Shown piece after piece: positions 1-36,865 of a DNA stretch of 36,865 nt; position 1 is the stretch's first letter, and each line of letters starts with the position of its first letter. The stretch covers positions 2,467-39,331 of the forward strand of contig DYJH01000010.1 of assembly GCA_020723255.1 (NCBI GenBank), read 5' to 3'. Below the pieces are notes generated by a model. It searched no databases. It was not told the origin of the DNA and saw only the letters and a program-made list of their open reading frames with translations. The position numbers were made by a program, and so were the translations under genes. Source of the DNA: Desulfonema limicola. Lineage in GTDB: Bacteria > Desulfobacterota > Desulfobacteria > Desulfobacterales > RPRI01.

Positions 1-190
1 GATTTTCAATACGGGCGCGGCGGCGACCTGCTTCCCAATTTTGTAATTGACGAACGCTTACTCCTACCAATTTTGAGATAGTTTCCTGGCTCATTTTACG
101 CCACTGTCGAAAATCTTTAATCAAAGAACCTAGTGAGTTATACAGCTTGGGCATACTATACGAAATCTTTGTTCGTTGTAAATAAGTCAT
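1..190 (-). CDS. XRE-family helix-turn-helix protein, N-terminal part (cut by window edge)
   Basis: Reading the minus strand from an ATG at 190 gives an open frame of 63 codons that runs off the left edge. The visible protein carries a helix-turn-helix of the Cro/C1 (XRE) type: the stretch MSQETISKLVGVSVRQLQNW followed by an EAGRRR segment matches the usual XRE pattern in which a recognition helix is followed by W-E-x-G. It is therefore a DNA-binding regulator or the antitoxin/DNA-binding part of a small module. The partner gene, if any, lies outside the window. A later ATG (at 154) is also possible as the start. Family assignment is good; role is unknown. Confidence 0.65.
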   Translation of the reverse strand, partial: MTYLQRTKISYSMPKLYNSLGSLIKDFRQWRKMSQETISKLVGVSVRQLQNWEAGRRRARIEN

Positions 191-545
191 GGATTGGTTT
201 ATATTCCTACAGATGATAATAAGTTTATCACACGGCTAAGCTTGCGGAACAATAGTTCAGAAGCGATAATGACCCATACCATATATTTGATTTAATTTAA
301 ATAAAATAAATTTTCTTGTCAATGATTAATGAAATATAAATTTCAAAATCTATTTATCCAGAAAGCGGCTGTTGTCTCAATAATCATTTGTTAAGATAGG
401 GTTTCTCCGGCGCTAAACAGCCCTTTTGCTATTTCATGTATTGCCTGACAGGGCTTTTTATCTGATGCGACCTCAAAAGGGCTGTTTAGCGCCGGAGAGA
501 AAAATAATTATAACAACTATAAAGGCAAAGGGAGGAAAGGAAGAA
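191..545. other. Gene-free region before the DUF1329 gene
   Basis: This 355-base stretch is AT-rich from about 280 to 360 and contains the 25-bp inverted repeat described separately. It separates a minus-strand regulator from a plus-strand gene, so promoters for both should lie here, but no convincing -35/-10 pair with normal spacing was found. An open frame continues upstream of the DUF1329 start to 426, but it begins inside the inverted repeat and has no ribosome binding site. Confidence 0.6.
404..498. repeat. Perfect 25-bp inverted repeat with 45-base spacer
   Basis: Bases 404-428 (beginning TCTCCGGCGCTAAACAG) are the exact reverse complement of 474-498. The spacer 429-473 is unrelated. 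In RNA this would be a very stable stem ending about 47 bases before the DUF1329 start codon. No T-run follows on either strand, so a simple intrinsic terminator is unlikely. A leader attenuator, an operator or a small mobile palindrome are the main options. Confidence 0.85.
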
Positions 546-1871
546 ATGAATCAAAAGAGAAATTTAAAGTATTTTGGGTTGACACTGTGTTCGTTGTTCG
601 TGCTGCTTCTGTGTAGCGGTATCGGGCAAGCTATGGATTTGCCAAAGGTGATTGACAAGACCAATTACGCTCAATACAAAGACATTCTCGTTCCGCCTAT
701 GTATCGAGCGGTTGAAAGAGGCGATATGATTGTTACGCCTGGGACTATAAACTTTAAATACAAACATCAGGACAGCTTTCTTGCTGCAAGCGAGAAGAAT
801 GCCGGAAAGTTCGACATAAGTCCGGAGGGCGAGGTAATCGAAAAAAGTACAGGAAAAATTCCATACCATAATGTGTACGGCATGCCTTTTCCCCAAATTG
901 ATCCTAAAGATCCCAGGGTGGGAAACAAGATTATAGCGAACTATAAGTGGTCGGTTTATCGGTTCACGGGGTCAAGACTGCGCAGGCCTCTTTTATGGAT
1001 AGATAAATCAGGAAAGGAACGTTATATAGATGGTTTGTTTTCATGTCTTTATATGACAGGCAGACCGCCGGGTCAGGAAATAACCAAGAATCCTGATCGT
1101 GTTCTCAGCTACGAATTACCAAGAGTTTTGGAGCCTAAGAGTGTCAAAGGAACTAATCAATTGATGCTCGTTTATATGGACCCATCAAAGGAAGACACAA
1201 GTTTTGCCTATGTTCCTGCAATTCGCAGAATTCGTCAAACCGGCACAGCGTCACGATCCGACCCTTATATGGGATCTGATTCATGGACCGATATGAATTA
1301 CGGGTTTAGCGGTAAAATCAGTTCAATGAAATGGAAGTTAATAGGAGAAAAAACGATCCTTGTTTCTTTTACCAGCCCGAATATGTTACCATGGGAGGAA
1401 TTACCGGATGGAAGACTTATTGCAAAATATCCATTCACAGACCAGTGCTTCAAATTAAATTATGAAGTTCCGGGATTTAAGGGTGCTGCCTGGGCGCCTG
1501 CTCCGGGCACTATAACCTATTCTCCAAGAAAGGTATGGGTTGTGGAACAGATGCCAAAAGACCCTTATTACAACTGGGGTTTGCACGTAAATTATATTGA
1601 CCAGGAAACTTATACCATATGGTACAAGGAAGTATATGAAAAATCAGGTGATTTCCGGACATGGTTTACTAATTTCATACATTATAGTGAGAGCAAAAGT
1701 GGTAAAAATAATGTAGTGGATACTGATGCTCAGTGTTTTATAGATGAAAAAGCCCGTCATTGTACGATCAGCTCCACTGCTAATCATTCAGAAAACTTTT
1801 TATACATGCCTGCTTCGCAAATAGACGCCGGCTATTTTAACATTAATAATTTCTTGCTGTTATCTAAATAA
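546..1871 (+). CDS. DUF1329 family exported protein
   Basis: A 441-residue protein with a clear Sec signal peptide: basic start (MNQKRNLKYF), a leucine-rich core, and a cleavage site after about residue 28 (GIGQA). The mature part has aromatic-rich blocks such as YKWSVYRFTGSRLRRPLLW and a C-terminal PYYNWGLHVNYIDQETYTIW typical of DUF1329, a family of periplasmic or outer-membrane proteins with a LolB/LppX-like lipid-binding fold. The start at 546 is preferred over 426 because a strong Shine-Dalgarno (GGGAGGAAAGG) lies just upstream and the longer frame would begin in the inverted repeat. It is followed 27 bases later by an FAD oxidoreductase, so it probably handles a hydrophobic substrate for that block. 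Substrate unknown; the cysteine in the signal region does not form a lipobox. Confidence 0.75.
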   Translation: MNQKRNLKYFGLTLCSLFVLLLCSGIGQAMDLPKVIDKTNYAQYKDILVPPMYRAVERGDMIVTPGTINFKYKHQDSFLAASEKNAGKFDISPEGEVIEKSTGKIPYHNVYGMPFPQIDPKDPRVGNKIIANYKWSVYRFTGSRLRRPLLWIDKSGKERYIDGLFSCLYMTGRPPGQEITKNPDRVLSYELPRVLEPKSVKGTNQLMLVYMDPSKEDTSFAYVPAIRRIRQTGTASRSDPYMGSDSWTDMNYGFSGKISSMKWKLIGEKTILVSFTSPNMLPWEELPDGRLIAKYPFTDQCFKLNYEVPGFKGAAWAPAPGTITYSPRKVWVVEQMPKDPYYNWGLHVNYIDQETYTIWYKEVYEKSGDFRTWFTNFIHYSESKSGKNNVVDTDAQCFIDEKARHCTISSTANHSENFLYMPASQIDAGYFNINNFLLLSK

Positions 1872-1898
1872 ACAATAAGTTAAATAAAAGAGGATGTT

Positions 1899-3326
1899 AT
1901 GGAAGAAAAATTTGAAAATATCGTGGTAGGCGCCGGTTTTGCGGGTTTGGTGTGTAGTGGATATCTGGCCAGAGGAGGACAGAAGACATTGCTGCTCGAA
2001 AAGGGGCCTGTAGTTGGCGGTCGAGCGGCCGCGCATAGTTTCAACGGGTACAACGTGGTTATGCACCTGCCGCTTATTATGACAACGGTCAACAATGGCG
2101 GAGGCTACGGATGGGCGAATGCTGCGAAAGACTTTGGCGCAAACATCCGCTACCACTCCAGCAGGGAACCACGTCTTTATTTCAAGGGCTTAAAAAAAAC
2201 TTTCATGACTATTCCTAAATGCCTGACCACAGATGCGGCTACAGACTGGATGATCGAATTTCTTGCAAAAGCTCGCCCGGATCTTGTCAAAGACAACCTA
2301 AAACAGGAATTGCGCCCGCTCGTACATGAGATTCTAACAAAGCCTTTCAACGAAATGTGCCGTGAGTGGGATCAGGTTTCGGTAAAGGAATGGGTTGAGG
2401 CAAGGTCATCAAACCCCTCGATTAAATACCTGTTTACCAGCCTATGGGCCGGTTGTGCCTGGACAGGCGATGCAAATTTCACATGGGAACGTGGTTCCAT
2501 GGGTAAGGGCGCTGTCATGTTCAGAATATGGATCGGTGGCCAGGGATTGATGAGTGTTGCTATACCGGATGTGCAAAAGGGCATCTGTGAACCAATTGCT
2601 AACGCAATTACCGGAAACTTCGGATGCGAAATCAGGACCAGCCAGAACGTTTCCGAGGTGCTTATAAAAAACGGCAAAACAATTGGCGTAGCAATAAAGC
2701 ACAAGGGAAAATCAGACGAAATCATAAAAGCCAGGCGTGTCATACTGGCAACAACATGGCTTGACTACTTTAATCTGTTCAAGATTATGCCGGCTTCACT
2801 TGCAGATACTCTGCGGCTGCCTATGAATCAGAAAATGGGCGGAGTTTTTCTGATAACAGGTCTAAATGATTCGATACCACTGGATGGAGCTTTCTTTCTG
2901 GCTTACGATCCCAAAACGGGCTCCAGCGTACAGGGCGGATGCGCACAGAATATAGAACAGCCCTGGAATGTTCCTGCGGGAAAGCAACTAGTCTGGTCGT
3001 ACTCGATCAGGTCTGAAGAAGAATTTAACAGGCTTGGCTTAGAAGGGATAACCGCAGAGATGAATGAGAACTTTGAGGAAATCTATCCCGGTTTCAAGAA
3101 AGCAATCGAGTTTCAGACTCCTCCCAAAGGCGCTATCCACCCCTCACACTACGAGTTCAGTTCGCTTCATAAAATCGGGCAAAAATCACCGGATGTGGAA
3201 GGACTTTATTTCTGTGGTGAGGCAACATGGCCAATGTATGGCCAGATCACTGACGGTACCGCCAGCACCGGCGTATCAGTGGCTAAGATGATTCTGGGTT
3301 TGGATAATCCACTTGGCGGAATATAA
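1899..3326 (+). CDS. FAD-dependent oxidoreductase, phytoene-desaturase/CrtI-like
   Basis: A 475-residue cytoplasmic flavoprotein. The N-terminus has the dinucleotide-binding fold (IVVGAGFAGLVCSGYLARGG, then an acidic residue in LLLEKG and GGRA), which binds the ADP part of FAD. The C-terminus has the matching FAD motif GLYFCGEATWPMYGQITDG followed by an S-T-G-V-S-V-A helix, as in amine oxidase/CrtI family members. These enzymes desaturate or isomerise hydrophobic substrates. A GAGG ribosome binding site precedes the ATG. It sits between an exported DUF1329 protein and a decayed SDR, and shares direction with an Old Yellow Enzyme and acyl-CoA dehydrogenase. The natural substrate cannot be read from the sequence; carotenoid genes are not present nearby. 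Confidence 0.75.
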   Translation: MEEKFENIVVGAGFAGLVCSGYLARGGQKTLLLEKGPVVGGRAAAHSFNGYNVVMHLPLIMTTVNNGGGYGWANAAKDFGANIRYHSSREPRLYFKGLKKTFMTIPKCLTTDAATDWMIEFLAKARPDLVKDNLKQELRPLVHEILTKPFNEMCREWDQVSVKEWVEARSSNPSIKYLFTSLWAGCAWTGDANFTWERGSMGKGAVMFRIWIGGQGLMSVAIPDVQKGICEPIANAITGNFGCEIRTSQNVSEVLIKNGKTIGVAIKHKGKSDEIIKARRVILATTWLDYFNLFKIMPASLADTLRLPMNQKMGGVFLITGLNDSIPLDGAFFLAYDPKTGSSVQGGCAQNIEQPWNVPAGKQLVWSYSIRSEEEFNRLGLEGITAEMNENFEEIYPGFKKAIEFQTPPKGAIHPSHYEFSSLHKIGQKSPDVEGLYFCGEATWPMYGQITDGTASTGVSVAKMILGLDNPLGGI

Positions 3327-3360
3327 TATCGGTTACAATAAAATTAAAGAGCATTGATAG

Positions 3361-3663
3361 CTTCTCCCCTTAAAAGGCGTTAAATTTGTAATAACTGACT
3401 TGATTGAAGAAAAGCTGAAAAAAGCCGAGCAAGATATAAAGGCTGCCGGTGTTGAAGTTCTTGTTCTAAAATTTTTGGCATCCAATTATCCGGAAGAACT
3501 TACTCAAATGATAGTGAATGCAACCCCCATGCGACGAACTGCTTCGGTAAAAGACTACGTTGGCATAGCAGTTCTTTTGGCTTCGGATGAAGGCTCTTTT
3601 ATTACCGGTCAAACCATATCCGTTGATGATGGTGTGAGCATGCCAAAACAAGCCTACAATTAA
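3361..3663 (+). pseudogene. Decayed short-chain dehydrogenase (SDR), core deleted
   Basis: The frame from 3361 reads GVKFVITDLIEEKLKKAEQD, which is the second beta strand and helix of an SDR Rossmann fold (the D-L after the strand is the cofactor-choice position). It then jumps from an LTQMIVNA segment directly to PMRRTASVKDYVGIAVLLAS and the family C-terminus (FITGQTISVDDG). The N-terminal glycine motif, the N-A-G region and the catalytic S-Y-K residues are missing, about 110-130 residues in the middle. A stop (TAG, 3358-3360) closes the frame upstream. No ATG or ribosome binding site fits; only a TTG at 3400 could start it. It follows the FAD oxidoreductase by 34 bases and was probably once its operon partner. 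An 87-residue product cannot be an active dehydrogenase. Confidence 0.75.
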
Positions 3664-3688
3664 TGTGAGTATCGCATACCGTTTGAAT

Positions 3689-3724
3689 ATAGAATCCACC
3701 CCCTTCCCAGAGGGTGGATTCTAT
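3689..3724 (+). terminator. Hairpin, probable terminator after the SDR remnant
   Basis: ATAGAATCCACCC (3689-3701) pairs perfectly with GGGTGGATTCTAT (3712-3724) around a 10-base loop. The bases after it (GTTTATGATATT) are T-rich but not a clean T-run. It lies between two plus-strand genes and would separate the DUF1329/FAD unit from the Old Yellow Enzyme unit. Confidence 0.55.
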
Positions 3725-3923
3725 GTTTATGATATTATGGCGTTCTTAAAATTTGGAATTGGACAGAATACAAAAGGTGTTAAATCAACTGACAACCATT
3801 ATAGCATGATATTATATCAAAACCAACAGAGTTGATGAAAAATATTGAAGCTATCCGCTGCAAGCAGCGGGGAATGCGCTCGCTGTTGTGGTTCAAATAA
3901 AACTAAAAGGAGGATTTTCAACC

Positions 3924-5882
3924 ATGGAAGGACAATTTAATTATCTGTTTACACCTATTAAAATCGGCACTAAGACCGTGAAAAACAGGATATATTTCGG
4001 GCCTCACGGAACGATGCTGGCCGATCAGGATTACATAATGGATGACAGATATGTTGAGTATTTAAAAACCAGAGCCAGAGGCGGCGCCGGGCTTATTATC
4101 GCAGGAATGATGACTGTAATGCAAAACGCCAGAGATCTGGCGGGCATTCAGGAAATTCATGACGAAAGAGTTGTACCTATGCTGAAAAAACTTGCCGAAG
4201 CGCTGCATAATGAAGGAGCCGTGGGTCTTGTTCAGCTTTGTCATACAGGAAGGGAATCCGATCCTGAGTTGAGCCGTCTTCCTGCCTGGTCGGCATCAGC
4301 CGTTCCATCCGGCGCTATGTTCCGCGATGTGCCCAAGGAAATGGAGACAGAAGATATACAGGAAGTAGTCAAGGCATTTAAAAGAGCTGCTCAGTTTGTC
4401 AAGGAAGCGGGCTTAGACGGGGTGGAAATACACGGGGGTTCCGGTTATTTGCCCCAGCAGTTTATGTCGCCTATCACAAACTTCAGGATAGATGAATATG
4501 GAGGAAGCCTTGAGAACCGTCTCAGGTTTCCAATGGAATTAATTGATGCTGTTCGCGATGCTTTGGGTGATGATCTTGTTTTGGGATTCAGGCTTTCAGG
4601 CGATGATTTCATACCAGGAGGAAACGGGATTGAAGATTATAAGGAGATAGCCAAGAAGCTTGAAGCTACCGGAAAGATCAATTTTATTCATGTAGGCGGC
4701 CCTTTCTATGAGGGCATATATGGCCTGGGCATGGGCATGCAGGTTCCTCTGGGATTTTATACTCCTCATGCTGTTGGGTTTAAAGAAGTTATAGATCTTC
4801 CTGTGTTAAATGATTTCAGAATCAATGATCCAGTCCAGGGCGAAAAGATACTGGCCAATGGCCAGGGCGATATGGTGGGCATGATCAGAGCCCTTATAGC
4901 CGACCCTGAACTTCCCAATAAAGCCAGAGAGGGAAGACTTGAAGAAATTCGTTCATGCATTGCCTGCGATCAGGGTTGCATAGGCCGCGCTTTTAAAGGA
5001 AAGGCTCTGACTTGTCTTCAGAATGCTACAGTCGGTCTGGAATTAAAGATCGGAAAACTTGAGCCTGCATCTGCAAAAAAGAAAATAATTATTGTCGGCG
5101 GAGGGCCTGCAGGGATGGAGACTGCCCGTGTGGCGAAGTTAAGAGGCCATGATGTAACTCTTTATGAAAAGGAGAATGAACTGGGCGGTCAGGTGAATAT
5201 AGCGGTAAAAGTGCAGAGCAGGGCTGAATTCGGAGGAATTACCAGATATCTTGTGAAGCAGATGGAAATTTTAGGTGTTAAGGTTAATCTTGGTGTTACT
5301 GTAACCCCTGAGCTGGTAGCAAAAGAAAATCCAGATGTGGCAGTTATTGCAACCGGTTCAAAGCCTTTTAAGCCTCCTATTCCAGGCGCCGATCAGGACA
5401 ACGTGGTCAGCGTATGGGATGTATTGCTGGACAGGGCCGATATCGGCGATAATGTTGTGGTGGTTGATGGAGGAGAGGCCCACTGGCCGTGCTGCAGTGC
5501 GGCTGAGTATCTGGCCGACAAAGGCAAGAAGGTTGAGATTATAACGCCTTTATTGTTTGTAGGCATGGAGCTTGCTGCTACAGCAGATTTGATGCCGTTT
5601 TACGTGAGAGTCAGATCAAAAGGCGTGGAGTTCAGGCCCAACCTGCATTTATTGGCAATTTCAGGAAATACTTTGACATTTCTTGATGTTTACGCCGGAG
5701 TTCCGAAAACAATAGAAGGTATTGATACAGTTGTACTGGCTGCCGGAAACCGTGCGGATGATCAGCTTTACAAAAGTATGAAAGGAAAAGTAAAAAAGCT
5801 TCACAGTGTGGGCGATTGCGTATCTCCGAGAAGAGCTCTTGAAGCCATTTACGACGGTTACAATCTGGGAAGAATATTATAA
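3924..5882 (+). CDS. Fe-S flavin oxidoreductase, Old Yellow Enzyme / 2,4-dienoyl-CoA reductase type
   Basis: A 652-residue three-part flavoenzyme. Residues 1 to about 330 are the FMN-binding TIM barrel (start YLFTPIKIGTKTVKNRI; EIHGGSGYLPQQFMSP with the following R-x-D-E-Y-G-G-S). Next is a [4Fe-4S] site, C345-x2-C348-x3-C352-x11-C364. The C-terminal half has FAD and NAD(P)H Rossmann motifs (IIIVGGGPAGMETARVAK near 388-405; a V-A-V-I-A-T-G-S segment). This is the layout of 2,4-dienoyl-CoA reductase, trimethylamine dehydrogenase and the BaiCD/BaiH enzymes, so reduction of an unsaturated CoA ester or enone is likely. In the usual H-x2-H/N substrate-acid position only one His is seen (IHGGSG), which sets it apart from typical ene reductases. 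Start 3924 has an AAGGAGG site; the upstream extension to 3888 does not. It is followed by an acyl-CoA dehydrogenase after 49 bases. Confidence 0.85.
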   Translation: MEGQFNYLFTPIKIGTKTVKNRIYFGPHGTMLADQDYIMDDRYVEYLKTRARGGAGLIIAGMMTVMQNARDLAGIQEIHDERVVPMLKKLAEALHNEGAVGLVQLCHTGRESDPELSRLPAWSASAVPSGAMFRDVPKEMETEDIQEVVKAFKRAAQFVKEAGLDGVEIHGGSGYLPQQFMSPITNFRIDEYGGSLENRLRFPMELIDAVRDALGDDLVLGFRLSGDDFIPGGNGIEDYKEIAKKLEATGKINFIHVGGPFYEGIYGLGMGMQVPLGFYTPHAVGFKEVIDLPVLNDFRINDPVQGEKILANGQGDMVGMIRALIADPELPNKAREGRLEEIRSCIACDQGCIGRAFKGKALTCLQNATVGLELKIGKLEPASAKKKIIIVGGGPAGMETARVAKLRGHDVTLYEKENELGGQVNIAVKVQSRAEFGGITRYLVKQMEILGVKVNLGVTVTPELVAKENPDVAVIATGSKPFKPPIPGADQDNVVSVWDVLLDRADIGDNVVVVDGGEAHWPCCSAAEYLADKGKKVEIITPLLFVGMELAATADLMPFYVRVRSKGVEFRPNLHLLAISGNTLTFLDVYAGVPKTIEGIDTVVLAAGNRADDQLYKSMKGKVKKLHSVGDCVSPRRALEAIYDGYNLGRIL

Positions 5883-5931
5883 ACGGTTTTGATTATAGGA
5901 AAGTAACATTTGTTAAAGCGAGGAAAGATTT

Positions 5932-7083
5932 ATGATTAGTTTTGAATTGAGTGAAGAACAGGTTGCCTTAAAGGATATGGTCGATAAATTTGTGAAAAAT
6001 GAAATCATACCTATAGCTGCTGAGTATGACAAACTGGGAAAGCTTCCTATGGACGTTGCACAGAAGGCGCATGAACTTGGCCTGATTAATGCTGGCGTTC
6101 CGGAAGAATACGGCGGAGCCGGAATGGGGATGCTGGAGTCATGTTTGATTGCAGAAAGTTTGACTTACGGTTGTGCCGGCATAGCAACTTCTTTGCTGTT
6201 AAACAGTATTGCCACAATTCCTATCATGTTTTTCGGAACTCCGGAGCAGAAAGAAAAATATTTAAAACCCGTATGTGAATCAGAAGAAATAAAGTTTGTA
6301 TCTTTTGCCGTAACCGAATCTGGAGCAGGTTCTGATGTTGCTGCAATTACAACCAGGGCAGATAAGAAAGGCTCTGAATATGTGCTTAACGGGCGTAAAA
6401 CTTTTATTACCAACGGAGATCTGGCATCGATATATGTTGTGCTTGCAAAGACAGATACTTCCAAAGCTCATAAAGGGATGAGCGCTTTTATCGTTACAAA
6501 AGAGGCAGGAATAAAAGTAGGCAAAAAAGAAGACAAAATGGGCATCCGGGCATCTCATACTGTTGAGCTTATTTTAGAAGATGTCAGGGTTCCTGAAGCT
6601 GATTTACTGGGTAAAGAAGGCCAGGGATTTGCTGTGGCTATGGAAGCTCTTGACCGTTCAAGGGCTGTTGCAGCTGCAACTGCTTTGGGTCTTGCACAAA
6701 GAGCGCTGGACGAATCTTTAAAGTATGCCTCAGAAAGGGTTCAGTTCGGCAAGCCTCTTATGGCTCAGCAGCTAATCCAGCTGAAACTGGCAGAAATGTC
6801 TATGGAAATAGATGCAGCGCGTTTGCTCACATGGAGAGCGGCATGGCTGGTTGATCAGGGAAAGCTTCCCATACTGGAGTCATCTCAGGCTAAGGCTATG
6901 GCAGGCGATGCAGCCGTAAGAGCAGCTGTTCAGGCCGTCCAGATTTTCGGAGGATATGGATATTCCAAGGAATATCCGGTTGAAAAACTTTACAGAGATG
7001 CCAAGATCTTTCAGATATATGAAGGAACAAATGAAATTCAGCGTTTGGTTATAGCGGCGGAACTAGCCAAAAAAGTGAGATAG
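5932..7083 (+). CDS. Acyl-CoA dehydrogenase
   Basis: A 383-residue flavoprotein of normal family length. Visible signatures are FAVTESGAGSDVAAITTRA (flavin/substrate contact), the NGRKTFITNGD block, ALDRSRAVAAATALGLAQRA, FGGYGYSKEYPVEKLYRDA and the catalytic-loop YEGTNEIQRLVIA, in which E364 is in the position of the catalytic base of short/medium-chain enzymes. It introduces a trans-2,3 double bond into an acyl-CoA and normally hands electrons to ETF. The ribosome binding site is GAGGAAAG. It is likely co-transcribed with the Old Yellow Enzyme before it and perhaps the iron-sulfur flavoprotein after it; no etfAB genes are in the window. Chain length or ring specificity is not readable. Confidence 0.92.
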   Translation: MISFELSEEQVALKDMVDKFVKNEIIPIAAEYDKLGKLPMDVAQKAHELGLINAGVPEEYGGAGMGMLESCLIAESLTYGCAGIATSLLLNSIATIPIMFFGTPEQKEKYLKPVCESEEIKFVSFAVTESGAGSDVAAITTRADKKGSEYVLNGRKTFITNGDLASIYVVLAKTDTSKAHKGMSAFIVTKEAGIKVGKKEDKMGIRASHTVELILEDVRVPEADLLGKEGQGFAVAMEALDRSRAVAAATALGLAQRALDESLKYASERVQFGKPLMAQQLIQLKLAEMSMEIDAARLLTWRAAWLVDQGKLPILESSQAKAMAGDAAVRAAVQAVQIFGGYGYSKEYPVEKLYRDAKIFQIYEGTNEIQRLVIAAELAKKVR

Positions 7084-7131
7084 TTATCACTTACAAATCT
7101 AATGTTCCGCAAACAGTAATTAAGGAGATAA

Positions 7132-7731
7132 ATGAAAGTCATCGGTTTTAACGCAAGCCCAAGAAAAAACGGGAATACTGCTACATTGCTTCAGGAAGTA
7201 CTCAATGGTGCTGCCGGTAAAGGAGCCGAAACGCGTTTGGTTGATCTGAACAAACTTAAAATAAAGGGCTGTCAAGCGTGCATGTCTTGTAAGAATGATC
7301 TGGGAAAGTGTGTTCAAAAGGACGATTTGTCACCGATACTCATGGAAGTAACAGACTGTGATGCTATTGTTTTCGGAACACCGATATACTGGTTTCACCT
7401 AAGTTCTCAATTAAAAGCTCTTTTTGACAGATTTTATTGTTATTTCAAATGGGAATTGGACCCGGAAAGCGGACAAATCAAACAGACATCGGCCTTACCA
7501 GCAGGGAAAAAGATTGTAATTGTTACATCCAGAGCGGATCAGGAAGACCCGTATTTTTTCCCGGAGCTTTACTCTCACCTAAACGACTGGTTTAATATGA
7601 TGACGATGACTATGAATCCATCATCAGTCACATACGTAAATCATTATGGTTCATTTAATGAGAAAGATTCGGCGAGTAAAAACTCTGAGCTTCTTGCTAA
7701 AGCGAGAAATGCCGGAGCTTCGCTTGTTTAA
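7132..7731 (+). CDS. Iron-sulfur flavoprotein / NADPH-dependent FMN reductase family
   Basis: A 199-residue flavodoxin-fold protein. The FMN-phosphate loop is GFNASPRKNGNTATLL at the N-terminus, and DAIVFGTPIYWFHLSSQLKA is the second flavin loop. A compact cysteine motif C47-x2-C50-x2-C53-x5-C59 follows, the hallmark of archaeal and bacterial iron-sulfur flavoproteins (Isf) that bind one [4Fe-4S] cluster and FMN and shuttle electrons from ferredoxin, including to oxygen or peroxide. An AAGGAG site precedes the ATG. The next gene, another Fe-S protein, begins only about 23 bases after the stop, suggesting a shared electron path. Family is well supported; the electron partner is inferred. Confidence 0.82.
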   Translation: MKVIGFNASPRKNGNTATLLQEVLNGAAGKGAETRLVDLNKLKIKGCQACMSCKNDLGKCVQKDDLSPILMEVTDCDAIVFGTPIYWFHLSSQLKALFDRFYCYFKWELDPESGQIKQTSALPAGKKIVIVTSRADQEDPYFFPELYSHLNDWFNMMTMTMNPSSVTYVNHYGSFNEKDSASKNSELLAKARNAGASLV

Positions 7732-7754
7732 AGATGTTATTTAGGATGGCAAAT

Positions 7755-8834
7755 ATGAAAGAAGATATTTATTCCAGACTCTGTGAACACATGAACAAAT
7801 CACTGGTCGGCTCCCCAAAGACCGATGAATTTCTGGAGATCTTAAGCATCAGATTCTCTCCTGAGGAAGCTGAGATGGCATTGTTATTGCCCCTTCTTCC
7901 GCAGGAGCTGTCCATGATTGCCCGGTCGGCAAATAAAGAGGTTGAAGAAATAAAACCAATGCTGGAACAAATGGCTGACAAAGGCCTGGTATATAAACAA
8001 AAAGTTATTGAAGAAGGAAAAACTCTTGAATATTATCATCTCTTCGGCACAATAATGGGCATATGGGAAACATCTTTTGCAAAAGGTGAAAAAACTCCTT
8101 ATAGGGAGAAATTGGCACGCCTCTGGCGGCAATATTATAATGCCGGCTGGGGAAAGGAACAGCACAAAACAAAGACACCTGTTGCCAGGATTATTCCGGT
8201 AGAAAAATCAATAGAATCTCAACGGGAAGTTGTTCCATATGAAAGGGCTTCAGAGCTCATGAAAAATGAGGACTTCTTTGCCGTGATTCATTGTCCTTGC
8301 CGGTCAGCTGCACAATTAACGAATGAAGGCTGCGGCAAACCGACTGAAGTCTGTCTGCACTGGGGAGATATGGCAAAATATTTTGTTGAAAGGGGTTTCG
8401 GCAGAAAAATCAATAAACAGGAAGCTTTTGATATACTGGATATGACCGAAAAAGCCGGACTTGTTCACCTTACTATAAATACCCAGGAGGGCTGCTTTGC
8501 TATATGCAGTTGCTGCGCCTGCTGCTGTAATGCTTTAAGGGCGATTACCGAACTGCCCAAGCCCGGAGCGGTTGCAAATTCCATGTATTTGCCGTTAGTT
8601 GATTCTGATAAATGCAGCGCCTGCGGTATTTGCGAGGATCGCTGCCATGTTGATGCCATTAAAGTAATTGATGAATCAGCAAAAGTTGAAAAGGATAAAT
8701 GCATAGGCTGTGGGCTTTGCGCAACAGCCTGCCCGGATGAGGCAATATCTCTTTGTAAAAGAGAAGATTACAAGGGGCCGTTTGCAACTATTGAAAAAAT
8801 GGCGGAGGCTATTATAATGGAAAGAATGCAATAA
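7755..8834 (+). CDS. Multi-cysteine 4Fe-4S protein with N-terminal winged-helix-like region
   Basis: A 359-residue protein if started at the ATG at 7755, chosen because AGGA lies 8 bases upstream; the frame opens at 7734 without such a site. Residues 1 to about 100 look like a winged helix (helices ending EEIKPMLEQMADKGLVYK). The middle holds two unusual clusters: a CPCR motif from C180 with further Cys in EGCGKPTEVCLHW, and CFAICSCCACCCNALR from C247, with seven cysteines in thirteen residues. The C-terminus is a standard two-cluster ferredoxin (CSACGICEDRC from C287, CIGCGLCATACP from C316). Such proteins pass electrons, and the middle motifs could bind extra clusters or metal. It sits between an iron-sulfur flavoprotein and hypAB. 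No precise function is known to me. Confidence 0.75.
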   Translation: MKEDIYSRLCEHMNKSLVGSPKTDEFLEILSIRFSPEEAEMALLLPLLPQELSMIARSANKEVEEIKPMLEQMADKGLVYKQKVIEEGKTLEYYHLFGTIMGIWETSFAKGEKTPYREKLARLWRQYYNAGWGKEQHKTKTPVARIIPVEKSIESQREVVPYERASELMKNEDFFAVIHCPCRSAAQLTNEGCGKPTEVCLHWGDMAKYFVERGFGRKINKQEAFDILDMTEKAGLVHLTINTQEGCFAICSCCACCCNALRAITELPKPGAVANSMYLPLVDSDKCSACGICEDRCHVDAIKVIDESAKVEKDKCIGCGLCATACPDEAISLCKREDYKGPFATIEKMAEAIIMERMQ

Positions 8835-8874
8835 AAATTGAAAACTATTTAGGTCTCAACCGGACTATATATTT

Positions 8875-9225
8875 ATGCATGAGCTTCCCGTAATAAAAAG
8901 TGTGCTTGATATTTGTATAAGGCATGCGAGAATTAACAGCGCAAATAAAATCTTAAGCATTGATTTAAGCGTTGGCGAAATGAGCGACATTGAACCTGAA
9001 TGGGTGCAGCGATATTTTGATTATGTCTGCAAAGGCACCATAGCAGAAGGCGCAAAGCTGATTATCGAGAGGACTCCGGTGTTGTTTCAGTGTGATAAAT
9101 GTTCGCACCAGTTTAATATTGATATAAATAAGATAAAAACGCTTAAATGCCCTGCTTGCGGGGATGATAAATGCACGCTTATATCTGGCAGGGAGTATTA
9201 TATCAGCAATATGGGAGTAATATAA
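8875..9225 (+). CDS. hypA: Hydrogenase/urease nickel incorporation protein HypA
   Basis: A 116-residue protein of standard HypA length. It starts M-H-E, in which His2 is part of the family nickel site, and the N-terminal domain includes LSIDLSVGEMSDIEPEWVQ. The zinc domain has two CxxC pairs: C73/C76 and C92/C95. HypA passes nickel to [NiFe] hydrogenase precursors together with HypB. The stop overlaps the hypB start (TAATG), so the two are translationally coupled. The ribosome binding site is poor (only a weak AGG about 20 bases upstream). No hydrogenase structural gene is in the window, so the client must be elsewhere. Confidence 0.92.
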   Translation: MHELPVIKSVLDICIRHARINSANKILSIDLSVGEMSDIEPEWVQRYFDYVCKGTIAEGAKLIIERTPVLFQCDKCSHQFNIDINKIKTLKCPACGDDKCTLISGREYYISNMGVI

Positions 9226-9902
9226 TGGAAAGTATCAGGCTGATTGAAGTCAAAGAAGGAATTTTATCTGACAATGAGAGGCTGGCTGATGAATTGAGAA
9301 AACAATTGGCTGAGAAAAAGACATTTCTTCTCAATCTTATGGCTTCACCAGGCGCCGGAAAGACCAGCCTTATTTTAAAGACTATTGATGCTCTAAAAAA
9401 TGACTTTCGTATTGCCGTGATCGAGGCTGATATTGACTCAATAGTAGATTCAGAAAAGGTTGCTGAAACCGGCATTCCGGCTGTTCAATTAAGAACAGGC
9501 GGATTTTGTCATCTGGATGCATCGATGGTCAAAAAGGGCATTGATACCTTAGATCTGAACTCCTTTGACCTTGTTTTCATTGAAAATGTAGGAAATCTTG
9601 TATGTCCTGCGGAATTTGATACAGGCGCCGTAAAAAAAGTTATGATTTTAAGTGTTCCGGAAGGTGATGACAAACCGCTTAAATACCCCCTTATGTTCAC
9701 TGTATGTGATGTTTTGATTGTGAATAAGATAGATTTTCTGGAATTAAGCGACTTTGATACACAGAAATTAAAGGAAAGAGTTATAGCTTTAAATCCAAAA
9801 ATCAAAATTATTGAAGTATCATGCAGAACCGGCCAGGGTATAAATATTTGGGCTGACTGGTTGAGAAACGAGGTCAGCGCATTCATAGGCCGTCCTGTGT
9901 AA
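9225..9902 (+). CDS. hypB: Hydrogenase nickel incorporation GTPase HypB
   Basis: A 225-residue SIMIBI-class GTPase. The P-loop is ASPGAGKTS (residues 40-48), followed by IEADIDSIVDSEK; the G-domain metal site is G-F-C95-H96-L-D with C127 in ENVGNLVCPAEFD; the base-recognition motif is NKID (167-170). It hydrolyses GTP during nickel delivery to hydrogenase. It lacks both the N-terminal CxxCGC nickel site of the E. coli protein and the His-rich storage tract found in others. The start is the ATG at 9225 overlapping the hypA stop; the frame opens earlier at 9171, inside hypA. hypC-F are not adjacent. Confidence 0.93.
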   Translation: MESIRLIEVKEGILSDNERLADELRKQLAEKKTFLLNLMASPGAGKTSLILKTIDALKNDFRIAVIEADIDSIVDSEKVAETGIPAVQLRTGGFCHLDASMVKKGIDTLDLNSFDLVFIENVGNLVCPAEFDTGAVKKVMILSVPEGDDKPLKYPLMFTVCDVLIVNKIDFLELSDFDTQKLKERVIALNPKIKIIEVSCRTGQGINIWADWLRNEVSAFIGRPV

Positions 9903-10101
9903 AAATTATTCTGATCCGCAACAGATAGCAACTTCCCAACATCCTTTTGGTAACAGAACTGTCCAACAGCGATCATTTTTATACAGTTTAATATTTTATT
10001 TTATCTTGTATATTCAGATATTTGTACTGTATAAATTTTACCATTTACTTACAACTAACCACTCTGTCTTCATGTCATTTTACATTTATACAAAGGTACC
10101 G

Positions 10102-10150
10102 GGGCTCAACCAGCCCTCGGTCTGATGATGGACTTCTTACGAGTCCATCA
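10102..10150. terminator. Possible terminator hairpins between convergent hypB and parB-like genes
   Basis: Two small stems are present: GGGCT/AGCCC within 10102-10116 and TGATGGACT (10126-10134) with AGTCCATCA (10142-10150). The second overlaps the stop codon of the minus-strand ParB-like gene. Neither has a good T-run, so this is a weak call for termination of the converging units. The rest of 9903-10147 is AT-rich and shows nothing else. Confidence 0.3.
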
Positions 10151-11107
10151 ACCTTTTGAAACTATTTTTTCAAGAACCGGATTTTTTATGAGTTTGTTAA
10201 GAAATGATGTTTGCTTGTTTAATTCAGAAATTTTATTAAACTCCAGTTTTATAGTAAAAGAATTGCCTTCGAAATCGGCAGGCGGTATCAGTTTAGCACC
10301 TGAAATCAAATTAAGTTTTGAAACATTTTTTTCAAACTCTGATTCAAATATTTTAATCGATGGAAAGCGTCTTTTTTTTAAATACGCTCTTAGAATATGA
10401 GTTTTTTGATTTCTATCTAAATTTTGGTCAGATAAAACATCGGAAAAATCATCACTTTTTATCAAATCAGCAATAGCAATATCTTCTCTTGCTGCTATCT
10501 CATAACAAAGCGTAAGAAATTCCCTCTGTTTGTTGAGGCTTAATTTTAATTGATCAAAAATATCGGCAATAGCTATCCCAATTTGCTTATATTCGGGTTT
10601 TGACAGCTCAAGCGCCATTGGCAGAGAAAGGGTGTCTAAAAGAATATATTTCTGCATAGAACCCGGCAGATCACACAATCTTATAACCTTTTTTATAAAA
10701 TTCTGGTTGTCCGGAAGGCCAAGCAATAAAGCTGTTTTGGACAACTCTTTTTCTTTATAATAATGCGATAGCATCTTATAGCATCTTGAATATTCGATCA
10801 AATTCAAGGTTCTCTGAAAAGAGTTATCACTTACTGCAAGTTTGACACATTCAAGAACAGCGGTATTTTTATGAAGGACTCTTGCAGCTAATTCTTTCTG
10901 ACCAAGGCTTTTAATTGCCTTTATACGTCTATAACCGCTTACAATGGCATATCCGGATTTTTTCTTTATTATTACCGGCAGGTTAATAAGGCCATCATTA
11001 CCAATTGAACCGGCAAGATCTTCTATTTTTTCTTCAGTAGTTATCTTAAAAGTTTCATCTTCCAATAAAACAGAAGTTAAGGCGATAACCGCTTCTTTCC
11101 ATATCAT
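10148..11107 (-). CDS. ParB/Spo0J-like partition or transcription factor
   Basis: A 319-residue protein. The N-terminal ParB domain is visible: [20 protein letters not shown], then [15 protein letters not shown] (residues 56-70), the family's G-E-R-R nucleotide motif with Y for E. A central region with [20 protein letters not shown] fits the ParB helix-turn-helix. The rest is helical and ends without the classic ParB dimer domain. Start 11107 is chosen because its ATG overlaps the purC stop (ATGA), giving tight coupling; the frame open to 11209 would lie inside purC. No parA is adjacent. It may be a ParB-type regulator rather than the chromosome segregation ParB, since purC and signalling genes are an unusual context. 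Confidence 0.75.
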
Positions 11108-11994
11108 AGTTCGGCGCCGGTAAGACGTTTTAATGCTTCCATATATTTGCTGCGGGTATTGTCTATAACATTTTTTGGAATAGATGGCGCTGGTGGGTTT
11201 TTGTCCCAATTAATCGATAAGAGATAGTCTCTTAAGTATTGTTTATCGAAACTTGATTGAGGACCGCCCGGTATATAATTATCTTTCGGCCAGAATCTTG
11301 ATGAATCAGGAGTTAGAATCTCATCTATGATAAAAATGTCATTTCCCGCCAGACCGAACTCAAATTTTGTATCAGCAACAATAATGCCTTTTTGTGCTGC
11401 AAACTGCGCCCCTTTTTCATATATTTCAATACTTAGCCTTTTTATGCTTTCAGCAAGCTCTTTGCCAATCCTTTTTACAGTTTCATTGAAATCTATATTT
11501 ATATCATGAACGCCTATATCTTCTTTTGTTGAAGGGGTAAATATCGGTTCGGGCAATTTATCTGACTCTTTCAAGCCCTTCGGAAGTTTGATACCGCATA
11601 TTTCCCCTCTTTCTTTATATGAACTCCATCCCGATCCTGACAGATATCCTCTTACGACACATTCGACAGGAAGTGGTTCGGTTTTTTTTACAAGCATGCT
11701 TCTTTGATTTATAATATCTGAATATTTTCTGCATTCAGAAGGATAATCATTCACATTACCTGAAATAACATGATGGTTAACTATAGATTTCATCATATCA
11801 AACCAGAACAAAGATATTTTAGAAAGAATTTTTCCTTTATCTGGTATAGGATCAGGCATAACAACATCAAAAGCCGAAATTCTGTCTGTTGCAACCATCA
11901 ATAGTTTGTCACCAAGGTCATAAATATCTCTGACCTTTCCTCTTTTAATCAGCTTAATATCCTTAAAATCAGTCTCACTTACCGCCTGCGACAT
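11104..11994 (-). CDS. purC: Phosphoribosylaminoimidazole-succinocarboxamide synthase (SAICAR synthetase)
   Basis: A 296-residue enzyme of purine synthesis joining CAIR and aspartate using ATP. Signatures: [20 protein letters not shown] at the ATP-binding N-terminus, [39 protein letters not shown], and [11 protein letters not shown] followed by [13 protein letters not shown]. The length matches the eukaryote-like long PurC type. Its ATG directly follows the PilZ gene's stop, with the GAGGG ribosome site inside that gene, and its stop overlaps the ParB-like start. Other pur genes are not nearby; it sits inside a signalling operon. Confidence 0.95.
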
Positions 11995-12351
11995 TTAAAT
12001 TCCCTCTCTATTCATTAAAGCTGTAAAATCAGCTATGTATACTTTTAAAACATCAAAATCCAATTTTTTTATTTTGTTAAATTTTATTCCTATTTTATAT
12101 TTTCTGGCGCTATCTTGCATTGTATGAATAACCTTGCCTTTAATTTCCACCAAATCTTCTTCCAGCCCGATAGACAATTGAACTTCGCTTTCCGGTTTAA
12201 TCGGAAAATAGCTTTCAAACAAAATTCCTGATTCCGAAACATTAAGAGTCCTGCCGATGCCTTGTTTAATTAATGAACCATTTTCATAAACTCCTATATT
12301 TAATAAATTGAGTGAATTTAATCTATAATTTTTTCGCCTGTTTTTTGTCAT
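11995..12351 (-). CDS. PilZ domain protein (c-di-GMP receptor)
   Basis: A 118-residue single-domain protein. It has both PilZ binding motifs: R-x3-R at R6-R10 (in KNRRKNYR) and N-x-S-x-x-G at 37-42 (NVSESG), followed by the beta-barrel stretch ending in KYKIGIKFNKI. PilZ proteins bind cyclic di-GMP and change partner activity, often in motility or exopolysaccharide control. It is encoded 5 bases after the cyclic-nucleotide-binding frame and abuts purC. Its output partner is probably one of the operon proteins, MglA or the TPR protein; that is inference. Confidence 0.85.
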   Translation of the reverse strand: MTKNRRKNYRLNSLNLLNIGVYENGSLIKQGIGRTLNVSESGILFESYFPIKPESEVQLSIGLEEDLVEIKGKVIHTMQDSARKYKIGIKFNKIKKLDFDVLKVYIADFTALMNREGI

Positions 12352-12356
12352 GTCTT

Positions 12357-13172
12357 TTATTTTTCTGTAAGGGTTTTATTATGTATCTCACTTGCAACCA
12401 TTGTGGTTGCAGATATACATGTCCCTATATTTTCTATAATATTCTTAAGGGTTAAAGAAAGACTATCATATTCATTTTGTATGTTTCCGGTTTCAATAGC
12501 AATTGCTTTTGTGTTTTTCGAGCACAAAACCGAAGCAGAATGCGGTTCCTGGCCAAGATTAACAAAGGGAATTAGCCCAATATAATCACCGGCGCAAAGG
12601 TTCACTATTGGGAGATAGCCGTTATTTATTTTGCGTACTATCCAAACTTCTCCTTCTATGACTTTATAACATTTGTTATTGGATGAACCCTGTTCAATCA
12701 GTATTTTCTTGTTGGTTATTAGGTCTTTGGTGTTAATTTTATTCATATATATATCAATCATCATCGCAGTTTGTTTTTGCAGCCTGCTGTCAAGGCTTTT
12801 TATTATCTCTTTCATATCAGAAGATAATTTAGCAAATTCACTATAAAGCCTCTGAGAATCAAGTAAGCCGAGTTGCACAGTTCCAACAGCTATTGCAGAA
12901 GCGTTTCGTACTCTTTCCACTGGCATAACAGCAGATATGCTTCCGATAAACGAACCTTCACCCAATCTTAATATTTTTATAGCGCCCTTATCGGTTTCCT
13001 TGACAATTTCAACTGTTCCCTCTAATACAGTCCATATCCAGTTGCCGTATTTGCCTTCTTCAACTATTTTGTTGCCGTCATAATGTTCTTCTTCGTCAAC
13101 GACATACGCATAATCAACTAAAGGACCTCTAATTACGGGAATAGCAAACTCTTTACTTGTGCGTTCTGAAGG
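12357..13172 (-). CDS. Tandem cyclic-nucleotide-binding domains, downstream half of a frameshifted DUF4388 gene
   Basis: From 13172 the frame is open for 271 codons. It encodes a first cNMP-binding beta roll (KIVEEGKYGNWIWTVLEGTV, then ILRLGEGSFIGSISAV), a helical linker, and a second one (KKILIEQGSSNNKCYKVIEG, then NLCAGDYIGLIPFVNLG). No start codon with a ribosome site exists in the frame before the first domain; the first ATG (12965) would cut that domain in half. The frame is -1 relative to the DUF4388 gene and joins it naturally at an A-AAA-AAC run (13178-13172). The intended product is thus most likely a 391-residue DUF4388-cNMP-cNMP protein. The phosphate-binding cassette is poorly conserved in both rolls, so ligand binding is uncertain. 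Confidence 0.75.
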   Translation of the reverse strand, partial: PSERTSKEFAIPVIRGPLVDYAYVVDEEEHYDGNKIVEEGKYGNWIWTVLEGTVEIVKETDKGAIKILRLGEGSFIGSISAVMPVERVRNASAIAVGTVQLGLLDSQRLYSEFAKLSSDMKEIIKSLDSRLQKQTAMMIDIYMNKINTKDLITNKKILIEQGSSNNKCYKVIEGEVWIVRKINNGYLPIVNLCAGDYIGLIPFVNLGQEPHSASVLCSKNTKAIAIETGNIQNEYDSLSLTLKNIIENIGTCISATTMVASEIHNKTLTEK

Positions 13173-13531
13173 TTTTTTGCAAAAGAAACGGGGCCGAGTT
13201 TTTCTATCTGTCCGTCATCGATCATTCTTAAAGCATCTAATGTTATTTCCATTCTGCTTTTCTGTATAATATTCTTTGCTTTTACTTCTTCCTGATAAAA
13301 TTCAAATTCTCCTTCAGTCCACCCGAAAAGAGCATATGCGGCATCAATGCCTCTTTTGGTTCCGGCAGAAGCATCAACAATATTTCCTTTTACAAAATAC
13401 ATTAATCCGGGTTCCTGTGAGTATTTGCTTTTAATTTTTAAAACACCGGTACTTGAATTCGTCCCAAAAATCTGGAACAGTTCCCCTAGATTTAGAAAAT
13501 TTAAATTTCCGGAAAGTGATATATTACTCAT
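13133..13531 (-). CDS. DUF4388 (PATAN-like) domain protein, upstream half of a frameshifted gene
   Basis: The 132-residue zero-frame product starts MSNISLSGNLNFLNLGELFQ and continues with TGVLKIKSKY, LMYFVKGNIVDASAG and ALFGWTEGEFEFYQ, the signature of DUF4388 domains found in response regulators and gliding/polarity proteins. After codon 120 the zero frame gives only a short tail and a stop at 13133. A -1 shift at 13178-13172 instead continues into two cNMP-binding domains. The start is 4 bases after the mglA stop. DUF4388 domains are often seen with MglA-type GTPases, as here. Confidence 0.8.
   Translation of the reverse strand: MSNISLSGNLNFLNLGELFQIFGTNSSTGVLKIKSKYSQEPGLMYFVKGNIVDASAGTKRGIDAAYALFGWTEGEFEFYQEEVKAKNIIQKSRMEITLDALRMIDDGQIEKLGPVSFAKNLQNAQVKSLLFP
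13172..13178 (-). other. A-AAA-AAC slippery heptamer at the frame switch
   Basis: On the minus strand the zero-frame codons are GCA AAA AAC; the last seven bases form A-AAA-AAC, a canonical X-XXY-YYZ heptamer for -1 slippage. After slipping back one base the frame reads P-S-E-R-T-S-K-E-F-A and enters the cNMP-binding domains. A run of six A is also a common place for a one-base deletion or a sequencing error; seven A would fuse the frames directly. No Shine-Dalgarno-like stimulator was seen just upstream. Confidence 0.6.
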
Positions 13532-13535
13532 TTAT

Positions 13536-14159
13536 TCACTGAGCCCAGTTAAATTCCTTTTGTAAATGAACAAGAGTAAGTTTCAGGCACTCTTTTAATG
13601 TTGCGCCAACACCCTGACCCGACAAGGCGCTTGCAGGAAAATATGGAACTTTAAGCTGTCTGTTGAGATCATTTTGCATTTCTTCTACAGGCATTATCGG
13701 TATAGTATTACCCGGGATATCTGCTATATCTCTTTTATTGTATTGAAGTACAAGTGGGATTCTGAAAATATTGAGGCCGCATTCTTTTAGGTTCTGATCA
13801 AGATCTTTTAGGGAAAGCATATTCTTTTCTCGCCTTATTGAAAAAGAATCAGCTACAAAAACAATTCCGTCGGCGCCTTTTAATACTAGTTTGCGTGTAG
13901 AAGTATATTGAACCTGTCCGGGAACAGTATATAATTGTACTTTAACATCGCATCCTTTGATTTTACCAAGTCCCATGGGAAGAAAATCAAAAAAAAGAGT
14001 TCTATCCCCTTCGGTATCAATCGTTACCATTTGGTCGGAAACCTGCTTTTTATATGTTCTGAATATATATTCTAGATTGGTGGTTTTACCGGACCTTCCA
14101 GGGCCATAAAAGACTATTTTGCATTCAATCTCACGACTTTTTAGATTAAAAACCGCCAT
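13536..14159 (-). CDS. mglA: MglA-like small Ras-type GTPase
   Basis: A 207-residue GTPase of the MglA family. P-loop GPGRSGKTT (19-27); switch region TEGDRTLFFDFLPM; T-V-P-G-Q (79-82 region), where Thr stands in place of the Ras-type Asp as in Myxococcus MglA; base motif NKRD (141-144). MglA sets cell polarity and drives gliding or type IV pilus reversal in myxobacteria; homologues in other deltaproteobacteria act in polarity or membrane-associated signalling. A GGAG site precedes the ATG. The usual GAP partner MglB (roadblock fold) is not recognisable next to it; the TPR protein upstream or the DUF4388-cNMP protein downstream may be the regulators. Confidence 0.88.
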   Translation of the reverse strand: MAVFNLKSREIECKIVFYGPGRSGKTTNLEYIFRTYKKQVSDQMVTIDTEGDRTLFFDFLPMGLGKIKGCDVKVQLYTVPGQVQYTSTRKLVLKGADGIVFVADSFSIRREKNMLSLKDLDQNLKECGLNIFRIPLVLQYNKRDIADIPGNTIPIMPVEEMQNDLNRQLKVPYFPASALSGQGVGATLKECLKLTLVHLQKEFNWAQ

Positions 14160-14191
14160 CCTGTATAACTCCGCACAATCATATATAAATA

Positions 14192-15166
14192 CTAATTTGT
14201 AAACATTCTCAAATCAAGGCTGTAATTTCCCTTTTTTGGGCCGGAATCGATTTTAGAAAAAGCCAGCACAATACCCGAGCCGTTAAGGATGGCTATTGGT
14301 GAATAAAAGTTTATATTGTTTAATTTTAAACCGGTTTTGAATTTTTCTATTAATGCTTTTTCCCTGTCCGGAATAATCAAGCTGACCATATCCTCTGATT
14401 GAAATGCAACATCCAGAACCACTTCCGACTCCTTTTTCTGACCGATATCCATTATAATTCCAACAGAAGTGATATCTAAAAATTCTTCTCTCTTATTATC
14501 GGGTTTTGAAATATGTGAAAGGGATTCACTCGGAGTCTTTCGTTTATCAGAAGCTATTTTATCAATTAAAATCTGTTGATCAGCATGTTTTTTCATCTCA
14601 GGCGCAACAATCTTTTTTCCTATTCCTTTTTCCTTTAAAAGGTTACCCAAAAAAAAATTGATTTTTTCTTCTTGCGCAGCAGAGAAGATACCGAGTTTCA
14701 ACCACTCTTCATATTGAGAGACAGCATTATCTGCTCCTGAAGAAGCAAAATAGCATCTTAAAATATTCTTGGCTGCAACAAGCCTTAATGAATCTATGTT
14801 CAGTAATTTATTGAATTCTTTAATAGCTCTTTCAAATTGGCCAAACTTCGTGAGTATTATTGCTCCTTCGAGAGTTGCTGACTCTTTATCGGTAGAAAAA
14901 GTAAATTTTTCCTTTATCAAATTCTGAATCTCTGCAGAAAGTTGGGGTATTTGTTCGGATTCTTTATATTTAGATATAGCCTTTTTTAAGGTCTCAACTT
15001 TGTTATTAATGCCTTCAAGCAATTGCTGGCTGTTTTCAGGTTTTACATTATTATTAATCAGCTCTATTAAATTTTTATACGTAAGCATTGCCTCGTTCAA
15101 TAAACCTTGAGCCCTGTATATCTCCGCTTCTTGCAAAGCTGATTTTATCTGTTCCTTGATACCCAT
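14192..15166 (-). CDS. TPR-like repeat protein, first gene of the mglA operon
   Basis: A 324-residue soluble protein with no signal peptide. The N-terminal half is helical with TPR-like pairs (AEIYRAQGLLNEAMLTYKNL; GAIILTKFGQFERAIKEFNK; AVSQYEEWLKLG). The C-terminal 100 residues form a beta-rich domain (VGIIMDIGQKKESEVVLDVA; FYSPIAILNGSGIVLAFSKI) not confidently assigned. TPR units suggest a scaffold for protein contacts. It lies 32 bases before mglA in the same direction and starts the operon after a 251-base AT-rich gap. Possible role as an MglA partner is inference. Confidence 0.6.
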   Translation of the reverse strand: MGIKEQIKSALQEAEIYRAQGLLNEAMLTYKNLIELINNNVKPENSQQLLEGINNKVETLKKAISKYKESEQIPQLSAEIQNLIKEKFTFSTDKESATLEGAIILTKFGQFERAIKEFNKLLNIDSLRLVAAKNILRCYFASSGADNAVSQYEEWLKLGIFSAAQEEKINFFLGNLLKEKGIGKKIVAPEMKKHADQQILIDKIASDKRKTPSESLSHISKPDNKREEFLDITSVGIIMDIGQKKESEVVLDVAFQSEDMVSLIIPDREKALIEKFKTGLKLNNINFYSPIAILNGSGIVLAFSKIDSGPKKGNYSLDLRMFTN

Positions 15167-15351
15167 AAATGATTAACTCACAAAATTAATAATCAGAATA
15201 TATTTAATATTGTTTTCTTTGTTTAATACCTTATTTTAATACGTAATGTCAACACCTCAAAAAATTTCGGTTATAATTGACTTATTATATCAGATTTGAT
15301 TTTTTTATAATTGATTTGATTTTTCAGAAGCACTATTTTTTATAAAACATA

Positions 15352-15377
15352 TTGACAATAATTAAAATTATTATTAC
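15352..15377 (+). promoter_or_regulatory. Possible mdh promoter with palindrome
   Basis: TTGACA (15352-15357) is a perfect -35 box, but the best -10 (TATTAC, 15372-15377) is only 14 bases away. Overlapping both is AATAATT-AA-AATTATT (15357-15372), a perfect AT palindrome that could be an operator. The surrounding 15167-15417 gap separates divergent units and holds no gene. Confidence 0.25.
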
Positions 15378-15408
15378 CTGAAATTCACTATTAACCCAAA
15401 ATAAATAA

Positions 15409-16353
<945 letters not shown>

Positions 16354-16367
16354 GACAGGAATGAAAA

Positions 16368-16871
16368 GTGGAACTTACCGACATAGCGTCTATTGAAAAA
16401 TGGGTTGAATTAGAGAAGGAGATAAACAGGAAATCAGGCCTTTGTGCTAATGTGTTTGATACCAAAGGCATACGCATAACTGATTTTCAAAACTGGCCGA
16501 ACAAACTTTGCCCCGAAATCAAGGCTACTGATAAGGGGCAAAGTTTCATATGCGCTGTTGCTCATATGAACCTTACAGCACAGGCAAAACGAACAAAAAA
16601 AGCAGTTATAGAAGAATGTGACGCCGGACTTGTCAAGATTATTTGTCCGATATTTGTAAAAGATGAATTTATAGGTGCTGTTGGCGCCTGTGGTTTGCTG
16701 CCTGATGATGGGGAAGTTGATACATTTCTAATAAACAAAATAACGGAAATTGAGGAAGAAAAACTTGACAGCCTTTCATATAATATTCCATGCATAAGCA
16801 CTCAACATTCTGAAAATATAACGTATTTTATAAAAGGAGAAATTGATAACATAACAGGCATAGCCCGTTAA
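16368..16871 (+). CDS. Stand-alone PocR sensory domain protein
   Basis: A 167-residue protein starting at GTG 16368 (AGGA 7 bases upstream; a nearby ATG at 16361 is out of frame). It is nearly all a PocR domain, a PAS-like ligand-binding module: SIEKWVELEKEINRKSGLCA, VFDTKGIRITDFQNWPNKLC, AVIEECDAGLVKIICPIFV and GAVGACGLLPDDGE with conserved cysteines. PocR domains sense small metabolites, classically propanediol, and are usually fused to HTH or kinase modules. Here no output domain is present, so it may act through a partner. It is close behind mdh and converges on the HdrD-like gene with 4 bases between stops. Confidence 0.8.
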   Translation: MELTDIASIEKWVELEKEINRKSGLCANVFDTKGIRITDFQNWPNKLCPEIKATDKGQSFICAVAHMNLTAQAKRTKKAVIEECDAGLVKIICPIFVKDEFIGAVGACGLLPDDGEVDTFLINKITEIEEEKLDSLSYNIPCISTQHSENITYFIKGEIDNITGIAR

Positions 16872-16875
16872 CTTC

Positions 16876-18084
16876 TTATTTATGCATTATTGCCTCAGCC
16901 GCAAGAGCAGCCACTGTATCAACCTTAACATCCAGCTCATAATATTTTACTATTTCAGTTAACTGCCTGTGACAAGATAAACATGCTGTTGCCAAGTGTT
17001 TTACGCCGGCTGCTTTGATCTGGTCTGCCTTGGCTTTGCCTGAAATCATCCGCCGCTTAGTGCTGTTGCTGTCCTGGAGCAATGCACCACCGCCCCCGCA
17101 ACAAACAGCGTTCATCCTGTTCGGCGTCAGTTCCACCACTTCTTTGCATATATGTGCCAGCAATTGACGGGGCGCTTCAAAAACACCGGATTTTCGCCCA
17201 AGATTACAGGGGTCATGATAGGCAACAGGATAAGGATAAGCTTCAGGATTTAAACTGATCACGCCATTTTCCAATTTATCGAGTGTAACTTCAAGAATAC
17301 TCAGCACATTGAATTTCGGCTTTCTGCCGATAAGATCTTCAGCTCTTTTCCGTAAAGCGAAAAAACCGTGTCCGCATTCCGAAAGCACCAGATTCTCAAC
17401 TCCGATGTCTTCAGCCGCTTCTATCACTTGAAGCAGCATTGTTTTTTCAATATCATCATCTTCGACAAAATAACCCCAGTTGGTAACATCCGTGTGGCGG
17501 CTCGACATTGTCCAAGATTCACCAAAAGCATAAAAAAGCCGCGCCATTGCCTGAAGATGTAGGATGTTGGTTCCCAGTTCCCGGGGGTTTGGCAGGTAAA
17601 GATATTTCGCACCTTTTTGCTCTGTCGGAATGGCAGCTTTTGAATCATCCATCTCATCGCAAAGTTCTTCATTCACCCATTCAATAGTTTCAATAAAATC
17701 CTCTTGAGTAAATCCGTTTACATCTCCGGTTTCCAAACGTGTCTGAATTCCATTTTTAATATCCTGAGGCATTCTCTCTATAGCATCCGGAAGAGACCTT
17801 GCTTTGCGAGCCACATTTTCCATTACAATTCCCATGGGGCACTCCACAGTACAGTGATTGCAAAGCATGCAGTCCCATATCATATAGCTTTGCGCCAGCA
17901 AGCTATCAAGACCCAACTGAGCCATGCGTACCATTTGACGCGGATCCGGTCCTCCTTCTCCATCATACCAGCTGCAGCGTGAAGTACAAATGCCGCATGT
18001 CATACACTCGCTTATATTATCGCCTTTATCTTTTTTATTAAGCAAGCTCAAAAACGGCGAATCAATACATATCTTTGCGTTCAT
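16876..18084 (-). CDS. HdrD/DsrK-like Fe-S heterodisulfide reductase subunit
   Basis: A 402-residue fusion of HdrC- and HdrB-like parts. The N-terminus holds two ferredoxin-type clusters: C27/C30/C33/C37 (CMTCGICTSRC) and C72/C75/C78/C82 (CMLCNHCTVECP). The C-terminal half has the CCG catalytic cluster motifs: LSECGHG, DPCNLGRKSG, AVCCGGGGALLQ and ATACLSCHRQL, which bind the special non-cubane or [4Fe-4S]-disulfide site. The partner subunit HdrA is encoded 2 bases upstream and the AAGGAG ribosome site for this gene lies in its last codons, so they make one complex. It probably reduces a disulfide or menaquinone-linked thiol using electrons from HdrA. No membrane cytochrome b is next to it. 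Confidence 0.85.
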   Translation of the reverse strand: MNAKICIDSPFLSLLNKKDKGDNISECMTCGICTSRCSWYDGEGGPDPRQMVRMAQLGLDSLLAQSYMIWDCMLCNHCTVECPMGIVMENVARKARSLPDAIERMPQDIKNGIQTRLETGDVNGFTQEDFIETIEWVNEELCDEMDDSKAAIPTEQKGAKYLYLPNPRELGTNILHLQAMARLFYAFGESWTMSSRHTDVTNWGYFVEDDDIEKTMLLQVIEAAEDIGVENLVLSECGHGFFALRKRAEDLIGRKPKFNVLSILEVTLDKLENGVISLNPEAYPYPVAYHDPCNLGRKSGVFEAPRQLLAHICKEVVELTPNRMNAVCCGGGGALLQDSNSTKRRMISGKAKADQIKAAGVKHLATACLSCHRQLTEIVKYYELDVKVDTVAALAAEAIMHK

Positions 18085-18086
18085 TA

Positions 18087-20603
18087 CTATATCTCCTTTC
18101 CGGAATCTGCCGCAGAAACAATTTTGGCAATTTTTACAGGCTCGTTAGCTGCCACACTGTAATGGCGAATCGAATTGTCCTGTAAACCCGTGTCTTCAAC
18201 AATCAGTTTAGCTCTTGCAGCGGCCAATCTGCTGCCACTGACAGAACGACAGTTTCCTTCATGGCACGCAGCAATTATAACCCTTTTGGCGCCGTTTAAT
18301 AATTGCTGAATCATCATTGCTTCACCAATCCTTCCGGCACAGGGGACCTTTATAATCCGGGCGGTTTTATTGGAAAACATTTCCATATTCATTGCAGATT
18401 TAAGCGCCAGCTCTCCGGAGCGTTCACAGGCAAATATCACGGTTTTAGAAGCGGTTATTCCTGACGTATCAGAATCCAATTCACAAACAGCAGAAATCGC
18501 TTCTGCCGGACAATGCGATACACAGATTCCGCAGCCAAAGCATGCATCAGTGACGATCACAGGTTTGTAATTGCCCTTAATTGTAACCGCAGCATGGGGG
18601 CATATCCGATAGCATGTCAGGCACCGGGCGCATTTGTTTTCATTAATTGCCGGCAATGGTTCTGTTCTTATATTACTGGTTGTCAGGGCTTCAAGGGATG
18701 CTTTAACCGCATTGATCTCACGTGCTATGTCCACTTCATCGGTTTCATCATGACATGAACCCAAAAAAAATATACCGCGCCTCGGACTTCCGACAAAACG
18801 ATGCCGCACGTTTGCAGACTGGAGAAATCCTTCCGAATCACATTGCTGTCGCAGAAAATGGGAAATTTCAGGTGCAGAAGCAGGAGGGTTAACAGCTTCA
18901 GGCAATACCAGCAGATCGCATTCCGCAGACAACCGGACACCCGGCAGGGTTGCTTCGTTCATCTCAAGCACCAAATGGCCGTTGTCTGATATTACATTAA
19001 TTTGTGCCGGATTACTTACTCTTAAGAACCTTACACCCTTATGCCGGGCATCATCATAAAGCTTCTGGCCTTTAAGCCCGTGAACCAGCATTTTTTCCAT
19101 AATGACAATGGCCGTTTGTCCTTTTTCCGCAAGAGCTGTTGCTAAATGCAGACAGGTTCGTGCGTGATCTTTCCATTCCTGCTTTTGTCGGTCAAGCCAG
19201 AATGCAACGGTTTTGGGTACTTTGGCAGGCGTTTTTTCAAAAACATCGACAAATTGGGACAATGATTTTATTTTATCAGAATCGTTAAGACCGGAATATA
19301 AAACCATTTGTGCATCACCTACCACTATAATGGATGCTGCTTTTATATTATGTTCATATCCTTTGGCGGTGAACAATAAGTCGTATTGCCCAACAGTTCC
19401 GTTTACAGAGCGTAAGCTTACAGAATAAAAAGATGTAACTCCGGATATCTCAGGTGCTTGATGATTGCCGGAATCCAGTCGTACAACCAGCCATCCCTCC
19501 TTTGACAGGGCATGGCATATCATGCCGGAATCTTTTGATTCACCCAGTACTGCAATAGTGGAATTATGTTTTGTTTTTGATAATATATTAAAATCCTGTA
19601 TAATTTTATGGGCCGCAATTATGCCCTGATCTCTTGCAGTCAAAATATCTGTGGGGCCCTGTGTTACGCCTGCGGCATAGACACCTGATGGCAGCAATGC
19701 GCCACTGCTTAAAAAGCCCCATGTGTCCGGTTTTATATCCAATTGTTTTGCAATTTCAATAACTTGCAGCGAAGGCCCGATACCCACAGACAGAACAATA
19801 AGATCAAAATGACGGGCAACTCTGGCTCCTGTTTCAGGATCTTCATGAATAACTGTAAGCTTTCCTTGTTCGCGGTCGGATAAAATTTTGGCCGGAACCC
19901 CCTGAAACAAATTGACCCTGGCTTTTACATATTCTGCCTGTGTTCGAAATTCCTTGCCGATGATCTGAAGATCAATGTGAAAAACCGTAATTTGAGCTTC
20001 CGGTATGTTATGAAGTATTTTATTTGCCTGACGCAAAGCTGTTTTGCAGCATACCTGAGAGCAATAGTCTCTGCATAGCTCACGGTTTCTGGAACCCACA
20101 CACTGAATAAAAGCAATGGCGGGTGATGTGGTATCCGGTAGAATTTCTTTTAATCCTTCCCGTTTTAATAAGTTATTAAGATCCGCTGTGGTAATCACCT
20201 GATCATAAACCCCGTACCCCAATTCAGGAAGTCTCGATGCATCAAAAGGAGTCATGCCGTTAGCCAGCAAAACCGCATTTGTTGAGATAACAGCAGATGA
20301 TTCGCTATTTAACGTTGTCCCAAATCCATCATTGTTTTTTTTGATTCCGTTTATACTGCTTTTCAGATGTATTGTTGCGTGTTTCAGATGATTCATCTGA
20401 TCTGCCAGTTCTGCGCTAAGGCAGGCGCCGCAGTTCCGGCATTCTCCGGTAGCCATGCATGCCCAGTCAAATGCCTTGCCTCCCAGATATTCGCGCTTTT
20501 CTACAAGATGAACCGAGACGCCAAAATCATCAAGTGTTTTAGCGGCAGCCATTCCTGCAATACCTCCTCCAACCACCAAAACACTCGGAGTTGATTTATT
20601 CAT
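18087..20603 (-). CDS. HdrA-like flavoprotein fused to MvhD-type hydrogenase Fe-S subunit
   Basis: An 838-residue protein. FAD Rossmann motif G12-x-G14-x2-G17 (VVGGGIAGMAAA), then C49, C55, C58 and C61, the HdrA N-terminal cluster. The middle has the family mark FIQCVGSRNRELCRDYCSQV with the C-C pair after it. From C658 two ferredoxin clusters follow (CARCLTCYRICP; CFGCGICVSHCP). The last ~120 residues are an MvhD/FlpD domain (VPCAGRIGEAMM; AACHEGNCR) which elsewhere receives electrons from hydrogenase or formate dehydrogenase. QmoB has a similar plan. The protein is longer than methanogen HdrA and contains an extra inserted second flavoprotein-like half (around 340-600). Operon with the HdrD-like gene; divergent from the AAA cluster. 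AGGAG precedes the ATG. Electron donor and acceptor are not evident. Confidence 0.85.
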   Translation of the reverse strand: MNKSTPSVLVVGGGIAGMAAAKTLDDFGVSVHLVEKREYLGGKAFDWACMATGECRNCGACLSAELADQMNHLKHATIHLKSSINGIKKNNDGFGTTLNSESSAVISTNAVLLANGMTPFDASRLPELGYGVYDQVITTADLNNLLKREGLKEILPDTTSPAIAFIQCVGSRNRELCRDYCSQVCCKTALRQANKILHNIPEAQITVFHIDLQIIGKEFRTQAEYVKARVNLFQGVPAKILSDREQGKLTVIHEDPETGARVARHFDLIVLSVGIGPSLQVIEIAKQLDIKPDTWGFLSSGALLPSGVYAAGVTQGPTDILTARDQGIIAAHKIIQDFNILSKTKHNSTIAVLGESKDSGMICHALSKEGWLVVRLDSGNHQAPEISGVTSFYSVSLRSVNGTVGQYDLLFTAKGYEHNIKAASIIVVGDAQMVLYSGLNDSDKIKSLSQFVDVFEKTPAKVPKTVAFWLDRQKQEWKDHARTCLHLATALAEKGQTAIVIMEKMLVHGLKGQKLYDDARHKGVRFLRVSNPAQINVISDNGHLVLEMNEATLPGVRLSAECDLLVLPEAVNPPASAPEISHFLRQQCDSEGFLQSANVRHRFVGSPRRGIFFLGSCHDETDEVDIAREINAVKASLEALTTSNIRTEPLPAINENKCARCLTCYRICPHAAVTIKGNYKPVIVTDACFGCGICVSHCPAEAISAVCELDSDTSGITASKTVIFACERSGELALKSAMNMEMFSNKTARIIKVPCAGRIGEAMMIQQLLNGAKRVIIAACHEGNCRSVSGSRLAAARAKLIVEDTGLQDNSIRHYSVAANEPVKIAKIVSAADSGKEI

Positions 20604-20637
20604 AATTTTCTCCTATTAAATTGATATATGACTCAAA

Positions 20638-20682
20638 ATGACTTTTTTTGTCATGGAAAGGAATATTTTAATATGCTATATA
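20638..20682 (+). promoter_or_regulatory. Divergent control region between hdrA-like and AAA cluster
   Basis: ATGAC-N7-GTCAT (20638-20654) is an inverted repeat that could bind a regulator. TATATA at 20677-20682 with TG two bases before it makes an extended -10 for the plus-strand AAA unit; a TTGTCA at 20648 is too far (23 bases). The 20604-20724/20769 gap is the only place where both divergent units can start, so joint control is plausible. Confidence 0.35.
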
Positions 20683-20769
20683 AATCAAGCATTTTGAAAT
20701 AACAGCTTCAATATCGGAATCATAATGGATTTAGTTAGTTGTTGGGGTATTACTGCCGGAGTACCAAAT

Positions 20770-21495
20770 ATGAACAGTTCTCATTATACAAAAACCAGAC
20801 GCCTCATTCCGGAAACACCGGATGACCGGTATGCCGGACATTTGATACATCCGGCAAAGCCAACCACAGTTACGGAAGGGCAATGTATCGGGCGGGAGAA
20901 TGAACTCGATCTGGTAAGAATTGCACTGGGATTAGATGAGAATTGGAAAGGTTCCAAAGACCGGGGTCTGTATAGAGCAGGATGTCAGAGAATGCGCCTC
21001 GAAGGGCCTTCAGGCAGAGGCAAGCGATCTATTGTGCTGGAGGTTGCACGACGAACTGCTTTACCCCTTTATGAAATGCACGGGCACGCCGGCATGTCAT
21101 CTGAGGATCTGGTGTTGGCCATAGTGCCCCGCGCTTCGGACGACGGTCATGAAGGTTCGCATCTTGTTATCCAGGCAAGTCCGCTGGCTACAGCTTTATT
21201 GTGGGGCGGCATCTTATACTTTGATGCAATACACCGGGCGCCCGTTAGAGCACTGACTCCTTTGGCATCGCTGCTCGGCGGGCGAATGACTCTATACTCC
21301 GGATTGACCGGTCTGCAACTTACAGCCAGGCCTGACGCCGCACCGTTTATATTTTTCTGTTCACTTGACTCTTCTGAGTCCTATAATCTGCCTGGATTTA
21401 TTGAGCAACGAACACTGCCGATATTGGAGCTTGAACCACTTAGGAAAGATAACTATGATAATTTATTAGGAAAATTAAGCAGCACCCATAAATAG
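20770..21495 (+). CDS. Degenerate MoxR-like AAA protein (probable pseudo-ATPase)
   Basis: A 241-residue protein with MoxR-family AAA fold, closely related to the next gene (shared GRENEL, RIA-GLDEN, VLAIVP, ASPLATAL, LPGFIEQRTLP blocks). Its active site is altered: the P-loop is GPSGRGKR (79-86, Arg where Thr/Ser binds Mg), Walker B is YFDA (no Glu), sensor 1 Asn is Asp200, and the protein ends before the helical lid with sensor 2. The arginine after I-E-Q is kept. It therefore probably cannot hydrolyse ATP but may join the ring with its active paralogue. The ATG at 20770 has GGAG 8 bases upstream; 20725 (15 residues more) is an alternative. First gene of a four-gene operon. Confidence 0.72.
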   Translation: MNSSHYTKTRRLIPETPDDRYAGHLIHPAKPTTVTEGQCIGRENELDLVRIALGLDENWKGSKDRGLYRAGCQRMRLEGPSGRGKRSIVLEVARRTALPLYEMHGHAGMSSEDLVLAIVPRASDDGHEGSHLVIQASPLATALLWGGILYFDAIHRAPVRALTPLASLLGGRMTLYSGLTGLQLTARPDAAPFIFFCSLDSSESYNLPGFIEQRTLPILELEPLRKDNYDNLLGKLSSTHK

Positions 21496-21504
21496 GAGTA
21501 AAAG

Positions 21505-22452
21505 ATGGTAAAAGACAGAATCCAGGAACGCAGCATAAAAATTGGAGATCATGACATATATCTTGCACAAGAATCGGAACTGCCTGAAAAATCTGCTTTC
21601 GTAGGACGAGAAAATGAACTCATGATGTGCAGAATTGCATGGGGTCTGGATGAAAACTACAGGTTTAGAAATAAAAAAGATTTGAACAACCTTTCGTTTC
21701 GTCTTTATGGAGAACCGGGAATGGGCAAAAACGAACTTGTTTACGAATTGGTCAGGCAGATCAGAAAAAATAATGGTGAACTCAAAGAGTTGCCATTTTA
21801 TTCTATGGTCGGTCACGATGAAATGGCTCCGGAAGACATGGTGCTGGCAGTAGTTCCCACTGAGTCGAGCGGACACTCGCAGGTACGCATGGTCCTCCGC
21901 GCCAGCCCATTGGCAACGGCTATACTAAATGGCGGCATTTTTTTCTTTGATGAGTTGAATCGTCTTCCGGAGCGCGCTCTGGCTCCTCTGGCACCTGCTC
22001 TGGATGGACGCGGCATGTTGTTTTCAGCAAGTTCCGGCATATGGCTGGAACCTGCCGGGAATGCATTGCCGTTTCGCTTCTGCTGTGCATTGAATCCAAG
22101 CGTCGGATCTGATCTTCCCGGATATATTGACCAGCGTACACTTCCCAAAATTGAGGTAAAATATCCAGGTCACATAGGATTGCTTGAACTCCTCCGTTCT
22201 CAGTTAACAGCGGATCTCAGCGCTGAAAATGAATACGAAAACAGTTGTGAAGAAGTCAAAAAACAAAGAATAGCTGAACTATCACAGCATCTTGAGATTA
22301 TGCTGGAAATGCTGAAAAACAGAGGAGATACCCCGTCTGTACGCCAGGGCTTAATAATTATAAGGCTTGCCCGTGCGCTCTTTCGGGAGAAAAAAGGCGG
22401 GTTGGATTTTAGCAATTGCCTGAAAAAAGCATTCGGTGCATGTGTTTTCTAA
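21505..22452 (+). CDS. MoxR-like AAA ATPase
   Basis: A 315-residue AAA+ protein of the MoxR type. P-loop GEPGMGKN (69-76; Asn replaces the usual Thr/Ser), MoxR signature HDEMAPEDMV, Walker B IFFFDELNR (145-153), sensor 1 in CALNPSVG (Asn197), D-Q-R211 arginine, and a C-terminal lid with TPSVRQG (sensor 2, near 275-281). MoxR proteins work with von Willebrand A proteins to insert metals or remodel enzymes. It begins 9 bases after the degenerate paralogue stops (AGGAG site between them), so the pair likely forms a mixed ring. The Asn in the P-loop is odd for an active ATPase and should lower Mg binding. Downstream large protein is the likely VWA-type partner. Confidence 0.8.
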   Translation: MVKDRIQERSIKIGDHDIYLAQESELPEKSAFVGRENELMMCRIAWGLDENYRFRNKKDLNNLSFRLYGEPGMGKNELVYELVRQIRKNNGELKELPFYSMVGHDEMAPEDMVLAVVPTESSGHSQVRMVLRASPLATAILNGGIFFFDELNRLPERALAPLAPALDGRGMLFSASSGIWLEPAGNALPFRFCCALNPSVGSDLPGYIDQRTLPKIEVKYPGHIGLLELLRSQLTADLSAENEYENSCEEVKKQRIAELSQHLEIMLEMLKNRGDTPSVRQGLIIIRLARALFREKKGGLDFSNCLKKAFGACVF

Positions 22453-22489
22453 AATGCCGAAAGACCGAATATAACCGGGAGAAACCGGA

Positions 22490-24580
22490 ATGAGCCGTTC
22501 TGCTTTTATGCCATATATCAAACTTGATAATATATACATAGTTCCGGTATTGCCGGATCGTCTCAGCGGCGCCTTAATGGTGCGCAGAGCAGTGCAAGAG
22601 TTGTCTATTGGATGCCGGGATGCCTTTTTGGTGGCACTCCCTGAAAGTGTGAAAGAAAATTATTTGCAGGCTGTTTGTAAACTGCCGCGTTCATCCTTTA
22701 TCTATATAGAAGATAATTCAGCATCTTTTGATGAGCCAGACAATGACAGCAGGATTAAAAAAGAACTTGTAACTGTCACACCTTGCGATGGCCTTGCTGA
22801 GGCAGTTCTTAGCGCAAACGAATTGGGCATTGAACCGCATTTTATCGACCTTGAAATATCTTTTCATTCGCAGATTCAAAGACCGCACTTCCGGCAAGAA
22901 AATATTGACATCGACGACTGGCTTTGCACAACAATTGGGGCAAAGGCGTTTGTTGATTTGCTGCATGACAATACTCCGTTGCGGCATAACCCCGCCCTGT
23001 CTGTTGACAACATGCGTGAACGGCATATGGCAGGTCGGTTACAGCAATTACATTCACGATATAAAAGAATTCTTTTCGTATGTTATGCGGAAAATGTCCC
23101 CGGAATTTTGCAGGCATTTAAGCAGTCTTCATCTGTTTTTGCTGTGCCCAAATTCAATGGATATATTTCGAGCATAGAGCCTGATACAAATCTTCTCCTG
23201 TATTTTCTTGACGATTATCCGAAAGCGGTACAGCGTTACTGGGAGAGCCGCAGTTCTTTTGATGCTTTGCAGGAATTCGATAAAATGTCCGTTGTGTTCG
23301 ATGAGATTATTGAATGCGCCGCTTCCTCGGATGTTTGGAGTTGGTCTTTACGCCACCACAGAGCCTTTAAACAGATGCTAAGCGGTGTGATGAGAGAAAA
23401 AAGGCGTGTCTCAATTCCTTTGAATGAATGCCTGGCATTGGTAAATTCATGTTACGACCGGAATTTTGAAGAAGCAGTCCGCATACAACTGTTTACTTTT
23501 CCCGAAGGCAATATATCAGAAGATGAAGTAAAACATGTGTTCCAAACAGCCGAAGTAAATGATCCGGTATCTGGATCCCGCACTGATTTGCCGCCGCAGT
23601 TTATAAATTCTGAAATTGATTCGGAAGGTGAAACGGAAAGAAACAGGAAACCACATAACTTGCAGTCTATCGGGTCTTCCACCGGAACTAATGATCGCCT
23701 GCAAATAATTATGCGTGGATTGAGACATCAGTCTTCAACTTTTCACACATACCTTAAGTGTAAAGATGGTTTTAACCCCGGAATGCCCTGGCCGGCCTGG
23801 GTTGCACACCATAACAAAATGCGGAAACGTGTATTGCGGTTTGTCGCTAATATGGCGCTTGCCGTTTCGTCGGATAGATACAGGGGGTCGCTGGAACGAG
23901 GTCTTGACCTGCGCCGAATAATACGCGCCTCACACAAAGGCGACCCGTCATTATACGTCCGCCGTCAACGAAAGAGCGCAACAATATCTTCAACAATACA
24001 GGGCATAATTCCTGTTCTTTGGTTTTTCACTACAACAGATGATACATGGTATTCAAAAAAATACATACGTACATGGAATGCTCATGAAGGTGAAGAGTGG
24101 GTCAAACGTTATTTGCTAAGCATGGAATGGGGTGAAGCAGAAGTCTTTTCTTCAGCAGACAGTGAGAAGATAAGGAAACGGCTTGAAATAAGACAGCTCA
24201 CATTTTTGGTGTCATTTGCTGAAATGGAACTTACCCCTTCTGAAATTGAAGGGTGCTATGGGGTTGCAGCCGGCCAGATTCCTTCCCGGGACATTGCTAT
24301 TGGTTATACAAAGCTGCTTAATAATATAATTGACAGCGCTACATCCCATATCTATTGTGTTGTACCATCGAATGACAAAGTACCATCTGCGCTTACCAGC
24401 TATGCAAGTCGCTCAAAAAAAAACATTGTTGTGTTAACGCATTCAGATATCGGCACCTTAGATGTTGAAAAGCTTTCCCGTTCCGTTACGGTAGATATCG
24501 GCGGAAAGTCAAAAAACAAAAAGAACACGCTAATGGCTGTTAAGCAATATAAAGAAATGGTGGATCATTTTTGGTGGTAG
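22490..24580 (+). CDS. Large AAA-partner protein, DUF5682-like N-terminus and degenerate VWA-like C-terminus
   Basis: A 696-residue cytoplasmic protein not assigned to a known family with certainty. The N-terminal part has the layout of DUF5682/TraB-like proteins: YIVPVLPDRLSGALMVRRAV near residue 16, a mid helix MRERHMAGRL, and the strand RILFVCYAENVPGIL, where family members have an active-site His (here Asn). Around residue 460 it reads RYRGSLERGLDLRRIIRAS, which resembles the basic lead-in of MoxR-linked VWA proteins, followed by VLWFFTTTDDTW (about 507) where the MIDAS D-x-S-x-S would be; the metal residues are missing. Later strands YCVVPSND and NIVVLTHSD fit a Rossmann-like VWA fold. 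This is inference by pattern. Its place directly after two MoxR-like genes supports it being their partner. Confidence 0.5.
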   Translation: MSRSAFMPYIKLDNIYIVPVLPDRLSGALMVRRAVQELSIGCRDAFLVALPESVKENYLQAVCKLPRSSFIYIEDNSASFDEPDNDSRIKKELVTVTPCDGLAEAVLSANELGIEPHFIDLEISFHSQIQRPHFRQENIDIDDWLCTTIGAKAFVDLLHDNTPLRHNPALSVDNMRERHMAGRLQQLHSRYKRILFVCYAENVPGILQAFKQSSSVFAVPKFNGYISSIEPDTNLLLYFLDDYPKAVQRYWESRSSFDALQEFDKMSVVFDEIIECAASSDVWSWSLRHHRAFKQMLSGVMREKRRVSIPLNECLALVNSCYDRNFEEAVRIQLFTFPEGNISEDEVKHVFQTAEVNDPVSGSRTDLPPQFINSEIDSEGETERNRKPHNLQSIGSSTGTNDRLQIIMRGLRHQSSTFHTYLKCKDGFNPGMPWPAWVAHHNKMRKRVLRFVANMALAVSSDRYRGSLERGLDLRRIIRASHKGDPSLYVRRQRKSATISSTIQGIIPVLWFFTTTDDTWYSKKYIRTWNAHEGEEWVKRYLLSMEWGEAEVFSSADSEKIRKRLEIRQLTFLVSFAEMELTPSEIEGCYGVAAGQIPSRDIAIGYTKLLNNIIDSATSHIYCVVPSNDKVPSALTSYASRSKKNIVVLTHSDIGTLDVEKLSRSVTVDIGGKSKNKKNTLMAVKQYKEMVDHFWW

Positions 24581-24604
24581 AATTACCATAAAGAGGAGAT
24601 AATT

Positions 24605-24964
24605 ATGATAGGTATTGAAGAGCTGAAAAATGATCAGGATCTTTTAAACAACATAAACTGGGACATGACTCCTGAAGAAGCTGTAAGACTTTATCTGGAA
24701 TGGGGCAACAACTGGACACGAGGTAATTTTGTAATCAGGGGCAAAGAGGATGTTTCTTACTATTTTGTAGTAAACACATGGGGAAAAGACCCTGTGGTGT
24801 ACCTTATGCGCAGAAATTCGGATGAAGCGACAGAACTTGCGGAAATAAAACTGCCTCAAAAAGTCAAACAGAACTTTATGGAATCCATAGGCAATAATAA
24901 AGGTGTTTATTCAATAGAAGGCGATGTAAAAGAGTGGTTGCAAAAAGAACTCCTTGGCCGTTAA
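24605..24964 (+). CDS. DVU0772 family protein
   Basis: A 119-residue soluble protein with features W-D-M-T-P-E-E-A, LYLEWGNNW and SYYFVVNTWGKDPVVYLMRR, recognised as the DVU0772 family, small conserved proteins of sulfate-reducing bacteria without known activity. A strong AGAGGAG site precedes the ATG, 24 bases after the large partner gene, so it belongs to the AAA operon. Its stop (TAA) overlaps the stop of the converging thioesterase gene. The family link supports the sulfate-reducer origin. No catalytic motif is seen. Confidence 0.7.
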   Translation: MIGIEELKNDQDLLNNINWDMTPEEAVRLYLEWGNNWTRGNFVIRGKEDVSYYFVVNTWGKDPVVYLMRRNSDEATELAEIKLPQKVKQNFMESIGNNKGVYSIEGDVKEWLQKELLGR

Positions 24965-25443
24965 TTGATCTTTTTTTCTCTGATTCTTTCAGCAAGACGC
25001 ATATCTCTTCTGGCCTTGGCCTCATTGTTCCTTCGGATTTCTTCTTCAGTTTCAAGAATAAGAGGAGGAACCTGGGCTGGTTTTCCATTCTGATCCAAAG
25101 CAACATAAGTTAGATAAGCAAGCGCCGTGGTTCTGGTTTCACCGGTTATGAAATTTTGGGCTTCCACTTTAACACCAATTTCCATAGAGGTTTTGCCCAC
25201 CATATTAACACTGGCCTTTAAAATTAAAAGATCTCCTATATAAACCGGGCTGTAAAAATCAAGCCGGTCTATAGAAGCTGTGACAACATTGCAACATGCA
25301 TGTCTGGTAGCAACAATACCTGCGGTAGAATCTATGTGTTTCATTACCACCCCGCCATGTACATTTCCGGCAAAATTGGCATCCAGATGTGTCATTTGCT
25401 GAATTGTTGTCACCTGGCTGTCATTTATCCTTTTTCCTTCCAC
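24961..25443 (-). CDS. Acyl-CoA thioesterase, hotdog fold (YciA/BACH type)
   Basis: A 160-residue hotdog-fold hydrolase that splits acyl-CoA into acid and CoA. Family marks: MTHLDANFAGNVHGGVVMKH (with the catalytic Asn/Asp-Gly-Gly helix), DRLDFYSPVYIGDLLILKA and the strand VKVEAQN; a basic charged tail (RRDMRLAERIREKK) ends the protein. The start is GTG at 25443 with GGGGGAG just upstream; no ATG fits. Single hotdog domain, likely hexameric as in YciA. It stands alone, converging with the DVU0772 gene by overlapping stops. Possible role in releasing CoA from the acyl-CoA pathways of the region. Confidence 0.85.
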   Translation of the reverse strand: MEGKRINDSQVTTIQQMTHLDANFAGNVHGGVVMKHIDSTAGIVATRHACCNVVTASIDRLDFYSPVYIGDLLILKASVNMVGKTSMEIGVKVEAQNFITGETRTTALAYLTYVALDQNGKPAQVPPLILETEEEIRRNNEAKARRDMRLAERIREKKIN

Positions 25444-25746
25444 TGCTCCCCCTTTTATCGATAAGTTAAACCTTTTTTAAAAGTATATTTTGTATATTAT
25501 TTAGCTTCATTTATTACAGAATTCAACTAAATGAATAAAAATGTTCACACGAAATAAAAATTGTTATCTTATTTGTTTAATAATTCCAATAAAATATAAA
25601 ATAATCAAAGGAAATAAATTGAGAATATCATAAAAATTCTTTCAATTTTAATAATATTGCATATCATAATAGAATATATATGGTTATTAATTTTGTCTTT
25701 CATCAAATTTAAAAATAAATTCTTATCATTTTAATGGAGGTAAAAC
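25444..25746. other. AT-rich gene-free region with candidate lipoprotein promoter
   Basis: This 303-base divergent gap is very AT-rich and holds no gene. For the plus-strand lipoprotein a candidate promoter is TTGTCT (25693-25698), a 17-base spacer and TAAATT (25716-25721), each 4/6 to consensus. No clear repeat or operator was recognised in the rest. Confidence 0.4.
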
Positions 25747-26361
25747 ATGAAACTACGAATTGTATCTTTTCTTACACTTGTAATATTTATTTTGGGAATA
25801 TCCGGTTGTGCGAGCATTCCGGAAGAACATCAGGGTGCTGCTAAAGGCGCCGGAATTGGGGCAGTAGCCGGGGCTATAGGAGGTGCAATGATAGCAGGGG
25901 AAGGATCGCGCACTAAAGGAGCAATCATTGGTGGGCTTGCCGGGGCTTTGATTGGCGGTGCAATTGGTAATTATACCATAGATAAGAAGAAAACCGCAGA
26001 GGAAACCTCAAATAAATACAATTACCAGCCATCCAGCGGAATAATTGTAAGAATCGAAGGGGCTTCAGCAAACCCAACAAATATAAAACCAGGCGAGAAA
26101 GTTAATCTTGATGTAACCTATGCATTGTTGTCTCCATCTTCGGATAGTCCTGTCAACATTACCGAGTCCCGTGAAGTAAGACTGAACAACGAACTTGTAG
26201 GCAATCCGGAAGTAAATGTCTCTCATACTGCCGGCACTTACACTTCTTCCATACCGCTTTTTCTGCCTGCTGATGCTAAAAAAGGCGCCTATAAAGTAAT
26301 TTCAACTATCAAAACAGATTCAAGCAGGGACTCGCGCGAAACTTCTTTTGAAGTACAATAA
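25747..26361 (+). CDS. Glycine-zipper lipoprotein
   Basis: A 204-residue exported lipoprotein. The signal peptide ends in a lipobox, L-G-I-S-G-C, with Cys at residue 21. A glycine-zipper stretch follows: GAAKGAGIGAVAGAIGGAMI and IIGGLAGALIGGAIGNY, which can pack in membranes as in SlyB/OmpA-like lipoproteins. The C-terminal half is a beta-rich periplasmic domain (IKPGEKVNLDVTYALLSPSS, then SSIPLFLPADAKKG) resembling an immunoglobulin-like fold. GGAGG precedes the ATG. It is a single-gene unit closed by a strong hairpin. It probably contributes to outer-membrane stability; exact role unknown. Confidence 0.78.
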   Translation: MKLRIVSFLTLVIFILGISGCASIPEEHQGAAKGAGIGAVAGAIGGAMIAGEGSRTKGAIIGGLAGALIGGAIGNYTIDKKKTAEETSNKYNYQPSSGIIVRIEGASANPTNIKPGEKVNLDVTYALLSPSSDSPVNITESREVRLNNELVGNPEVNVSHTAGTYTSSIPLFLPADAKKGAYKVISTIKTDSSRDSRETSFEVQ

Positions 26362-26396
26362 CCACCTACACTACAATAATCAGAATATAAAAGCAT

Positions 26397-26422
26397 AAGG
26401 CGCCGGACATCACCGGCGCCTT
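26397..26422 (+). terminator. Strong GC hairpin after the lipoprotein gene
   Basis: AAGGCGCCGG (26397-26406) pairs perfectly with CCGGCGCCTT (26413-26422) around a 6-base loop. A T-run follows only about 15 bases later (26438-26444), so it is either a terminator of reduced U-tract type or a processing/stability hairpin. It lies 36 bases after the lipoprotein stop. Confidence 0.6.
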
Positions 26423-26483
26423 CCATACAAAGTAGTCTTTTTTTGCTGATTATATTTGAATATCTCTAAGCAACAAGGAGTTT

Positions 26484-28196
26484 ATGAAATTGCCTCAAAT
26501 GCCATCATCAAATGATATCTCCATAGTCCTTGGAGGAGAAGCTGGTCAGGGCATCCAGACCATCGAGCAATTATTGACAAAAATTCTGAAACTTAACAAT
26601 TTGCATGTCTTTGCCACTAAAGAATATATGTCACGGGTTCGAGGTGGAAGTAATACTACCGGTATCCGTGTCGGCTCACATCCTTTACAGGCGCCTGTTG
26701 ACCGGATAGACTTGCTTATACCCTTAGACAAGAATGTACTCCCTCGACTGCAACATCGCATTACGGAGCAGACAATTATTGCCGGAGACAGGGAAGCGCT
26801 GAAAACTGACCTAAATGTCATTGATATTCCTTTAAAAAAGCTCTCGATAGAGTTTAGCGCCGAAATTTATTCCAACACCATTGCCCTTGGTCTGATACTT
26901 GCTCTATTGAAAACCGATGCTTTGATTATGAAAAAATATATCGGAAAGCATTTCGGAGAAAAAGGCGATAAAGTGGTTGAACTTAACATCAGGGCTGCCG
27001 ATCTTGGCTTTAAGCAGGGTCATAAACTGATAGAAAACGGTACAGTAAGTTTTCCGGAATTATCAATATCGGATATTCAAAACGATATCATGATAAACGG
27101 TTCCGAGGCAATCGCCATGGGAGCTATTGCAGGCGGATGCCAGTGTATTACCTCTTATCCCATGACCCCCGGTACCGGAGTAATCACTTTCATGGCTGGA
27201 GTTGAGCATGATTTTGAACTGATAGTCGAACAAGCCGAGGATGAAATTGCAGCCATTAATATGGCAATTGGAGCATGGTATGCAGGCGCAAGAGCCATGG
27301 TTACGACATCAGGAGGTGGGTTCGATTTAATGACTGAAGGCTTGAGCCTGGCCGGCATGCTTGAAATGCCGGTGGTTATTCATCTTGGCCAGCGGCCCGG
27401 TCCAGCCACAGGACTGCCCACACGCACGGAACAGGGTGATCTTGAACTTGCGCTTTATGCCGGGCATGGCGAATTTCCAAGAATTATCCTTGCCCCAGAA
27501 TCTCTTAAAGATGCATTTTATATTTCACAAAAGGCGTTTAACCTTGCCGATAAATATCAAGTGCCTGTGATTATACTGACAGACCAGTATCTGGTAGATA
27601 CTTATTACAACATACCGCCATTTGATATAAATCAACTTGTGATTGAAAGCTGTGTTATCGAAACAGATGAAAATTACCTTCGTTATCAGCTCACAAATAA
27701 CGGTATTTCGCCCCGTGGCATACCGGGAAAAGGCAAAGGGCTTGTAGGAGTGGATAGCGATGAGCATGACGAGGCAGGCCACATAACCGAAGATCTGGAG
27801 TTAAGGGTTAAAATGGTAGATAAGCGTCTCAAGAAACTTACGCTTATCAAGGAATCCGTCATTCCGGCTCAAATATATGGCTCTTCGGATTCACCAACAT
27901 TTGTTATCAGCTGGGGTTCTACAAATCCCATAGTAAGAGAAGCTGTAACATGCCTTGGCAATAAAGATCTGGCACAGATCGCACTCCAACAAGTGTATCC
28001 ATTGCCGGGAAATCTTCGCCATATTCTTCTATCCGCCAAACATACGATTATTGTTGAAAACAATGCGACCTCACAACTTGGCAAGCTGATTTTACGGGAA
28101 ACAGGATTTCAAATCGATAAAAAGATTTTAAAATATAACGGCTTGCCCTTTACCGTGGAAGAACTGATGCATGCCATATCCGAAACAATCTCTTAA
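26484..28196 (+). CDS. korA: 2-oxoacid:acceptor oxidoreductase, fused gamma-alpha subunit
   Basis: A 570-residue subunit. Residues 1 to about 190 are the gamma domain (VLGGEAGQGIQTIEQLLTKI; ATKEYMSRVRGGSNTTGIRV). From about 203 comes the alpha domain (NGSEAIAMGAIAGGCQCITS, YPMTPGTGV; EDEIAAINMAIGAWYAGARA; TSGGGFDLMTEGLSLAG). With the beta subunit next door it carries out CoA-dependent oxidation of a 2-oxoacid, giving acyl-CoA, CO2 and reduced ferredoxin, or the reverse. The fused gamma-alpha layout is typical of 2-oxoglutarate:ferredoxin oxidoreductases. AAGGAG precedes the ATG and korB starts 10 bases after. The ferredoxin-type delta subunit is absent here. 2-oxoglutarate as substrate is likely, not proven. 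Confidence 0.88.
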   Translation: MKLPQMPSSNDISIVLGGEAGQGIQTIEQLLTKILKLNNLHVFATKEYMSRVRGGSNTTGIRVGSHPLQAPVDRIDLLIPLDKNVLPRLQHRITEQTIIAGDREALKTDLNVIDIPLKKLSIEFSAEIYSNTIALGLILALLKTDALIMKKYIGKHFGEKGDKVVELNIRAADLGFKQGHKLIENGTVSFPELSISDIQNDIMINGSEAIAMGAIAGGCQCITSYPMTPGTGVITFMAGVEHDFELIVEQAEDEIAAINMAIGAWYAGARAMVTTSGGGFDLMTEGLSLAGMLEMPVVIHLGQRPGPATGLPTRTEQGDLELALYAGHGEFPRIILAPESLKDAFYISQKAFNLADKYQVPVIILTDQYLVDTYYNIPPFDINQLVIESCVIETDENYLRYQLTNNGISPRGIPGKGKGLVGVDSDEHDEAGHITEDLELRVKMVDKRLKKLTLIKESVIPAQIYGSSDSPTFVISWGSTNPIVREAVTCLGNKDLAQIALQQVYPLPGNLRHILLSAKHTIIVENNATSQLGKLILRETGFQIDKKILKYNGLPFTVEELMHAISETIS

Positions 28197-28206
28197 TGGA
28201 GGCTAA

Positions 28207-29076
28207 ATGATGAACTATGAAATGGGGAAAATAGATATCGCATGGTGTCCCGGCTGCGGCAACTTCGGAATACTAAATGTTTTAAAACGCGCTGTTTCCG
28301 AACTAAATATAGATCCTCATAACCTGGTGCTGGTATCAGGCATTGGACAGGCAGCCAAAACTCCACATTATCTTCGAGCAAACTTCTTCAACGGTCTTCA
28401 CGGTCGGGCTCTGCCCCCTGCCACGCTGATTAAGGCGGTAAATCCTGGTCTGCATGTGATCATTACAAGCGGGGATGGCGATATGTACGGTGAAGGCGGC
28501 AATCATTTCATACATGCTATACGCAGAAATCCTGATGTTACTGCAATCGTACACAACAACATGGTTTACGGCCTTACAAAGGGCCAGGCTTCACCTACAA
28601 GCCAACTGGGCTTTGTAACTCCTATACAGGTTGACGGCGTATTTGAGGAACCTTTCAATCCGTTGGCTGTAGCGGTATCTCTGAACGCTTCTTTTGTAGC
28701 CCGTACATCTATTCACAATCTCGATCTTAGCTTGAATATTTTTAAACAGGCAATACAACATAAAGGCTTTGCACTTGTGGACACCTTTACTCCCTGCATT
28801 TCCTTTAACAAGATTAATACCAGGAAATGGTATGAGGAAAACACCTATGTTATTGACGGCAGCCATGATCCCACGAATCGGAATTCCGCATTCAGCAAAG
28901 CATGTGAGTCCTATCCCTGGCCGCTTGGAATTATTTATAAAAGCCCGGCAAAGCTAAGTTTTGAAGAAAACCTGTATATTTATAAAAATAATAATAAACC
29001 TGCTATAAACCGTGAAGTGCAATGGGATAAATTGAAATCATTGATTGAAAACAAAAAAATATTGTCACCCGGTTAG
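28207..29076 (+). CDS. korB: 2-oxoacid:acceptor oxidoreductase, beta (TPP-binding) subunit
   Basis: A 289-residue subunit holding thiamine diphosphate and one [4Fe-4S] cluster. Signatures: [18 protein letters not shown] with the first two cluster cysteines, [20 protein letters not shown](H), the TPP/Mg motif [20 protein letters not shown] and [18 protein letters not shown]. The later cysteine in [10 protein letters not shown] completes the cluster pattern. GGAGG lies just before the ATG; a second ATG follows directly. It works with the preceding gamma-alpha subunit. The stop overlaps that of the converging alpha/beta hydrolase by 4 bases. Confidence 0.9.
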
Positions 29077-29681
29077 ATATATTTGGTTAGAATTTCTGCC
29101 AGCTTGTCTTCATATCCGAAGTAAAAATGATCCGCCCCGTCAATAATCTCTACATCCGCTGCTCTGTTCCAACCGGCAACTAACTGTTTAACCATATCAG
29201 GAGGTGAAATTTCATCACTTCTGCCTGTTACTGCAAGTTTTAAGTGATCAATTTTTGAAACAGTTTCAAATTGCATCATAGCTGCAGGAGGAGATACCAT
29301 GACAGATGCATTTGCTGCGATTTTATCCGTAGTAAGTTGAGAATTAATCCATGCACCAAAGGAATATCCGCAAAGATCGATTCTATCCAACCCCTGTTTT
29401 TTTAAAAAGTTAAATGCGGCAATAACATCTTTTTGTTCTCCGGCACCTTCGTCATAAGCCCCGCCGCTGGCACCTACTCCTCTGAAATTAAATCTTAATG
29501 TTGAGTATCCCTTCTTGTGATATACGGCCCTTATTGTTTCAACCACATTATTATACATATCTCCGCCGTACAGCGGATGGGGATGAGTGATTATAACACC
29601 ATGCATTTTTGTTCCTGGATCAAACAATCCCTCTAATATAATTTGATCATCGCTGTTAAATTCAATTTTTTCTTCGGGCAT
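29073..29681 (-). CDS. Alpha/beta hydrolase, dienelactone-hydrolase/S33-like
   Basis: A 202-residue soluble hydrolase. After a short strand region it has the oxyanion block [31 protein letters not shown] and the nucleophile elbow G-Y-S-F-G (in [11 protein letters not shown]); an acid is likely in [11 protein letters not shown] and the catalytic His in DGADHFYFG. This pattern is common to small bacterial esterases of unknown substrate (KTSC/YfbR-neighbour type 'CocE-like' hydrolases). GGAG precedes the ATG. It is a single gene with converging overlap on korB. Substrate unknown. Confidence 0.8.
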
Positions 29682-29730
29682 GAATTATCTCCAAATTTTT
29701 CTAATCTTCTTTCCCAAACAAAGGGATTAT

Positions 29731-29898
29731 ATGTCAACAAATAAAACAGCATATGATGTTATTCAGCACAATATCAAACTGTTAAATAAATTTAGCAAAC
29801 TTCCTTGCCTTAGGCTAATACTTTTGCTAATATGCCAAAAAAAATTAAACGATTCATATAGCTATAGAGCAGGTGAAAAATTATTACTCAATAGATGA
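29731..29898 (+). CDS. Uncertain small open frame
   Basis: A 55-residue frame from ATG 29731 with a weak AGGGA site. The product is mildly basic with a hydrophobic run (CLRLILLLIC) and no recognised domain. Codon use is ordinary for AT-rich intergenic sequence. It could be chance; listed because the gap is otherwise empty. Confidence 0.2.
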   Translation: MSTNKTAYDVIQHNIKLLNKFSKLPCLRLILLLICQKKLNDSYSYRAGEKLLLNR

Positions 29899-29935
29899 AA
29901 CATAAATTAAGCATATGCGCTGAGATAGCGAATAT

Positions 29936-29979
29936 CGAATAACGAACATCGATTTCTACTATTTGCTGTTCTTTATTCG
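29936..29979. repeat. Imperfect inverted repeat upstream of the permease
   Basis: CGAATAACGAACA (29936-29948) pairs with TGTTCTTTATTCG (29967-29979), 12 of 13 positions, with an 18-base loop and T-rich sequence after it. It may be an old terminator or a dispersed intergenic repeat. Confidence 0.5.
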
Positions 29980-30006
29980 AATTTTTATTTTTAATGCGGA
30001 GTACAT

Positions 30007-31989
30007 ATGATTTCCAATGAAGAGGAAGCGAAAAACAATATATTTGTAAAAATATTAGGTGCTGTCAAAGGAGCGCCAAAGCAGTTAAAAGATCCGAATC
30101 TTTTTCATAAAATATCTCTTATCCCAGTACTGGCATGGGTAGGTCTTGGTGCAGACGGCCTTTCATCTTCTTCCTACGGTCCGGAAGAAGCTTACCGCGC
30201 GCTGGGAAGCCACACCTATCTTGCCATCTTTTTAAGCATAGCCACTGTCCTGACAGTTTGTATTATTTCTTATGCCTATTCCAGGATTATAGAAAATTTT
30301 CCTCATGGCGGCGGCGGCTATATTGTTGCAACTCATATGCTCGGAGAAAAGGCAGGTGTTGTTGCCGGAAGCGCCCTTCTGATTGATTATGTCCTTACTA
30401 TTACAGTATCAATTGCTGCATGCGTTGCCGCTTTATTCAGCTATCTTCCCCTGGATTTTCATGTTTACAGAGTTCCTGCCGCCTGTTTCTTATGTCTCTT
30501 GCTCATTGTTTTAAATATCCGCGGAGTCAAGGAATCCATCTCGGTTATGGCGCCCATTTTTGTGGTCTTTGTTATCACTCATCTCTTATTGCTGATCGAC
30601 GGCGTTTTTACTCATACAGAGCGCTTTGTCCCCCTTATAAATGACGTTCAAACCGGCATCCGGCAGGATATATCCTCTATAGGCATCGTCGGCGTCATTA
30701 TGCTGTTTTTACGTGCATATTCATTAGGAGGTGGAACCTATACAGGGATAGAAGCAGTTTCAAATAGTTTGCAGATAATGCGCGAGCCGAGAGCTCAGAC
30801 CGGCAAGAGGACAATGTTTTATATGGCAGGTTCTCTTGCCTTCACAGCCGGGGTCTTGTTTTTATGTTACGTGCTTATAGATGTAAAACCCCTGGAAGGT
30901 AAAACTTTAAACGCGGTGCTTGCTGACTATTTATTTGCCGACTGGACAATGGGAAGCACAATTGCCTTTATCACGATATTTTCCGAAGGCGCATTGCTTC
31001 TTGTTGCAGCGCAAACTGGGTTTGTGGGCGGCCCTGGGGTTATGGCGAACATGGCCGTTGATTCATGGTTTCCTCACCGGTTTGGAGCTTTGTCCGAGCG
31101 TCTTACCATGAGCAACGGCATAGTACTTATGGGAGCAATGTCTCTAATCCTTATTATCTATACTCATTGTTCGGTTTCTGCGCTCGTTATCATGTATTCA
31201 ATCAATGTTTTTGTTACTTTTTCTCTTTCCCAACTGGGAATGATCCGGCTTTGCATCCGGCGCCGTAAAGAAGATCCGAAATGGATAAGGCATCTTAATA
31301 TTCATGTGGTAGGATTTCTTCTTTGCGCAAGTATCCTTGTCATAACCACCCTGGAAAAGTTTACCGAGGGCGGATGGATGACGCTTCTTATAACTTCCGC
31401 AGTTGTAGGCATATGCTATCTTATCCGAAGCCACTATAAAACTGTAAGAGACGGAATTTCTGAGCTAGATAAAACGCTGCTTGATTTTCCGACACCGGGA
31501 CCTGCCAACAACAATCCGGTGAACAAGAAAGATCATACCGCTATTCAGCTTGTAACCGGATACAGTGGTTTCGGCGTTCATACTCTGCTTTCTGTGCTTA
31601 CAACCTTTCCAAATACTTATAAAAATATAATATTCGTTTCCGTGGCAGTTATAGATTCAGGATCATTTAAAGGAATAGAAGAGGTAAACGCTCTGGAACA
31701 ATCCGTAAAAAAAGGGCTTGAGAAATACGTTGAGCTTGCAAGAAAGCTTGGTTTTGCCGCCGACTGCCGCATGGCAACAGGCACGGATGTAGTGGAAACC
31801 GCCGTGAACCTATGCATGGAAATCGCAACTGAATATCCTAAATCAACTGTATTTACAGGGCAAATCACATTCAGACTGGAAAAATTCTACCATAAACTTC
31901 TGCATAATGAAACAGCTTTTGCTATTCAGCGTCATCTGCAATGGCATGGTCTGACAACAGTTATACTGCCGATACGAATGCGGGTTTAA
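30007..31989 (+). CDS. APC-superfamily permease with C-terminal cytoplasmic domain
   Basis: A 660-residue inner-membrane transporter. After a 30-residue cytoplasmic lead there is the motif VGLGADGLSSSSYGPEEAY, close to the D-A-L-S-S-x-A-Y-G-x-E motif of KimA/YdaO-type and Kup-like APC carriers, then about 12 membrane segments up to residue 480 (for example ATVLTVCIISYAYSRII, FVIIVG-like FVVFVITHLLLLI). The last ~150 residues are a soluble alpha/beta domain (NIIFVSVAVIDSG; KYVELARKLGFAADCR) resembling a universal-stress-like fold. Import of potassium or an amino acid is likely; the ligand is not readable. GGAG lies before the ATG. It is monocistronic and followed by a large palindrome. Confidence 0.8.
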   Translation: MISNEEEAKNNIFVKILGAVKGAPKQLKDPNLFHKISLIPVLAWVGLGADGLSSSSYGPEEAYRALGSHTYLAIFLSIATVLTVCIISYAYSRIIENFPHGGGGYIVATHMLGEKAGVVAGSALLIDYVLTITVSIAACVAALFSYLPLDFHVYRVPAACFLCLLLIVLNIRGVKESISVMAPIFVVFVITHLLLLIDGVFTHTERFVPLINDVQTGIRQDISSIGIVGVIMLFLRAYSLGGGTYTGIEAVSNSLQIMREPRAQTGKRTMFYMAGSLAFTAGVLFLCYVLIDVKPLEGKTLNAVLADYLFADWTMGSTIAFITIFSEGALLLVAAQTGFVGGPGVMANMAVDSWFPHRFGALSERLTMSNGIVLMGAMSLILIIYTHCSVSALVIMYSINVFVTFSLSQLGMIRLCIRRRKEDPKWIRHLNIHVVGFLLCASILVITTLEKFTEGGWMTLLITSAVVGICYLIRSHYKTVRDGISELDKTLLDFPTPGPANNNPVNKKDHTAIQLVTGYSGFGVHTLLSVLTTFPNTYKNIIFVSVAVIDSGSFKGIEEVNALEQSVKKGLEKYVELARKLGFAADCRMATGTDVVETAVNLCMEIATEYPKSTVFTGQITFRLEKFYHKLLHNETAFAIQRHLQWHGLTTVILPIRMRV

Positions 31990-32132
31990 GTGCCCATCCG
32001 GAAACGGCATCTTGCGACCCATATCAGCGTTCTCGCGTTTTTGAAATACTCGACGTAAACCCATTACGTCTGCGTTTTCAAAAACACTGCGGCCTTGATC
32101 TGAACCGCAATCTACCATTTCCGGATGGACAC
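31990..32132. repeat. 143-bp imperfect palindrome between convergent genes
   Basis: The sequence from 31990 (GTGCCCATCCGGAAAC) to 32132 (ending TTTCCGGATGGACAC) folds back on itself with arms of about 70 bases, roughly two thirds matching: the ends CATCCGGAAA/TTTCCGGATG and inner blocks GTTTTTGAAA/TTTCAAAAAC and GACGTAA/TTACGTC pair. It exactly fills the gap between the permease stop and the Old Yellow Enzyme stop, where it may terminate both, and resembles a mobile palindrome of MITE or REP kind. Confidence 0.7.
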
Positions 32133-33232
32133 TAATGTTCTTTTTTCTCAGTTACGCAGTAAACACCTTCTCCAGCCAAAGCCGGGCCGAAACACTGGTT
32201 GTCCGAAATGCATAAGGATTTGGTAATATCCCCGGATTTCCACCGGTTAATAAGATCCGGCTCTCTGATTAAGGGACGGCACATTGAAATATAATCTGCA
32301 GAGCCTTTTTCAATTATTCTATCTGCCATTTGATATGAACGATTCCCTCCCACAAGAATAAGCGGAACAGAGACTTTCTCCCTGAATGCCTCTGCTTCTT
32401 TTAAGAAATAAGCCTCCTTTTCCTCAGAATTTATTCCCTTGCGGCTGGGAATAAGCTTGCCGCCGGTTAATACTCCGCCGCTTAGCTCAATGGCATCAAT
32501 CCCTCCATCTTCCAGCATTTTTCCAACCTCAACCGAATCTTTAAGTTCAAGGCCGTTTTCTATAAAATCCGATACATTGATTTTTACCATAACGGGATAA
32601 TCCGGACCGACAGCGCTTCTTACAGACTTCAGCACATCCATCAGAATCCTTGCCCTGTTTTCAATACTGCCGCCGTAATCATCGGTGCGTCTATTAAATG
32701 CCGGTGACAGAAACTGACTGATTAGATATCCATGAGCTGCGTGAATCTGAACACCGTCAAAACCTGCCCTTTTTGCTCTTTTGGCGCCTTCGGCAAAATC
32801 CGTTACAATCTGATTGATATCCGAAGCGGAAAGAATATGGTAAGAAATTTTAGAACTTTCTCCCATATCTGAAACAGCAAGAGATGGGAGTTTGGTTAAA
32901 TTTGTTTTGGCAAAAAATCCGGCATGAGCAATCTGTAACACAATTTTACCGTTGTTTTTATGCACGGCATCAGCCAAAGAAGTTAGGCCAGGCAGCAAAT
33001 CGTCACTATATGCTCCGAGCTGTAATAAACTTGCCTGCCCTACCCTTTGTATATATGCATGGCCGGAAATAATCAGCCCCACACCTCCTTTTGCAAGTTT
33101 AATCATACAATCTATAAGGTTGGGTGTGACACTGCCATCATTATTTGCTATACCTTCCCAGGTGGCAGACCGGACAAACCGGTTGGTAAGAATCATTCCA
33201 TTGATTTGTGTTTCTTCAAACAGCCTTGTCAT
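32132..33232 (-). CDS. Old Yellow Enzyme family NADH:flavin oxidoreductase (barrel only)
   Basis: A 366-residue FMN barrel enzyme without the C-terminal FAD/NAD half of the larger homologue at 3924. Motifs: TQINGMILTNRFVRSATWEG, the active-site pair in VQIHAAHGYLISQFLSP (H-x2-H) and NRRTDDYGGS, and the phosphate loop MCRPLIREPDLINRW. Near the end a vestige of the [4Fe-4S] site reads C-I-S-D-N-Q-C with C 11 residues on, so one of the four ligands is Asp. Ene reduction of an enone, nitro compound or enoyl ester is likely. Its ATG overlaps the stop of the nitronate monooxygenase-like gene (ATGA), so the two are coupled. Confidence 0.85.
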   Translation of the reverse strand: MTRLFEETQINGMILTNRFVRSATWEGIANNDGSVTPNLIDCMIKLAKGGVGLIISGHAYIQRVGQASLLQLGAYSDDLLPGLTSLADAVHKNNGKIVLQIAHAGFFAKTNLTKLPSLAVSDMGESSKISYHILSASDINQIVTDFAEGAKRAKRAGFDGVQIHAAHGYLISQFLSPAFNRRTDDYGGSIENRARILMDVLKSVRSAVGPDYPVMVKINVSDFIENGLELKDSVEVGKMLEDGGIDAIELSGGVLTGGKLIPSRKGINSEEKEAYFLKEAEAFREKVSVPLILVGGNRSYQMADRIIEKGSADYISMCRPLIREPDLINRWKSGDITKSLCISDNQCFGPALAGEGVYCVTEKKEH

Positions 33233-34224
33233 AAAATTTTTCTCCCTATCTCCTTTATTATCTCTTCAGCCTGCTCCATAATACGATCTAACAGTTCCTT
33301 GCAGGAAGGTATATCTCGTATATGCCCCATAGTTTGACCTGCTGCAAGGGTTCCTTTTTCAATATCGCCGCTTTCAAGCATTTCCTTGCCTGCAAGACCT
33401 GAAACATAAGGAATGATATCATCAATTTTTATATTGCCGCGGCTTTCTATTTCAAGAACCTTATCCACCGGTGTATTGTGCATAACCCGCTCGGTATTTC
33501 GCATGGATCGCATGATAAGGCGCGTATCAAGTTCGCTATGATTGATTAAAGCCTGTTTAATATTTTCATGTACCGGCGCTTCTTTTGTTGCAACAAACCG
33601 CGTGCCCATATTGATTCCGTCTGCGCCAAGCGCAAGCGCTGCAACAAGACCGCGGCCGTCTGCAAAGCCTCCGGATGCAATAATGGGGATACTTATAGCA
33701 TCTCTTGTAAGCGGTATAAGAATCAATGAGGTAACATCGTCTTCCCCCGGATGACCGGCTGCCTCAAAGCCATCTATACTTATCACATCACAGCCTATTT
33801 TCTCAGCCTTGACGGCGTGCCTAACTGATGTGCATTTATGAACAACTTTAATACCGGCTGATTTCATCTGATCTATATATTTTTCAGGATTTTGACCGGC
33901 GGTCTCTATAAACCGGACACCTTCTTCGATACACACTCTTATATATGCAGGATAGTCCGGCGGACGAAGTGTCGGTAAAAAGGTTAAGTTGATTCCGAAG
34001 GGCTTTTCGGTCATTTTCCTGCATCTCTTAATCTCTGCTCTTAGGCTCTCGGCATCGGGAAAAGCAAGAGCCGCCATAAATCCTATTCCTCCGGCATTTG
34101 CAACAGCAGATGCCAACTCAGCGCCTGCAATCCACATCATCCCCCCCTGGACAATGGGGCGTTCTATGCCAAACAATTTTGTAATTCTCGTTTTAATTTT
34201 TGCTTTTATATTTTTTTCAATCAT
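33229..34224 (-). CDS. Nitronate monooxygenase / FabK-like FMN enzyme
   Basis: A 331-residue FMN barrel of the nitronate monooxygenase and enoyl-ACP reductase II (FabK) family. Signatures: ERPIVQGGMMWIAGAELASA, AGGIGFMAAL, ISIDGFEAAGHPGEDDV and SGGFADGRGLVAALALGADG followed by INMGTRF. In a strict anaerobe, use of oxygen is unlikely, so a reductase or 2-nitropropane-like role is less sure than a FabK-like enoyl reductase or an acyl-CoA-linked reductase. GGGAG precedes the ATG. It is the first gene of a two-gene unit with the OYE enzyme, suggesting they act on the same or consecutive unsaturated substrates. Confidence 0.82.
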   Translation of the reverse strand: MIEKNIKAKIKTRITKLFGIERPIVQGGMMWIAGAELASAVANAGGIGFMAALAFPDAESLRAEIKRCRKMTEKPFGINLTFLPTLRPPDYPAYIRVCIEEGVRFIETAGQNPEKYIDQMKSAGIKVVHKCTSVRHAVKAEKIGCDVISIDGFEAAGHPGEDDVTSLILIPLTRDAISIPIIASGGFADGRGLVAALALGADGINMGTRFVATKEAPVHENIKQALINHSELDTRLIMRSMRNTERVMHNTPVDKVLEIESRGNIKIDDIIPYVSGLAGKEMLESGDIEKGTLAAGQTMGHIRDIPSCKELLDRIMEQAEEIIKEIGRKIL

Positions 34225-34343
34225 GTATGACTCCCTAATAATTTATCTGATATTGTGTTTTATTTTTCATTATAATGATTGTCTGTCAATATATATGAAA
34301 CGTAATATCTAAAGTATGATTTTAAGTGACACAGACTGTTTTC

Positions 34344-34349
34344 TATAAT
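34344..34349 (+). promoter_or_regulatory. Candidate -10 box for the His-rich protein gene
   Basis: A perfect TATAAT lies at 34344-34349, 52 bases before the start codon. At 17 bases upstream is TTTAAG (34321-34326), only a weak -35. The 34225-34401 gap is otherwise AT-rich without features. Confidence 0.4.
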
Positions 34350-34401
34350 AAAATAAATTTAAAATATTTATGATGTTAATAACAATAAAGGAGAATAATA
34401 A

Positions 34402-34665
34402 ATGACCCATCACCATGATCAGCATCATCATCACGACCATGATATCTCTTCGGATATGTCATTTGACAAAAAAATGGGAAAATTATTGGAGCATTGGATT
34501 AAGCACAATGCCGACCATAGCGAAACATACAGGGATTGGGCAGTAAAAGTAAAAGAAAATAATATGGATAATATTTATCCGTTACTTGAGGAAGCGGCAG
34601 ATATCACTTTAAAAATAAATGAGATATTTGATAAAGCATTAAAGCTGATAAAAGCCAAACAGTAA
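34402..34665 (+). CDS. Small His-rich protein, possible metal binder
   Basis: An 87-residue protein whose N-terminus (MTHHHDQHHHHDHD) has nine His and four Asp in fourteen residues, a typical nickel or zinc binding or storage tract. The rest is helical (KMGKLLEHWIKHNADHSETY; a second helix from EEAADITLKINEIFDKALKL) with three more His. AAAGGAG precedes the ATG. It is monocistronic. Since HypB in this window lacks a His tract, a nickel store serving hydrogenase maturation is one idea, but zinc handling is equally possible. No homologous domain can be named with certainty. Confidence 0.7.
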   Translation: MTHHHDQHHHHDHDISSDMSFDKKMGKLLEHWIKHNADHSETYRDWAVKVKENNMDNIYPLLEEAADITLKINEIFDKALKLIKAKQ

Positions 34666-34984
34666 AAACCCGGCTGTAGTTTTGAAAGTAATTTGAATAT
34701 CGAATACGGACTTTCAACGAAGTCATTTTTATTAATTTTATATAACTTATTGATATTAATTAATTATCAATATTCAGATGGACTCTGGTAGGTTTTACTT
34801 ATTTCCCTCCACCGTCAAGGGGGAGGGCTTGGGTGGGGGTGAAAAAGATAAATAATCAGTCTTTTCTTCCCCCTCACCCTAGCCCTCTGCCACATAGGGG
34901 AGAGGGAAGATATTTGATGACGCCATCCGGTATCTTTTGACTTCGTATCATAATAGGATACCGCTTGAGGCATGAAAATGCTTT
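34666..34984. other. Gap between His-rich gene and histidine kinase remnant
   Basis: This 319-base region holds no gene. It contains GAATATCGAAT (34694-34704), also seen near 29930, and the GC-rich imperfect inverted repeat at 34803-34909. Confidence 0.5.
34803..34909. repeat. Imperfect inverted repeat of the common 'CCCTC...GGGTGGGGGTG' type
   Basis: Left arm 34803-34846 (TTCCCTCCACCGTCAAGGGG and on) and right arm 34861-34909 (ending AGGGGAGAGGGAA) are partly complementary, around an AT-rich loop. Similar sequences occur between genes in many bacteria. It lies between convergent genes and may aid termination. Confidence 0.6.
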
Positions 34985-36425
34985 TTACGAGCCCGTCATC
35001 TTTAATACATCATTTAACACTTTCCCCAATGCATGTAAACCAAAAGGCTTGGGCATCATGCCTTTGAAACCATATTCACGAAAATTTGATACAACCTCAC
35101 CTCCAGAGTATCCACTGCAAACGATGGCCTTAACTTCAGGATCCATTTTGAGCAGTATCTTTACGGCTTCCGCTCCTCCCATACCTCCGGAAACTGTAAG
35201 GTCAAGGAAGACGGTATCGTAAGGTTTTCCTGATTCCATTGCTTTTTTATACATCTCAATCGCTTCATCGCCATCTCTTGCTAACTCCGATTCATAACCG
35301 AGCATATCAAGCATCTTCTTCGCTATTTTCTTCAGATGCTCATCATCATCCATCACGAGGATCTTACCCCGGCCTTTTAACAGAACTGCTTCTTCTTTTA
35401 CCTGAATCCTATTATCAGAAACCGGCAGATAGATATCAAATGTTGTTCCTGTTCCCGGAAGGGAGACCACAAAGATGTGCCCGTTGTGTTTTTTGATGAT
35501 GGAATAGGCTGTAGCAAGTCCAAGACCGCTTCCGGCTTGTTTTGTAGTAAAATAAGGATCAAATATCTTTGCAATATGCTTTTCGGCTATGCCCACCCCC
35601 TGATCTTTTATCGATATACGGATGTATTTTCCCTTGTTAATAGGCACTTCATCTATCTTTTCCGGCATCAGATTCTCTGCCGCAATTCTGATAATTCCTC
35701 CCTCAGGCATTGCCTGGTTTGCATTTATTACAATATTGCTGATAACCTGGCTTATCTGCCCCACATCCGCATCAACCGGCCAGAGATCTTCCGCTATCTG
35801 TAATTCGCATACCGATTTTGAACCCTGCAACATAAAGAGAGAAGATTCTTTGATGAGCTTTTGAAGTGAAGCAGTCTCTTTTATTGGCGCACCGCCTTTG
35901 GCAAAGGTCAGCAACTGTCTGGTAAGACCCTGGGCTCTCATTGAGGCCTTTTCTGCTGCGCTTAACAAATCGAATATATCATCTTCATGCTTCACCTGCA
36001 TCTTCGCAAGGCAAATATTTCCTAAAATTGAAGTAAGGATATTATTGAAATCATGGGCTATGCCTCCGGCAAGTATCCCCACAGATTCAAGCTTGTCGGC
36101 TTTCAAAAACTCCTCTTCCATTCTTTTGCGATCGGTGATATTGCTGACGATATGGACGGCGCAGGCTCTTACTCGCCCGAAGGAGAGGGCATTCGGGGAT
36201 CGGATGCGCCGTGCCGTGCACGATCTCCCAACAGCATTTGCCGATCAAATCCCCGCAAGGGATATGAAAAAACCGCTCCGCGGTCTTGTTTGACCGCAAC
36301 ACCTTCTGCTCCTTGTCCAGAATCCAGACGGCATCGTTCGTGGCGTCAAAGGTAGTTTGCCACTCACGCGCCGTCCGAACGGCCTCTTCTTCCGCCCGCT
36401 TGCAGGCGGTCTGGAGTTTGGACAT
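34985..36425 (-). pseudogene. PAS-histidine kinase-receiver protein with frameshift and partial PAS deletion
   Basis: The C-terminal frame (start ATG 36121, open further up) encodes a kinase: dimerisation/phospho-acceptor GGIAHDFNNIL, ATP-site boxes ISNIVINANQAMP, IKDQGVGIAEKHI and GSGLGLATAYSII, then a receiver domain (ILVMDDDE, phospho-Asp in VFLDLTVSG, Lys in MPKPFG). Another frame from 36425 encodes the start of a PAS domain (WQTTFDATNDAVWILDKEQ; CCWEIVHGTAHPIPECPLL). The PAS end (GRVRACAVHIVSNITDRKRM) is in the kinase frame, so the two are joined by a frame change near 36175, and about 35 residues of the PAS core are missing. There is no membrane part; an RAYT fragment begins just beyond 36460. 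The kinase alone might still be made, but sensing is lost. Confidence 0.72.
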
Positions 36426-36466
36426 TTGTTGCTCAAGTATATAGCTGACAAAAGAAAAAGTAAATA

Positions 36467-36489
36467 AAGGTCAAATATAGACTTGACCC
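36467..36489. repeat. REP-like palindrome, left copy
   Basis: The 23 bases from 36467 (AAGGTCAAATATAGACTTGA, then CCC) are palindromic (GGTCAA...TTGACC) and are the reverse complement of 36770-36792 at 20 of 23 positions. Such palindromes flank REP-associated tyrosine transposase genes and are their substrates. Confidence 0.7.
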
Positions 36490-36500
36490 AATTTTTTCTT

Positions 36501-36740
36501 ATGCAGGAGGATGATTCTCAGGAAGTTATCCAGCTGTTTTCAAAAAAGAATCTGCCTTCTTTGTTCGGACCGGAAAGTTTTATTACTCTGATAAAAGAAA
36601 GATTTTATCTTAAAAAAGCCAGATATGAGGTTCCGGAATCAAAGCATTTAGCGCCGGAGCCTGGTTTAATAATCAGCATTGTTTGTGAGTATTATAACGT
36701 TGTATATGACGATTTATTGATTTCCCGGCGAGAAGAATAG
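36501..36740 (+). pseudogene. Fragment of a REP-associated tyrosine transposase (RAYT)
   Basis: From 36501 an 80-residue frame reads MQEDDSQEVIQLFSKKNLPS, then FGPESFITLIKERF, YEVPESKHLAPEPG, IVCEYYNVVYDDLLISRR. This matches the region after the catalytic Y1 domain of RAYT proteins (the segment before the DnaA-like C-terminal helices). The catalytic HUH and Tyr part and the C-terminal end are both missing, so it is inert. It is flanked by the two REP-like palindromes and followed by a 15-bp direct repeat. The TTG start at 36483 has no meaning here. Confidence 0.7.
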
Positions 36741-36761
36741 GGGTCAGGCGAGAAGAATAGG
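36727..36761. repeat. 15-bp direct repeat at the end of the RAYT fragment
   Basis: GGCGAGAAGAATAGG occurs at 36727-36741 and again at 36747-36761, 20 bases apart, with AATAGGGGTCA repeated in overlap. It covers the stop of the RAYT fragment and looks like a slippage duplication. Confidence 0.75.
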
Positions 36762-36769
36762 AGGAATAG

Positions 36770-36792
36770 GGGTCAAGTCTATGTATGACTTT
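36770..36792. repeat. REP-like palindrome, right copy
   Basis: GGGTCAAGTCTATGTATGAC and three further bases, inverted relative to the copy at 36467-36489 with 3 mismatches. It lies 26 bases before a new RAYT-like start, the usual position for a REP sequence upstream of a RAYT gene. Confidence 0.65.
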
Positions 36793-36818
36793 AGCGCTGA
36801 TTATGATATAAGATATCA

Positions 36819-36865
36819 ATGTCACGACCACTTAGAATAGAATATCCGGTGATTGAAATAACAGA
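36819..36865 (+). CDS. N-terminus of a second RAYT-like gene (cut by window edge)
   Basis: An ATG at 36819 starts M-S-R-P-L-R-I-E-Y-P, the very conserved N-terminus of REP-associated tyrosine transposases. The next residues (VIEIT) do not match the usual G-A-x-Y-H-V continuation, so this copy may itself be damaged by a small deletion. Only 15 codons are visible. If intact beyond the window it would mobilise the nearby REP-like repeats. Confidence 0.5.
   Translation, partial: MSRPLRIEYPVIEIT

Follow-up and report, generated by a model that had tools for sequence, protein, structure and literature searches.

MoxR/VWA activators of metalloenzymes include, besides NorQ/NorD, the pairs CbbQ/CbbO and CoxD/CoxE. 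In the part of the source available to us, NorQ/NorD is described as a MoxR AAA+ protein with a partner encoded by the adjacent gene (PMC9976466). In E. coli, YehL-YehM-YehP-YehQ correspond to MoxR, DUF5682, VWA and SWIM proteins, and the accessible sections of PMC3893208 list YehL among the MoxR subfamilies. The accessible text of Kaur et al. 2020 (PMC7159879) describes MoxR-vWA ternary conflict systems with VMAP, iSTAND, FtsH and beta-propeller components, and contains 0 occurrences of TraB and DUF5682. In the open-licence literature, no paper was found on the function of YehM (mentioned, judging by title, in genome papers), on YehP together with MoxR, or with either of the terms DUF5682 and DVU0772; among the papers listed for an unspecific query, none is by title on MoxR paired with ChaN, Tiki or TraB.

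The locus described here lies in a stretch of 36,865 nucleotides of Desulfonema limicola DNA (the window) and comprises two MoxR-like AAA genes followed by the gene of a large partner protein of 696 residues, together referred to as the trio. As in NorQ/NorD, a MoxR AAA+ protein is accompanied by a dedicated partner encoded next door; unlike in systems of that type, the partners of this family display no recognizable VWA or MIDAS, and no metalloenzyme target is kept in the family's neighborhood. As in YehLM, the MoxR gene of the family directly precedes a DUF5682-related gene: the family alignment (63 rows) is homologous to YehM over its N-terminal domain alone (hhalign E 2.3e-5, probability 75.8, 169 columns), and the family MoxR is related to YehL (E 9.5e-5). 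Unlike YehLMPQ, the trio has no adjoining VWA or SWIM gene and includes a second AAA gene. With the ternary systems the locus shares a MoxR and a large partner, and two relatives sit among TIR, NB-ARC and NACHT genes; it differs from them in having neither a vWA component nor VMAP. We call the locus a MoxR and partner module without VWA, a variant of the known MoxR/partner theme, and regard this classification as solid. An earlier reading made from the sequence only had proposed an undescribed AAA system of sulfate reducers. The searchable literature indeed contains no description of an AAA module of this kind, in which one AAA protein is degenerate and the partner is related to DUF5682, but the link to the hdr genes, the VWA partner and the restriction to sulfate reducers did not hold.

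Organization of the locus and the two AAA genes

Four open reading frames follow one another on the forward strand of the window, separated by 9, 37 and 24 bases. The first (20770..21495, 241 aa) encodes a degenerate MoxR-like AAA+ protein, the second (21505..22452, 315 aa) another MoxR-like AAA+ protein, and the third (22490..24580) the 696-aa partner, made of an N-terminal TIKI/ChaN-type domain, a helical middle and a C-terminal region. The fourth (24605..24964, 119 aa) belongs to the DVU0772 family (NCBIfam NF045682, E 2.1e-38) and is judged to be a neighbor outside the module. The divergent genes upstream encode an HdrA-like protein with a FlpD domain and an HdrD-like protein with CCG and Fer4 domains (Pfam/NCBIfam). 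As to the four frames and their gaps, the adjacent AAA pair, the DVU0772-family gene and the divergent hdr genes, the sequence-only reading was confirmed. The start of the first gene at 20770, rather than at 20725, is favored by the position of a GGAG (20758-20761), 8 bases 5' of the ATG. A promoter and terminator scan gave signals at chance level only, and the search for RNA elements returned no Rfam match at gathering score.

Both AAA proteins match Pfam AAA_5 (E 1.5e-9 for the first and 2.4e-10 for the second) with scores of 38.5 and 41 bits against a cut-off of 22, and the AAA+ core is therefore present in both. The full set of ATPase motifs (GK[T/S], DE, sensor 1, arginine finger and lid) is complete in neither. 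In the first protein, the P-loop GPSGRGKRS (21004..21030) reads GKR instead of GK[T/S], Walker B reads FDA with loss of the glutamate of the expected DE, sensor-1 N is replaced by D and the C-terminal lid is missing entirely, the arginine-finger position being retained; its degeneracy had been correctly recognized. The second protein retains Walker B FDE, the sensor-1 N, the arginine finger and the lid arginine. Its own P-loop, GEPGMGKNE, had been overlooked: it is of the type GKN (21709..21732), off the Walker A consensus. In PHROGs, the AAA proteins match families of the AAA-ATPase type only, one of them labelled porphyrin biosynthesis.

In a MoxR tree for which a k-mer rule had reduced 107 rows to 28, the two window proteins are each other's closest relatives (support 100/98), which identifies their genes as sisters and the product of a tandem duplication. 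The pair branches with the MoxR proteins of two loci, L180 and L248, with support 99/96, a grouping that is likely and not proven owing to long branches. The GKN P-loop is common to these two MoxR proteins and the second window protein, as is a GH motif. Among 109 MoxR ORFs drawn from the best 80 of at least 122 loci and from 40 phylum loci, GKN was found in one (L248; L180 is an additional case), GKT in 104 and no pattern match in four. At 39 diagnostic columns, the first AAA protein agrees with L180/L248 in 13 and with the usual form in 3, and the second in 12 and 10, respectively.

The partner protein and its family

The 696-aa protein has no match in Pfam at E<=1 or in PHROGs, and a TraB-family hint was obtained in NCBIfam at E 0.15 only. 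With Foldseek alone, neither model had a match at E<=0.001, and a profile search against solved structures gave nothing below E 0.15. A TIKI/ChaN-type fold was recognized for the N-terminal residues, approximately 1-235, by a second look with VIA-align together with the motifs; the window model is of poor quality in its C-terminal half (mean pLDDT 63.8, pTM 0.56). The fold matches of the domain belong to the TIKI superfamily (ChaN, Ere-type, HopBA1, RRSP), of which TraB/PrgY are also members. Unlike in that superfamily, the domain continues into helical and C-terminal regions within one protein that has MoxR as its companion, and the signature positions are altered: P22, A49 and N202 stand where relatives have H, E and H. 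The conserved His-Glu catalytic pair is absent (P22, A49), the pocket positions having been matched to His3902/Glu3930 of RRSP by order and spacing, without coordinate superposition. The TIKI-like His/Glu/His signature is complete in 57 of 62 relatives and the E49 position is kept in all 62; L090, L091, L095, L096 and L104 have lost both H22 and H202 with retention of E49.

Of 21 family members, 11 match DUF5682 (PF18934) at E<=1, the best of them at 6.8e-6. Two members reached 17.4 and 19.8 bits, below the curated cut-off of 26, a third gave no match at 0.1, and the 696-aa protein, having no match, does not reach the cut-off. The earlier designation of this protein as DUF5682-like thus holds remotely and for the N-terminus only, through the comparison of the family profile with YehM. 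Its designation as VWA-like was rejected, since no VWA family was found among the matches of the 21 members at E<=1 and hhalign of the family with the VWA protein YehP gave E 0.22. The VIA-align matches listed also include no VWA chain, which is no evidence of absence, and they barely cover the C-terminal region; a VWA eroded beyond recognition might still be present. The combination of a vWA with VMAP/iSTAND is absent as well, the 696-aa protein being without a Pfam match, the family members without a VWA match and PADLOC without a match. In a tree of the large proteins the window copy was placed next to Acidobacteria, a position that was set aside because its branch is at the length limit.

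Relatives were found in 12 genomes beyond the window's own among 241 genomes of the class. With the window's genome counted, an alignment matched 30 of 389 order genomes, five of these being weak N-terminal matches on ORFs shorter than 460 aa and some others partial, and the 696-aa protein was matched in 54 of 395 phylum genomes; of ten genus and family genomes, the window's own is the only one to carry the partner. A search of genome contigs with the single 696-aa sequence returned no relative, and the alignment-based search returned at least 122, the best 80 of which were analyzed. In the alignments, relatives share 19-24% identity with the window partner. By record titles, the family extends among these best 80 to Geobacteraceae, Desulfobacterales, Acidobacteria, Omnitrophota, Armatimonadetes, Sericytochromatia and others, a range wider than the sulfate reducers to which the system had been assigned.

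The common gene plan is a MoxR gene followed by the large gene. With MoxR matches counted at E<1e-20, the former lies within 300 bases upstream of the latter at 65 of the best 80 of at least 122 loci and at 35 of the 40 phylum loci; it is further away at 7 and 1, and missing despite contig room at 6 and 4, two of the best 80 being cut by a contig end. At least four of the 40 phylum loci duplicate loci of the larger set. ORFs were chosen mechanically, so that some starts and overlaps are wrong and two gaps of about -800 bases arose. A weak second AAA match at L243 (E 6e-5) lies outside the MoxR count. Two intact MoxR genes were seen in no relative locus of either set (best 80 of at least 122, and 40), L089 holding two overlapping fragments. 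As no relative with tandem AAA genes and the same losses was found, nothing shows the window version to be conserved. The MoxR and partner pair itself is widespread in bacteria and apparently unstudied.

Among the clusters of flanking genes listed, no third gene accompanies the pair at more than 16 of the best 80 of at least 122 loci. The largest flanking cluster (16 loci of these 80) is an opposite-strand ORF that overlaps the module in its longest example, and the second largest, with 15 loci, nearly always lies on the opposite strand as well. A ferrochelatase-cluster gene is found on the same strand at 13 of these 80 loci, one of which was checked by profiles and reads ahbD-like, hemE, hemH, MoxR, partner, the ahbD-like gene scoring 440.3 bits, under the cut-off of 500. 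A role of the family in tetrapyrrole (heme) metabolism, with a chelatase- or chaperone-like AAA protein and a ChaN-fold partner, could be proposed on this basis, as ChaN, a heme binder by PDB title, is a fold match. We consider this role quite improbable: the 13 loci belong to Geobacteraceae or close kin (by title or tree place) and may represent one inherited gene order, the other 67 of the best 80 of at least 122 lack the gene on the same strand, and a fold in common proves no function.

The two loci with which the window AAA pair branches make up a subfamily, designated II. At L180 (genome G086), a TPR gene, a MoxR gene and the gene of a 783-aa partner lie between two DUF4062 proteins that carry NACHT or other AAA domains together with TPR or WD40 repeats. 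L248 (genome G516) holds genes for a RyR-AAA protein, a ThsB-type TIR protein, MoxR, a 782-aa partner, a TPR protein, a SLOG-TIR and an NB-ARC-TIR protein. Homology links the TPR proteins of the two loci (31% over 315 aa, E 3.5e-51), and both partners retain the His/Glu/His positions. A profile of the two partners retrieved just these two at full length, one each in 395 phylum and 389 class genomes. In the families of the two genomes no further full-length member was found: one of 12 genomes has one and, of 24, one is full-length, this second set also giving five short matches on ORFs below 400 aa. Positions 489-584 of the profile match the C-terminal half of the window partner (E 2.8e-5), its other listed matches starting in the N-terminal half. 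These surroundings tie subfamily II to conflict genes, a setting also described for the MoxR-vWA ternary systems, although the vWA protein of the latter is missing here.

The trio may, by extension, be a conflict or defense module of this GKN-type subfamily in which the partner would act as the sensor of an invader and the AAA ring would set off an effector action. Such an assignment is suggested by the tree position of the AAA pair, by the shared and rare GKN P-loop and GH motif, by the TIR, NB-ARC, SLOG, RyR-AAA or DUF4062-NACHT genes around both subfamily-II loci, and by the homologous TPR gene at each of them. Against it stand the genes directly beside the trio (hdrA-like and DVU0772), among which there is no conflict or TPR gene, and PADLOC, in which none of the four window proteins has a match at E<=1. 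The subfamily moreover consists of two loci only, and the large protein does not clearly belong to it, siding equally often, at 8 of 37 diagnostic columns each, with subfamily II and the usual form. A defense module of this kind is an unlikely account, albeit one to be taken seriously.

Neighbors by rearrangement and history of the trio

Among ten genomes of the genus, one other than the window's (G162) has a full-length close copy of HdrA (73% identity, residues 1-837). Its hdrA and hdrD products are 73% and 86% identical to those of the window and its DVU0772 protein 86%. The genes from the homologue of 10148-11209 to hdrA form one block in G162, beside which lie DVU0772, the homologue of 24961-25443, which by its look we take to be a thioesterase, and that of the gene pair 26484-29076, by its look presumably a 2-oxoacid oxidoreductase, all of these being 82-90% identical. 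DVU0772 begins there 12 bases after the 10148-11209 homologue, and the AAA genes and the 696-aa protein are absent from the locus. The window carries this block, in its entirety, in inverted orientation compared with G162, and the trio occupies the hdrA/DVU0772 junction. Homology detected by blastn (E<=0.01, 50 kb of the G162 contig searched) stops at 20618, 15 bases before the hdrA ATG, and is found again from 24605 on, where the DVU0772 gene begins. The segment without a match (20619..24604) contains the entire trio and its flanking spacers.

Counting the window's genome, 24 of 30 relatives carry DVU0772. At 11 loci around DVU0772 (L171-L179, L182, L183), in nine of which the gene itself was seen, no ORF matches the first three genes, and at L179, from another family, DVU0772 adjoins the oxidoreductase pair. 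Taken with the arrangement in G162, these loci indicate that the window and G162 differ in the region upstream of hdrA and that DVU0772, a gene of the wider group, stands behind the trio by chance. Comparison of the window HdrA, HdrD and DVU0772 with the ORFs at the relatives' loci (blastp E<=1e-4) gave no match in 12 of 12 loci of a smaller set and in all of the best 80 of at least 122 loci; DVU0772 was also without a match in the 40 phylum loci. Three of these 40 display partial matches to HdrA or HdrD at 28-37% identity: one to HdrA at L221 (29%), two HdrD-like pieces at L249 (34% and 37%) and one HdrD-like stretch at L223 (28% over 109 residues). They are taken to be probable ordinary iron-sulphur or flavin proteins.

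The sequence-only reading had treated the four genes as a unit sharing a control region with the hdr operon and assigned to the AAA system, with DVU0772, the maturation or repair of the Hdr complex. Its support consists of the position of the trio, adjacent to hdrAD and with DVU0772 at a distance of 24 bases, and of the three partial matches near family genes. The gene order in G162, which has hdrAD and DVU0772 in another arrangement and without the trio, the loss of homology at both edges of the trio and the loci of the relatives speak against it, and led us to reject the four-gene operon and to regard the Hdr role as largely refuted and hardly credible. That proposal depended on a conserved neighborhood among homologues; the gene conserved beside the family is the AAA gene, and not hdr or DVU0772. 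The three genes form a unit located at an inversion junction, and the hdr genes and DVU0772 are neighbors by rearrangement. The locus warns against the inference of function from the gene order of one genome.

Signs of selection were sought in the codon positions. The AAA gene pair is identical at 56%, 62% and 32% of first, second and third positions over 228 codons without a stop. Neutral simulations (300) to 42% protein identity accumulated on average 7.1 stops, none being stop-free, and those to 65% identity 4.3 stops with 1.3% stop-free. Against relatives, the corresponding fractions are 0.42, 0.56 and 0.30 for the first AAA gene and 0.44, 0.55 and 0.24 for the second, and 0.35, 0.48 and 0.25 for the partner compared to L015; in all three genes the second positions are best kept and the third least. 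This pattern, over 1,252 codons of the trio without a stop, implies that the frames were kept open by selection for long, and past purifying selection on the trio is evident from the sequences. These signals describe the past, and a recent inactivation may have escaped them.

The trio might accordingly be seen as a decaying copy, perhaps acquired from outside, whose catalytic residues are no longer selected and whose frames are intact as the loss is recent. The lost catalytic positions in the first AAA protein and the partner, the missing lid and the occurrence of the trio in one of ten genus and family genomes, the window's own, are in line with such a history. The stop-free frames, the conservation of second over third positions in the AAA pair and the short spacers argue for a maintained module instead. 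Foreign gain is not favored by composition either, 17 of 67 overlapping segments of the window being at least as far from the rest as the trio. Decay is on balance improbable, although it deserves some weight.

Three further candidate origins were not supported. A viral origin found no relative in viral contigs and no phage match at E<=0.01. For a plasmid origin, there was one weak match, from Neochlamydia, that covers 30% of the 696-aa protein at 24.9% identity (E 9e-5), and none for the subfamily-II protein. A contig chimera is not supported by composition, itself a weak test.

Proposed mechanism and significance

The explanation we prefer, with a confidence evenly balanced between acceptance and doubt, is that the trio is a three-gene, strongly diverged module of the MoxR and TIKI/DUF5682 type that would perform AAA+ remodelling with a pocket now restricted to binding. 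The second AAA protein would form a ring, in which the first may or may not take part as a non-catalytic subunit. This ring would bind the 696-aa protein at the helical middle and C-terminal region and remodel whatever that protein holds. This model of a ring reshaping a client via a partner is drawn by analogy from RavA/ViaA MoxR biology (available part of PMC3893208) and from NorQ/NorD (available part of PMC9976466). In the usual two-gene form, the TIKI domain, mostly with His/Glu/His, would act on the client as a hydrolase. In the window copy the TIKI domain is hardly catalytic, which makes binding and remodelling the best guess; with a dead pocket serving binding only, the module would be an ATP-driven adaptor or regulator. 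A role in stress or conflict is favored over that of an Hdr maturation factor.

A more specific version, which we hold to be unlikely, would make the usual module an ATP-driven TIKI-type protease or hydrolase, its MoxR ring delivering or reshaping a client for the TIKI active site of the partner, and the window copy its pseudoenzyme derivative, in which a half-dead AAA ring of duplicated origin would drive a dead TIKI domain that serves as a regulated binder. No AAA+ hydrolase machine of that kind was found described in the searchable literature. If a MoxR motor does drive a TIKI hydrolase, many environmental bacteria, among them named Geobacteraceae strains, would possess an AAA+ machine of a new class, and the function of YehM and DUF5682 would become approachable for the first time. 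The window copy offers a natural contrast, in which the same architecture is kept and the active sites are replaced.

Genus-level rearrangement at the trio

A large inversion separates two species of the same genus, as observed when positions 10148-20603 and 24605-29076 of the window are compared with L171, the locus of G162, a same-genus genome devoid of the trio. The trio, composed of two tandem MoxR-like AAA genes and the gene of the 696-aa TIKI-fold partner (20770-24580, plus strand), sits at one breakpoint of this inversion in the same comparison. A single gene of G162, coding for 390 aa (L171:7954-9126), is matched by two window ORFs located on the minus strand (12357-12965 and 13133-13531), and the window copy (12357-13531) therefore looks split.

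Signature and surroundings of the partner in relatives

Both histidines of the TIKI-like His/Glu/His signature are absent and the glutamate is kept at L090, L091, L095, L096 and L104, which belong to Acidobacteria groups according to their record titles. This is a second loss of the histidines, separate from that of the window copy.

A ferrochelatase-cluster gene is present at 13 of the 80 loci retained as the best among at least 122 relatives of the partner (L028, L045, L057, L060, L069, L075, L087, L089, L097, L100-L102 and, taken as the thirteenth, L105). The heme genes of L028 (537-7956) are identified by profile as ahbD-like, hemE and hemH. At Geobacteraceae-like loci, heme genes often precede the pair.

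The subfamily-II locus L248 (383-12999) displays densely packed conflict genes: RyR-AAA, ThsB-type TIR, TPR, SLOG-TIR and NB-ARC-TIR genes lie near the GKN-type MoxR and its 782-aa partner.

HdrD-like and DVU0772-family neighbours

At L249, a locus of the phylum set, a distance of about 2-3 kb separates the MoxR/partner pair from two HdrD-like ORF pieces (1927-3231; 34% and 37%). At L179 (6931-10231), the DVU0772-family gene adjoins two genes resembling those of window 26484-29076 (42% and 48% identity). Since this adjacency occurs in another family of the order, such a gene pair may be the older neighbour of the DVU0772-family gene.
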